A stretch of DNA of 64,000 bases from positions 127,379-191,378 of the forward strand of contig NW_006768852.1 of the NCBI RefSeq assembly GCF_000204055.1, read 5' to 3'. The notes below the pieces were generated by a model. The model saw only the letters and a list, made by a program, of their open reading frames with translations. It was not told where the DNA came from and made no database searches. Below are positions 1 to 64,000 of the stretch, piece after piece. Made by a program: the position numbers and the translations under genes. The stretch is from Melampsora larici-populina 98AG31. Taxonomy: Eukaryota > Basidiomycota > Pucciniomycetes > Pucciniales > Melampsoraceae. Numbering within the stretch: position 1 is the stretch's first letter; every line of letters starts with the position of its first letter.

Positions 1-1145
1 CCAGGTTTTTAGAGTTTTGGAAATTAATTCCCCCACATCCCTAACATTGGAAAGCTGGTTTTGGAGAATTTTTGGGGACTTCAATTTTGTTTCTGGAACA
101 TTGGAAAAGGCAAATAATCTTGACGTGATTCTTGTACCTAGATCAGCTATTTCAATGTACAAAATTTGTTTCAACAGGGGTGAATACTCCTCAGAGTAAA
201 GGGGAGTCAGAAAAAATTGATTTTTGAATGAATGCAAGCTATGTCCCTTGTGCACAACTCAACTTGCATATGAGCAACTTGTGTAAACCCTTGTTGAATG
301 TGAATTTCTGTTTGTTCCTTTCAAGGTTAATGGGGAAATAACTTATGAAATGGGATATTAATCATGCTGTTCATTCATGGTACATCAGTATCATCTGAGA
401 GGGAGATTTTTGTCCAACTGAGATTCATTCCTCCACATCCCTAACATGTGACCAGGACCGGGGCGGATAATTCCTTTTTCATCCCTAACATAGCAAAAAT
501 TGAAGGGTCTGATTCATTCCTTTTTCATCCCTAGGGTTTATAGGACTTATCCGGGGTCCTAGTGGTAGTATCTCATTTTGTAATAGGCAAGTATGATGCA
601 TTTGTAGTGCTCCAAAGTTTTTCCCTTTACATAGAACAAATTCTTTCAAAATTGTCATCGACAGATGTGATAGGAAGAAGAAGTCGAGTTTAACCAAGAA
701 CGATTAAAAGATGAAATCGAATGAGTACAAGGATCGAGAAGGATGTGTTGACTTAGATGATGATGGTGGACAGAAAGTTTGACCATAGGTGATGGTAAGA
801 AGTTTGATTGTGAATGAAAATGAGATGTAGGAATCGATTGAAAGGTTGAGTGTGTACTTGCACTTGATGGTGAATTGGTTGAAGTCTGTGAACTTACAAA
901 GTTGAGAGGGTGACGGTTGAACTTGAAGAGATGATTGGGTATGGTGAAGGAGGGTGTATGGTGACAAAAGAGAGGTTGATCGAAAAGGAAGGGTGAAAAG
1001 GTGATAAAGAGAGAAGGGTATGGAAAAGAAAGAGGGGCAAAAAGAGTTTTTTGGTCTGATATACGGCCAAAAGGCTGTATATTCAAATCGACCAGTATAT
1101 CGTGTTATACGATTTGGTTTCTTGTCCAAATAAATTGTCCGAACA
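1..1145. other. Non-coding stretch with short dispersed repeats
   Basis: I see no convincing gene. A motif related to ATTCCYYCACATCCCTAACAT recurs near 29-49, 425-447, 470-491 and 511-533. Short open frames on the minus strand (about 655-1129) overlap each other in different frames and have low-complexity composition, so I do not call them. A small quasi-palindrome (ATACGGCC-AAAA-GGCTGTAT) lies near 1060-1080, just outside the pogo-like element. Confidence 0.5.
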
Positions 1146-1149
1146 CCAC

Positions 1150-1216
1150 TGTTTTTTTCGAGATTCGATATATGTATATCGTGATATACTGTATACAGTC
1201 GGTTCTCGATGTAAGC
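1150..1216 (+). repeat. Left terminal inverted repeat of the pogo-like element
   Basis: It matches the reverse complement of 4359-4428, apart from a ~6-base indel and a few transitions. Both copies contain the perfect 7-2-7 palindrome GTATATC-NN-GATATAC, followed by ACAGTCGGTTCT and GATGTAAGCA. The palindrome could be a transposase binding site, by analogy with other Tc1/mariner-superfamily elements. Confidence 0.75.
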
Positions 1217-1698
1217 ATATCAATGGTTGACAAAAACTCCTTGCATATATCGCGCGATGCATACTCGCAAAATAGGCATAATATGCATATTTCTTCCCAA
1301 AACAAGACAATGATGTCTATATGCTGATTTCCTCACAAAATAAGCAGAATTTGTTGATTTCTCCCTTGAACAGTACAAGACTCATTGGGCTAGTTACAAC
1401 AAGTTAAAAAACATATGACTCGCTGAACAGATGATAAGATTTGATGATCGTCTTGGATGAGATCATCAAAAGCGAGAAAAAAAGAGGCGATTACACTAGA
1501 ACGAGAAACAACACATCAGCACAACATCAGACAGAACATGAAGGGTCAAAAGTACATACCTGATGATTTGAAAAAACTATCAAGACTAGTTTGCTTCAAT
1601 GATGAGAATTGAACATGGCTGAGATCCGCAGACATCTTCTCTAAAGCATGAACATGCGGCCCCCAGTTAGGTTCATCCTCGTCCAGTTCGTGATCCGG

Positions 1699-4051
1699 TC
1701 AACACTCCATAGCGTATGTGATCTCCTCAATCGCCTTCCTCATCTGAGTCAATGTGAATGGAACACGTTCAACTTCAACTTCAACTTCTGAATCATCTGC
1801 ATCAATGATTGGTGATTCATCTGCTTTGGCACCCAAAGTGCTTTGAATGATGTCTTCATTTGTGGGCATTGAAATTTCCATCTCAGGATTTTGATTCTCG
1901 ATTGAAGGATTTAAAAGTTCATTGATACTGATGCGGAAACCAGGACGTGATTCGGGCAATCCTGGACAGCGATCGAGGTTCTGAAGCTCTTGGGAAAGAT
2001 CTGAGATTGCCATCTGAAGGCCTGGATCGGCTGTGTATTGACATTGACGGTGATTTTCAGAGTTACTGGGAGTATCGGAGTTGTTGTCAGATTCATCATG
2101 AGTCTTGGATTCGTTACAAAAGTTGGGATTGTGATCAAGTCGGAAATCTGTGATGATGCCAGTGTGTTTGAAACAGTTCTTAATGGTGTCAGCTGATACT
2201 TTCTTCCAAGCTCGCGATGCCATTTGCATCGCTTCCAGGATGTTGATGTTGTATATCTTATCGGCATTCCAATCGGGATGTTGTTCATACTTCAGTATAG
2301 ACTTTGAAATGAAATCTTGACGATAATATGCTTTGAAAGCAGTGATGATGCCAGCATCGCATGGCTGTAAGACACTTGAAGTGTTTGGAGGTAGGAACTT
2401 GATTGTAATGTGAGAAAGGTTGAGAGCCTTGGCCGCAGAGGTGTGTCCAGAGAAGTTATCTAAGAGGAGAAGGATCTTCCGGTCCTGAAGGCGCATGCGT
2501 GAGTTGAGGGACGAGAGCCAGTCGCCAAATATGATTGCTGTCATCCAGGCCTTTTTGTTGAATGTGTAATCAAAACCCCAGTATGAAGCGTCGTGACGGC
2601 CAAAGGGCCGAGGCTTTGCTGAATGCCCAATTATCAAGGGAGGAAGTTTGTCGCTTCCATCAGCATTAGCACCAAGTAGGTAAGTGATACGAATCTTGGA
2701 GCCCTTTATTCCTGCGTGGTCCATGCTAGAGAGAGTTTTGTTGGGAGGCATCCTAGAATTTAAAAGAGTCAAAACTATCTAGATAATGAAATGGAACTCG
2801 ATTTAAAAAGGATTGCTAACTTGTAGATCAGTCCTGTCTCATCAGCGTTGTATATCTCAGAAGGTTTGAACTTTTTAGTAAGCTCTAGCAACTCCTCGCG
2901 ACCTTCTCCAACAGTAGCATAGTCGACTGAGGCCGCCTCTCCGTGAAGAACTCGAGTGCAAATGTTGTGACGATTCTTAAAATTTGTAAGCCAACCATCT
3001 GAGTAGCGCATTTCAACCCCAAGGATATTACCGAACTCCTCAGCTTTTTTACGTAGGGTGTCACCGTTGAAAACCATGTTGCGAGCATGTGCTTTGATGA
3101 TCCAATGAGCCAGGGCCTCTTCAAGAGCAGGAAACTTTGCTGGTCGTTGACGCTTGACATCGGGACCGTTCATTTGAATCGATGATGTGATCTTCTTTGA
3201 GTCCCTCATCCATCGGCTCAGAGATGATTGCTGGATGTTGAAGTGCTTTGCTGTTTCGGCTTGAGTTTTCCCATTGTTGATGTGCCATGCTAAAATCTCA
3301 CACTTATCTTTCAAATCCTTGACTTCACGAGTGCCCTTTAACTTCTTCTGAGGCTGATTTTCTGACCTTTTGGACTTTTTCTTTGGTGGTTTTTCAACCA
3401 CTTCAACTGATTGCGAGTCGGAATCCACCTCATTGCTGGCTTTTCCACCGTTTCCGTGTTTAACATAGGCGTCAATACGTGTAACATTCTTTGTGATCTC
3501 ATCTTGCACTGAAATTTAGTACATATACATCAACAAGGTATACAAAATATAGGTACGAGAAACTGGATTCACCTTTCTTGTTACGTTTCTTTGTCTTACC
3601 TGCAACTGAAGTCCGAATAGAAGCATTAATGGGAATTTTCGCGCCAGAATCTGTGAAGAACAAAAGGAGTCTAAGAAGTAGAAAAAATCTTAAAGCCCAA
3701 AAGAGAATCAAACTCACCATTAAGCATGGTTTTTATCTTCTCGAGCTTGCTTTTAATTATCCCCTTAATGTTGTCATCACAGTTTGGCAATTTGTTCACC
3801 TTTCCCACATAATAAAGAGCCTTCTGAAGTCCATAAGAGCCGCCAAGTATAAATTTTTTACCCACATCAATTCCAAATGCATTATCAAGCTTTGTATTGG
3901 TGTCCATTGTCAATTCATCGGTGTCTAAGCTGGGATCAGGTGAGTTTCCAAACCACGTATTGAGTTTACCATCCGCTGATGCAATATAAATTGTAGGACA
4001 GTTTTGTGAAAGGAGAAGAATATCACTGATAAGTTCAGATATTGAAGACAT
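1699..4051 (-). CDS. pogo/Fot1-like transposase (HTH + DDE_1), four exons, 717 aa
   Basis: Exons on the minus strand are 4051-3718, 3650-3573, 3508-2821 and 2752-1699. All three introns are GT...AG (64-68 bp) and the total, 2154 nt, is divisible by three with no stop. Exon 3 carries a Psq-type helix-turn-helix (WHINNGKTQAETAKHFNIQQ) and a CENP-B/Tc5-type DNA-binding region. The catalytic domain shows NADETG just before intron 3, then LLLDNFSGH and LQPCDAGIITAFK in exon 4, which is the D,D,D triad expected of pogo-class DDE_1 enzymes. The protein would cut and paste the surrounding element. The first ~110 residues (exon 1) match no transposase domain I know, so they may be a lineage-specific extension or a wrongly joined exon. 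The family is certain; the N-terminus is less so. Confidence 0.85.
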
Positions 4052-4358
4052 GGTAGGTGAGGCTGGGCGTGTTGGTCTGGAGCAAAAAAAAATGTTGATG
4101 AAGGTCTCACAACAGATGGGAGTGGGCTTCTGTCAGCTTGATTTAAGCATATTATGCTTCCGCAGCCCAGAATTTCCAAAATATGCTCATATGCAGTGTG
4201 ATTGGCTCTTGTTGTAAGCATATTTCACGAATTTTGATGATTTCTAATGTTTTAACCATTATGCATCAAGGGTTTTGGTTTTGGCAGGGAGCGCACGTAT
4301 ACCAAAAAAAATCCCCAAAAACCCTATGCTTGTAGCGAGATATGCTTACTTCGAACTT

Positions 4359-4428
4359 GCTTACATCAAGAACCGACTGTATTGGTTTGGTGTAGTATAT
4401 CACGATATACGTATATTGAATCGTACCG
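4359..4428 (-). repeat. Right terminal inverted repeat of the pogo-like element
   Basis: This is the inverted partner of 1150-1216. The palindrome GTATATCACGATATAC lies at about 4393-4408. Further AAGCATATT-type motifs occur inward (about 4140-4225) and at the left end (1205-1290), giving a set of subterminal repeats. Confidence 0.75.
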
Positions 4429-4440
4429 AACGGGCCCTTA

Positions 4441-5937
4441 GAGCATCCACTATTGTTACAGTAAAATTTCAGTAAATTTTACAGTACAGTTTTCACAGTA
4501 CAGTAAATTTAGGTACAGAAAGGTGGAAATCCACTATCGTTTCAGTAATATCGTTCTGTACGGTACGTACCGTACAGAAATGACCCTGCCCCACAATCAT
4601 AGAGAATTGTACGTTCAGTAAATAATCTGCAAGCTATCGACCTTGGCTCAGAAACATGGATAGTCTCAAAGTATCTAGATTTGAGAGATGCTGAGATCCA
4701 TCATGGTCTGATGAATGACCTCAAGAATCCATCATTGTCTGATGGACAATTGTACAACAACAAGGACAATCAAAAAAATCAAAAAAATAGCACAAGATGT
4801 TCATTTGATGAAGTCGCTTTGATTTGATCAAGTCGATTATTGAGAAGATTGGTTGAAATGGTTAATTGACAAGAAGGCAAGAAATTTGATCGATGAGAAG
4901 ATGAAAGAGTTGATCGATGAGAGGGTGATAGAGATTGAAGGATAGTAGAGGGTGATTTTGGGAAGGTGGTGATGAATCCCTATGTAGAATCGGTAGATTT
5001 GGTGGATACCGATTCTGTACAGATTCTGTAGAGGTGCAGTAGATTTAGAGCATCCGCTATCGTCTCGGTAAATGGCCTCGGTACGGTAAATTTTACCGTA
5101 CCGAGGCTCAAAATCCACAATCGTGTCAAAAACACGCATCAGTACCTACGGAATTGGTAGAAATTTGGTAGAGGTCAAGTAAATTTACTGGACCTCTACC
5201 GAATCGGTATCTGCAAATTTACTGGTCTGCTGAGCCAAACATCACACCACAACTCAAACATGAAAGTTTTCACTACACCTCTCCTCTCCTGCTCTTGATC
5301 ATCATACACTACACTTTCCATCCAAGTCTCAACATAACTTTCAACATCCTATTTCGCTTTGTACTTATCATGTCTTGGTACTTTCATTTTTTTCAAATCC
5401 TTTGTCTCCGTTTTCAAAACTTTTGTTTTTGGATCATTTGTTTTGAAATCATATTTTCACATTGTTTGTTCTAAACTCAACTGTTTTCAAGTCGATTGCT
5501 ATCGAGTTGATAGTCTTTAGGTTAGTTTTTAGATCAATAGCTTTTAGATTGATAGCTTTTACAACGATCAATGAGAAACAACAAAGTCTACTCGATGACT
5601 TGAAATTTGCAGTTTTTGCAGAAGGACCTGACGCACAATAACGGGACATAGTCTTTTCTGTACGGTAATACCGTACAGATGGTATTTACTGAGACGATAG
5701 TGGATTTCCACTAATCTGTATCTAAAGATACTGTAAGTACACAGTATGTACTGCTAATTTACTGAAATTTTACTGAACAATAGCTGATGCTCTTACTGGA
5801 CCTCTACAGATTTTTGACCGAATCTGTAGCTACCGATCTGTACTTTGTACACGATTGGGGATTTTTGGCCTCGGTACGGTAAATTTCAGTCAAATTTACA
5901 GTACCAAGGCTGTTTACAGCAACGATGGTGGATGCTC
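4441..5937 (+). mobile_element. MITE, TTA target duplication, outer copy (~749 bp without the nested copy)
   Basis: The ends are GAGCATCCACTATTGTTACA on the left and ...GGTGGATGCTC on the right, flanked by TTA at 4438-4440 and 5938-5940. A 3-bp TTA/TWA duplication is typical of PIF/Harbinger-type elements. No protein is encoded. The interior contains the perfect 22-bp palindrome CTGTACGGTAC/GTACCGTACAG near 4555-4576. After removal of the nested copy and its TTA, about 749 bp remain, nearly the same as the nested copy (745 bp). Confidence 0.8.
5048..5792 (-). mobile_element. Same MITE family, nested and inverted
   Basis: The ends are GAGCATCCGCTATCG (left) and ...AGCTGATGCTC (right), flanked by TTA at 5045-5047 and 5793-5795. 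Its left end resembles the outer copy's right end and its right end resembles the outer copy's left end, so it lies in the opposite orientation. At 5076-5106 there is a perfect palindrome with 15-bp arms (CCTCGGTACGGTAAA, one spacer base, then its complement). Another CTGTACGGTA...TACCGTACAG palindrome lies near 5659-5679. It is non-coding. Confidence 0.8.
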
Positions 5938-6138
5938 TTAGCTTTCATATTTCATCACATGCCTCAGGTTGTGGGCGCGGCGCAAAAAACGCGCTTGGGC
6001 GCGCCGAGGCGCACTTTTTTTTTCAGAAATGGGGGTAGGCGCGCCTTTTTGGGGGTGCATACAAGATGGCATATATACTGCAACTTCCCACTTACCAATT
6101 GCGATCAGCCCTCCATCATATCCCAGGAGAAAGTCACA

Positions 6139-6372
6139 ATGCCAAAAGACAAACGATTGAAGCCAAAGCACTCAAAACCTACAAGTTCATCAAAAAAATA
6201 CACATGGATTCCAGCGGCAAACAATTGCACTATACGATGGACAGGCTTCGAGATGTCTGAAGAACGTGATTCAACCGCGGCACGACGGATGGCCCGATGC
6301 AAATATTGTCAGAAGATAATGCACGGGAAGCCTTCCTATCTTCAGGCCCATATGACCACTGAATGCAAATCA
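6139..6372 (+). pseudogene. hAT transposase, N-terminal part with BED-type zinc finger
   Basis: The frame opens at the ATG at 6139 (MPKDKRLKPK). It contains a BED-like zinc finger (CKYCQ...HMTTEC, about residues 55-76) preceded by a typical IRWTGFEMSE stretch. BED fingers bind the transposon ends. The frame is cut at the 12-bp duplication GAATGCAAATCA, where the LINE inserted, and resumes in frame at 12365-12376 on the far side. Read with the later fragments it forms one hAT gene with further damage. Confidence 0.85.
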
Positions 6373-6461
6373 GACCAACCAACAACATTCCAATCAACCA
6401 TTCATCGGTATCTTATCATTCGATCGAGATTGAAGCCAATAAACCCTCGAACCATCACCAT

Positions 6462-7688
6462 ATGCCTCAGAAACGTCCACCGGACACCGACGCAGGTGAT
6501 CCGGATCACCCTCCCCCAAAAAATCCTGCCTTTCGATCGGACGAAACGGATTCGATGATGAGCGAACTCAGGTCACTATCATCGACAAACCCTCAAGCGA
6601 ACGACGTCCTTCTTCAAATTGTTATCAAAATGATGGACAGCATGTCCAAAATGTTCAACGCCACGATCAACGAACTCAGAGAAGAGATTCGCCAACTCAA
6701 AGCGGAAAAGGTTACGCCGGTGCAACTACAACCGCAACCTATACTACAACCAGGACGGATCCAATTACCTGCGAAACCAAAAGCTTGGACAAACCCGTAC
6801 CCTAAAAACGACACGAATACTAATCAGACACCGAAAGCTCCACCCAAAAATGTCGAAATCAATGAATTCAAGTCGGCAACTCTCATCATGCACAAGAACT
6901 CAGAAGCTGAACCTTTCAAAGGTATGACAAACATCACGATTGTAGAGAAAATAAACTCAGCCTTAGAATCACTCAACGCAAAAATCAACGATAAACCAGT
7001 CAAGATTCAAAGTGCAGCAATCTTAAAATCGGGCGACATTATAATGACCATGGAAAATAGATTCATCAAAAAATGGCTACTAGAGAACAAACACCGATGG
7101 ACTAAACTAGCCCACAAGGACTTCGAAACAACCCAAACCCGATACCCGATTCTCTTCAATTATGTTCCTGCTGAATTCAAAATAGGAGACAAAGAATTCA
7201 TCATCAAACTAAGCGAACAAAACAACATCCCACTCGAATCTATTCACTCAGCAAAATGGATCAAGAACCCGGAAGACACCAAGAAACAACATGGCACAAT
7301 AGTAATCAACTTCTTAGATAAAGCTCTTGCACATAAAATTGAAAAAGGTGGAGGTATAAATGTAGACTGCACGAGGCTTAGAAGCAAAACATATATCCAA
7401 GGCCCAACAATGTGTTTTAATTGTCTAGATATTAATCATGTACAATCAAATTGCAAATTCATGGCTCACTGCTTAAAATGTGGTGATTCCCATAACACTA
7501 AGGATTGTGCTAACAATGATATTAGCCAAACCTGTGCCCGCTGCGTGAAATTTGATTCAACCAGAACTAACTCCCAAATTGACCGTTTCCTCCCCAAATA
7601 TGCTCACTCCCCAAAAAGCTTACAGTGCCCTCTCCGCAAGACACAATTCCAAATTCCCCACCAAATAATTATCAACGATGAATCATAA
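6462..7688 (+). CDS. LINE ORF1, Gag-like zinc-knuckle protein, 408 aa
   Basis: The start is placed at 6462 (MPQKRPPDTD), the first ATG well inside the element; the frame is open further upstream into the target site. The N-terminal third is proline- and acid-rich, with a coiled-coil-like stretch (MMDSMSKMFNATINELREEI). The C-terminal part has CCHC knuckles: CFNCLDINHVQSNC and CLKCGDSHNTKDC, then a third cysteine pair (CARC) with a distant His/Cys. Such proteins coat the LINE RNA and carry it to the nucleus. ORF1 ends at 7688, overlapping the ORF2 start by 11 nt. Confidence 0.9.
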   Translation: MPQKRPPDTDAGDPDHPPPKNPAFRSDETDSMMSELRSLSSTNPQANDVLLQIVIKMMDSMSKMFNATINELREEIRQLKAEKVTPVQLQPQPILQPGRIQLPAKPKAWTNPYPKNDTNTNQTPKAPPKNVEINEFKSATLIMHKNSEAEPFKGMTNITIVEKINSALESLNAKINDKPVKIQSAAILKSGDIIMTMENRFIKKWLLENKHRWTKLAHKDFETTQTRYPILFNYVPAEFKIGDKEFIIKLSEQNNIPLESIHSAKWIKNPEDTKKQHGTIVINFLDKALAHKIEKGGGINVDCTRLRSKTYIQGPTMCFNCLDINHVQSNCKFMAHCLKCGDSHNTKDCANNDISQTCARCVKFDSTRTNSQIDRFLPKYAHSPKSLQCPLRKTQFQIPHQIIINDES

Positions 7689-10600
7689 TACCCATCAAGA
7701 AAACCCAAACAGTCCCCCCCCCGAGCCACCAAATACTTTTATCGACGACAACTCACTCGATGAAAATTACTCAGACACACCCCTCAACCTCGAAAAAATT
7801 TCCGTCCTCCACTTCAACTGCCAAAAATCCCCAGACATTACTCACGAAGCGTTAACACAAACTCAATACACAATACTCTCATTACAAGAACCTTGGTTCA
7901 ACGTCCACACCCGCTCCTTTCCCAATCACCGGGCCTGGCATAGTATTATGCAGTACGACTATTTCCCGACGTCATGGGAAGACAGACCACGTACTTGCAT
8001 ATATATATCAAAGCTCATCCCCACCAACCAAATTACAGTACTTCCAAGCGGGTCCGATATCATCCTTAGCGTAGAAATCAAAGATCCAGAAAATCACCGC
8101 AACAAAATCAGAATCATCTCATGGTATAACCCGCCAAGCTCGATGAGAGGCATGGCCATGCTGGAAAGATGGCTACGCCTCCACCATGACAGACGGACAC
8201 CCACCATCATCACGACCGACTCCAACCTCCACCACCAATTGTGGAACCCCCCAGGCTACACCCGAAGCGACACTCTAGCTAAGAAACTTATCCATCTATG
8301 CGGCAACTCAGGCCTCTCACTCACTTCCCCAAAGGGCATTCCTACCCGATTCTCAAAAGGAACTAAACCAACGACAATCGACTTGATCTGGTCAAGCTGG
8401 AATCTCAAGGATAAAATCATGAGCTGCAAGGTGGTCGAAAATGGACCAGTTTCTGATCATCTACCCGTAGCCACAACCCTCGATCTCTCTTTCATCCCCC
8501 CAATCACGTCACATATATCTGTGAAAGTAACTGACCTTAAAATTCCTCCCTTCCACGATAAAATTCTAGATTCGCTTTCTCTCCTCCCACCAGACTATGC
8601 TTCCTCAGACGACATAAACCAAGGTGTCAGCACACTAACAACAATTATCACAGACGCAGCAAACGCCCAAGGAAAAAAAGTCAAGACAAACCTTAAGAAG
8701 CACAAGGTCTGGTGGGATGCGGAGACCCTCAACCCAATCCTCAAAACCCGAAACCGTGCAAGAAGATGGATGTCCCTCACAAACCTTCCGGAAGCACACG
8801 AATGCTACACTAACTGGCAGCAATACTTCAAACAACAAGTCCTACGCGCCAAATTCAATCACTGGAAAAGATTCCTAGCGTCTTGCTCAGGTAACGAAAC
8901 GTTCAAGGCTTTCAAATTCACCAAACCAACCTCTACAGGCGAAGTAGCACCTCTGCTCAACCCAGACGGATCCACGGCGTCAGAGAAATCTCAACAGGCC
9001 AAGATCCTCTTCGAAGGGACCTCCGTCGCTCACATTGAAGCGGATCTATCAGATATCCCCCCACAAGTCCCGACACTCAACATCCCCACGACGCTCCACC
9101 ACCCAACCCTTGAGGCTAGAGAACTGAGACGGATAGTAGAGGACCTACCAAACAAAAAAGCCCAGGGAGGCGATACCATCTCAAATGAACTCCTGAAATT
9201 AGCCCTCCCAGTCATTGAAGACGAAATCTGTAGACTATTTAATGCATGCTTTAGCCTAGGTCACTTCCCGGATGGATGGCGTTCAGCGGTTACAATTATA
9301 ATCAGAAAAACTGGCAAAGACGATTATTCAAACCCCAACGCCTATCGCCCTATCGCCCTCCTAAGCTGTCTAGGTAAAATACTCGAGAAAATTATTACCA
9401 GCCGCATCACGTTCTGGGCCGAGAACTTCAAAGTCATATCACCTAGCCACATGGGAGGCCGCCGCCAACACAGCACAGATGACGCCCTGCTCATACTCAA
9501 ATCCTGGATTAAGGAGAAATGGCGCACGAAAAAGGTGGGGACAGCTCTTTTCCTAGATGTCAAATCAGCATACCCTTCAGTACACCGAGAACGACTATGG
9601 CATATCCTCCGTACCAAAAGGTGTCCGGAGTATCTTTTACAGCTAACTCAAGGATTCTTAACAGAAAGAACAACAAATTTGAGAATACAAGACTTCCTAT
9701 CAGAGAAATTTGATATCAACAACGGTCTCCCTCAAGGCTCGCCACTATCGGTAATATTATACATCATCTATAATTCAGAATTACTCGGTATGAACAATCC
9801 CTCACCTCTATCGGACGATATCTCAATAGGTTTCATAGATGATGTAGTCCATGTCGTAGCATCCAAGGATTTTAACACCAACATCCTCAAACTCAAACAA
9901 CACGCGGATAAATCACTAGCATGGGCCCTGAAACATGGAGCCATCTTTGACAAGAAAAAGGCTCAACTGATGCATTTCTCAACTAAACGAAAACCGGAGA
10001 ACCCGAATTTCCAATTTGGCGACAGTCTCCTCAAGCCCAAAGAAGAAGTCAAATGGCTGGGCCTCTGGCTAGACCCGAAACTCAACTTCAACAGCCATCT
10101 ACAACACATGAAGAAAAACGGTGAACTCACATTAAATCAATTCAGAAGATTAAATAAATGCTATTCAGGACTATCAATGAAAGAAATCAAGAAACTAATC
10201 AAATCAGTTCTTATCCCAAGAATTCTCTATGGTAGTATTGCATGGCTAACAAAGAAAAATGAAAGTAAAGCTAACAAAATATTAGACACCATCCAGAATA
10301 AAGCCAACCAAATAACGCTAGGAGCTTTTAAAGGAACGTCAAACGAAATGATGCGCCACGACACATATATGCCCCCACTCAAATGGGTAGCGACTAGCAG
10401 ACATCACCAATTCATTCTCAAACGCCTCTCAGCTCAAGACACTCACCCGACTCGCCAATTCATAGAGTTCGAACTGAAGACCAAATACAAATCACATCCC
10501 GGACCCATCCAAGACATACTTAGTCCACAACACCTCGAACCACTTATCAAAGAAGAGGTAGAAACGATTTTTCCATTCCCACTGGCACCGTGGTCAAAAT

Positions 10601-11622
10601 GTTTTGGGGAAGTAATGAACATAGGTAAAACGAAAGACGACGTGGTCAAACTTTTACCTGAACAAATCAAATCAGAAGAAAACAACGACACATTAATTAT
10701 CTTTACTGATGGTTCGGTCAAAGAAGAAGGAGGAGGTGCAGCAGCAGTCTCTAAGACGCTCAGCAGAATACAAGCAGTCGAATTTAATGATAACTTCTCA
10801 AATCATGAGATGGAACTGATGGGTATACTTCTGGCTTCAGAATTAGCTAACGACATCTTCTCTACACAGCGCCCGCCACCAAAGAATCTAGCCATCTTTA
10901 GTGACAATCAAGGTGCAATCCAACTTGTTCAAGACATTCCGAAACAGACTTCAGGACAACACTTGTTGATTAAAATCCGTACTCAACTAATGAGAATCCC
11001 TCCTTCAGCTGATATAAAATTCTATTGGACCCCAGGACACAAAGGTATTGAACTGAATGAACTGGCTGACGAACTAGCAGGTACGACCGCGGAAAAGCAA
11101 GAAATGCCGATGCAGCTCCCGACCAGTCTTGGTAGTCTTAAACGACGAACCAAATCAAATTTCAACATCAAACAATTCACTTTCATCCCAGGAAAGAACA
11201 CCTCCTTCATCACGAAACCAAAGTCGATTACAGAAGGTCTAGAGAACCTTGAAAAGGGCAACACAGCAGCCATATTTCAACTCAGGGCGGGATTTAGCCC
11301 CCTTAATGACCACTTATTCAAAAGAAACTTAACGGATTCCCCGCAATGTGACGTCTGCAAGATGAAAGAAAATACTCACCACTTTCTCCTTTATTGCAGG
11401 CGATACTCTAGAGCTCGTAAAACTTTTCGGTCAAGATTAAAAGAGGAAGGAATAAGAGTGAACTGGAACAACACCACTAAACTCTTAGACACGCCCAAAG
11501 TTTTCCCACTTCTATCAGAATTTATTTTAAAAACTAAAAGATTTGTACATTTTCACTCTTATTTACAGGATCAGGACCAAGGAGAACGGCCACGGAACAA
11601 AGAGCGACTTGCCACGAGATAG
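7678..11622 (+). CDS. LINE ORF2, endonuclease / reverse transcriptase / RNase H, 1314 aa
   Basis: The order is an exonuclease-endonuclease-phosphatase domain (about residues 40-270: LSLQEPWF, TTDSNLHH, SDHLP), then reverse transcriptase (about 480-760: AYRPIALLSCLGKILEK, DVKSAYPSV, GLPQGSPLS, and the active site GFIDDV in place of the usual F/YADD), then RNase H (about 1000-1135: FTDGS, EMELMG, FSDNQGA, WTPGHKG...ADELA). A CCHC-type finger (CDVCKMKENTHHFLLYC) lies near the C-terminus. The endonuclease nicks the target, the RT copies the element RNA there, and RNase H removes the template. Translation may start at the overlapping ATG or by frameshift from ORF1. Confidence 0.95.
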   Translation: MNHNTHQENPNSPPPEPPNTFIDDNSLDENYSDTPLNLEKISVLHFNCQKSPDITHEALTQTQYTILSLQEPWFNVHTRSFPNHRAWHSIMQYDYFPTSWEDRPRTCIYISKLIPTNQITVLPSGSDIILSVEIKDPENHRNKIRIISWYNPPSSMRGMAMLERWLRLHHDRRTPTIITTDSNLHHQLWNPPGYTRSDTLAKKLIHLCGNSGLSLTSPKGIPTRFSKGTKPTTIDLIWSSWNLKDKIMSCKVVENGPVSDHLPVATTLDLSFIPPITSHISVKVTDLKIPPFHDKILDSLSLLPPDYASSDDINQGVSTLTTIITDAANAQGKKVKTNLKKHKVWWDAETLNPILKTRNRARRWMSLTNLPEAHECYTNWQQYFKQQVLRAKFNHWKRFLASCSGNETFKAFKFTKPTSTGEVAPLLNPDGSTASEKSQQAKILFEGTSVAHIEADLSDIPPQVPTLNIPTTLHHPTLEARELRRIVEDLPNKKAQGGDTISNELLKLALPVIEDEICRLFNACFSLGHFPDGWRSAVTIIIRKTGKDDYSNPNAYRPIALLSCLGKILEKIITSRITFWAENFKVISPSHMGGRRQHSTDDALLILKSWIKEKWRTKKVGTALFLDVKSAYPSVHRERLWHILRTKRCPEYLLQLTQGFLTERTTNLRIQDFLSEKFDINNGLPQGSPLSVILYIIYNSELLGMNNPSPLSDDISIGFIDDVVHVVASKDFNTNILKLKQHADKSLAWALKHGAIFDKKKAQLMHFSTKRKPENPNFQFGDSLLKPKEEVKWLGLWLDPKLNFNSHLQHMKKNGELTLNQFRRLNKCYSGLSMKEIKKLIKSVLIPRILYGSIAWLTKKNESKANKILDTIQNKANQITLGAFKGTSNEMMRHDTYMPPLKWVATSRHHQFILKRLSAQDTHPTRQFIEFELKTKYKSHPGPIQDILSPQHLEPLIKEEVETIFPFPLAPWSKCFGEVMNIGKTKDDVVKLLPEQIKSEENNDTLIIFTDGSVKEEGGGAAAVSKTLSRIQAVEFNDNFSNHEMELMGILLASELANDIFSTQRPPPKNLAIFSDNQGAIQLVQDIPKQTSGQHLLIKIRTQLMRIPPSADIKFYWTPGHKGIELNELADELAGTTAEKQEMPMQLPTSLGSLKRRTKSNFNIKQFTFIPGKNTSFITKPKSITEGLENLEKGNTAAIFQLRAGFSPLNDHLFKRNLTDSPQCDVCKMKENTHHFLLYCRRYSRARKTFRSRLKEEGIRVNWNNTTKLLDTPKVFPLLSEFILKTKRFVHFHSYLQDQDQGERPRNKERLATR

Positions 11623-11650
11623 AAAGGATCTTAACAATCAAAAGAAGAAA

Positions 11651-12021
11651 AACCGCTGATAAGTACTCACGTAACTGGGTTCGATTGAAAAATATCAGAA
11701 ACAGCGTACTGTCAAACCTCGTTACGGAGTTCGTCGGGTAATAACCGGCGAGGCAGTCATCATCCCAACTATATCATCTCATAAACCGCTGATAAGTACT
11801 CACGTAACTGGGTTCGACTGAAAAATGTCAGAAACAGCGTACTGCCAAATCTCGTTACGGAGTTCGTCGGGTAATAACCGACGAGGCAGTTTTAACCATC
11901 ATTTTCCTCTCTTAAATCGCTGATAAGTACTCACGTAAATGGGTTTGATTGAAAAATATCAGAAACAGCGTACTGTCAAACCTCTTTACGGAGTTCGTCG
12001 GGTAATAACCGGCGAGGCAGT
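11651..12021 (+). repeat. Three 107-bp tandem repeats with a conserved stem-loop in the LINE 3' UTR
   Basis: Units at 11651-11757, 11784-11890 and 11915-12021 are each exactly 107 bp, separated by 24-26 bp of unrelated sequence. Each holds TCGTCGG-GTAATAA-CCGRCGA (11731-11751, 11864-11884, 11995-12015), a 7-bp stem with a 7-base loop. In the second unit the G of the G-U pair is an A, which keeps the pairing. Confidence 0.85.
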
Positions 12022-12316
12022 TTAACAAAAAGTTCAACATTGTTGTCTTTTTAAGGGAAATATTCCACCTAGTCTCCAGATACTTGGGACGTGCTTGCAC
12101 ACAGGTGTGAAATAAAATAAAACAAGAAACAATTTATTGCAAAATGACAGGGATAAAAAATCATAAACAAAAGAAAAGAGAAAGATTAAGGATTCTTGAT
12201 ATCGACTGGCAACGAAACTCTTTGATCCGACTAGATGGCCGAAATCTCCAAGGTGTACTGGTCCTTTTTCTATTTAACTTGTTTAGTTAGTGTATTATGC
12301 AATAAAGCCAATCGCA

Positions 12317-12364
<48 letters not shown>
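12022..12364 (+). other. LINE 3' UTR tail, AATAAA signal and poly(A)
   Basis: Non-coding, AT-rich. AATAAA stands at 12301-12306, 15 bases before a run of 44 A residues ending at the target duplication. This is the usual signature of target-primed reverse transcription of a polyadenylated transcript. Confidence 0.85.
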
Positions 12365-12366
<2 letters not shown>

Positions 12367-13098
12367 ATGCAAATCAATACCAGCCAATAAGTTATCCAAA
12401 TACTGGCAACTAATCAATGACGACAACAGCAAGACGTTACAACCCACATCAACTTCATCTTCTGCTGGTACTGTTGTCCCTCCTTCAGTAGCTCCTGCAG
12501 AAAAGATTTGTCTTGACTTTACAAAGAACAAGAACAACCTTCATCACTTCAGTGAAATCAGTCCCTTGTTAACAAAGCTCACCCACATGTTATTGGATTA
12601 GCATGTTTCTTACATGCATTCAACAATCTTGCAAAGGACATACTGAGTCACCCACTTATGGTACAAGCTGTCAATGGAAATAAAAAAATAGTTAATTACT
12701 TCAATTCATCCGCATTCTTCAGCGAACACTTAGCTTCTTGGAGGAAAGAAAATGGGGTAAAGCATGGTTTACAATCAGCCTGCATGACCCGATGGTTCAC
12801 CTTTGCAAAGGTGTGCCTCTCTGTTGATGAGCATGAACTTGGACTTCTGAAATGTGTTGAGATGGCTGAAGACCGAACAATCTCGACTCCGAGCATGCCA
12901 CCTGAAGTTCGGAACATCGTTCGTATGCGTGATCACTTTACTGCAAATAAAACTCTCGTAATGTTTCTCAAGCCTGTAGTCAATGCATTGGCTCGTCTAG
13001 AACGTGCCACAACCTCTCTTGGTGACATATGGAAGGAGATCTTAGGTGTCTACTTATCTATCAGCAAGATTGATGTGTCGGTCTGGCCCAACTACATA
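12365..13098 (+). pseudogene. hAT transposase, middle part, frameshifted
   Basis: The frame continuing from the zinc finger runs from 12365 to a TAG at 12599-12601. The following sequence reads in another frame from about 12589 (VIGLACFLHAFNNLAKD...) to 13098, so at least one frameshift is present. Hallmarks are CHAFNLLAKD-like, VNYFNSS, TRWFTFAKVCLSV and EHELG, typical of fungal hAT transposases. The region between the zinc finger and this part is shorter than in full-length relatives, so an internal deletion removing the first catalytic segment is likely. The frame is cut at 13098 by the TA-flanked insertion. Confidence 0.8.
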
Positions 13099-14654
13099 CT
13101 GTCGTTCCCAAAAAGCTTGCCACATCGACTATTTTTCAGTCGAGCTGGCGGTCCGTGCGCGCTGTCAGAAACAGACAAGAGAAGCGATCACGCAAGAGGA
13201 AAAGAACCTCCCTGTCACAAAATTCCATACTCGAGAGAGAGAGGGTCAGGGAACCCTCTTTTTGAACAAAATGGCAAATCTGTTTTGAAAGCTGGGCAGA
13301 GCCATCTTCCACCAGCACCATCCAAGAATTGCCCTCGACCGCTCAAAACATCCATAACTTTTTCAAAAACATCTTTAAACTTCAAATGATTTTCATCAAA
13401 AAAAACGAATCCTATAAACGGTAGATACATCATCGACAAGAATCCTCGTCACCGCCAAATTGTGGACCTTTGACTCCTTTGACTCAAAACTCGCTTTTCA
13501 AAACCTTTTTTTCCTTTTGTCTTTAGTTCATTACAACCAATCAATGAAATTATGATTGTCTCTTTTACTTAAGTCAGTCAAGATGCATAAACAGCATCAC
13601 TAACACTTCAAGCAAGTTTGTTTTGTACTTTACTACATACATAGACTGTTAAAATGAAATAAATGGGATTGATGTTTGTTTTCCACATTGTTTGATTGGT
13701 GCCGATTGAACCGATCAACCCCCAAATAAAAATTTGAAGCAATTGACTTGAATCAAATCAAGTGCTTCAATCAATTGGTGCTTTAACCTTTTTATCTACT
13801 CTGAAACATGATCATAAACCTTTGTCTCTCTTGCTGAGAGTTAATTTCTGCTTAGGTGTCCTTGATTCGGTCCAAAAAGTGATGCCGAATTGATCGCTAA
13901 ACCTTTCAGAAAACAAATTTGATGACCTCTCTGACTTTTTGAAAAGAGACTTGTCCATGTCTTGTGATTTCTTGAACACGAGACATGGACGTTGCTTGAA
14001 AAGAACTCAACCTTAGTTGGAAAGAACATCAACTAGCTCAGTTTGTTATCTGTTTGATTTGATTCACTTTATTGAAATTGAGATCTTGTTTGTTTCTTTT
14101 CTATCCATCACTTGTTACAACCGAGCTTTGAAAAAAATTAAGATATCAATCAAAGAAGCAAGTTGATGACCAAAAGAAGACTACAAATCACCGTGGCCAA
14201 TTGGTTGAAGATGAAAAAAAAAGAAGTGAGTTGATGACATCCGATTGGTTGAAGATGTACACAAATATTTGGAGAAAAAAGATATCAAAAAAGTGAGTTA
14301 TGGTCCTTTTCATTGTATCGGAGTTGACGGATAGTTCGTGTTCCGGTTGAAGCCCAGCTATGGCGGCAAATTCAGAAATTGATGGTTTGAAAAAGTTATG
14401 GATGTTTTGAGCGGTCGAGGGCAATTCTTGGATGGTGCTGGTGGAAGATGGCTCTGCCCAGCTTTCAAAACAGATTTGCCATTTTGTTCAAAAAGAGGGT
14501 TCCCTGACCCTCTCTCTCTCGAGTATGGAATTTTGTGACAGGGAGGTTCTTTTCCTCTTGCGTGATCGCTTCTCTTGTCTGTTTCTGACAGCGCGCACGG
14601 ACCGCCAGCTCGACTGAAAAATAGTCGATGTGGCAAGCTTTTTGGGAACGACAG
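13099..14654. mobile_element. Non-autonomous TA-flanked element with 269-bp inverted repeats
   Basis: Inverted repeats at 13099-13367 and 14386-14654 look nearly identical and start CTGTCGTTCCCAAAAAGC. The flanking dinucleotide TA (13097-13098 and 14655-14656) is the duplication; keeping one TA restores the hAT reading frame (...NYI|DFKKQ...). TA duplication points to the Tc1/mariner superfamily. The 1-kb interior (13368-14385) is AT-rich and I see no transposase, so movement would depend on an enzyme encoded elsewhere. Confidence 0.85.
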
Positions 14655-14656
14655 TA

Positions 14657-15509
14657 GATTTCAAAAAACAATCTCTCTCGTATGTTGATAAACGAGCCGA
14701 AGTATACAATGAACCAATTTACATCATAGCATTCTTTCTCAGTCCCGCTTATCGTCAAGTCGCTGTATCGGGAGAGTATCCAATCAAGGTTGTCAAGAAA
14801 ATGCTTGTCACATTAGCTCAACTCTGGGGATACTCAAAGGCAGACTGTATTAATTTGAAGGATCAAGCACAACTTTACCTCGATGGGACAGGTCTTTTTC
14901 CTAGTAAAAAGAATTGTCAGTTATTTTCATTTGCCTTTGGTCCTGCTTCTAGTGCAACTGATATGTTTCTTCTCAGATGAACGAGCGCTTGATTACTGGC
15001 TCAATCTACCCTCAACCCTCCAAACCACTCAACTCAAGACTTTTGCTATCAAAGTACTCGATCTCGTAGCCCATGCGGCAGGAGTCGAAAGCTTGTTTTC
15101 GGACATGGGGGCAACAAAGACCAAGAACCGATCACGACTAACCAAAACTCATCTAACTATGATCTCACAAGTCAGGCTCACATTATTAAATCACACTGAA
15201 CCCAATGAATCCAACACGGGCACCGAAATCGAAATTGTTGAAAACAGTCCGGAGGATTTCTCTGGAGGTTTTTCGGGACCTGATGAGCTCGAACAATTCG
15301 AGACTGGTATTTTTCTTCCTGAGGACGCACCCATCGATCCCTTTCTTTTACCAATGAATCCGGGTTTCGATGGGCTTATAAGCACCCTATTTGATTTCGA
15401 TATCTTTGACATCAATTCTGTTCATTCTGTCTCGCCTTTGAATGTCAATGCTTCTGTGGTAGATAGTTCTGGTGATCCATGGAACCCTGATGATATAGAC
15501 TACGACTAG
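14657..15509 (+). pseudogene. hAT transposase, C-terminal part with dimerisation domain
   Basis: The frame resumes at 14657 and runs to 14903. A 73-bp intron (14904-14976, GTAAAAAG...TTCTCAG) follows, then 14977-15509. The C-terminal dimerisation region is clear: ERALDYWLNLPSTLQ, then HAAGVESLFSDMGATKTKNR (about 15070-15135). The last ~130 residues form an acidic tail ending PWNPDDIDYD. This part is well preserved; the gene as a whole is not functional because of the insertions and the frameshift. Confidence 0.85.
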
Positions 15510-15637
15510 AACACTCTTTTAGACTTTACAATGATGAAATAACAAAGTACGATGGTCTTTTCGCCATTTTTCTCATTAAAACACGCGCCTAGGCGCGCCT
15601 ACAAAAATTTGAGTGCGCCCACAACCTGACACATGCC

Positions 15638-16438
15638 ATTTATGTAATTTTGTATTCCTCACATGTTTTCCTGAAAGCAAGATGATGAAGCACTAATACA
15701 TACAACTACTTGCACTGCTTCGATTTCTTCCCGAGACAGATTAATCCTGATTAATCTCATTCCTTGGTTTGCGTCCTTGAACCCTCAGGCTCAAGAATAC
15801 TAACCAAATGCGCACAAAACTTTATCCCCTCATCTTTCACCTTCAAAACGACTAGATACCGGGAAGCGAACAGCAACACTAATGATTTCGTTAAAAAATG
15901 CCTATTTTATCTCTTTCAATAGATAAAATGATATATTTTTTATATTCCAAACTTCAAAACAAAGTTGATCAAGATTTTTTAAAATCTATACCATCACAAA
16001 CAAAAACCCTTGATATTATAATACTTGATTACAAAGAAAAGTAAATAAAATAAAATCTTTGAGATTCTCAAAACAAATAAATTGAATAACAAACTCCAAC
16101 GAAAAAAATCATCTTTCGAAATTACAAATACATGGGTTAACAAATAAAAAAAGATGAGATACAAATCATGATAAATTGTTTTTCGAATAATAATAATAAT
16201 AATTGTAAGGGTCCATTAAAGAATACATCGCCCAAAGTGGTCCATTTTAATGATTAAAAGTTAAGAAGTAATTAAAAAATGATGATCAAAATGTATGAAA
16301 TGCGCTCGCTTGGATCTTTTTTATCTAAACCTTTACAAACCACAAAAAACTTCGATCAGCAAACAAAAATTCTGTAAAAGAGTAAAACCAAAACCAAGAA
16401 CTACAAAAACAACTCACCAAATCTGAATCCGACTTGAT
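15638..16438. other. AT-rich intergenic stretch, nothing recognised
   Basis: Between the hAT target duplication and the downstream gene. It has long A/T runs and a short (AAT)n track near 16189-16202. I find no ORF of note, no repeat shared with the rest of the window and no RNA gene. Confidence 0.6.
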
Positions 16439-17722
16439 TCACTTCACGATATTCTTGATCCAATCAGTAATACAAATCAATCGATGCACATCCAGATTCT
16501 CCATAAGTTTTCCATCAAGTTCTTCAAATCCAAACTCATCCTTTTCGATCCGCTCATCATCCTGAATCAAATCCATCACCTCATCATTCTCATCTACCAA
16601 ACTACCTTCTTGAGGAACCAATGAAGTACCCTTCCTATTCCGAATCTGAACCCCATCCAGTCGATTAAATTCCTCTAAAGCTTCAAAACTTAAATCCAAT
16701 CTTTTAGCCATCAAATCCGTGATCCCATCGACGGTCATCATTCTACTTCTAGAAGAATCTACATGATTAAACTCATAACCAAATCCATACATCAAAGCTT
16801 TTTGACTAAAATATGCACTTCTTCTTTCTTCTCCTTCTCTTACGTTTTCTTTTTCTAATGTAGAAAGTGTCGATCTTCTATGATGATTAGTAGTTGGTGG
16901 TGATTTTGGAAACCTTGGTGATAATAATGGACATAGTTTGGGTCGGATCGGTTTACTACTACTATCATTGTTGGGTTGGGTTTCAGAACTTTTTCTAGGT
17001 GTGATCAAATTGGAATCAAGAAAGCTTGAAGTGTCTATATAATCAAAATCACTAGTGATCGATTGATTAGTCGGATTCAAAACAATATTAGAATGAAGGT
17101 TTTGATGAGGATCAGTAAGAATAGTACTTGAACTGGATTTGATAGACTGAGCTTCATGAATCGAACTTAGAGTAATCGAACTAGACCCAGAATCACCACT
17201 GCCACTACCATTACTAATCGAATCAGCTTGTGAATCTAAACATAATTTTTCAAACGTCGAATCGATTGAAGGGTTCTGTAAAGGTTTATTAAGTTGAACT
17301 GAAAGCTCTTTAGAATTAGTATCTGATTTATTTAAAATTGAAATCAATCGATTATGAGCCGGTTTAAGTAAGACTGATTCAAAATAACCAATCATAGATC
17401 TATGATTCGAATGTGGTGAAGTTGAAGACCAACTTGAAGGTGAACATGGTTCGTATATCAATTCAGTGGGTGATCTGAATAATGAAAGGTTTTGATTAGA
17501 TTTCCATGAATTTAAATTCGGTTTAGGTAATGAAGTTAAATGTAAAGTTGATTGAGTTCTGGTAGGTGAAGTGCTTAAGGATGGTAAACTATCTGGGATC
17601 GAATCTTCTCTTTGGATTTGATGACATTCTTCTTGACTTCTTGATTCGATGATCATAGGATTGATTTCTTGAGTTTCTTGCAATTTCATTTCACTTTTGG
17701 GTATCACCAAATTCAATGACAT
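16439..17722 (-). CDS. Uncharacterised Ser/Asn-rich protein, 427 aa, likely host gene
   Basis: A single uninterrupted frame starting MSLNLVIPKSEMK and ending WIKNIVK. I do not recognise it. The first ~260 residues are low complexity, rich in Ser, Thr, Pro and Asn (for example SSWSSTSPHS and SGSGDSGSSS), which suggests disorder and phosphorylation sites. The last ~130 residues are more ordered and charged: YFSQKALMYGFGYEF, DGITDLMAKRLDLSFEALEEFNRLDGVQI, an acidic linker, and LDVHRLICITDWIKNIV. There is no signal peptide or membrane segment. It is flanked by transposons on both sides but has no transposon domain itself. A regulator or scaffold is possible; I assign no function. Confidence 0.7.
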   Translation of the reverse strand: MSLNLVIPKSEMKLQETQEINPMIIESRSQEECHQIQREDSIPDSLPSLSTSPTRTQSTLHLTSLPKPNLNSWKSNQNLSLFRSPTELIYEPCSPSSWSSTSPHSNHRSMIGYFESVLLKPAHNRLISILNKSDTNSKELSVQLNKPLQNPSIDSTFEKLCLDSQADSISNGSGSGDSGSSSITLSSIHEAQSIKSSSSTILTDPHQNLHSNIVLNPTNQSITSDFDYIDTSSFLDSNLITPRKSSETQPNNDSSSKPIRPKLCPLLSPRFPKSPPTTNHHRRSTLSTLEKENVREGEERRSAYFSQKALMYGFGYEFNHVDSSRSRMMTVDGITDLMAKRLDLSFEALEEFNRLDGVQIRNRKGTSLVPQEGSLVDENDEVMDLIQDDERIEKDEFGFEELDGKLMENLDVHRLICITDWIKNIVK

Positions 17723-18258
17723 TGTCCGTTTGATATTTTAAGAAGGTAAAGGTTTAAATAGACTTGGGCAATCTTGGATAACTTTTGTACTTGACAAGAT
17801 AGTACGATAAAGGTTCTTGGTAAATGAGATGAATGAATGAATTGATAATTGATGACCAGAGATGATGAATGGTCTTTATTTGAATCAAAAATGTTGAAGA
17901 TGGCAAAACGGAAAATGAAATGTGAAAAAAGAAAAAAAATAGGATAGAAGTTGAGTTTAGGAACTAACCGACAAGAAACATTCAAATCATTTGTTCCTTT
18001 GTACATACACAATATGATTTACAAACATTTTAATCTTGACCTGTCCCATTTAAGAGAGATCAACTCATGAGGTTCTTGAAAAATTAATATGTACTCTTCA
18101 GGTAGGTTTGAGCCCCAAAAGAATAGTGGAGGAACCTGATGTGTATAAAACAAAAACGGTTTTGAAGATTTGAAGATAGGAAGGCGAGCAACGATGTCCT
18201 ATCTATGCCTTCGGCACACCCATACACCCGCTGATGGGAGTTGGCAATTCATCTTTAT
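17723..18258. other. Upstream region of the 427-aa gene, no other gene
   Basis: AT-rich, presumably holding the promoter and 5' UTR of the minus-strand gene ending at 17722. The small minus-strand frame at 17713-18012 has no recognisable content and is not called. The Ngaro-like element starts at about 18259. Confidence 0.5.
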
Positions 18259-18360
18259 GGAATCAGCTGGAGGGCTGTGGGCAACGGTCACCTGATTTAC
18301 GCATGGCGGCCCGGGACCTGAATTGCATGGTTGGCCCGGGGTTGAGATGATCGGGAGCAC
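18259..18360 (-). repeat. Ngaro-like element, B2 repeat (3' end)
   Basis: This 102-bp copy reads identically, by eye, to 18849-18950. It is GC-rich compared with its surroundings and includes GGCGGCCCGGGACCTG and GGCCCGGGG. It marks the outer 3' end of the retrotransposon. Confidence 0.85.
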
Positions 18361-18514
18361 TGTGGGTGGCCGTGTCTGGCGCTGAGACATCCCACTGGGA
18401 TTCTCCCCGCTCCGTCGAGAGAAATGAGATAACTGCTTAAACAATGTTGCACCACTTGGAACTTTAACCCTCTGTCTGACAGGACGGGTGGTGGGCGGGA
18501 AATAAAAAAAAAAT

Positions 18515-18747
18515 AATTCAAAAGCTGAGAGACTAAAAGAAATTAACACGCTATAACTTGAGTAAAAATGAATAAGTGAAATATTTGTAAGGGTTATGAT
18601 GGTGTTCTTCTATTGAACTTTTGAATACAACTGGGTTGGGTACAATGGTTGGAGCAGAGGATGGAGCAGACGACTAGGCCTGGCACCTCGATGTTAGCAG
18701 AGGTTCGACATACTCCTTGGGGTGATCTGTCGAGGGGCCACTTTGCT
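18515..18747 (-). repeat. Ngaro-like element, A2 repeat
   Basis: A 233-bp direct copy of 53967-54199, the 5' end of the element. I see only two differences, both transitions. It lies between B1 and B2. Confidence 0.88.
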
Positions 18748-18848
18748 GCTCATCCTCTCAGATTGTATTTCTCTCGTGACACCTGTTGCTTATGTGACAC
18801 TTCCCTCCTAGCATATTCCACTTGGTTAACACCCTGTGCCAACTTCGA

Positions 18849-18950
18849 GGAATCAGCTGGAGGGCTGTGGGCAACGGTCACCTGATTTACGCATGGCGGC
18901 CCGGGACCTGAATTGCATGGTTGGCCCGGGGTTGAGATGATCGGGAGCAC
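18849..18950 (-). repeat. Ngaro-like element, B1 repeat
   Basis: A 102-bp direct copy of 18259-18360, following the tyrosine recombinase gene on the minus strand. 18361-18514 and 18748-18848, between the repeats, are non-coding. Confidence 0.85.
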
Positions 18951-19304
18951 ATCCACCCTCGTAATAATGGAGAGTTGTTGATGGGTAGAAGGTAAGAGCT
19001 TGATGTTTGGCTGTGCCGATGGATGTGCGACTCGTAAGCGTGTTCTACGCGCGTGATTGCTTTTCCCCTGTGGGTGCGAATCATTCCGCGTATGGAGTTG
19101 GCCTGTTGGACGTCGATTCTGTGCAAATGGGACGTTTCTAATGAGTGCCAGTCAGGGAGCTCGAGCTTCAGTGGCTGGGAGCTGACCTGTTTGGTAGACT
19201 ATTCTTTCCAACGACTGACTTTCTCGTCCGGAGGAGGGAGGTGTTGTCGTTTCTGCTTGCAGAAAGGGAAAGGTTAGCGTCGTACAGTGAAGTCTGAAGA
19301 CGAA

Positions 19305-20480
19305 TCACTTACGAGAGCCACTCGCGTAATTATCATACGCGAGCCTTCGAAACCACGAACTGTGACTTTCACGCAATGACTGTGTGAAGGAGAACCAGGT
19401 CAGGTTGAGCAAAGGGTTTTCTGGTAGAGCGCCGTGTTCATTACGCACGGGAGCTTTAGTTGGGAAGTGGATGTGTTCCCCCACGGTGAGTCCAGTTTGT
19501 GGCATGTGCTCGGTTGCTTTTCGCATGTTCAGGACGGGGTGGTTTCTGACGTAGAGGGCGTAGGATTCGCCTGACCACCTGCCTATCGCCTGGATGCTTT
19601 TCATGGGCATACCGGCTTGAGCGAGGGCCATTGCACCTCCTGCCCTGAGGGAGTGCCCGGTCCTGTTGCTGCCGAAGATTGAGGCTAATTGTTCCATGAA
19701 CCAGGCTCTGGTTGGTAGTTGGCCGTCTTCTTTGATGAGGAGGAGAAGTTTGCCTGGGAATCGTTTGTCACGCAGGTTGATGTAGCGGACCAAAGTTCTA
19801 ACGGGACAAAGATGGCAGTTTGCCCGCTGTACGATCGCTACCGGGGTGCCGACGAACTTTCTGTCGGCCTTGTGGTATGGTAAGGTGTAGGTGGCTGCTT
19901 CTCCGTTGAGAGCAATGAGGACGGAGGATCTTCGTATGGATTTTCGGGAGTTGCGAAAAGCGATGATGTCAGGCGTGACTAGCTCGCCCAATCAATGCAG
20001 CGCCGCAAACCCTAGGCCCAGAATTAGGTTGAACAGAAGATCGTCAAAGGTTTGGTTGAACCGGTTTGAAGCGATTTCGAGGTTGAGAAGTGTGAAAGGC
20101 GGTGCTTGCTTTGCGGGTGTTGAGAATTGTTTTTCACACCCGGTCAGCGAATTTTTGATTTTGTCACCGCTTCTGATGGTTGTGACTTCTGGGAATTTTT
20201 CTTTGTAGTGGCGGACGACTCCTGTTAGGTACGTTTTCATCGTGCCTGGCTTAACTTCTCTGCCGACTACCGAGACGAAATGCGCTAAGCTGATTTCTGA
20301 CGGAACGACATCTTGAATATTTTGGGATTTGCAGAAAGCGACAAATCGTCGAACCCCACAGGCGTATTTGGCTTGCGATGACGGCTCGAGGCAGTGGTTC
20401 TGGTCTGAAATGTTCATCGCTTCGCGTTCTGAGAAACTGTACTCTTGTGTCGCGAAAGCTTTGGCAGGCATGTTGTACAC
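19305..20480 (-). pseudogene. Tyrosine recombinase of the Ngaro-like element, one nonsense codon
   Basis: The minus-strand frame runs from 20480 (MYNMPAKAF) to 19305, about 391 codons, and is broken only by a TGA at 19994-19992. The N-terminal part (SSQAKYACGVRRFVAFCKS, PGTMKTYLTGVVRHYK) is a SAM-like core-binding domain. The catalytic part shows HSLRAGG (His and second Arg) and IGRWSGESYALYVRN (Trp/His position and candidate tyrosine). The nonsense codon lies in ALH[stop]LGEL, exactly where the first catalytic arginine of the R-x-x-E-L motif should be. A single CGA-to-TGA change would explain it. The enzyme would integrate the circular cDNA; this copy cannot make it. Confidence 0.85.
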
Positions 20481-20628
20481 GGAGATTTTTTTAAAATGGC
20501 AATAACTGAAAAGATTTTTTGTAAAAGGGTTTAATAAATTTTTCTTGATGAGAATAGATAGGTCGCGTGAATTGAGGAGACAAGATTGAGAAGAAAAAAT
20601 GAGGAAAAAACGAAAGGGCCGGAGATGA

Positions 20629-22161
20629 TCATTTTGTGCGTTTGAAACCGCCGTCTAGACTTTTAGGGATGGCTGGGAGGGTAATATGTCTTCTAGATGG
20701 GGGTGCTCCTTGGTCAGATATGATTTTTCGTCGTGATAGCTGATCCGTGATGACGTTTCGTTCTCCTGAGACGTGCCTGACTACCACGTTGAGTGACCTT
20801 TCCAACATCCTTGTTACCGCGTTCCTGAACAAGATGCGAGTGAGATCCGTTGGCGAGTGCGACCCGAACAGATAGCACACTGATTCATTATCGGAGAAGA
20901 TGAGGATCTTCTTTGCGTCTGTAGAGACGGCCAATTCGATGGCTAGTACTACCGCTAACAGCTCTGACCAATAGTTGTCCCTCGCCGGAGGCGGGAAGAA
21001 CAAGTCCCAGGTCTCGTTGGAATCTGGGTTCCAGATGCCTACGCCTGTTGGGCATGCATCGCAGAAAAATACGATGTCCGCGTCTTGTAGATCCCAGTGA
21101 TAAGATTCCATGATTTGCCGGCTGTTCCAGTTTTCCAGAGCGTCCGCCAGCCAGCATAGATCCTCTTTTGTTGCTTTGTTGAGAGGAACGTGAGCGTTGC
21201 ACATATTTTTCCCGGCGATTTTGTCCCAGGAGGACTGGAGAGACCACCTTCCTAATGGGAAGATATTGAGCGCCCAGTTCGCCCAGCCCGTCAGGCGTTG
21301 CCATTCGACCAAAGGTTGTGATACCGAGTTGGCGAATAGGCGCAGTTGAGAGATGAGAGCTACTCGTTTCTCTTCTGTCAGAGAGATGACCATTGTGTCC
21401 GTGTTGATTAGATGACCGATGACCTCTAGCTTTGATCCCCAGATCTGCTTTTCCCAGGCCCATGGAATTCCTAGGTAATTGAAAAGGGTAAGGAATTGGG
21501 CTTGGTTTAGAGGGATTACGTGGGCTTTAAACGAGACCATCTCTTCTGAGTAGCAGCAGCCCCAGGAGTTGTCCATATACGTGTTGATGCCTTGTATGCC
21601 TAACTCAAAATAAGCAATCCATAAGATTAAGGAAAAGAAGCTGCACCAAATTTTGGGTGAGCTAGCGCATCCGAAATTGACGCAGCGGTCAATGTGATTC
21701 AGACCATCAATTCGTATAGCTTGTCTTAATTGCCATTGACGATGCATGCCTAGAATACGGAAAGCTGCGTCAATGTCCGACTTCCAGATGGTGGTCTTCC
21801 TTGGGGCCGGTTTCTTTTGGCGCGACCAGAAGAACTTAGAGTTGTTAATTGACGCGAGGGCTCTCGGGGTTCGAAGGTGAATGATCGACGGGATGAAGGA
21901 GGCAATAGAGTCCAGTTTTATCCGGATTTGATTTCTGTCGATTAAGTCATTTGGGGATGGGCTGCCGTAGCTCATATTTGTGCACATGCGTGTCTTTCCT
22001 GAATTTTTATTCGTCGCTAGGCATAGAGGAGCGGTCTTCATTCCTCGGAAAGGGGAATGGAACCCTTCGGAGAGTCTACCTAATTTCACCTCTTTGTCTC
22101 GTGTTTTGCGGATGATGTCGAGACCTTCATCAGTGTGAACGTGATTGTCGTGCTGAACGGT
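20629..22161 (-). pseudogene. Ngaro-like reverse transcriptase / RNase H, main part
   Basis: The frame runs down to 20629 and upstream to the AACGGT duplication at 22156-22161, where a 1.9-kb insert interrupts it. Motifs are DEGLDIIRKTRDKEVKLGR, RMCTNMSYGSPSPNDLI, WKSDIDAAFR (first catalytic Asp), CVNFGCASSPKIW, then YMDNSWG where Y-x-D-D is expected, and the RNase H part CDACPTGVGIW, YWSELLAVVLAIELA, FSDNESV and VSGERNVITDQLSR. DIRS-order enzymes share this arrangement. The second active-site Asp reads Asn, so polymerase activity is probably lost. Joined with 24416-24081 the ORF would be 622 codons. Confidence 0.85.
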
Positions 22162-24074
22162 GTAGAACTCCTACGCAGTGTAGCGTAGGCTGAGCCGGAG
22201 AGGGGAAGAATCACCACTCAAGAGAGCGGATGAAACTACAGGCGCTGAGAAGCTGCCCTCGTCCTTCAAAATTGCTTTTGAATTTAAGATGAGACTTCTC
22301 TACTTTTCACTTCTTTGTCTTTTAAGGTTTCCCGAAGCCTAATTTACACTACGTGGTTGGATGCGCAGCTTCTGGCGGAGTCTAACGGTACCACACACAA
22401 CCCTACACGAGTTGATAGTGCGAGGATATGTAAGGTTGAAGTTGATTTGCAATGTCACAAATGTGAACTGCTGCTGTACAGGTCCGGAATGAATTCCAGA
22501 GCCCGACTTGACCCGGCCTCGACTTGTATCAAGAGGCGGGTTTGTTGCTATTTTGAAGCCAGAGCCAACTTTTGATTTTGAATTAAAATAAATAAATAAA
22601 AAATAAAATTAAGACTCTTCGAACACCGAGCTCAGCAAAAAAAGAAAGATACAATTAAACACTCGATGACAATCAACTGAAAGTAAGCTCTTCCTTTGTC
22701 TCTGTTATCAAAGAAAATCTAACTAACACAACCAAAATATCTCATTTACTACACAGATTAACGGACACACTCGATTCTGTAAGACTTTTACAATAACACC
22801 AATACAATAACTCGAACGTACACAAAAGATTGACTTCACGATCAGACACACGGATTAACGGACACACTTCCACAAAAAGATGGATCCCCCCTCTCTCCTT
22901 ATCTCAAAGCCTCCCTTTTATATCTTTCTCTCGGATCCAAACCCACAACTCAACCATTCTAATCTCCACTCTCAGACCTGATCAATATCACTCAAACACT
23001 GTCCAACCGATTGTTTCAAAGTCATTTTAACCTTTATTTCAATATGTAAGTGCTTTCTCTGTCTTCTCATATTCGTTTTCTTTCTAATGCTCATCGTCTA
23101 AAACTGATTTCTCTGTCTATTCTTTTGATTTGCTCGTCATATAGTCATTTCTTTCCAATACCTCCACTTTCCTTATCACCCAATTCATCTATCAACACTA
23201 TCTCAAATTCGATCCCAGCCTCTTTCCAACTACAGCCTTCAAACTTCCACATCAATCTTCTTATCTCATATTTGATCACTATTATCACACACCATTTTTG
23301 ATCTTGAGGCTTAGTTTGATCTTGCATTTCAAGAAATAAGTTTATTCAATTCATCTCTGACTTCTTTGATTTCGCATCCCACTGACATTTGTCTAATTGT
23401 TTGTTTTAAGTTTGCACTCCAAAATCGATCCTTCTATCTAGTTAACCATTTCGATCTGGACCCTTCATTTTGATATCTTGAATCTAGAACATGTTCTTTT
23501 TAATCTTTCATGCCAGGTATGTGGTCACTCTTCAATCAATCTATAATCATATCATTTGAACTGACTGTACACTACCCTCTTTATCAATTGTATGGGCTTT
23601 TAGATCCCCAAAATCGAACCTCTTATGTATATGTCTTGTTAATTTCGATTTTGGCCTGTACTTTAGGTGTTTATTTAATGCAACTTGTTTTATTATTTAA
23701 AGCTTTCTTGTAGTTATGTTATCTATGTTTGCTATATTTATCTTCAAATGTATTTTGAGTTGGAATCAAATCATAGAAACCATAATTGATTGAAATGAAT
23801 ATTACTAATCATCTGATTGGGAGTGAATGTGCCATATTGAGAGAATTGATCTAATACTGAATCTGTTTTCTATGTGTTTCCTCTTATGAAGATTTTTTTG
23901 TTTGTTTGTAATTTAGAACATAGAAATTAATATATGTCTTGATATTGAATGTAACCAGATAAAAAAGATCTTTGAATAATCCAGGAAGTCTCAGGTGTAG
24001 TCCTTGAAAGAGATGTAAATTGTAGATGTTTTGTAAGATTGAAGATTGAACCCTTTTGACATTTTGATTTCCAC
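22162..24074. mobile_element. Uncharacterised 1.9-kb insert in the Ngaro-like RT gene
   Basis: It is flanked by AACGGT at 22156-22161 and 24075-24080. Keeping one copy restores the reading frame of the reverse transcriptase ORF (...DETVQHDNHV...), so this is an insertion with a 6-bp duplication. The ends are GTAGAACTCC and ...TTTCCAC, which pair only weakly. A CCTACGC-N6-GCGTAGG hairpin lies just inside the left end (about 22170-22189). I find no coding region; the small plus-strand frames (22315-22575, 22830-23301, 23510-23713) look random. The family is unknown. Confidence 0.65.
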
Positions 24075-24416
24075 AACGGTTTCGTCTGATGGAAGTGGGC
24101 ACATGGGCCAGAACCCTTGTTCTAGTCCTTCGATGATAGATTTGACGAAAGGCTGATTTGGGTGGGAGACGGTCATAAGTTTGATCCGTGAGGCGTTAAC
24201 GGGACACACGATTCGGAAGATATCCGGGCTGTTGCGTATGGCGTATGCTGCTAGCGGGTCGTCGGCCAGAGAAGGAGCTGCAGGCATGGGTTCAGCGGAG
24301 ATAGAGAAATTGACAGAGGCAGAGAAATGTTGGGCTTCGTCTTCGATTTCCAAGCCTCGAAGGAATTTACGTGAATTCGGTTTATATGTGAGCGACGATT
24401 CCTCTATGATTGGCAT
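24075..24416 (-). pseudogene. Ngaro-like RT ORF, N-terminal part
   Basis: Starts at the ATG at 24416 (MPIIEESSLT), overlapping the end of ORF1 by 35 nt in another frame, and runs to the AACGGT duplication. It contains VSHPNQPFVKSIIEGLEQGF, a stretch that precedes the RT domain in fungal DIRS-like proteins as I know them. The rest of the gene continues at 22161. Confidence 0.75.
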
Positions 24417-25171
24417 CGCATCCCATTTTGTTGCATATGTGATGTCTTCTGCTGCATTCGTCGTCTGGCTTTGCGCAAATGTTATAATTCCAGTTATTAC
24501 AAGGCTGATCAGAAATTTTCCAGCTCCCAGCTTGTTTGATTTCGTATGGGAAGTTGAGTCTGGACTTTGCTTGTTTTGGTTCTGGTCTTGGTTTGGATTT
24601 CGGTTTCGACCAGGATTTTGACGAGCTCTTAGGAGTTGAGCTGGTGTTGTTATTGCTTTTTGGTTTTGCGATGTCGGCTCCTTCGCCAAGGCGGCTAGTT
24701 TTGCTGTAGAGGATCTTTGCTTCCAAGTACTTGAGTTTTGGATTAGTCCAATCGCCGAAGGCGATCCAGGATTGACGAGAGAATTGAAGGCGCATCGCCG
24801 AATCAAAATCTCGAACGTCTTTCCAGTGGATGCCGGTCGAAGGATCACTCGCCAATTCGTTAATGTACTCGAAATAATTTTTGATGTTGTCCCTGGCAGG
24901 AGGGAATGCTGCCTGATAAGTGTAATCCAAGATGGCGATGAGGTGTTGCCAATGGGTTTTGTCTTCGATAGGGATGCCCTTGATTTTTTCGTCAAACTCC
25001 AAATCTCTAGCTTCGTTGATTTTGAGAGTTTTGATTGCCCCTGGCTTTCCGTAGATTTCGATATAAACTTTCTCCAAGTCGACAAATTTGTATTCAAGAA
25101 GATCTTTTGATTGAGATGAGGGCCATTGGTCAGGCTTAGCTGAACAGGCTTCGAAAAGCTCGACCGATCTC
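24382..25171 (-). pseudogene. Ngaro-like ORF1 (Gag-like), C-terminal part with Cys/His motif
   Basis: The frame resumes on the minus strand right after the CACTA insertion (KRSVELFEACSAKPDQW) and ends at 24382. It has a basic, Lys/Pro/Ser-rich segment and a Cys/His cluster CNNWNYNICAKPDDEC...HHICNKMGC, a likely nucleic-acid-binding finger. Joined with 53948-52813 it gives 641 codons without a stop. The protein would package the element RNA. Confidence 0.8.
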
Positions 25172-25174
25172 TTA

Positions 25175-25280
25175 CACTACGCCAAAGTACATCTTTTCCT
25201 AGGGGTATAGAAAAATACTTTGCACATAGAAAAGTGTTTTCTATACTCATACAAAATAATTTTCTATGCTCACATATCGA
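25175..25280 (+). repeat. CACTA left terminal inverted repeat and subterminal motifs
   Basis: It begins CACTACGCCAAAGTACATC, then TTTTCCTAGGGGTATAGAAA. Variants of GTATAGAAAA and TTTTCTATRCTCA recur in both orientations to about 25310. CACTA elements typically carry such subterminal transposase-binding repeats. Confidence 0.88.
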
Positions 25281-26116
25281 ATCAGTGAGTATAGAAAAGT
25301 ATACATTTCTCTTATTGTTGTAGGCCAAACAGTTCTGTGTAAAGCAAAGTGAACACATCAAGCACAAAAATAAACATTGATGTATGTTTGAGAACATATG
25401 TATGTAGTGCGTTAGCCCTGGTGACCCCGACCCGTTTGATATTTGGGAAGTCTTGTCACCCGACCACTGTCAGTCTTAGCCTATATGTTGGGCTGTCTCA
25501 CCAACCCAGCCAACACGAAATTCCCCACATCTACCCTCAGCATCTGGACAAATCTCCGCCAACACAACCCCCTTTCTTGGCTCAAGGTCCACGTTCGATC
25601 AAAGCATCATCTCACATCTCACAAGCAAGTTTCATACCACGAAGAATCAAGCAGCCAGTCACTTGGTACCATTCAATTGTAAGTTGAAAGATCAGAAGAT
25701 TCACGGAGCCAGATCAATCTCGATTCTTGATGATCTTGTTTCATAGTACAAAACTGACTAATCTATACAAGCAAAACTGATTGATGTGTCTCACCAATCA
25801 ATTCCTACATGAATTCTGATATAGAACACCACCAAGCTTAGGACTGGCGAGATTATCCAAGCGATGACGGTTGCGCTGAGACGGTGACATCAATAATCCA
25901 TACGACTTAAAAGAATTCAAATCCTCTAACTTGTAAATAGATGGTGTGATATCTTGAAACGTTTCAATCATCCGTTAATCAAGTAACACAACTATCCTCC
26001 CATGCAATGATCATGTTGTCTCATGACCTCTAGAGCTTCAAGCTTCGATTCCTACCTGTGCCATTGATCATCAGAGTTTATTTCGACTATAATCTTCATT
26101 CGATTCGATTTTCAGC
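25281..26116 (+). other. CACTA 5' non-coding region
   Basis: Between the TIR and the transposase start, presumably promoter and 5' UTR. The small plus-strand frame at 25349-25687 has no recognisable domain and is not called. Confidence 0.5.
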
Positions 26117-29100
26117 ATGCTTTCCCCCCAAAAGAAGACTCGTTCAACCCGAAGGCACGTCTCCACGTGCCAGGCATTTGAATGTTTTGCTGCCCGCTTC
26201 GTTGACCCAGATGGGATCGATCGTCCAGGAGTAGAGCTGAGTCGAGAGGCCTTTGAAGCCCATCAACGCGCAGAACTACGACAGCACGTTCAAGTAGCCA
26301 GCAGGGCTGGACGCGATCCTTTACCCTCACCGCTCCCCCTTGGTCCTCGCTCTCAGACCGGTGAGACAAGTCAGGATGATCTCGCATCACACTTTGAAAG
26401 AGTAGGCCTGGATCCAACCAATTCTTCGGTATCATTTGGTCATGCGCCAAGTGCTCCTTTCAATGATCGGTTCAGCGCAACAACAACTACAAGATGTCCT
26501 GACTTGCCACCAGACGACTCGTCGTTAGCCGAAGGCATTGGTAGATCGGTGCCTTCTCCGTTAGCAGATGTTTCGATTGATCACCAGAATAACGACGAGC
26601 ACATCAATATTCCGGAGTCACCGCATGGTACAGGGTCGGCACAAGAATCTGGGATCGAAAGCTACAGCTGCGGTATGTCAATTCTTGATTATGATAGATG
26701 CAAAGATTTGAACATTCAATGTACTTACTGAAGTTAATGTTGACAGCACGATTTTTTGAGTTTAGCCTGGACCTCATCAACCCTTTACACTTGCATGCAT
26801 CATTGGTTGCAGCTCTCATGAATATTTTCGGCCATGTGTCATTGAGGAGTACTTCGTGGCTTCTAGATGTACAAAGAATCAATATTGAACTCTCTTTGAC
26901 ACATGGGCTGAGACCGAATTCCTCACCAGCTCAACTTTTGCCTTACGACGATGAAGTTCTACGCCGAATCCCACGGACGATCACAACGGTCTTTGGATGG
27001 CTACAGATCGATCCTACTCTTATATACATGAATTGCTGTCCATCATGCTTCGCTTTGTACCCTCTCGAAAGCGCCCCGCCCACATGTAATCACCGAATTT
27101 CTAGTATTCCTGGTGGTCCCCCAGAATCTACAGGATCCAATAATGAGCTATCTGAGAAGCTCTTGTCCGACTATACCCCTGACTTCACCGAACGTCTCTG
27201 TGGCGAACCTTTGTTACGGTTTTCTAGAGGCAATTCAATTGCTGTCCGACGCTACGCGTTTCAGAGTCTCAATGACTGGATTGCGCGATTGCTCTCGCGG
27301 CCTGGTATCAAGTCATTGCTTGACGAGTCTTTGGCAGACTCAGCCAAGCCGTTTGATCCAGATGATCCTGTACACGACATTCATCAAGCAAAGATCTGGA
27401 AAGATTTCCGAGACCCAGATGGCAACCAGTTTACATCTAAAAGTGGGAATCTTACCTTCGCGATGTTCGTTGATGGAATAAATCCGTTTGGAAATAAACA
27501 AAGTGGACACCACGTCTCAATCACGTTCATTGTGCTAGTATGCCTTACCTTACCTTTCCGGATTCGTTATCGACCAGAAAACGTGTTTTTAGTTGGTGTT
27601 GTCTCAGGACCACGCGAACCTTCTCTTGAGCAGATGAATTGGGTTTTGCGCCCAGTGGTAACTCAGCTTCAAGGTTTATGGAAAGACGGCCTACTGCTTT
27701 CACAAACTCATTCTCACAAAAAAGGTCGCCTCATCAGAGCTGCTCTCTTAATCTTCATAGCAGATCTACCTGCATTACGACGATCCCTTGGCTTTCCAAG
27801 TGCGAATGCAAACTTTTTCTGTTCGATGTGCCTGTTGACAAAGGCGCAGGCAAGAAACTTCGATTTTTCATCTTGGCCTCCGCGTACCACCTGCCAACAT
27901 AAAGAATGGGCATACTCAGCGCGAGATGCTGAAACCGTCAAAGAACGCGAAAAGATATTTAAAACCCACGGTGTACGGTATTCAGTTTTAGTAGATTTGG
28001 AGTATTGGGACATTGTGAACAATCATGTTGTAGACTCAATGCATAATCTGTTACTCGGACTACTGGCTTGGCACTGTCGGCGGTTCTGGTCAATGAAGGA
28101 GATAATAGATGAAGAAGATAGGACAACTTCAATCAGTACTGTTGAATTGTTGAATCTTCTGTCCGAGCATTCAAATCCACAATCACAAGCAAGATCCACC
28201 GAGCTTCCTGTGCCAACAGTTGATGAAGATGAAGATGAGAATATCAACAATATCCTGTTTTCAGAGAATACAGCTCCAAGTGATGATGATTTCAATCCTT
28301 TGGGAGAAGGGTGGGACGGCACATGGGAGCCTCCACCTGTTGACAAGATTATATTTGATGCGGCAATGCTCAAAGATATCAATGCACTACTTCCTCAGAT
28401 TCACATCCCCAGCTGGATCAAACGTGCACTACCGGTTTTGGGTAAAGCTTCATTTGGCAAACTGAAGGCTGATGAGTGGCGAAATCTATTCACCATTCAG
28501 TTACCTCTGATACTTATTCCAATGTGGTATGGTCATGATCATATAGAAACCTCGCTCCTCCAAAACTTCTGCCACTTAGTATCACTAGTCAACCTGGCGT
28601 TAAAGCGTGTGATGACATCTGATGTCATTTCATCATACCGCCATCACATCCATCAATATCTCAAAAGTTCATTCTTGCTCTTTGAGCATTGTCAACCAAC
28701 CTGTAACCATCACATGGCTGTTCATTTAGCTGACTGTCTTGAGAAAGCTGGTCCAGTTCGAGCTTGGTGGTCATTTCCCTACGAAAGGTTGATGGGGAGT
28801 ATCCTCAAAGGAAGTCACAATAATCATATTGGTGAGTGCGGCTTAATTTTTTGCACATTGGTCAAATTCTGAACTTCATGTGATGGTGCATTTTCAGGTG
28901 AACTTGAATTGACATTCATGAAGAATTTTTGTCGCGCGGGGAATCTTACCGCAATTCTTGAGGATGAAAAGCTTCCTGAAGCTCTCCATCCTTACATAGC
29001 TCGTTTGAAAAAACTATACGAGCCATCAGAAAAACTTCGAAGACAAGCATCAAACTCAAAGTTGGAGCCACTTGAGCCTATCATCTTAAAATCATTGACC

Positions 29101-29616
29101 AAGCGCTTGAATGCACAAAGACAAGAGGACTGCATTTGGGTGATGCCAGAAAAATGGGCTTCAATGTCAAAACAAAGCTCTCTTGGCTTTGCCCCTGTTG
29201 CAGCTCGAGCAGTATTTCACAATCAAGTTGAACATTTGGATGTGAACTTCTCAACTTTCAGAGCAAGCCAAAAAGATAGTTTTATTGTCTTCAAGTCGCT
29301 TCAAGGACACAGATGCTTTGGCCGAATCCACTCTATATTTTCACACCGCCGAAGTCCAGAAGCAAACAAGAATATAAAAGATACATGGCTATGTGTACAA
29401 GCATTTCACCCACTTGCTCCCGGTGAATACAATCCATTTGCAAAGGTTGACGCACCTGATGTGCAGGTCGAGTTACGATTGTGGGGAAAACCTGAAAGTG
29501 TGTTGGTGAGATTGGATGAAGTGGTGGCGCACTGCGCCTGGATGTTGTATAAGCCTGGTTCAATTCATGAGACCTTGAATGTGTCAACAGTGGCCATGGT
29601 ATCTATGGAGCGATGA
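26117..29616 (+). CDS. CACTA TNP2-family transposase, three exons, 1119 aa
   Basis: Exons are 26117-26672, 26747-28831 and 28898-29616, with GTATGT...GACAG and GTGAGT...TTTCAG introns. The 3360 nt keep one frame. After a Ser/Asp-rich N-terminus come a Cys-rich segment (CCPSCFALYPLESAPPTC) and CGEPLLR. The transposase core follows: LTFAMFVDGINPFGNKQSG, VVSGPREPSLEQMNWVL, HKKGRLIRAALLIFIADLPA, FFCSMC, and VVDSMHNLLLGLLAWHCRRF. These are hallmarks of the TNP2 family of CACTA elements, with acidic residues in VDG, IADLP and VDSMHN as candidate catalytic positions. The C-terminus (QSHNNHIGELELTFM-type region) is spliced. The gene appears intact; ATG at 26117 is the first in frame. Confidence 0.9.
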
Positions 29617-29721
29617 GTAGGTTTTCAGACCTACCTTTATGATGAATTCATGTATATAGTTAAGTTTTACTGTCAATTTATGGTTAAGGAAATTTAGAAT
29701 GATAACTTACAATACAATAAA

Positions 29722-32700
29722 TCAGCCCAATGACCTGACAATTTGGATCATATTTGAGAGGTCGAATTGAGGAGCAATTTCGAGTGCACTCCTTTCAAGA
29801 GGAGTTAATGTTTGAAGGTATTGTGACGAGTAACAGTCCATAGGAAGACCATGAGGGGCAGGGGTTTCCGCAATCCGAGCATTTGAGCATCTCAGTCGAG
29901 GTTGTGGAGGGCGTCCACTGCTTGCAGGAGAATGATTGTCGTTTTCGAGAGGGTTGTTTTGCATCAAGGATGATTTCCGGGGCTTAGGGATACTAGAGTC
30001 TAGCCGCGCTTTGTACAGATCGAGAAGGATAAAGATATATGTTAACTCGGAGCTGCGCCACGGCAGCTTTCGGATGTGACACGGGTTGAGATGTTGGTTG
30101 TGATCTTGACAATCCTCATGGTCCGTCTCGTAGTCACTACAAGCCACTTGAATGACAGCTGAAAGTGGCCACAAAGGCTTGTGTGGCAGGACAATGCGTT
30201 CACGAACTTTTTTTGTCTGTTAAGAAGTTTTGATTAGTCCGGTGAAAATCCAAGCAAAATGATTAAATGTGTGAGGGTGCACATAGCTCAGCCGAGCACG
30301 TCTTCGGACGGCACTCGCAGCGATTTTCTTTCGTGGCGCAGTCCAATTTTCTTGCTGATACCTTTATTTTCAATAAAATATTTCAGAGGATGATAGACTG
30401 GATGGTGAAAAAACGAGACCAGACACACCGTTTCATGAGAGATCGGACACGTGTATCCAAAAGCTTCTTGAGATACTTTCGGTTCTGTTCATCAAGTAAA
30501 ACACCAGCATACTCACCACACTCGACTAACTTGATGAAAATCCTGAAGGCAAGATCCCAAAGCCATTTATTGTCTGCAGAGGATGGGGATTTGGAGAAGT
30601 CAGGACGAAAGCATGATACTCCCACCGATCTCATCATTGTCCGCATTACAATAAGCTGTTGGGATGTTGCTTTGGGATGTCGCGGGCTGTTGTTGTCCGA
30701 GGGAGCAGAATCAGAACCGGAGGCGGGGGTCGGCTGAGTAGGAAAAAGACTCGGGTCAAAATTGTCAAGGTTGACATCAGTCTTCCAAGCCTGTTGATCT
30801 TCACACGTTGCTGGGGGTGGTAGGTTCATTGAATGATTGATCAGCCCTAAGAGGGTGTCTATATGTAATCGCATCCATTCCTATATAGTCGCAATCATTA
30901 GCTTGGCTGTTCTGTATCCGGAAAAAAATTGATCACTTACTGCGGACCTTCCTCCTCTTGTTTTTTTTCCAGGTGAGGGACTTGGTTTGACGGCTGCAGA
31001 TTGACTTACAATCTGTGTTAGAACTTTGAGCTCATTAGTCACAATGTCGAGTCTATGATTAGTTTCGGCTAATGAGTGTTTGAGTTGATCTAACAGTGGC
31101 ATTCAAGAGCTTCAGAAAATGTATGCAATTATCTACAAGGTATGTGCATGTAACTTACAATATTTCATGAGCAGTTGGGGCTCATCTACATCTTCCTGGT
31201 AAGCGCTTTGGCCGGCAGGAGTGAATTCATTGATGTTTGGCGAATTGCTGAAGGGGTTAGGTGAAGACTGGGGTTGTGTGGGTGGTCGTGAAGATGGATG
31301 AGAGGCATCTGATTGATGTTCAGGAGATTTGGGAGGCAGATCGTCCTCAATCACTGATTGGTCAAGAACATCGCTGTGAGCACTCGAAGATGTATCGTCG
31401 TCTGGTGGAAGCCAATCGTCATCCAACATATCTACTGGGTTTGGATTGACGGTGGGCAGGAGTTTGACGGTTGGGTTGGGACGAGGGTACAGAAATCGTC
31501 TGTGTTCTAAACTAGGAAGGCTATCGTGGTCCCCACTGCTATCAAAAGTCTTAATTGTCTTTGATGGCCCACCTGATCAACAAAAAGATTCACATCAGAA
31601 ACGCACTGAGGCTACAGAGGAGTTGTGGATGTACTCACTCGGCTCTCCAAATGCACTAACTTCTACGGATACAGAAGGTGAGGGTGAATGGGCTCTTTCT
31701 TTACCCTTGCCTCCTCCTTGTTTTTTGCTGATTGGTGAGGTCGATTGGTGAGGTGCCGAGACATTGGCTATTCGGGCATTCCCTGCGGTATTCTTTGTGG
31801 AAAGTTGTAGACCGGGTAATGGGGGGATCACAACCTGTGCGGTGATGGTAGGTGTTTGGGCTGGAGATGTTGAGTGGGGTGCAATAGTCATCATTCCGTC
31901 ATCTGTGTGCGTGAACAGAAATTGGGTCAGCTGCTCTTAGAAAAATTACAAAAAAAATTGTAACAATCCTACCTCGACTTTCAACATGAGACACGGGTGT
32001 GGCTGATAGAAGGGCAACAGTGCAGGCGTGTATATTCAATTTGATTGATTCATCGAAGGACCGTCAACAGTCAATTGACAAACCTTCAGACCTAGGGAAA
32101 GAGCCCGCTTGTGCCTCTGGAACAGCAAACCGAAACATGTGGCGGGGTATGCGAACTGCTCGAATCGGTTCCATGCTTGAGCGTAGTATGAGTGTATTGA
32201 AAGAAAAAAATGAGACCAGACTTACTTAGATCACAATTCTGGTTGCACATAACCACGAGTTTGTGTTTGGGCAAGGCCTTACCATCCAAGCCTATTCCTT
32301 CAACAATATGGATCAGTTCTGAGCACTCGAGATTGTTGAAGTCATAATCTGCTGGCGCGACTGGATCATTGGGCACTGTGGTATTCTGAGCACCAATGGT
32401 TTCGTGCAGAGGAGGTCCCACGGTGTTGGTTTCCTGGGCTTCAAGAACCTTTGACCTTACTTCGTGAGTCGAACGGATCCTTGAGGTGTTGGTCAGCCTG
32501 GGCCTCTTACTGTTGACATACTTATCAAGTAATTCGATTAACCGGCCTCGGGACGTCTTGGGTCCAACTCGGACTCCCACATTTTCAAGACGATTCGGCA
32601 AATTATCGGACTGTTCCGTTTTCTGGTGTCCTATAATGCAAGAGTAAATTGAGGAGTAAGATACTAGGGAGTGATTGAGTGAGAAATAGATAAGACACGG

Positions 32701-33262
32701 GTTAAGCGGCAAATGCCGATACAATTTCAGATTCGAAAGAGAAAACGAGTGTATCAGTTAAGGCGTAGCTATAGCTTACCATCTGCTGGGCTGGTATGTG
32801 AAGGGGTATTTTCAAGACGATTCGGCAAATTATCGGACTGTTCCGTTTTCTGGTGTCCTATAATGCCAGAGTAAATGGAGGAGTAAGATACGAGGGAGTG
32901 ATTGAGTGAGAAATAGATAAGACACGGGTTAAGCGGCAAATGCCAATACAATTTCAGATTCGAAAGAGAAAACGAGTGTATCATTTAAGGCGTAGCTATA
33001 GCTTACCATCTGCTGGGCTGGTAGGTGAAGGGGTGCGCTTCTTACGTTTCTTGCGGCCAACGTTTGTTATTGAATCACTGAGAGATGGTTCATCGGGTGG
33101 TGGGCGTGGCGGTAAGTTTTGGGATTGTGATGATGAAGGCGCAAGAGCTGATGAATCTAAATTTTGTCCTGGTGTGAGATTCGCTGCTGCTGGGTCTTGT
33201 GCAAGTGAGGATGAGGGTTTTCTTCGCAAGCTTCGACGGAGAGGGTTCTTCTTTGGGGGCAT
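29722..33262 (-). CDS. CACTA accessory gene 1, multi-exon, function unknown
   Basis: Starts MPPKKNPLRRSLRRKP at 33262. Exons I can place are 33262-33007, 32857-32780 and 32630-32226. Further coding blocks lie near 32160-31980, 31890-31600, 31560-31140, 31100-30950, 30890-30385 and 30210-29722. The protein starts basic and Pro/Ser-rich. A SAP-like stretch is possible (LIHIVEGIGLDGKALPKHKL). A coiled-coil segment follows (MPLLDQLKHSLAETNHRLDI), then ordered parts around WLWDLAFRIFIKLVECGEYA and ACSDYETDHEDC...LPWRSSELTYIFILLDLYK. Similar tails occur in large families of hypothetical rust proteins as I recall. It may be a DNA-binding partner of the transposase, comparable to plant TnpA. Exon borders below 32226 are approximate. 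Confidence 0.6.
32581..33034 (-). repeat. 227-bp tandem duplication that doubles one exon of accessory gene 1
   Basis: 32581-32807 and 32808-33034 are near-identical direct repeats. Each holds the 3' end of one exon (...SPADG), a 149-bp intron and the start of the next exon (GHQKTEQSDNLPNRLEN). The result is an extra 78-nt exon (32857-32780) in phase 1-1, so the frame is kept. Confidence 0.85.
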
Positions 33263-34683
33263 AGTTTTGATACACACAAAACAATAAAAATAATAGACAC
33301 GCCGGAAAGATTAACCCTACCCCTAAAGTATGAATAAAGTAAACCTGTTGATTGCGAATGAAGCTTTCTGAACAAGATATTATAGTTGAAAGTTAGGATT
33401 TTGGAGTCAGAGGGCCAAGATGATCAACTATCCTTGTCTATAGTTCTAATAAGATGTGGGATGTATCCAGGTAATGAATTTTTGTGATATACTTTGCATC
33501 TCTACACCAGTCTGGGCCGTAAAATCTTGAATGCACATCGAAAGGGATCTCAAAAACAATTAGTAGTCATTGAAAACTCAGCACCACTTCGCCAAGCGTA
33601 GGTACCTTTTGTGACTAGGCAAAAGCTTTTGCCATTATGTGTAATACCACAAAGGAAAGGAATTGCAGAACAGGTGAACAGCCGTGCTTGTTGCTACATT
33701 GTAATACTAGTATAAGCGTGGACTCAGCAACAAATCCGAGGGTATTGTAAGACTTATATATTACTCAAATTCACCTAAATTAGGCAGTGTACAAGTACCA
33801 AGGAAACTGCTTACAAATGAGGTGGACAAAGAATCAGACTGGTCTTTTGAACATTAACGTTTTTGATTATACGCCTTACATGATACATGATAATCAAGTC
33901 ACTCATGTACTCACCTAGTCTACGACACGGACCGAAGCACTTCGATGTGCACACCACAACCCTGCAACCTCAAGTATCCCCTCACGTAAAATCTCCACCG
34001 GTGAGGAGCTCACGATACAACTAGGTACGTCCTTTGTTTTGTTTCCTTTGGATGTAGTTGTACGATTCAGACCCCTTTGTTGTCTTCCAGATTTACCTTA
34101 CTCCCAAAACGCCTCTTGCATTGGAAGGACAAACACATACCGGGGGCGAAAGGTTTACATATCGCTCGTATCCCTCCAGAGCTCAGTGTTTCCCTCCGTG
34201 TCTTCCATTCCAGTTAGCAATTGATCTAGTTATTGACTGATATATCACCATTCCTGCGTGTTTTCTATTTTACGTTTTGAAAACCTCTTGGCTGTGTTCA
34301 TCAGACATCTATCTATCTGTTAGTCGTACTGGTCGCTCTCAATCCATAATCTTCCTAAACTACTTCACCATAGTACTTTCACATTCGAAATCAAAGGTTT
34401 GAATAAGCCAATAATCAAAGCCTCAAAGGTACCAAGCATCATACTCTTCCTATAGACCTTTAGCCCATCCTGTCACGTTCAATTCCAGCTTGACTGATCT
34501 CACCCATTTTATGTTTGATTAACATCCAGTTCCTGATAGTCCAATATTCAAGTCGCTTCAATCTTCCAACATCGATCGCAACTTTCTTCCCTGCTTCGAG
34601 CTTTCCAGGTATGCCTTTCGAGATTCTTTTTTGAAGATGTCAGTATTAACCTTGTTGCTTGTTCATGCCCGAAGAACCCAGCA
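33263..34683. other. Region between two divergent CACTA accessory genes
   Basis: AT-rich, no gene seen. It separates the minus-strand gene starting at 33262 from the plus-strand gene starting at 34684 and may serve as a shared promoter region. Small plus-strand frames near 34039-34240 look random. Confidence 0.5.
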
Positions 34684-35202
34684 ATGAGTAAGAAGGCCAA
34701 ACGACCAGCTGGAGGCCCCTCTCCACTCACTTCGCCGAGCACGGCCACTGGAATGCTTTCTCAAATTAAGGCGACCACTTCCCCAAGCCCGGTCTCTGTG
34801 GTGATTGCCGAAATGCAGCAGAACCGGTCCACTGATACTTCGGCTCCTCCTCCGGCCCCTACTAACCAAGGACAACAGGCACCACCACCACCCCCTGATA
34901 AAAATCGTTCAAATCCTTTATGGTTCAGTGTGCAAACCTTACCCTCAGGACTTCGCGTTTTCCTTGACCACGACTACATGATCAAGAAAAAGGGGATCAA
35001 AAAGCTCCACTTCTATCAAATCCTTTATCACTTCAACCCGGCTACCACGGCTCGCCCAACTGACCTGAAAGCGAAATTAACCAGTGACTTTGAGACTAGC
35101 TTGTTGCCTCAACTCCAGCCGTTTGTGACACCTGCTCCGCCGACCGCTATGGACACCGACAAAGAAGACTTCGACCCCACAAGCCCTAATACCACCAAAC
35201 GT
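34684..35202 (+). pseudogene. CACTA accessory gene 2, 5' part, cut by a retrotransposon
   Basis: Starts MSKKAKRPAGGPSPLT. The first ~75 residues are Pro/Ser/Thr-rich; an ordered region follows (SNPLWFSVQTLPSGLRVFLD, KGIKKLHFYQILYHFNPATT). The frame is interrupted at the duplication ending ...TTKR. Across the Ty3/gypsy element it continues in frame at 46417 (MLKDVLIRRAP). I do not recognise the protein as a whole; LHFYQILYHF...TDLKAKL has the look of a small helical DNA-binding fold such as SAP, but that is weak. Confidence 0.7.
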
Positions 35203-36821
35203 TGTAGTATTTAAAGCTCAACAAGAGCTTTACAACACCTAAGAAGGGATAATCTACTATGTGTAATATAGTAGAAGTTGCCTAAAGACTGCCTTCTTCA
35301 AAGAAACCAGCACAAGGGCACTTGCTGACCACTTTGTGATAACAGAGAAAAGGATAAAAGGCACCAGAGAAATAAAGCAATACTGTTGTTAAGTATTATT
35401 CCCAGATTTTAAGCGCAAAAAAGTCACACACTATGTTTATTACTAGCAATACTGTTGTAAGTATTATTCCCAATTAGACTTGTAGTCTTTAACACACGTA
35501 AATAAATTTCTCCTTGCTTTTGAAGGGGCGGATTTAAGTGATCTTAGTACAAATATAGTAAATAAATGATGATTTATAACACTACAACAAAGGTATAAGA
35601 TGCAGAAAAGGGTGCTACAATCCCAAAATCATCAAGGAGTACTTATATCCACATGTAACAATCTTTACAACAGTCAACAGCCTCAAAAACCAATCAAATC
35701 CGCCTAAATAACCCTAAAAACCATGTAATGACGCAATGTAATGATCTTGTTACTAATGTATGATGTAATTTTCACAGCCAAAAGTGATCAATGACGCAAT
35801 GATGTAATGTACAGCACTTCTTAAGATGAATACAGGTGATTTTTTCCTTGTAAACTAGCTGAAACCCAATTTTTGAGATTACGAATTTTTTCAGATGTGC
35901 TCCAATTTTTGATTACTAAAGTGCATCTTGTAGCCCACGTGTTACTGATCATTTCTGACACCTATAAGACCTACTTCTGATGAGTGATGAGTAAGATATT
36001 GAGTTGTGAAGTTAAGGTTTTTGGTGTTACATGTGTCTTGTGACTGTAAATTCGAGATTCACACCAATTTCTTATTTCCCTTATAACTTTTTACATAAAC
36101 CTCCGTTACTAATGATTCAAAGGTTGTACATTATGTAATACACTCTTCTGCGTTGAATGAGCCATCTACCAACTTATTCTGACGTCATTTGACATATGTA
36201 ATTAGCTGAAAACCTCCATTTTCGACGATTTTCACCTATTTTCTTCACTTTTCACAGCTGCTACTCCCTTTTCCTTGCTCATGTAATATGACATCATCTT
36301 CTATAACCTTAAAAATCCCGGAAAATCCTCTTGGCAACCTTAAATTCCATCACTACCACCATTACATATGTAAACTACACGCCTAACCCTTGTTTACCAA
36401 CTTCGAAAAAGTACCTTTCTGCTAATAACCTCTGTTTCCCCTTATCAACCTTGAATATTAAAATTGTTCCTGTATAATAAACTGTTGTTCTTTCATATTC
36501 TAACCTTATAAAACCCATAACTTAATTGTAAATAAGCTAAAAACCATTTTCCAACTTTTACACCTATATTTTCGAATTTTTCTTATCTTTTCTTTTTCTG
36601 TCTTTTTGTAATAACTTTGTAAGTAAACTATGTTGATCTTAATAATAATTTTGAAATAAGATGACATAATAATGAGCTAATAAGTATACATAAGCCTCTA
36701 AGAGCTTCAATTGATCTGAAAACCTGAATTTCGAATTCTCTGCTATATTGAAGTTTGCTAATAAACTGGTAAAGTAAAGATGATTAATTTTTTTGCTTAA
36801 TATCATAAATAGATCACCACA
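35203..36821 (-). repeat. Ty3/gypsy 3' LTR (left copy)
   Basis: 1619 bp, direct repeat of 44799-46416. Differences visible by eye include GAGAAAAGGATAAAAGG versus GAGAAATAGATAAGG and single-base indels in homopolymers. On the minus strand this is the 3' LTR. Confidence 0.93.
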
Positions 36822-36845
36822 TCCTCCTCTTCTTCCCAAACTGCC
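36822..36845 (-). other. Polypurine tract beside the 3' LTR
   Basis: On the minus strand the sequence just before the LTR reads GGGAAGAAGAGGAGGA, a typical polypurine primer for plus-strand DNA synthesis. Confidence 0.8.
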
Positions 36846-36933
36846 CCCAGTTTACCAATCAATAAAATAAATCATCTACTCCATACATTTGAATTTTTCC
36901 TCAAATCTTTAAATATCCTTCTTAATTATAAAT

Positions 36934-37835
36934 ATGGTTATCACTACACCTCCATCTGTTGCTTCACCTTGTGTTCAATGCCGCATGGTCCATTCTTCCT
37001 GCTTATATCAAATAAATCCTGCGTGTCAAAGATGCCATAACCTTGGTATAATATGCTGTGAGTCTTTTCTTTCATTTCTTTTACTATAATAATCTTCAAT
37101 GTTTTTATTTATATTAATTAATTTTATTCCTTTTATACTTTCTTTTATAATTTTCTTTTAATTCTAGCCTATCCAGCAGCGCCTTCTACCAATATTTCAC
37201 CTGTACCTGGTTCTCCTGCTTACAATTTCCCACCTCCAAACACGCCTAATACACCTATCAGAGTCAATTTCTTAAATCCTTATAATATTAATCAACACAA
37301 TACACCTTCAGCTCCTGATTCTCCAAACCCTTCAATAACTTCATCAATTGAAACCAATTTTACTACTTCTGACCCCTTTTTCGAAAAATTATATGAACAT
37401 AACTTAGCTTGGAAACTTGACTATATTACTTATCAAAATTGGCATTCTTGGAGGATCTTGGATGATACTATAAGACAGTTTAAAGAAGCTGGATATGAAG
37501 TACCCAACATTACTAATAATCATTATCATCTTTTGCGTGCCCATTCTATTGCTGAATATGTTTCCAGAAAGGGTGAGGATGAAAATTTAACTGTATCCAC
37601 CTTTATTCCATTTATTAATCATGCTGAGCGTGCAAATGCTGCTTTATTATCCCCTTATAATACTCCTTCTACTAATCCTCCTAATACTGAACTTCCAATA
37701 GTTAATAATGATCCACCCGTAATTCCTTCTGTTAATTCCCCATATACTGATTATAATTATTCTGAATATACTCCTACCATTTATGAACTTCCCAGTTGGC
37801 TTGATCCACGCCTTTACCCATCTTCTCCTTCTTAA
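36934..37835 (+). CDS. Zn(II)2Cys6 zinc-cluster protein encoded antisense inside the retrotransposon, two exons, 263 aa
   Basis: Exon 1 is 36934-37057; a 110-bp intron (GTGAGT...TTCTAG, 37058-37167) follows; exon 2 is 37168-37835. The 792 nt keep one frame. Residues ~13-41 read CVQCRMVHSSC...ACQRCHNLGIIC, that is C-x2-C-x6-C-x7-C-x2-C-x6-C, which fits the fungal binuclear zinc cluster. A Pro/Asn/Ser-rich linker follows, then a compact region (FFEKLYEHNLAWKLDYITYQ, WRILDDTIRQFKEAGYEVPN) and a low-complexity tail ending DPRLYPSSPS. Zinc-cluster proteins are DNA-binding regulators in fungi. The gene is convergent with gag-pol, 162 bp from its stop, and lies within the retrotransposon's internal region. 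It may regulate the element or its host. The intron and cluster are clear; the function is inferred. Confidence 0.8.
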
Positions 37836-37997
37836 TATTACTATTTACTATTAAATGTACATTGATAACTAGTGAAACATATCCATTATTCTTATTCTTT
37901 ATTATATTTTCAAATTCTTTTCTTCTATTCTTTTAGTCTTATTATATATTTTTATATTTAGTTATTTGAAATTAATATTATTATATACTTTAAGTAA

Positions 37998-40900
37998 TTA
38001 TAATTGCGCCTCTTCCTCATCAGTGACCTCCTCCTCTTCTTCTGCTGTTGGAATAATACCCCTTGGATAAAATCTTTTGACGTGTTCTGCTGCATATCTT
38101 CTTGACAATTCTACACCATTTAACTCTTCTAAAATATAAGATCCTCCCACGTGTTGTTTAATAATTCTAAAAGGCCCATTCCATCTATTCTTGAATAATT
38201 TTCCCCATTGAAATTCCAAAATCTTATTATAAGTTAATACTAAATCTCCTTCTTTTAATGGTTTCCTCATTCTATGCGCATTTTTCTTATCCCAATATAT
38301 AATCCCTTGAACTCTTGCTTTCATCATTTTATCATATGCCTTATTAATAATTTCTTCTCTACATAATAATTGTTCCATCCTTGCTTTTAATAATTCTTCT
38401 CCCGTGGTAATTCTTGCCCAATCAATACCTAAAAATGTCCCAGCCTCTAAATCAATTGGTAATACTGCTACTTGATTAAATATCATCTCATAAGGAGACA
38501 TTCCAGTTGTTCTTTTCGTGGAAATTCTATCAGCAAATAAGACTTGAGGTAAAAATGCTTCCCAAGATGTTCCACTTTCATCACTTAATTTAATTAATGC
38601 GCCTTTAATATCCTTATGTCCTCTTTCAACCATTCCTTCTGCTTGAGGCCAATAAGCTGTTGATTCCACCACTTTTGATCCAGCCATAGTAACTGCTTCT
38701 CTAAATATTCCTTTAAATTCTGATCCACCATCAACTGTAAAACATTTCACGGACCCATATCTCATTATCCATTCTTTTGTAATAAATTTGGCTACTGCTG
38801 TAGCTGTTAATTTCTTTAAAGGTGCTGCTTCTACCCACCCAGATAAATCATCCCTTGCAATTATAGCATAATCATGACTTCCAGCTTTGATATGAATAGC
38901 ATCCAAACTGACTCTTCCAAACACGGTATTTTCACCTGTAGCCCTTCCAACTTCTTTTTCTTTCTTTGAACTTTTCTTTTGACATTCTTCACATGATACT
39001 ACCCAATTTCTAACTGATTCTTTCATTTCAGGCCACCAAAATCTTATTAAACACCTTCTGTAAGTCTCTTCAATTCCTCTATGTCCCAATTCCTCGTGTA
39101 ACTTCTTTAATATATGTTCTTGTCCTTCAATTCTTGATATTACCAATCTTCCTTGAGGTACTCCTCTTTTCTTTAACCTGCTACCATCCACGTAAAATAA
39201 AGGTACTTTACTCTTAATCTTTTGAAATTCAGCATCTTCACAATCTTTTGGTCTTATTAAAGTTGTTAAATATTCCTCCAAATTACGCCAAATTCCTTCT
39301 TGACTCCACATAGAATTTTCTTCAAGTATAACCTCCTCTTCTTCTAATTCTGAACTTCCCACCTGTAATTGAAAACTTTCATATACTTTAATTTCTTTCT
39401 TATCTTCATCAAAACTTTCTGCTTCATCTGATTCACTTCCAGGTTCCCTTCTTGATAATCCATCAGGCATTCCAAAGCTCTTTCCATGTTTATGAACAAG
39501 ATCAAATGAAAATAATTGTATGTAAGCTACCCATCTTGTCATAGCTGCATTTGGTAAACTAGGCGCATTAATCATTTGAATTAAAGCCTTTGCATCTACT
39601 TGCAATTCAAAATGTTGACCCCATAATTTTGTTTTAAACTTCCTCATAATCTTTGCCACGCCACATAATTCCAATTTAGGTTGAGAGTATCTTGATTCAA
39701 CTTCTGTAAATACTTCTGACTCATAAAACACGGGCCTTATTTCTCCTTCATCATTTTCTTGCATCAAAACTCCTCCAGCTGCAATATAACTTGAATCCAC
39801 GGCCAATATAATTTTATTTGCTCCTTCACTATAATCCAAAGCTGCCAATACAATATCTTCTCCCACTATCTTCTTTAATATATTAAAAGCCTTATCACAA
39901 TCTTGATTCCATTCCCAGTCCACATTCATTCTTGTAAGTCTTCTTAAAGGTGCAGCAAGGTGTCCAAAATTAGGAATAAACATCCTGACATAAATACACG
40001 TGCCCAAGAATCCAAGAACTTGAGTTTTATTTGTTGGAATTGGCCAAGTCTGAATTTTATTCTTCTTTTTAATTGATACACTTCTTCCTTTTCCACTTAC
40101 TATATGTCCAACAATTTCCAAAGCTGGTACACACACGGCAAATTTCTTTCCAGACACTGTTAACCCTGCTTCTTCAATTCTGAATAATATTCTTTCCAAT
40201 ATAATAGCATACTCCCAAATAAATTTCCTTCTACCATTATTTTCTTTCAATACTTCATTATTATAATCACTTTCAGGTCCTTTAATTCCTCCATCATCAA
40301 TAAATATTCCTGCATGTTTAGGAAGTTCTTCTTGCAATATCCACATCATTTGCGCCTGATAAACTGCTACAGAATTAGTTGCACCTTGAGGTAATCTTGT
40401 CAATTGCAATCTTCCCAAAGGAGTTTCAAAAGTTGTTAATGGTCTTGAAACTTGCGCCAATTCCCTTTCATCATATCCTCCCATAATATCCCCTAATCCA
40501 TAACAAGCTCTACCAGAGAAAGATTCCACGAATTCTTCAGGTGAAGGAGGTATTCCAGCATCTTTAATAGTTACTTTATTTAATACTTGAAGGTCATGTA
40601 CTATTCTTAATTTACCATCACCTTTAAGCACGCAGAAAACTGGACTAGAATAACTTGAAGAGGATTGTTCATAAAGACCAGTCTTAATTCTTTGTCTTAC
40701 TAATTCAATATAATCATTTCTAATTGCTGTAGGTATTGGGATTGGTCTAATTTGCCAAGGTTCATGATCAATTACTGGAACCACGTAAGGTAATCCATAA
40801 GAGTGCTTCAATAAACCCCTTTCCTCTTCACAATAAGCCACAGCTCCTTCTCTTAAGACTAATATAAAAAGAAATAGTTTCCATTCTTCATCTGAAAGCC

Positions 40901-43900
40901 ATCCTGAAGGTCCAAAATTACACTGCTTCAACCTTTCCACTGTGGTCTTATCAGTTTCAATAAATTCTGGAGGGTTTGGAATTAAAGGAGTCTTATAAGG
41001 ATCTCTTGATAAAGCTGGTCTTTGAAGAGGAAAATTTAAATATTGAGGCATAGGCGCATTAACAGGTTTAACTTTTCTTTCAACTGATTTATATTTGGCG
41101 CCAAAACTTCTATATTCAATTCCTCCTTGATTTTCAAATATATCTTCATTTTCCAAGTTCATAATGATATTAATTTCATCAATTAAAGTTTGCTCCATAT
41201 GGATTTCATTTTCAAACTTAAGTCCATATATTTCATCTTCAATTAATTCCTCACGTAATTCTTCAAATAATTTATTTCCTCCATCATTTTCCAACATAAA
41301 GCCTTGTCTTTCTTCAATTGAAACATTTAATTTCCTTTCCCACGTGCCTTTATCAGGTTCACACAATCTTATCTTCATCCATACACCTCTACTATCTTTT
41401 AAAGTCATTCTTTCACCAACATCTTCTTCAAAATTCAACTGAGCTTCAAAATCAAAGAGGAAAGGCCTTCCAAGTAAGATAGGCGTGTCATCATCTTCTG
41501 CCACAAAGAAATGAACTATTCCATCAATATTGGCGCCTACATGAATCTTGACATTCTCAGCAATACCACAAAGAGGTGTCCTATGTCCACTAATTCCTCT
41601 CACGCCACTTTTTAAATTAACCAAGGTCTGAACTGGTAATAATTGCATAATTTTTAAAGGAATAATATTGATTTGAGAGCCTGAATCAATTAAAGCTTTA
41701 ACCTTCATCTTCCCAATTGTAATTTCTACGTGTCCCAAAGGTGTTGAATAAAGAGTTGCTTGAGGAACATTAACTTCCAAAGAGGAATCTGATTCTGTTT
41801 CATATTCAAAGTCAGATAATATAGAATTGTTTGCAACTGAAGCCATGGTTGTTTGATTTAAATTAAGCCTTCTTTTTGAAACCCATTTCTTAACTTCATC
41901 AGAGATTACAGGTGAGATGGTGCATAATTCTTTAATTTGAAGTTCAATAGCACCATTCATAATCTTTTCCACAACCTCAGAAACTATCTTTGCCTTATTT
42001 GCAAATGCTGGTAATCCTTTGCTTAATCTGTCCTTCACAAAATCCCCGTCATTTGGAATAATATATGTAGGTTTCTTTGTTTGAGCTGAACCATCTTCAC
42101 TCTTATTACTTTCTTCATCTTTATGAATTCTCCTTAAACTTCCATCCAATATATCATGCTGATCTTGAACATTATTATCTTCATCCACGTCCATAGCATC
42201 AATTTCCTCTATCATATCATTAATTGTAACTTTCTTCTTCTTCTTTAATTTGTTTAATACATCTCCTTCATCCACAGCTTTCCCACTCCTTGTCTTCATT
42301 TCCACGCCATATAATTTAGTCCCAGCTCCAGCTTTAACTTCAGTACACTTCTTAGTAAATTCAGGTACAGACCATTCTTCTAAAACTCCACAATTAGTTT
42401 TTAATTCATGTACCTTATCCTTTCCTTCCTCTCTAGTTAAAACACTCGTGGGAATTACAGGTGGTACTACTGCTGTATTTGTTACAGGTGGATTGTTTAC
42501 AGGTTGATTATTCTGCTGTTGTTGTTGCATATTATTACGTGCCATAGCATTTGCTTGATCTTCAGAGTACTCAATAACTTGTTGTCTAATTCCTTCATTA
42601 GCCTTCTTATACATCCTTTCATTACTTCTAGGTAAGAATAAACCATCCATTCTATCTTGAAGTAATCCAGCTTGCTTATCCTGAATAACCCATTTACACC
42701 TTCCCATACTATGTCCCTCCATGTTACAATAAGAACAAAATGGCATAGTATTCTGTTGAGGCATAAAGTTTTGATTATTAATGGCGGGAATTTGATTATT
42801 ATTATTGGGTAAAGGATTATTAACAGGTCTATTATTATTATTGTTATTAAACCTGTTAAAATTTGAATTATTAGGCGCTCTGTTGGGTTGAAAGTTATTA
42901 TTAAATTGTTGAGGCCTTGAGTTATTATTTGGCGGATATTGAACATTGTTCCTTTGATTTGGAACAACTTGTTGATGAATTTGATTCTGTAAAGCATTTG
43001 AAATTGGAATCTGAAAGTTATAAGAATTATTTAAAGGTAACTGTAAAGGATTTTGGACGTGATTTATTTGTAAATTCTTTAAATCAGTACATAATATTTC
43101 CATTTGTTGATTTGCTTTAGCCTGCATTCCCCCAATCTTTGCAACTTTACTACTAGTATCCTTTTGAATAACTTCACTTTTAACTCCAGCAATTTCATTC
43201 TTGATGGTATATTTCTCTTCTCCAATATCTTCAAATACCAAAAGCACCTCTTCTTCAATATAATGATCAACCACCTTCTTTAATTTCTCTAAGTTAGGTA
43301 ATTTATATCTTCCACTTGATACTTTCTTCATCATCCTCTTCTTAAATTTCTTCTGAAGTTCATCTGAAAAAGCCTCATAGAAATATCTTGCTACTTCTTC
43401 ATCACTTGAATCCACGTAATCATGTCTAGCCAAGTATTGATGAATTTTATCAAAGTTAATTCTAAATGTTTGATATTCACTTTTACACGTAACACCTCCA
43501 TTTCTCATTGTTCTTTCAGATAAAGTTCTTAAGTGATCAATAGAATATCTTGGCTGTTCCGTGGTAGTCTGATATCTGGCAATTAATTGCTCCTTGACCT
43601 TCTTCCAACTCCATTCACCAACTCCCCAACCTTCCATATCACGTATTTCCTCCTTAAGTTCTTCTCCAACAACAAAACTGGTAATTTGCCTGACCATATC
43701 CAATTCTGAGGCGCCATTTGCTTCAGCTTGACTATGATAATTGATAATAAATTTCTTAACATTTCCTCCAACTTCAAATCTAACACTTGTATCAGAATTA
43801 TCAATTTTCCGTGGTTTAACATGACTCCTACTTCTCTCATTTCCTTCTTCCTCTTCACTTTCTTCTGAAGTTGAGCTTGAATCATCACTTGAGCTGCTTG

Positions 43901-44429
43901 AGGCGCTTGAATCTCCATCACTTTCTTCTTCCTTAATAACCTCCTTCTTCCTACTTATCTTCTTTCCTTTTCCCTTCTTAACTACCTTAATAACTTCCTT
44001 AACTCTTTCCTTCTTCCCTTTTTCTTCCTTAAGTCTTATTAAATTAATTATATCCGCCATTTCTCTTTCTCTTCTTAAATAATGTTGTTGTTGATTAATA
44101 AACTGTTGTTGCCAATCAGGTTCTTCCTCGTGGTCTGAGGGTAATAATGTTTCTTGTTCTCTAAATCCAGTAAATGCTGAAGGTGGAATTGGATCCTCAG
44201 AAGTTGATTCTTCACGTTGTTTTCCACGTACAGTTGATCCTGAAGCAGGTCCTGGTGGTGGTGGTAAAGAGCCAGAGGGTAAAGATGTTGAATAATTCAC
44301 AGGATTTTCTAAAGCATAAGTTCTACTACTACGTGGAGTTCTTTTATAATGAGAAGTTGGTGGTAATTCTAATTCTGAATCCCCTTCTTCTCCTCCTTCT
44401 TGATCATGAATTTGAATGATTGAAGACAT
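37998..44429 (-). CDS. Ty3/gypsy Gag-Pol polyprotein, 2143 aa, single ORF
   Basis: Gag comes first, with a charged N-terminus and a low-complexity Asn/Gln stretch (residues ~480-560), then the zinc knuckle CSYCNMEGHSMGRC. An aspartic protease shows KALIDSGSQINIIP. Reverse transcriptase has SSPVFCVLKGDGKLRIVHDL, TRLPQGATNS and the active site IFIDDGGIKG. RNase H has ILAVDSSYIAAGGVL. Integrase has the HHCC finger (HEELGHRG...CEECQKK), D-D-E core positions at SLDAIHI, FTVDGGSEF and AEGMVERGHKDI, and a C-terminal GPFRIIKQHVGGSYIL fold. All domains are present in one frame with no stop, so Gag and Pol are made as one protein and cut by the protease. Confidence 0.95.
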   Translation of the reverse strand: MSSIIQIHDQEGGEEGDSELELPPTSHYKRTPRSSRTYALENPVNYSTSLPSGSLPPPPGPASGSTVRGKQREESTSEDPIPPSAFTGFREQETLLPSDHEEEPDWQQQFINQQQHYLRREREMADIINLIRLKEEKGKKERVKEVIKVVKKGKGKKISRKKEVIKEEESDGDSSASSSSSDDSSSTSEESEEEEGNERSRSHVKPRKIDNSDTSVRFEVGGNVKKFIINYHSQAEANGASELDMVRQITSFVVGEELKEEIRDMEGWGVGEWSWKKVKEQLIARYQTTTEQPRYSIDHLRTLSERTMRNGGVTCKSEYQTFRINFDKIHQYLARHDYVDSSDEEVARYFYEAFSDELQKKFKKRMMKKVSSGRYKLPNLEKLKKVVDHYIEEEVLLVFEDIGEEKYTIKNEIAGVKSEVIQKDTSSKVAKIGGMQAKANQQMEILCTDLKNLQINHVQNPLQLPLNNSYNFQIPISNALQNQIHQQVVPNQRNNVQYPPNNNSRPQQFNNNFQPNRAPNNSNFNRFNNNNNNRPVNNPLPNNNNQIPAINNQNFMPQQNTMPFCSYCNMEGHSMGRCKWVIQDKQAGLLQDRMDGLFLPRSNERMYKKANEGIRQQVIEYSEDQANAMARNNMQQQQQNNQPVNNPPVTNTAVVPPVIPTSVLTREEGKDKVHELKTNCGVLEEWSVPEFTKKCTEVKAGAGTKLYGVEMKTRSGKAVDEGDVLNKLKKKKKVTINDMIEEIDAMDVDEDNNVQDQHDILDGSLRRIHKDEESNKSEDGSAQTKKPTYIIPNDGDFVKDRLSKGLPAFANKAKIVSEVVEKIMNGAIELQIKELCTISPVISDEVKKWVSKRRLNLNQTTMASVANNSILSDFEYETESDSSLEVNVPQATLYSTPLGHVEITIGKMKVKALIDSGSQINIIPLKIMQLLPVQTLVNLKSGVRGISGHRTPLCGIAENVKIHVGANIDGIVHFFVAEDDDTPILLGRPFLFDFEAQLNFEEDVGERMTLKDSRGVWMKIRLCEPDKGTWERKLNVSIEERQGFMLENDGGNKLFEELREELIEDEIYGLKFENEIHMEQTLIDEINIIMNLENEDIFENQGGIEYRSFGAKYKSVERKVKPVNAPMPQYLNFPLQRPALSRDPYKTPLIPNPPEFIETDKTTVERLKQCNFGPSGWLSDEEWKLFLFILVLREGAVAYCEEERGLLKHSYGLPYVVPVIDHEPWQIRPIPIPTAIRNDYIELVRQRIKTGLYEQSSSSYSSPVFCVLKGDGKLRIVHDLQVLNKVTIKDAGIPPSPEEFVESFSGRACYGLGDIMGGYDERELAQVSRPLTTFETPLGRLQLTRLPQGATNSVAVYQAQMMWILQEELPKHAGIFIDDGGIKGPESDYNNEVLKENNGRRKFIWEYAIILERILFRIEEAGLTVSGKKFAVCVPALEIVGHIVSGKGRSVSIKKKNKIQTWPIPTNKTQVLGFLGTCIYVRMFIPNFGHLAAPLRRLTRMNVDWEWNQDCDKAFNILKKIVGEDIVLAALDYSEGANKIILAVDSSYIAAGGVLMQENDEGEIRPVFYESEVFTEVESRYSQPKLELCGVAKIMRKFKTKLWGQHFELQVDAKALIQMINAPSLPNAAMTRWVAYIQLFSFDLVHKHGKSFGMPDGLSRREPGSESDEAESFDEDKKEIKVYESFQLQVGSSELEEEEVILEENSMWSQEGIWRNLEEYLTTLIRPKDCEDAEFQKIKSKVPLFYVDGSRLKKRGVPQGRLVISRIEGQEHILKKLHEELGHRGIEETYRRCLIRFWWPEMKESVRNWVVSCEECQKKSSKKEKEVGRATGENTVFGRVSLDAIHIKAGSHDYAIIARDDLSGWVEAAPLKKLTATAVAKFITKEWIMRYGSVKCFTVDGGSEFKGIFREAVTMAGSKVVESTAYWPQAEGMVERGHKDIKGALIKLSDESGTSWEAFLPQVLFADRISTKRTTGMSPYEMIFNQVAVLPIDLEAGTFLGIDWARITTGEELLKARMEQLLCREEIINKAYDKMMKARVQGIIYWDKKNAHRMRKPLKEGDLVLTYNKILEFQWGKLFKNRWNGPFRIIKQHVGGSYILEELNGVELSRRYAAEHVKRFYPRGIIPTAEEEEEVTDEEEAQL

Positions 44430-44777
44430 GATATTGATTTTAATTATTATAAAATGATATTATAAAATAAAGAAACTCGAAATATTGATAATTTTGAAAG
44501 TTATAATGAATTAAAAGTGAATATATGCGTGGTTTTTAAGTTATATTCTTTCTTTTAAAGATTGATTATTGTTATTTAATATGTTATTAGTTGATATTGA
44601 ATTTTATTAATTGAATTTTGTTGATATTTGTTGAATATAATTTTCTTTCGAAATGATGAGTTGTATTATTATTAATTTGATTATTGATGATTTAATAATA
44701 AATTGTTGATGTTTTAAGATAATAATTAGGGAAATTATTAAATATAATTGACGGATCTTGCTTGTATAAAGTAAAGA
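44430..44777 (-). other. Ty3/gypsy leader between primer-binding site and gag
   Basis: About 350 bp of very AT-rich sequence (many ATTATTG/TTGATAT motifs) upstream of the gag start. No ORF. It probably contains the packaging signal. Confidence 0.6.
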
Positions 44778-44798
44778 GCCCCAGTGGAGTCACCAATA
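44778..44798 (-). other. Primer-binding site beside the 5' LTR
   Basis: On the minus strand TTGGTGACTCCACTGGGG begins three bases after the LTR end, the expected place for tRNA priming. I do not assign the tRNA. Confidence 0.7.
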
Positions 44799-46416
44799 TG
44801 TAGTATTTAAAGCTCAACAAGAGCTTTACAACACCTAAGAAGGGATAATCTACTACGTGTAATATAGTAGAAGTTGCCTAAAGACTGCCTTCTTCAAAGA
44901 AACCAGCACAAGGGCACTTGCTGACCACTTTGTGATAACAGAGAAATAGATAAGGCACCAGAGAAATAAAGCAATACTGTTGTTAAGTATTATTCCCAGA
45001 TTTTAAGCGCAAAAAAGTCACACACTATGTTTATTACTAGCAATACTGTTGTAAGTATTATTCCCAATTAGACTTGTAGTCTTTAACACACGTAAATAAA
45101 TTTCTCCTTGCTTTGAAGGGGCGGATTTAAGTGATCTTAGTACAAATATAGTAAATAAATGATGATTTATAACACTACAACAAAGGTATAAGATGCAGAA
45201 AAGGGCGCTACAATCCCAAATTCATCAAGGAGTACTTATATCCAAATGTAACAATCTTTACAACAGTCAACAGCCTCAAAAAACCAATCAAATCCGCCTA
45301 AATAACCCTAAAAACCATGTAATGACGCAATGTAATGATCTTGTTACTAATGTATGATGTAATTTTCACAGCCAAAAGTGATCAATGACGCAATGATGTA
45401 ATGTACAGCACTTCTTAAGATGAATACAGGTGATTTTTTCCTTGTAAACTAGCTGAAACCCAATTTTTGAGATTACGATTTTTTTTCAGATGTGCTCCAA
45501 TTTTTGATTACTAAAGTGCATCTTGTAGCCCACGTGTTACTGATCATTTCTGACACCTATAAGACCTACTTCTGATGAGTGATGAGTAAGATATTGAGTT
45601 GTGAAGTTAAGGTTTTTGGTGTTACATGTGTCTTGTGACTGTAAATTCGAGATTCACACCAATTTCTTATTTCCCTTATAACTTTTTACATACACCTCCG
45701 TTACTAATGATTCAAAGGTTGTACATTATGTAATCCACTCTTCTGCGTTGAATGAGCCATCTACCAACTTATTCTGACGTCATTTGACATATGTAATTAG
45801 CTGAAAACCTCCATTTTCGACGATTTTCACCTATTTTCTTCACTTTTCACAGCTGCTACTCCCTTTTCCTTGATCATGTAATATGACATCATCTTCTATA
45901 ACCTTAAAAATCCCGGAAAATCCTCTTGGCAACCTTAAATTCCATCACTACCACCATTACATATGTAAACTACACGCCTAACCCTTGTTTACCAACTTCG
46001 AAAAAGTACCTTTCTGCTAATAACCTCTGTTTCCCCTTATCAACCTTGAATAATAAAATTGTTCCTGTATAATAAACTGTTGTTCTTTCATATTCTAACC
46101 TTATAAAACCCATAACTTAATTATAAATAAGCTAAAAACCATTTTCCAACTTTTACACCTATATTTTCGAATTTTTCTTATCTTTTCTTTTTCTGTCTTT
46201 TTGTAATAACTTTGTAAGTAAACTATGTTGATCTTAATAATAATTTTGAAATAAGATGACATAATAATGAGCTAATAAGTATACATAAGCCTCTAAGAGC
46301 TTCAATTGATCTGAAAACCTGAATTTCGAATTCTCTGCTATATTGAAGTTTGCTAATAAACTGGTAAAGTAAAGATGATTAATTTTTTTGCTTAATATCA
46401 TAAATAGATCACCACA
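44799..46416 (-). repeat. Ty3/gypsy 5' LTR (right copy)
   Basis: 1618 bp. On the minus strand it lies upstream of gag-pol and would supply the promoter. It reads TGTGGTG...CTACA in that orientation. Confidence 0.93.
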
Positions 46417-46906
46417 ACGTATGCTCAAAGATGTACTCATTCGCCGAGCCCCTGCCTTGCATATTCCTTCTGACTCCAAGATCGACGGGTTCCGCCGCCT
46501 TTACAAGCAACATGTCGATCCAGACCTCGTACTACCCAAATCACGAGAATGCACTGCAAAACCTCGTGTTGTGAAGCACGCGGGTCTCAAAACACTTACA
46601 ATCGAACACCTCCGCTTTGCTATACAATGCTATGCCCCTAATGTCTTCATTCACTCTGTGGGAATGACCCGTCCTATCTGTCTTGATTTATACATCAAGT
46701 CTGTCATGGAAGGCCCAGTCGAACCAGGTACTTTAATTGAGGGATTTCACTATTCCGTGATTGATATTTGATTCCATTTAGAGATATCCGACTTTGATTT
46801 TTCTTAGTCTTGCTCCCTGAAATTATGGACCCCCTCATGATTGTGGTTTCATCTTCATATTGATGTTCTTTCTCTTTTCACAACCCCAGCAGTCCCACTT
46901 GCTTGA
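46417..46906 (+). pseudogene. CACTA accessory gene 2, 3' part
   Basis: The frame resumes at the ACGT duplication: MLKDVLIRRAPALHIPSDSK, then FRRLYKQHVDP and LRFAIQCYAPNVFIH...CLDLYIKSV. An intron from about 46728 (GTACTT) to 46889 (CCCCAG) would give the end ...VEPAVPLA with a stop at 46904-46906; read straight through, the stop is at 46768-46770. The two segments LKDVLIRR...FRRLYKQHV and LRFAIQC...LDLYIKSV look like a repeated helix-extension-helix motif (SAP-like), which suggests DNA binding. This is an inference from pattern only. Confidence 0.65.
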
Positions 46907-47499
46907 TTACTTTGTAGGGCTTGCCCCAATATGTTCGTGTAGTCTTTTTCCTAAAGTTATTGTACAACTTGTTTGTTGTATCAGTGTCATCTTGGAATCA
47001 TCCTGTTTAGCCTCCCGACAGCCATCAGTCTCGCTTTTTTGCTCAGTTGTATGGTTTGCACCAAACTGTCCTGCTTTTCACTTCAACTCGGTTTATTGAT
47101 TATCAATATTGAAGACAAGTTGTACAGACAATCAAAGTGAACGTCCATAGCTCAGTTGACATATCTGGCGGATATATCACCACAATCAAACCACCAGAGT
47201 GATCTACATACTACTCACAACAAGCAAAAAAACGAGATCAAGATTCCCCCAAAAAAAGTTTATAAAGGAGAACTCAGACATCTACAACAATTATAAATTG
47301 TGTGGCACTCAAAGAAGAAACTTGAGCCAATTTTCCCCGGACTATGTCTCTCATATAAGGCGCCATAAAACACATATCAAAATGTGACTTCATTCACTGT
47401 CCTGGCTCGAGTCACCTCATAAACACCGGAAGTATATCAATGTGAGTAGATTACAATAAAGAGGGTCATGAATCATCATATCCCACTACATTATCATTG
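46907..47499. other. CACTA spacer, no gene seen
   Basis: AT-rich sequence between accessory gene 2 and accessory gene 3. Small frames here (46860-47099, 47199-47387) have no recognisable content. Confidence 0.5.
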
Positions 47500-48452
47500 T
47501 CAAGCACAGGAGTTTGTGGGAGAGTTTATTTGTGGCTCGGTAGGTTGGGTTGATTGTATGTCATCCGAGTCGTAATTGTATTGTTGAACAAGGTCGTCCT
47601 GCTCAGGCCCTAAAAGCCTTCGGATCACCCTCTCATGCGTCTTGATCTTGTGATGAGCTGAATCCAACTCTTCCTTCAGATCAATTGCCTCCACCTCTAA
47701 AAATTAACCTTAGTTTGAAGTCGTTTGATATCCGTGATCGCTTTTTCAAGTAGACTGAACGCTTTATCGACAACTGCACTCCCGGACGTGGCAGGTGAGT
47801 CAACTTTCACAATGATTGTCCATAGTGATTCTGAAAATCCACATACCTTGCACTTTTTCTTGTAAGTTTTGGACTGAATACATCATAATTTTCTCCTCAA
47901 GCGTTGCGAGTGAGGTCTCTAGATGAGCCAATTGTGATCCGCATTTCAGGTCTACAATACAATTGCCAATTCAATCAAAGTCAATCAACACATCAACAAC
48001 AGTCTTGGAAAGAATCAAAGCAACGTACTCTTACCCTTGCATTCATTCTTTATGTCTTGTTGACCAACTTCCACATTAGATTTCTTGGAAGCAGAACCAT
48101 CGATCTGAGTATTTACAGCTGTGCTAGCTGAATGTTCTTTGGATAATGTCAGCGAGAGCTTTGGATCTCTGAAGAAAGAGAATTTGCGAACCCAGTTTGC
48201 CAATGTCTGAAGTTTCCAATTGGATTTCCGCACCAGCACCTTCGCCAGTTTGAGTTTCGACCTGTGTGTCATTCGTGTCTCTAAAAACAGCTGTAGTAGA
48301 GACTTCATCTCAGCCGTGGGATTGATTTCAAGGTGCAAAAGCAAAAATGAAGATGTCAAACCTTCAACTGCTTCTTGAACTGCATCCTTCGACATTGATG
48401 AAACTTGCAATAAAGAGAACAGTGAACTATGAGGATGAGTAGACTGTGACAT
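47500..48452 (-). CDS. CACTA accessory gene 3, spliced coiled-coil protein
   Basis: Starts MSQSTHPHSSLFSLLQ at 48452. Exon 1 runs to about 48031 (donor GTAAGAG). Further coding blocks are about 47950-47850 (DLKCGSQLAHLETSLATLEE, MMYSVQNLQEKVQ), about 47780-47705 (VVDKAFSLLEKAITDIKRLQ) and 47694-47500 (ELDSAHHKIKTHERVIRRLL...NYDSDD). The first part is helical; the rest is a long heptad-rich coiled coil with an acidic tail. The C-terminus resembles that of the next gene (HERVIRRLL versus QERCIVRLM, each followed by an acidic DSDD/GSDGEE tail), so the two may be paralogues. The last intron is unclear: only about 12 nt separate the final two blocks if read literally. Function unknown. Confidence 0.55.
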
Positions 48453-49708
48453 ATTTGTTTTTTAGTGACTAGATGATCTCTGTGAACTTGGATTGACTTA
48501 AAAACGCGTCAAGTTACAATAAACAAGGATTGACAATAATGAGCTAGGTTCGAGAGAGCTGGGGGAATGAAGTCAAAAGAGAGGTATGAACATCATCCAT
48601 ATATGTCCAAGTTGCCCATGAAGGTGATCAGGTGGGGATGGGATTGCGTACTATAGTATCAATTTGGCACCGGGCCACTTCAGAAAGCCTCATACCCAAC
48701 AATGTAATTGATGACTAGTGGGGCGTTCTGATCATATCTGCATGGTCTTTGCATGCAGATATGATCAGGTATTTGATCAGGTATCTCGATCCAGAAGATT
48801 CTTCAAGTGAAATGTAAACATTTGAGTATATATCAATCTGAATTGTAAATCTTATAGCTTGCAGTGCTTGCACCAAGCTGTACCTCTTCTTATTCCGCTT
48901 CTTTTCGGTGGCTTCATAACTATTCCATCGAATGCTCAGACCTTTAAGTATAATGTAAATGATTCACATACATATATAGATATGACTTGGACTTCATATA
49001 GCATAAACGAGAATTGATTCTCTGATAGTATTGCTGAGAAGCTTGACTTGTTTGTAGTGCTTGCCCCACACTGTCAAATCATGCAGACTTCATGTGATAT
49101 TTCATCATAATGCTTGTTTTGAATGAGAATACAGTTCACTAATGAGCACCAGTATGGAAGATGTACTCCTCCGGCATCTCAGTGCACTTAAAAATGCACA
49201 GAACCACTCAACTACAGAGGTGAAATGTACACATATCAAGTGTTGATTCATACTCAAGTCTACAGAGTTATGACTCATCAGACTTTGCAGTGTCACAGGA
49301 AGCAACCGGCTTTGCCCTAATTTGTATTGATCCCTGTGATGTTACTTACGACCAGTAACTGTAGCCACAGCTCAGAAATCAGGCTTGAGATTTCCTAAAC
49401 TGAGATCATCGGAATCAATCTGTAACTGCCTACAGAGCAGTCTCTATTTGACTCAACAAAATTCTCCGCATCATATTTGCACAACTGCTCAAGCAAGAGC
49501 TGAATTCTAATATTTAGAGTCAGGTATCACTTAGTATCTCTCTTGAATTCCTTGATTGTAATGTAAAAGCTTGATTTCAAGATTAAAACTAAGAGGAACA
49601 AAAAAGGATGAAAAATGTACTTATACCTTCGAACAATTTGTCAGCAAAAATACTACAAGACAACAAGCGTATTCAGGACAATGTCAACCCCCTCTTTTGA
49701 TGTATATT
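48453..49708. other. CACTA spacer with a perfect hairpin
   Basis: No gene seen between the start of accessory gene 3 and the end of accessory gene 4. It contains the 17-bp-arm hairpin at 48728-48768, listed separately. Confidence 0.5.
48728..48768. repeat. Perfect hairpin, 17-bp arms, 7-base loop
   Basis: CTGATCATATCTGCATG at 48728-48744 pairs exactly with 48752-48768. It lies in non-coding CACTA sequence upstream of accessory gene 3. It could be a relic of a small foldback element or a binding site. Confidence 0.8.
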
Positions 49709-51751
49709 TTAAACGCTATAGTCAGATTGACTGTCAATTCCAGGGTATGCTTCCTCCCCGTCTGATCCCTCGTCTTGTTGCATCAATCGCACAATGCAAC
49801 GTTCCTGTGTCCCAATGTCTTCCTCAGCTCTGTTCAATCGGCGATGTAAAACATCCAGCTGTTGTTTTAAACTGGAAACCGTGTCCCTGAGCTCGTCAAT
49901 ACATTTTGCTTGTTTGTCAAGTCGACAAGTAGCTTGCTGGAGTGCATGATCTGCAAAGGTCATGATGGGGCGTGTCAGCGGACATCTCAAACGACTTGGA
50001 ATGGTGAAACACACCTTGCTCGTATCTCTGTTGTTCATGTTCAACAATGTGAGCTGCTGACTTCTCTTCCATCAGGTCCATTCTATTCAATAGACAAGAA
50101 ACCGATTTCTCAAGCTCAGAAACTACTCAAGTGCTTGTATCAGTGGATGTATCATGAGTTAGGGCTACTGAACAGCGCACCTGTTTCTGCTCGACGTCTC
50201 TCTTCTTGGAACGCATCTACACCTGACTTGACTAGGGTTGGAATTTTACTCAAGGGAGCGTCCTGCGTGATAACTGCTAATAAACAAAAATCACTATGCA
50301 AAGTTTGAGTAATGAAATGAATAAATGAATGGACACTAACCTAGATTTTCAACCAAAAGCAAATCTACACTTGAGAAGTCAATGAGGTCGCGCGTTCCAG
50401 GATTCTCTGGTGTGTTGATTATATTCTTCATTTCATTCATTGGCGAGCTGAACCTGTCAACAGCGAAAAGATTTGATGACTCCATAGGTGTGACTTCATA
50501 ACCTAGTAAGGCGTTGAGATCTTCTTCGCTGCCTCGGTCCAAAAGGTTGATATCTGAGCCTTTCACCAATGAAGCCGTCATAGATGAGTCCCGATGGGCA
50601 GACCTGCTTGAACCACCAGAAGGATAGCTTTGGCGTAATGTCTGCATGTGTGATGGTGCAAGAATATGAGCTTCATCAGTCGAGATAGTTGCATTAATGG
50701 TATGAAGCCTCACCTTGCGTCCTTTCTTTGATGGCTTTCTTGGTAACAGTCCCTGATCACCTGATACATAGTACGCACGGGTCAGAATGGACGCTCTTCA
50801 ACCTTTCAATCTGATATTTATAGATGCAACTACCTACCAATATTGGCACGTTTTGGAAGTGGTTCGTGTGTAGTTGGGGATGCAGGACGCTTGACGTGGT
50901 GTTCTGATGCATTTGATAATTGAGAGACCCCTTCAGAGGAAACTGGCCAAGCGAGCTTGTGGTTAACAATTAAGATCTACGAACTCGATATCAACAAGGC
51001 ACCAAATGAAGTGACTCACCAAATGTTGAACGTTTTGAAGGCTTTCCACTGAAGGTTGGGGAGCCAGATCTCTTGGCTGGACGTATTGATACAGTCGATG
51101 ATCTAGGGACCTCGTGGAGGGAGTCATGTAGGTGGGCCTGTTGTTCTGTTACTTCTGGCTCGAGGACTGCTTGAGGAGGAACCGAAAAGACTAATCAAGG
51201 TTCATGACTCAGGACATGTGCTTGAGGGTTGGATCAAACTAAAAAACAGAAAAAGGAATACCAGTGTGGTTGGTTTGGAATGGATTCGGCGTATCGGGTT
51301 GAGAACCGCCGGGTATCACCGCTGGCGCATCACTTTCAGGATCCGCAAAAACTATCAAGATGTATCCACGAAGTACATTGTGGTTATCATCCCCAAAGAA
51401 GAAAGAGATGTAATGATTAAGAAGAGAAAACAAAATACCAGTGATGTTGGTTTCGAATGGATTCTGCGTATCGGATTGAGAACCGTCAGGTATCACGGCC
51501 GGCGCATCACTTGTTGGATCCGCAAAAACTACCAAGATGTATTCAAGAAGTACATTGTGGTTAGTATCCCCAAGGAAGAAAGAGATGTGATGATTGAGAA
51601 AGGAATACTCACATTCAGGTTGTTTCTTTCGTACAAGCTCTGCCACAAAGGCCTTGAGGCTATGTGACGAAACCGGAGTCATGGGATGATTTATTCGCAG
51701 CCAATCCAGCATCATTTGCTTTGTCACACCTGTCGCGCTAGGATCCAACAT
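49709..51751 (-). CDS. CACTA accessory gene 4, multi-exon, SAP-like start and coiled-coil end
   Basis: Starts MLDPSATGVTKQMMLDWLRI at 51751 and ends ...GIDSQSDYSV at 49709. About nine exons are visible by their GT/AG borders. Blocks in order: a helical start (MLDWLRINHP...LKAFVAELVRKKQP, SAP-like); two near-identical short exons (FADPxSDAPAVIPxGSQ); a Pro/Ser-rich nuclear-type region (KRSGSPTFSGKPSKR, HHVKRPASPTTHEPLPKRAN); a middle part at 50713-50336; then coiled coils (VVSELEKSVSCLLNRMDLME; IDELRDTVSSLKQQLDVLHR) and an acidic tail. Together with accessory genes 1-3 it suggests a set of DNA-binding or bridging proteins serving the CACTA element. The exact exon chain is approximate. Confidence 0.6.
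51243..51602 (-). repeat. 176-bp tandem duplication of an exon plus intron in accessory gene 4
   Basis: Two direct repeats with a period of 176 bp (for example CCAGTG at 51261 and 51437). Each carries one exon, FADPxSDAPAVIPxGSQxDTxN, in phase 1-1, and the adjoining intron, so the duplicated exon keeps the frame. The copies have diverged noticeably, more than the 227-bp duplication in accessory gene 1. Confidence 0.85.
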
Positions 51752-52704
51752 CTCTAATCGAAGAAATATAAAAGCTAAAGAGGATGTGTTTAGGAAGATG
51801 AGCTGAAATAGTCAACGATCTAGACAACAAAGCGGAAACACAATGTATGATTATCTTCAGTATCTTTTCTAGCGCTTGGAAAATTGTAAGTGTAGATAGA
51901 TAAAGTATAGACTTGCACTTACATCTGAACAATCTTAAAAGGTATTAGATGATGAGATAGAGATCAATGACCACCAGTGGCTATGGCCTATCAAGTAAAG
52001 GATTGAGGGGAAGATGGAAGTGGGAGCGATGTTCAGTGTGCGAGATGTGAGAGTCAAGCCTGGAGTCTTATACTGGAGAGGTGAAAGGGTGTTGAAGTGA
52101 GAAGGCTATAGACCTAAAATATGGGGAGCGAACAAAGACAGAAACTCTTGAGTCCGAAGTGGAGAGAGTTCTGTTTGTTAGTCGGCCAACAATGGTGTGG
52201 TCTTTGTCTTGAACCGGCCAGCATTGAAACCTTTGTCAAGATCTAGCAATGAAAGAAAATATGTTGCAAAGGTATTAATCAGAATTTGTCAGATGAAGGA
52301 TATATTGAAGGGAGAGTCAGTGACTCATGAGAGAAACGAATACATACCCTGATTCAGCAAGAGCTGATGCATCTTTGTACTTATGACGAGGCTTGTTTGT
52401 ATGTATTGAATCGTCAAGCACGACTAGCTGAAGGGGTTTACGGAGGTTGACAAACGCTTGACCTGGGCAACAATGAGCTGAAGAGAGATGAAAGACTTAC
52501 ATCATCATTGTTCATCGATCTATAGACCCCATTGAACTTGATCGAAGTCTCACACCGGTTGGTATGTACAGACTTTTCTAAACTTTACCTACTGTACGAT
52601 GTACTGTGCTACGATACATCAAGTCAAATACATATCAAGACATGCATAGATCAATACTATTTAGGACATGGATCAGGAACCCAACCAGTCCTTTGCGTGT
52701 ATTC
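51752..52704. other. CACTA 3' non-coding region
   Basis: Upstream of accessory gene 4 and before the right TIR. No gene seen; small frames such as 52532-52717 are random-looking. Confidence 0.5.
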
Positions 52705-52812
52705 TATACTTATGTGAGCATAGAAAAGTATGCTGTATGAGTATAGAAAACAATTTTCTACGTGCAATGTATTTTTCTATACCCCTAGGAAAAGATGTAC
52801 TTTGGCGTAGTG
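52705..52812 (-). repeat. CACTA right terminal inverted repeat
   Basis: This is the inverted partner of 25175-25280, with the same CACTACGCCAAAGTACATC start at 52812 and the same TAGAAAA/TTTTCTA motifs. It differs by scattered substitutions and a small indel. Confidence 0.88.
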
Positions 52813-53948
52813 TTAATATCTTCTTTATATTCGAATTTGATACGTTTGATTTCGCGGGCAATAGGATCTTTGATTTTGTCGTCAGAATCTTGCTCTGCTG
52901 ATTGGAAAGCGAGTTTTTTCGTTGACTTTCCAGCTGAGTTGACGAATTTTTGAAAGGCTTTTTCAAAGAGGGAGTTAGAAACGGGTTCAGGAGATGAAGA
53001 TACTCGACACCGTTTCTCAGGGACGCGAACTGGTGGTGGTTGCTCGTTAACCCGATGGAAAATCGAGGAATCAATGCGTTCGAGGAGAGAGGAGTTCCCG
53101 TGCCTGTCGTGCGGGGGCTCAAAACGCGCTCGTCTGCTAGATGATGTGGGTGGTTCTTCCTCACGGCGCGTTGGCGAGGGTCGACGACCACTTCCCGAAG
53201 CTTGAGGGCTGAAGTCTCGACGACTTTGCCTTTTAGGACTTGGGGAGCGTCTGGAGGAACGCTGTGGGCTTCGTTGACGCCGGCGAGAGCGATCCTGCGA
53301 GTTAGGAGACGACCCGTACTGGTTGACAGACGTGAAGCGTCGGCGAGGAGGGCTCCTGGAAGTACGACGGCGTGGGTCTGGGCTTCTTCTTTGATGATAG
53401 TCTGGGCTAGTCCTACGTGAGTGACGCCTAGGGCTCCTAGAGCGACGGGGGCTCCTGGATTTACGACCTTTTCCTTTATGTTGATAAGAGGAAGGTCCTG
53501 ATGCTCCTGAATGTCTAGCCGCCGAACTGGCTTTTGTAATATCGGAAAGCCTGGATTCCGGGATGGAGAACCAAGCTCGGTTTGCGTCCGGCCGATTAAA
53601 GGCACATTTGGACATGAGCACTGCCGGCTCTGCATCCAATAGAGCTTTGGCTGTAGATGGCCATACGAAGTTCTCTCCAACCATTTTATAGATTGGTCTA
53701 CCTGCCCTAGTATTGAGCTTGATGGCAGCTCTGGAAAACATCGAAAAGTTGAAAATGAAGTTTTCCAAATTTTCGTCGGTAGGAGAGAACACTTCCAAGA
53801 ATAAAGCTCGTAAGACGCGCATTGGGATAACTCGGCTCCCGCCGGATTTGTCGTAATCGAAAAGGATAGTTTTGATTCTTTGAAAAGAATCTGTCGCATC
53901 GTTTGTGGTATTAATTTCTTGATGTGAAAGTGGTTGATCATTTTGCAT
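52813..53948 (-). pseudogene. Ngaro-like ORF1 (Gag-like), N-terminal part with an Arg/Ser-rich domain
   Basis: Starts MQNDQPLSHQEINTTNDATD at 53948, 19 bp after the A1 repeat. Residues ~20-150 look ordered (MRVLRALFLEVFSP, FIFNFSMFSRAAIKLNTRAG). Residues ~165-290 are Arg/Ser-rich with SPRR and SRSP repeats, like SR proteins. The frame is cut at ...EYKEDI by the CACTA insertion (duplication TTA at 52813-52815) and continues at 25171. An alternative frame over the same DNA (52673-53941) is a shadow. The RS-type domain is probably RNA-binding; its link to a Gag role is inferred from position. Confidence 0.8.
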
Positions 53949-53966
53949 GATTTTTAAAAAAAAAAA

Positions 53967-54199
53967 AATTCAAAAGCTGAGAGACTAAAAGAAATTAACA
54001 CGCTATAACTTGAGTAAAAATGAATAAGTGAAATATTTGTAAGGGTTATGATGGTGTTCTTCTATTGAACTTTTGAATACAACTGGGCTGGGTACAATGG
54101 TTGGAGCAGAGGATGGAGCAGACGACTAGGCCTGGCGCCTCGATGTTAGCAGAGGTTCGACATACTCCTTGGGGTGATCTGTCGAGGGGCCACTTTGCT
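53967..54199 (-). repeat. Ngaro-like element, A1 repeat (5' end)
   Basis: 233-bp direct copy of 18515-18747, placed immediately upstream of ORF1 and so expected to carry the promoter. Two transitions separate the copies. Confidence 0.88.
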
Positions 54200-56111
54200 C
54201 ACCTGTGTGCCACAGATTCCTGGGTACTTAACCGACCATACAGACGTACTGTCTCTACGGCTTAGATCCCAAAACACCCCCCCAGACGCCCCCAGACGCG
54301 CCAGATCACACCATTAGACACTTCTAACCAGCATATAAGTTGGGAATTGTCGATAACACACCAAAACGACCGCAAATATACAATTCCGAGTCACAATCCG
54401 TTTTTTTTCAAGTGTTAACGTTTACTTCAAATTTGAGCAGTGTAAAAGGATGCATACCCAGACACATCTGCATCGGTACAACACAGCAGGACTCCGAGTC
54501 AAGGATACCCGATACATAAGCCCTATCTCAGATCCGTCTGCACACCCACCATACGAACATAAGTCCTGTGCAGACCCGTCTGCAAATATACAGTTTTGAC
54601 ACAGATGCGTCTGTGTTGTTTCGCCGACGTCTTGCTGCACAGACACAGATCCATCTGCGCCATTACAGAGTTGGTTCCTGGTGTGGGTGTCTCGGACACA
54701 GCCAATTCATCCATTCCTCATGACTGTAGACAGAAACACCTCTGCAGTCAACCATCCCGATCCAAAAGAACACCCGTAGAAGGGCTCTGAATTATTGTGC
54801 TATGTGATCAAGCAGTCTGATGATGATGATCACCACTTCTTGGTACTCAACATCTCACCACAGTTCAAAATTGTCACGATGATAACAATCACTAAGCTTT
54901 TGAAGTGACCAAATCACCGTCTCATAAAAGAGAACTTTCTTTGTATTTCCATTAATACCGATCTAAATATTGAGAAAATTCAAGATCACGAGACGTGAAA
55001 CGATTAAATCAACCGAGATCATTTGCAATATTTGTGAAAATTATCGCCTTTATCATGATTCTCTATTGGCTTGGATGAAATAAAGTTTTTAAAGCTCAAA
55101 ATGATCTCAGTAACGTCCTACCATCCATCAGCAGCCATAGATCGATAAGTTGATTGTAGGCTGCTGATGACAGGGATTTACTTCAGCACGTAGTGAGGTG
55201 ATGTGTAACATTGACCACGGGGACTCTTGAGTGTTCACCCATTCTTGTGCGTGTTGTGCGTTACTGTGTAGTAGCGATTTTGTCAAATCTTGTGCAAAGG
55301 ACGTTGTTTATAATACATATGTAGAAGTGTTGGATGGACCAGGATGGCACAAATTAGGATGCCAGATGCATCTGGGTCCTAATCACACGGACTCAGATCC
55401 ATCTGTTCTGTGTGGGTCTATGTATTAGCTGGCAGATGGATCTGAGTACAATTTTATGAATGTATGCCAGGCCTGTTGTATAAGCATGACAAGACATCAG
55501 ACGGATCTGATGTAGGATAATGACCAGATGGATCTGGAATCGCACGGCCTCAGATCCATCTGTCTGGGTAATGCAGCTGTCAGATGGATCTGGGGTGCAT
55601 TAGGATCCAGATCCATCTGGTCATTATCCTACATCAGATCCGTCTGATGTCTTGTCATGCTTATCCAACAGGCCTGGCATACATTCATAAAATTGTAGTT
55701 AGATGGAATTAATATCCATCTGTATTGATTCTTTTAACAATTTACTTGCAGATCATATTCTTTGGTCCGATACCATTAGAACTGCAGCCACCAATTGGCT
55801 CCTATAACTACTTGCCAAATCTATCCGCACAATGATCAGAACTCAATCAGTCAGCTCATTGCACTATCAAACGATTCAAGTTTGAAATGCTGTACATTGC
55901 CAAGTTTGGAAGAATTGCCTCACATCCTATTAGCAAAAAGATCAAACAATGAAGAAACGATCTGGTATGGGCAGAAGTTATAGTGAGAAACAAATAGTAA
56001 GAAACTTGAAACAATTCAATATCAAACAAAACCACACATCCTATCCAATCAAGATGAAATTTGCAGAGGGAGGAGGAAGACATATAGTGAGACACATAGC
56101 ATGTGAAGTGA
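54200..56111. other. Non-coding region rich in CAGA....TCTG palindromes
   Basis: No gene is supported; short frames (54422-54790, 55231-55428, 55795-56095) follow the repeats. At least 14 copies of a 12-bp palindrome-like motif (CAGAYNNRTCTG) occur between about 54459 and 55720. A smaller hairpin (ATCAGCAGCC, 55127-55136, with 55159-55168) lies between the two clusters. Confidence 0.7.
55448..55696. repeat. Foldback: 91-bp inverted arms, 67-bp spacer
   Basis: Arms 55448-55538 and 55606-55696 are inverted copies with one mismatch that I can see. Both arms and the spacer contain CAGATGGATCTG, CAGACGGATCTG or CAGATCCATCTG. It is non-coding and may be a foldback element or the core of a satellite-like array. 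Confidence 0.85.
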
Positions 56112-58055
56112 TCAAATTATACAAGTAGAACTAGTGGCTTGAAGTTGAGCGCCACTATTTTGATCAACAGTTTCATCTTGCGTTTGAGCATCGGCATCAG
56201 ATCTTTCAGGATTGACTTGAGGTTGTTGTTCGGTATTGCCTTGAGGCTGATCATCGTGTCGGTTTAAGGTTGAAGTATTTGAGTCATCATGACATTGAGG
56301 TTGAGTGGAAGTTGTCGGAAGTTTCAATACCATCTTGAACTTTCCATCCGCAAGATCTTGAAGCCAATGACGTCGTCCCAAAGTCAACATACCATCAAAG
56401 CCTTTCATAAATTCTTCATTGGTCATTGCGGAATCGGGACTTCGCACAAACTCGACGTTGATATGATTCTTGCGAAATTGAGATGGGGGATCTGGACCTC
56501 GTGGAAGTCCATTAGCAGGCATTCCAACAAGTTGAACTGTCAACTCCAAGTCAGTTATGGACGTAATGTAGGGACTCAAATGAGAAAACGAAATCGTCAC
56601 TCACCTATGCGCTGAGTCAGGAGCTCAGTCAGAGTAGTCTTCTCAATATCAGACTTATTTGGCACCCGCCTGTTTTGAACCGTCACTTTACCATCTACTT
56701 CTGCTGCTGCCTTGTCGATGTCTTCAACACATTCCAACTTAGCTTGCGAGTATATAGGGAAGATACTCTGAAAGTTGTGCCTTTTTTCGAGCCATTTGCG
56801 GACCGCCGGCCGAGTAGTTGCCTCCTCGCACCAGCCAGGGTCCAGAGTTTTGCTTGAGGCGATCACATAGAAGTCGAAATTGGTGATATTTGCATCTTGA
56901 TTGAGCTACTCTCAGATACAAATCAGACACATAAACGTATCAGCTCATCCAGCCAAATCCATCAATACAAATCAATTTTTTTCATACTTGTTGTACTCAC
57001 TTCTTGAAAGCTTGGAGGGACCTTTGCTCCATGCGCGCGGGTGAAGGTGGTTTCGTAGCCTCGCGGTCCTTATTGACCTTGTCAGCATTCACTAATTTAT
57101 TGTAGAGCGGGCGATAGAGAGCCTCCTCTTCGTCAGACAGCTTGGGGACTTCTGGAATGAGGACTTCGAAATCACCGCTTGTCTTGTGGTCTTCAACTGA
57201 GATAGCTGAGTAGTCCGGATAGCCACCCAAAGCATAAAAGACTCGAGGGGTGAACACCTGTACCTCGACTTCAGTTAGAAAATCGTAAGCACGCTTGTTG
57301 GCCTTGTTGCGTGCACTAAGTAGCTCTTTTGCATTTGGATCGCCTCGTGGTGGCACTGTTGGAGACATACAGCAAAAAAATGTAAATATCATCAAGAGAC
57401 GTGTCAGATTAGAATGTCATTTGAAATGAATTGGTTATGAAAAACGACCTACTAGGCAATTGATTAGCCTCCTTTGCAAAGGAAAGAAATCGAGTCCAAG
57501 TGCTGTTTTCGCGAGTTGCCCCAGTCAAACCTCTGTGTCAGGGAAGAGGAAGACAGTGTGGTCAATAAAATTTGAATGCAAAGGAGTTCAAAAAGATAAT
57601 TGACAAGTGAAGATCACAAACATCTTTGCTTTCAAGGTGTCCACGCTGACAGCTCCAATCATGGCCAGCATATTGATGCTATGAATGAAATTTGCATAAA
57701 GGGATTTTGCTTCGGCCAAAATCAGCGGGCTTGGCTTGCTGTTGTTGTCAGGTTTTTGATGAGCAAGTTGTTCCTCAATTCGTGGCAGCGGCCAATACTT
57801 CTTTTGGCCATTGTAGGTATGCACAGTGATTTCGGAGAGTTTGATTGCGATTGTGGATGATGTGTCAGGTTGAATGTGGGAATTGCCAGCAGTTTGATTG
57901 GCTGCAGGACTGGGCGGCCGATTATCTTGATCACGAATGTTATCAACAGAATCTACTTCAGTCCGGTTACGTTTGTTGCGGCGACTAGGTTGCTGTTTTG
58001 GAGGATTTGATTTGGTAGTTTGCAATTGAGTGCTGAGTCGGGTACTTCGGAACAT
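56112..58055 (-). CDS. Multi-exon gene of a rust-type family, function unknown
   Basis: Starts MFRSTRLSTQLQTTKSNPPK at 58055. Exon 1 is 58055-57623; exon 2 is about 57532-57452 (GLTGATRENSTWTRFLSFAK); exon 3 about 57358-57000 (PPRGDPNAKELLSARNKANK, LGGYPDYSAISVEDHKTSGD, LIPEVPKLSDEEEALYRPLY); exon 4 about 56910-56600 (FDFYVIASSKTLDPGWCEEA, VRKWLEKRHNFQSIFP); exon 5 about 56555-56112 (MPANGLPRGPDPPSQF, LGRRHWLQDLADGKFKMVLK, then a Gln/Asn/Asp-rich tail). The first three junctions keep frame; the exon 3-4 acceptor does not fit cleanly and may be mutated. I recall similar proteins in many copies in Puccinia-like genomes, without known function. No transposase or enzyme motif is visible. Confidence 0.6.
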
Positions 58056-58859
58056 TCTGCCTAGTCGTCAGGAATAGGAGTGGGATGATGGGTGTTGTAT
58101 GACTCCAGGTATACAGCCAGTTGTGAATGACGGGAAAAGGACCGACACCCTAATCGGACCTCTGGGTTTCCCCTCCTCTAGCCCCAACCAGTATCGTACA
58201 GTCACGAGTCACAACATTATGATCTCATATGATATAATGTTGTGTAATTTAATCTTCTATTACTAATAACACAAGATGGGCTACGGTGGTACTGTCAGGT
58301 TCTGACCTGTTGTCCAATCCTGCACCCAATTCATTGACTCGTGCAGTCACTGCGGTGATTGTTTCCACTGCCCTGTCACACGTTACCGCCATTCCATTAC
58401 ACCAATTCTCCCCAGATTTTAGATTAATGAATCAACATGCCCCCATACTTCGCAACCACCCCTCGTGCACCGCCAGTCTTAACCATCAGTCTGCTCACCC
58501 GTCATTATCTGAACCGCTCCACCCAAACACCATCCATATGGACCTTACAATACCAACCACGTGCGCCTTGACTGATGCCTGACCAGTCCACAAATAAATG
58601 AATTAGCACTCCAACCGGCATGATCACCCACACTCTTTCTCGCCCTCACAGCCAGGCTAACCTCCGACCGCACTCGGTCAATTTGTCGACAGCCCACCAA
58701 CCATTCCAAGGTATAATAACCCAACTCTGGAAGCTATCAATTTGGCTTACTCCCCAACAATTTCTTTTCATTCTCATCTGTCGATCTCATTTTGTTATTA
58801 GCATTCTGCAAACAAATCCGCATTTGCCTTACTCCTCCTGTTTCCCTTTATTCATAAAT
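58056..58859. other. Intergenic region, nothing recognised
   Basis: Between divergent genes starting at 58055 (minus) and 58860 (plus). Frames at 58286-58979 are Pro/His-rich and look random, apart from the start of the following gene. Confidence 0.5.
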
Positions 58860-60015
58860 ATGTCGGCTTCCCCTTCCAATCGTCGTGTCTCCCACCCCGT
58901 CTACATTTCTGCTTGTTGGGAAGTCTCTGGCATGGTTAGCACAGCATTTCCATTATCTTCCCCGTCACATTGTTCCTAATTCCTTCTTTAGATCGCTAGC
59001 ACCCTCAACGCAAACGTTGGCTATCGCGTTGGCCAGACCGGTATCAGCTGCGGCGGGATCGAGGGTAACGACGCTCACGAACACCCTACACACCTTACGT
59101 CATTCTCCGGATCTGGCACCGCAGTCACCGTTGGCGAGATGTACTTCGCCAAGGGCAAGTTCTTTGCACCTAACAACCCAACGCCCTCCAATTGTGTCCA
59201 TGAATTCAGCCATGTCGTGCACCTCGGCAACTCAGAGGCCTTTCCCGGTGCTTTGATCAACAACACCGCTGTGTCCTCCATCGGTATCATTCTCAGCAAA
59301 CGGGTTATCCAGGAGCCTGCGCACGACGGGAAGCCTACTACAATCTGTATCGTGCGACACACGGATTATAATCCAGTGGTACGCTTTCAGGCTTCTAACC
59401 CCGCCCTCATCGTCGCCCCACTGACATGACCGCTCCCTAGACCGGTACGAACATTGGATTCCAGATGGAGTACTGGTGCCGGCCAGTACGCAACCTCGCT
59501 AAAGTCCAGAATCTATTTCAGCAAGGACGGGAAATGACTATCATGGGTTATGTTACCGGTAAAGATGTAGCCCGCCACATGTGGCAAGTCGATGTATGTT
59601 GCAGGGCCCCATCATGCTAATCCATATCGCTCTCGTTACTGACATTTCCCTTTCCAGGTCTACGCGATCTCCGTAGCCACTGGTGCCGAGTCTGTCAGCA
59701 CTCCGAACGGTAATGGTACCGCTGGAGTAGCCCAGACAACTGCCGCCGGTCGAGTGCGTCTTCCCAGGTAAGCATTCTCACTCTTTGCTCGTAGTACATA
59801 ACTGAAACTCTTGCTGCAGGTATACGGCGCCTGTGCCTTCCTCTTCTGGCTCTGTTGGTCCTGTCGCGTCAACTTCGAGTTCAACCGCGGACCCTCTTAA
59901 CGTTGCCACTCCACAAGACGACAATACTAACACTTTAGACAAAGCAGCTCTCCCGTCATCGCCCAGCACCGGAGTCAGCAGCCGGGCCCAGAGCAAACGT
60001 GCTCGAAAGGAATGA
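58860..60015 (+). CDS. Five-exon gene, OB-fold-like protein, 306 aa, possibly Helitron-associated
   Basis: Exons are 58860-58934, 58992-59378, 59441-59593, 59658-59767 and 59820-60015. All borders are GT...AG and the 921 nt stay in frame. It starts MSASPSNRRVSHPVYISACW. The central part is beta-rich: VGYRVGQTGISCGGIEG, THLTSFSGSGTAVTVGEMYF, KGKFFAPNN, VSSIGIILSKRVI, ICIVRHTDYNPV, REMTIMGYVTGKD. The alternation and the VTVGEMYFAKGKF pattern suggest an OB fold like single-strand-binding proteins. The tail is Ser/Thr-rich and ends with basic KRARKE. It lies 0.6 kb upstream of a Helitron protein on the same strand; some Helitrons carry RPA-like proteins. I recall similar multi-copy genes in Puccinia. 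The gene structure is firm; the fold is inferred. Confidence 0.7.
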
Positions 60016-60655
60016 GCGTCATGTGACCACTTGTTTCTGCGTGATATCTTGCCGCCCAAAATTGTATCCCCCCCTAGCGACGTTGGAGGAAACGACTCTT
60101 CGTCATTACTTGTGCATAGTGTAAATTCTGTTATTAGATGTCAATATTCCTGTGAAAATCAACTACACTCTTTCGACGCCAATAAGTTTGACGTGCCTCT
60201 CCGTCTTGAAGACTCCCTACGCCGCCTGACACGGAGTGATGCTTTGTCGTTACTGCAAAACTAGCCTTTCATAGGCTAAAACTGTCGCCAGATTTGAGTA
60301 CCCCCGTGGGAACAAAATACTTCTCCTGATTGAGCAACGTTGACATGGTTGTGCGTCGTAGTCATCCCTCCGTTGAGTCACTTTCAGTGACAATCATCTC
60401 TGTCACCGCTACTCGCCGTTTCCTGTCCCGTTTTGTGCCCTTTCAGGGTCAACCTCAACCGAAACTTACATACAATCAGGCTGCGAGTCGTACCTGTCTG
60501 TTTTGCCCGGTCACATTACCCAAGTAGTGTCGGTACACATGCACTCCTATACTGGGTCAAGGCTGCAACATCACGGATTGATCCCTAACAGAATCGACAA
60601 TCAATTCCCAGTGATCTTACCCCGCCCTGCGTCGATATTTCTACGAGAAAAAATT
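60016..60655 (+). other. Spacer between the OB-fold-like gene and the Helitron gene
   Basis: No clear gene. The frame at 60330-60527 has no recognisable content, and the frame at 60503 is the 5' extension of the Helitron ORF upstream of its likely start. Confidence 0.5.
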
Positions 60656-61939
60656 ATGAACGACAAAGAGAACATCCCATTGAGGCCTCGGGCTCCTAAA
60701 CGCGCCAAACTCGGACTGGCCGTGGCAAATCAGCAACAGAACACTGAAGAAAGCATTATGAAACGCTTGAGGAACGAAATTCCGCATCATCTGGGGGCTA
60801 TGGACGATGCCTGCTCATTCTGTGGAGCTCTACACTGGATCTCAGAACGACCAACAAGCGCGAAGGTCAACGGACCTCACGCCTACACATCATGCTGCCG
60901 CGGTGGAAAAATTAAACCGCCTGTTGATTACTTTGGTGACCACGTCGTACCAGATTTCGTACGAGACTTGCTGACTGGCACTGACCCAGGTATGTCTCCG
61001 GAAAACGACGACAATCCTAACCATACGCTGATGCCCTGCATGACCAGACTCGGTTGAATTCCAGCAAAATATCCGATCTTACAACAATGCCCTATCGTTT
61101 ACTTCTTTAGGGGGCAAGGTCGATCGATCTGTGATGGGTCCAATGGGGGTCAATATATTTCGAGTCAATGGACACTTGACGCACGACATTAGTTCACTCC
61201 GGGCCAGCGATGGGGTCGACCCTGGTTACTGTCAGATCTATGTGATAGGGGGTGGTGACGAGGAAGAAGCAATCCTACGCCGAAAAGTTTCTGGGAAAAA
61301 CCTCAATCTCGACATCCTGCAACGCTTTCAAACTTTCATGTATGACATCAACCCGTTTGCTAGAAGGTTCCAACAAGCAGGGGAAGTACTCGCGACCAAT
61401 CCCAATGTCGCTGTCAAGCTCATGACTATGCGTCTGGACAACCGGGATCAGAGAATTTATAACTTACCAACAACGGACGAAGTGGCAATGATCGTAGAAG
61501 GGGACGGATGCATCACCGAGAATTCACGAGATGTCCTCTTATACACCAAGATGAGGTCATTCAAGTCAATTTCAGACCTCAATACCTCTTATTTGGCCCT
61601 ACGTTACGTAGTATTTTTCCCGCGTGGACAGCAGGGCTACGACGGGAATTACCGAATGCCTTTCACTGACAGTGAGTGACGGGTAATCTTTGCACTAATA
61701 ACATTGCTGACATGACTTGCAATTCAGGAAAAATCAGTCAGATGGCCTGGTTCGCGTGGATGCTGTTTCCTCGCCTCAAAACGTTTTCGCCCGTGCTGCA
61801 CGGCCGCCGTCTCTTTCAGGAGCTATGCGTCGATTTGTACATTTGTGTCGAGCACTGGCGACTCGAGTTCATACGCAACAATCCTTTGGGCCGCGATTTA
61901 CCACGGCGTCTTGGAAGCATGAGTGGCGACGTCTGGTAA
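60656..61939 (+). pseudogene. Helitron Rep/helicase protein, N-terminal part only, three exons, 369 aa
   Basis: Exons are 60656-60989, 61108-61671 and 61728-61939; both introns are GT...AG and the 1110 nt stay in frame from MNDKENIPLRPRAPKRAKLG. The start carries the Helitron zinc-finger pattern CSFCGALHW...CCRGGKI. The Helitron-like N domain follows: FRVNGHLTHDISSL, GYCQIYVIGGGDEEE, LQRFQTFMYDINPFARRFQQ, LALRYVVFFPRGQQGYDGNY, MAWFAWMLFPRLKTF, HGRRLFQELCVDLYICVEHW. The Rep (HUH endonuclease) and SF1 helicase domains, roughly the last two thirds of the family's 1300-1500 residues, are absent: the frame stops at SMSGDVW. This is a truncated copy. I could not place Helitron 5' or 3' ends. Confidence 0.85.
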
Positions 61940-62995
61940 CGAATCGGAGAGGGTGTTCGTGGGTGGTTCGTGCTGTCATTCGATGTGTCAATATATGTGT
62001 AACAGAATATTCGGAATGGCTCACATTCCCGTGGTGAGCCTCTCCTGCACACGAACTGTCACCGTTGCGAGTGTCATTGATGGAGAACGAATCCTCAATG
62101 TTGGAAGTGTCTCTCGAATTGTCCATCCTGTGAGTGAAACCATGTCAATGATGGTGATGTTGGATGGCGGGACGACTTACTTTGGTGTTTTATCTGCTGT
62201 ACAGATCATCCGGTGGCAATTGGTGATGTGGTGTTTGGCAGTGGAGTTCATGGATTCGAGATCATCACGATCCCGGATGGTTGTCACAACACGAATGTCA
62301 CATGGGTGAAGTATTAGTTGATGCAATGAGGACCCGGTGACGGTACAAATGTCAGGTACGGGTTGGAACGCGGGCAGTAAATGGTCTATGCAATAGCAAT
62401 GCACTGGTCAATGCGGCGGCTGGGCGCCTAATCCCTAGTTATGTAAATGAACAGAGATACTCAAATACTACATTCAGAATCATATTACAAACTTTGTATA
62501 GTGTTGATTCATGTCCAATTCCGACATCAAGAGTGTGTGAATAGAGGACAGATAGCATATATGAAATATCTAGACTCGTTGTTGATGTGGTCTTTGACTG
62601 GACACACACATTACAAACAGGCACTTTGCAAAATCAAACATCCTTGATGATTTCTTTATTGTCAATTTGCCTGACATTAGCTTGATTGAAATAAAAACAA
62701 CCTGATCTTTGATGTTGGGTCCATTTGAATTTGATTTTGAAACATAACATTGGAGATCAAAAAGGCAAGAAGTGAAGGGGTTTTTCAACAATAGGTTTAA
62801 CCATGCAAAAGGTGATTTCATAGGTCAATGTTGTCCATTTCAGAAAGGAAGGAGATGTTCTGTATCTATGGCCAAAGTTTCAAACAAGAATAGCAATAGC
62901 CTTGAAATTAGATTTTGTGTATATTGATTCCATTTAGTGGGCAAATAATCACCCTTGTATGGATCATTCATTTATGCTGTAATGAGTGTTCATGT
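61940..62995. other. Non-coding, nothing recognised
   Basis: Downstream of the truncated Helitron gene. 61940-62420 is still moderately GC-rich and may be decayed Helitron sequence; beyond 62430 the sequence becomes AT-rich. No frame shows a known domain. Confidence 0.5.
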
Positions 62996-63420
62996 ACATA
63001 GTACCATTTGATGAATATTTGGCAACACATGCCACAATTAAAACCTTTCCAATTTGGAAGTTAATCCAAAGGTTGAGGTTGAATCCTGGTTTTTTGGCTT
63101 TTTCCTTTTACTTTTAGTAGTAAGCTCAAGGTATTACAGATCACTTATGGTGTGATGAGTGGTGACATAGTACCATTTAATGATTTTTGGCAACACATGC
63201 CACAATTAAAACTTTCTCAATTTCAAAGTTAATCCTAATGTTGAAGTTGAATCCATTTTTTTGCTGTTACCTTTTATTTTCATATCACTGCGTAGTAAAC
63301 TCAAGGTATGACTTACAGTGTAAGGTCACACAGTACAATCTGATAATGGTTTGGCAACACGTGCCACAATAAAAAAAATTTCAATTTACCAGTTAACCTC
63401 AAAGTTGGACTTGGAAATTA
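62996..63420. repeat. Three degenerate ~165-bp tandem repeats
   Basis: The core TTTGGCAACACATGCCACAA recurs at about 63018, 63186 and 63350 (spacing 168 and 164 bp), with neighbouring GTACCATTTGATGA, GTTAATCC..GTTGAGGTTGAA and CTCAAGGTATKAC motifs also repeated. The core contains TGGCA-acaca-TGCCA. Confidence 0.75.
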
Positions 63421-64000
63421 TTTTTAGAGTATGTGTTTTTTAGATTTATCATAGTTTTTAGTCCAATTTACAATGTATAGAACACTTATGGCCTGTTCAG
63501 TGGGCCTGCGGAATCCAAATTGACATTTTGGGTAATACGCTCTATAAGGAAAACTTTTTTGTTTGTTGAGATAAACCAAAAAAAGTGCCTCCTTTATTTC
63601 ACTTAAACCTATCCAAAAAATTAAAAATCTCAATTTTTTTCTTGGTCACCTCACCCCAACTTTCACTACTTTACAAGATATAGCAAGTATATCAACATCA
63701 ATGGTCATTGATGCAGGAGAGTTTATTTTTGGTGATACATTTAAAGTCTCCATGACATTGATTTCTGATCATTTTTCATTGATACATCACTAATTTTGGA
63801 GCATTAAATTTATCAACGGTTCAACCGCTTTTCTGGGGTACATACTGTTTCAAAGCTTCATATCATAGCCAATGTCATAGCCCATATCACTTTCCAGAGC
63901 CTCTGACATAAGAAGAAACTCTTACCAAGTTCCACATGAATTTACCTCCTGATCATCTTTTATTAAGCTATCCACAAGTTTAAAGAAGTTTTGGCTGAGT
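63421..64000. other. AT-rich end of window, no gene
   Basis: No supported ORF. GGCCTGTTCAGTGGGCC near 63489-63506 looks like the start of a transposon terminus, but its partner would lie outside the window. Confidence 0.4.

What the first reader, a model, noticed from the sequence alone, without database searches (positions are those of the whole stretch)
36934..37835. A Ty3/gypsy retrotransposon carries an antisense, spliced Zn(II)2Cys6 gene
Between the gag-pol stop and the 3' LTR, on the opposite strand, is a two-exon gene of 263 codons. Its N-terminus has six cysteines spaced C-x2-C-x6-C-x7-C-x2-C-x6-C, the spacing of fungal zinc-cluster regulators. The intron (GTGAGT...TTCTAG) splits the codon right after the cluster. 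Because the gene contains an intron on the antisense strand, reverse transcription of the gag-pol transcript would preserve it: splicing would act only on the antisense mRNA. Extra antisense ORFs are known in some plant and animal LTR elements; a zinc-cluster regulator as cargo would be unusual. It could control the element's own LTR, limit it, or be a captured host gene spread with the element.
Basis: partly seen in the sequence, partly recalled or inferred. Interest (0 to 1): 0.88.

Follow-up and report, generated by a model that had tools for sequence, protein, structure and literature searches.

The report
Retrotransposon with reversed zinc-cluster gene
A jumping gene of a poplar rust fungus carries, on the strand opposite its own genes, a small intron-containing gene for a zinc-cluster protein that selection has kept intact, which suggests that the element makes its own regulator.

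Summary
Confirmed. The window (Melampsora larici-populina 98AG31, identified) holds an 11.2-kb Ty3/gypsy element (35203-46416, minus strand). Between the gag-pol stop and the 3' LTR, on the opposite strand, lies a two-exon, 263-codon gene with a Zn(II)2Cys6 motif (Pfam Zn_clus, 24.0 bits, cutoff 21).

It is not a one-off. Of 27 aligned copies in two subfamilies, 27 keep the intron and 22 an open frame from start to stop. dN/dS between subfamilies is 0.08-0.09, below the 3' part of pol (0.14-0.16). Variants shared by several copies are 32 silent to 3 replacement; private ones 30 to 27. Two more divergent families (gag-pol 83% and 68% identical, this protein 47% and 38%) keep six cysteines and the intron at the same place and phase. 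Of 22 gag-pol matches scored, 12 are complete and open, and all 12 have the gene alongside.

Best reading: an element-encoded nuclear accessory protein, probably regulating its own LTR. The regulation step is inferred: no binding site or transcript was shown, and the DNA-contact residues are weak. Antisense ORFs are known in plant elements and Botrytis Boty; a selected, intron-bearing zinc-cluster version appears new.

The parts
35203..36821 (-). 3' LTR of the element (U3 end at 36821)
   Evidence: 98.95% identical to the other LTR over 1621 aligned columns; ends TG...CA
36822..36837 (-). polypurine tract (TCCTCCTCTTCTTCCC on the + strand), next to the 3' LTR
   Evidence: read from sequence; near-identical block in the B, C and D copies looked at
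36838..36853 (.). inverted repeat AAACTG-CCCC-CAGTTT beside the polypurine tract
   Evidence: pattern AAACTGNCCCCAGTTTA found 35 times in the genome against 0 for the reversed control; 32 of 35 lie beside a match to this gene, one beside a copy cut off after its start, two in gag-bearing elements that lack the gene
36934..37057 (+). antisense gene, exon 1: start codon and the six-cysteine Zn(II)2Cys6 motif
37058..37167 (+). phase-1 intron, GTGAGT...TTCTAG
   Evidence: present in 27 of 27 aligned copies, 102-122 bases long; same position and phase in families C and D
37168..37835 (+). antisense gene, exon 2: proline/asparagine-rich linkers around a conserved core (residues about 95-200), C-terminal LDPRL motif, stop
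37998..44429 (-). gag-pol, single 2143-aa frame (protease-like, RT, RNase H, integrase zinc-binding matches)
44779..44795 (-). putative primer-binding site TGGTGACTCCACTGGGG, tRNA not assigned
   Evidence: position only
44799..46416 (-). 5' LTR
35199..35202 (.). target-site duplication ACGT, left copy
46417..46420 (.). target-site duplication ACGT, right copy

Best explanation
The gene is an accessory gene of the retrotransposon, transcribed antisense to gag-pol from the 3' LTR or the polypurine-tract region, spliced in the nucleus, and translated into a Zn(II)2Cys6 protein that returns to the nucleus and regulates the element's own transcription through the U3 of its LTRs, most likely holding copy number or activity in check or tuning when the LTR fires. 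Shown here: the gene, its intron, its Zn_clus match, its presence across families, and purifying selection on the copies that multiply. Inferred: transcription, splicing, nuclear entry, DNA binding, the LTR as target, and the sign of regulation. The intron persists, on this reading, because only the sense genomic RNA is reverse transcribed.
For: Purifying selection: subfamily A against three B copies dN/dS 0.08-0.09 at dS 0.73-0.82, below the 3' part of pol (0.14 and 0.16 for two B copies); differences by codon position 1, 2, 3 are 24, 20 and 83 for window against L008. Selection acts on the lineage that multiplies: shared variants 32 silent to 3 replacement, singletons 30 to 27 plus 1 stop, Fisher p = 8e-5. 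Pfam Zn_clus above cutoff in A (24.0 bits) and B (21.7); six cysteines and phase-1 intron in C and D too. Present beside 12 of 12 complete open gag-pol copies among the 22 matches scored. The start codon lies 112 bases from the U3 edge in A. LTR similarity on the U3 side follows the protein: A-B 86-88% (one of four B copies 73%) with 89% protein identity; A-C 63-64% with 47% protein identity, whereas in gag-pol protein A is nearer to C.
Against: No transcript, binding site or localisation was tested. Zn_clus is below cutoff in C and D (11.8 bits each). Between cysteines 2 and 3, where Gal4-type proteins have lysines and arginines (recalled; PUT3 CRKRHIKC), A has CRMVHSSC, C CRLEEVDC, D CTPSQQSC. 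CGG/CCG triplets are not preferentially kept in the LTR (1 of 5). The palindrome near its start also occurs in elements without the gene. The match of U3 side and protein may come from exchange of 3' ends rather than from co-evolution, and the evidence for exchange is itself mixed: the tree of this gene rejects neither A+C (p-AU 0.24) nor A+B (0.40) as a clade, pol quartets at the nucleotide level are even (36-38 against 38-39), and synonymous divergence between A and B is alike in this gene and in pol.
Confidence: 0.55

Rival explanations
1. The protein is a selected accessory factor of the element but not a classical transcription factor: the zinc cluster is structural or binds RNA or protein, and the protein helps nuclear import, integration-site choice or assembly.
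For: Poor DNA-contact residues in A, C and D and sub-threshold Zn_clus in C and D; the conserved core is in exon 2, outside the cluster; this protein changes faster between families (47% and 38% identity to C and D) than gag-pol (83% and 68%).
Against: The six cysteines are kept in proteins only 38-47% identical, and the only recognisable domain is one known for DNA binding.
Confidence: 0.27
2. A captured host zinc-cluster gene carried as cargo and acting on host genes.
For: Zn(II)2Cys6 proteins are a fungal host family (recalled); the spliceosomal intron is host-like.
Against: Two protein searches of this genome (74 and 40 exon matches) returned copies of these element families: 25 of 27 aligned copies have the 3' part of pol alongside, the other two (L006, L036) being cut off; the four C and D places have it too. 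Only two degenerate stretches on C54 had no gag-pol nearby. Present in several diverged families, so old; exon 2 has no Pfam match above cutoff.
Confidence: 0.1
3. The antisense RNA, not the protein, is what matters: it pairs with gag-pol RNA and triggers silencing.
For: The gene is convergent with gag-pol, 162 bases between the two frames, so transcripts could overlap; the plant review proposes this for such ORFs (PMC7264820, passages read).
Against: dN/dS of 0.08-0.09 and codon-position bias show selection on the protein.
Confidence: 0.05
4. Chance ORF or annotation artefact.
For: None beyond the low Pfam score in C and D.
Confidence: 0.01

Closest known systems
Retand, Grande (gene23) and RIRE2 LTR elements of plants, antisense ORFs between pol and 3' LTR (PMC7264820: passages and two sections read; PMC11963269: abstract, discussion and a term search)
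   Same: Same place and orientation; present in most copies; thought nuclear (Grande) or DNA-binding (Retand) and regulatory; antisense transcription reported for Grande according to the review.
   Different: No zinc cluster named in what I read (the review says no clear similarity to other proteins; Retand has TRP28); the word intron does not occur in the main text of the Retand paper. No sequence comparison was made here.
Boty of Botrytis cinerea, antisense gene brtn (Zhao et al. 2011; the paper itself not seen, known from passages of PMC7264820, PMC8365987 and PMC5987419)
   Same: Fungal LTR element with an additional antisense gene.
   Different: brtn protein not compared here; no zinc cluster is named in the passages seen.
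HBZ of HTLV-1 (recalled; an antisense promoter in the 3' LTR of HTLV is mentioned in PMC7264820)
   Same: Antisense, spliced, nuclear regulator starting near the 3' LTR (recalled).
   Different: bZIP protein of a vertebrate retrovirus (recalled), not homologous; likeness of layout only.
Gal4/PUT3-type Zn(II)2Cys6 regulators
   Same: Six-cysteine spacing; Pfam Zn_clus above cutoff in A and B.
   Different: Few basic residues in the first loop; no further regulator domain found by Pfam; carried by a retrotransposon.
Ty1 p22 (PMC4599808, abstract start in a search listing only)
   Same: A retrotransposon-encoded protein that limits the element; possible functional parallel.
   Different: [quoted passage not shown] no homology claimed.

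Membership tests
Ty3/gypsy LTR retrotransposon | two LTRs with TG...CA ends and a target duplication | tested here: met
Ty3/gypsy LTR retrotransposon | RT, RNase H, integrase in this order in pol | tested here: met
   RVT_1 1268-1443, RNase H 1539-1639, Integrase_H2C2 1770-1820; the integrase core rve was not in the list; no RT tree was made
Zn(II)2Cys6 binuclear cluster proteins (PF00172) | profile score above the curated cutoff | tested here: inconclusive
   met in A (24.0) and B (21.7), cutoff 21; not met in C and D (11.8 each)
Zn(II)2Cys6 binuclear cluster proteins (PF00172) | six cysteines in C-x2-C-x6-C-x(5-13)-C-x2-C-x6-C | tested here: met
   25 of 27 aligned copies (not L029, L030), and families C and D with a 13-residue middle gap
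Zn(II)2Cys6 binuclear cluster proteins (PF00172) | basic residues between cysteines 2 and 3 for DNA contact (recalled) | tested here: not met
   CRMVHSSC, CRLEEVDC, CTPSQQSC in A, C, D; so it is filed as zinc-cluster-like, DNA binding open
Antisense additional ORF of LTR elements (aORF-3R) | lies between pol and 3' LTR, antisense, in most copies of the family | tested here: met
   beside 12 of 12 complete open gag-pol copies among 22 scored of 1162 candidates
Antisense additional ORF of LTR elements (aORF-3R) | conserved like other element proteins | tested here: met
   dN/dS 0.08-0.09 against 0.14-0.16 for the 3' part of pol, A against B; less conserved than gag-pol towards C and D
Antisense additional ORF of LTR elements (aORF-3R) | antisense transcription | not testable with these tools
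   no RNA data held

The most novel reading that the evidence does not exclude
The gene and the U3 it faces form a regulator-operator cassette: each family's zinc-cluster protein recognises its own U3, the pair moves together between gag-pol lineages by template switching, and families sharing a nucleus thereby keep separate control, like immunity regions of temperate phages.
Probability: 0.18. Interest if true: 0.9.

Novelty: new variant of a known kind. Interest (0 to 1): 0.72.

Why it matters
What antisense genes of LTR elements do is an open question, and the review read here says that no clear similarity to other proteins has been described for their products (PMC7264820). This one has a recognisable domain, a conserved intron, many intact copies and a strong selection signal, in a fungus with a sequenced genome. 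It therefore offers a direct test (does the protein bind its own U3?) of whether such genes are self-regulators. It also adds a second case in fungi beside Boty brtn.

Tried and rejected
Palindrome AAACTG-N4-CAGTTT as the protein's target: not specific, because two gag-bearing elements without the gene keep it beside the polypurine tract; more likely a replication signal. CGG half-sites in the LTR: not preferentially conserved. A 24-base identical block in the A, B and C LTRs (a run that long in 16 of 2000 block shuffles) has no trace in D, so it stays a lead. Structure prediction from a 7-sequence alignment failed (mean pLDDT 38); no fold search was run on it. Scans of viral contigs and genome contigs confirmed no relative. 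PDB sequence search: nothing significant (best E 0.067; PUT3 at 9.1). Rfam at gathering thresholds: none in 35000-46600. A clean module-swap claim was weakened by the data: the pol protein tree rejects A+B (p-AU 0.0006) and amino-acid quartets of this gene are 14 for A+B and 0 otherwise, but its tree rejects neither A+C (p-AU 0.24) nor A+B (0.40), C and D are long branches, pol nucleotide quartets are even, and dS for A-B is alike in this gene (0.73-0.82) and 3' pol (0.74-0.81). The gag-pol genome search scored only 22 of 1162 candidates, so more distant gypsy families may lack the gene.

Rows dropped before the 27-copy count: copies split by insertions or fragmentary (loci L007, L014, L037, L038, L053, L054; the split C10 copy) and loci that repeat a place already counted (L001, L009-L013, L018, L033, L047-L052). 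For private against shared variants 5 A and 16 B copies were used; L006, L030, L032, L034, L035 and L036 were left out. dN/dS between subfamilies used the window and three B copies only; the trees used 5 A, 7 B, 3 C (2 for this gene) and 1 D copies.

Full report
What is there. The window lies in a 98.3-Mb, 243-contig genome. Public proteins equal or nearly equal to ones encoded here are named Melampsora larici-populina 98AG31, and the contig length given for MELLADRAFT_96288 equals that of contig C9. The element is 35203-46416 on the minus strand, with LTRs of 1619 and 1618 bases that are 98.95% identical, an ACGT target duplication, a polypurine tract next to the 3' LTR, and a single 2143-aa gag-pol frame.

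The antisense gene. Exon 1 (36934-37057) ends one base into the codon after the sixth cysteine; the intron is 110 bases; exon 2 ends at 37835, with 162 bases between it and the end of gag-pol. Pfam Zn_clus passes its cutoff. The longest stop-free stretch on the sense strand of 36830-37997 is 65 codons, so the constraint is not borrowed from a sense gene.

Copies. DNA search gave 36 matches and protein search 74 exon matches. I aligned 27 distinct copies: 6 of subfamily A (the window's) and 21 of B. All 27 have the intron with GTRAGT...TAG and a length of 102-122; 22 have an open frame from start to stop (5 of 6 A, 17 of 21 B), among them L032, which lacks five codons near the end, and L030, which lacks 15 bases in the cluster and with them a cysteine; 25 of 27 have all six cysteines. 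The other five have one stop (L015), a broken or truncated 3' end (L006), a frame break near the start and a truncated end (L034), or frameshifts (L035, L036). 25 of 27 have the 3' part of pol alongside in the stretch held; L006 and L036 are cut off before it. No intron-less copy was seen, as expected if only sense RNA is reverse transcribed.

Selection. Nei-Gojobori dN/dS for A against three B copies is 0.08-0.09 (dS 0.73-0.82), against 0.14 and 0.16 for the 3' part of pol in two B copies and 0.22 for the gag-pol of a B copy with frame breaks. Towards C it is 0.39 and towards D 0.78, with synonymous sites near saturation, so the strong signal is between A and B. Differences fall 24, 20 and 83 on codon positions 1, 2 and 3 (L008). 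Variants shared by at least two copies are 32 silent to 3 replacement; singletons are 30 silent, 27 replacement and 1 stop (p = 8e-5). So selection works on the copies that multiply and relaxes after insertion, the pattern of a gene the element itself uses.

Other families. C (C20, C1 and a damaged C13 copy) and D (C9) have the gene in the same place and orientation. Over the whole gag-pol, C is 83% (C1, C20) and D 68% identical to the window's, while the protein is 47% (C) and 38% (D) identical. Both keep six cysteines, with 13 residues in the middle gap, and the phase-1 intron directly after the last cysteine codon. A degenerate stretch on C54 has lost a cysteine and its frame, with no gag-pol nearby. 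In the D copy a 1.9-kb stretch with 448-base inverted ends sits between gag-pol and the gene. The conserved core is in exon 2 (about residues 95-200), with a C-terminal LDP(R/S)L ending. Of 22 gag-pol matches scored (of 1162 candidates), 12 run from residue 1 to 2143 without stops, and 12 of 12 have the gene alongside; one of these genes has a stop (C93) and one a lost cysteine (C26). Two elements with a 47-51% gag match and no gene, and without pol in the stretch before the polypurine tract, were found by the palindrome search.

Incongruence. In the last 393 residues of pol, A and C are a clade (100/99) and A+B is rejected (p-AU 0.0006); amino-acid quartets are 15 for A+C, 2 for A+B and 5 for A+D, but nucleotide quartets are even (36-38 for A+B, 38-39 for A+C, 26-27 for A+D). 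In this gene A and B are 89% identical and C is at 47%, with amino-acid quartets 14 for A+B and 0 otherwise, nucleotide 67 against 7 and 13. The LTR is a mosaic: in the first 500 columns (U5 side) A-B is 51-73% and A-C 57-82% per 100 columns; in columns 500-1500 A-B is 78-99% and A-C 47-79%. The inner 1.2 kb of the LTR of A and B is 86-88% identical (one of four B copies 73%), more than the intron (69-73%, with many gaps) or four-fold sites of the gene (67 of 110). This fits 3' ends (gene plus U3) exchanged between lineages, or U3 kept in step with the protein; the data do not decide, and the tree of the gene alone rejects neither A+C (p-AU 0.24) nor A+B (0.40).

Function. A nuclear regulator acting on its own U3 is my best reading, with a non-transcriptional accessory role as the main rival. 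Against DNA binding: few basic residues in the first cluster loop and sub-threshold Zn_clus in C and D. No target was identified. AlphaFold gave no usable model.

Literature. [quoted passage not shown] PMC11963269, abstract and discussion read). [quoted passage not shown] Searches aimed at a zinc-cluster case in LTR elements listed none that I recognised from the titles and abstract starts shown: 0 papers, 15 of 58, 3 of 3, 15 of 69 and 12 of 340. A paper on rust transposons (PMC12210899) does not contain the words antisense or zinc in its main text. The library lacks most subscription papers, so novelty is provisional.

Noticed in passing
36838-36853: Perfect inverted repeat AAACTG-CCCC-CAGTTT beside the polypurine tract, conserved across families and in elements without the antisense gene; possible replication signal.
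   Followed up: partly
L056 2015 and L057 2058: Elements with a gag-like part, a similar polypurine tract and the palindrome but no antisense gene and no pol before the tract; probably non-autonomous relatives.
   Followed up: partly
L043 3978-5912: Stretch with 448-base inverted ends (98%) between gag-pol and the antisense gene of the D copy, likely a nested DNA transposon.
   Followed up: no
P0003 (274 aa, contig of 2277 bases): A protein labelled Rickettsiales bacterium MAG is a relative of exon 2, its N-terminus looking like intron read-through; likely a misbinned fungal contig.
   Followed up: no
6363-11622: Two overlapping frames of 441 and 1317 aa that look like ORF1 and ORF2 of a LINE (by eye).
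   Followed up: no
26698-28872: 724-aa frame that looks like a KDZ-type transposase (by eye).
   Followed up: no
32581-33034: Tandem pair of 227-base repeats, 97% identical.
   Followed up: no
20629-22170: 513-aa frame, by eye a DIRS-like reverse transcriptase/RNase H.
   Followed up: no
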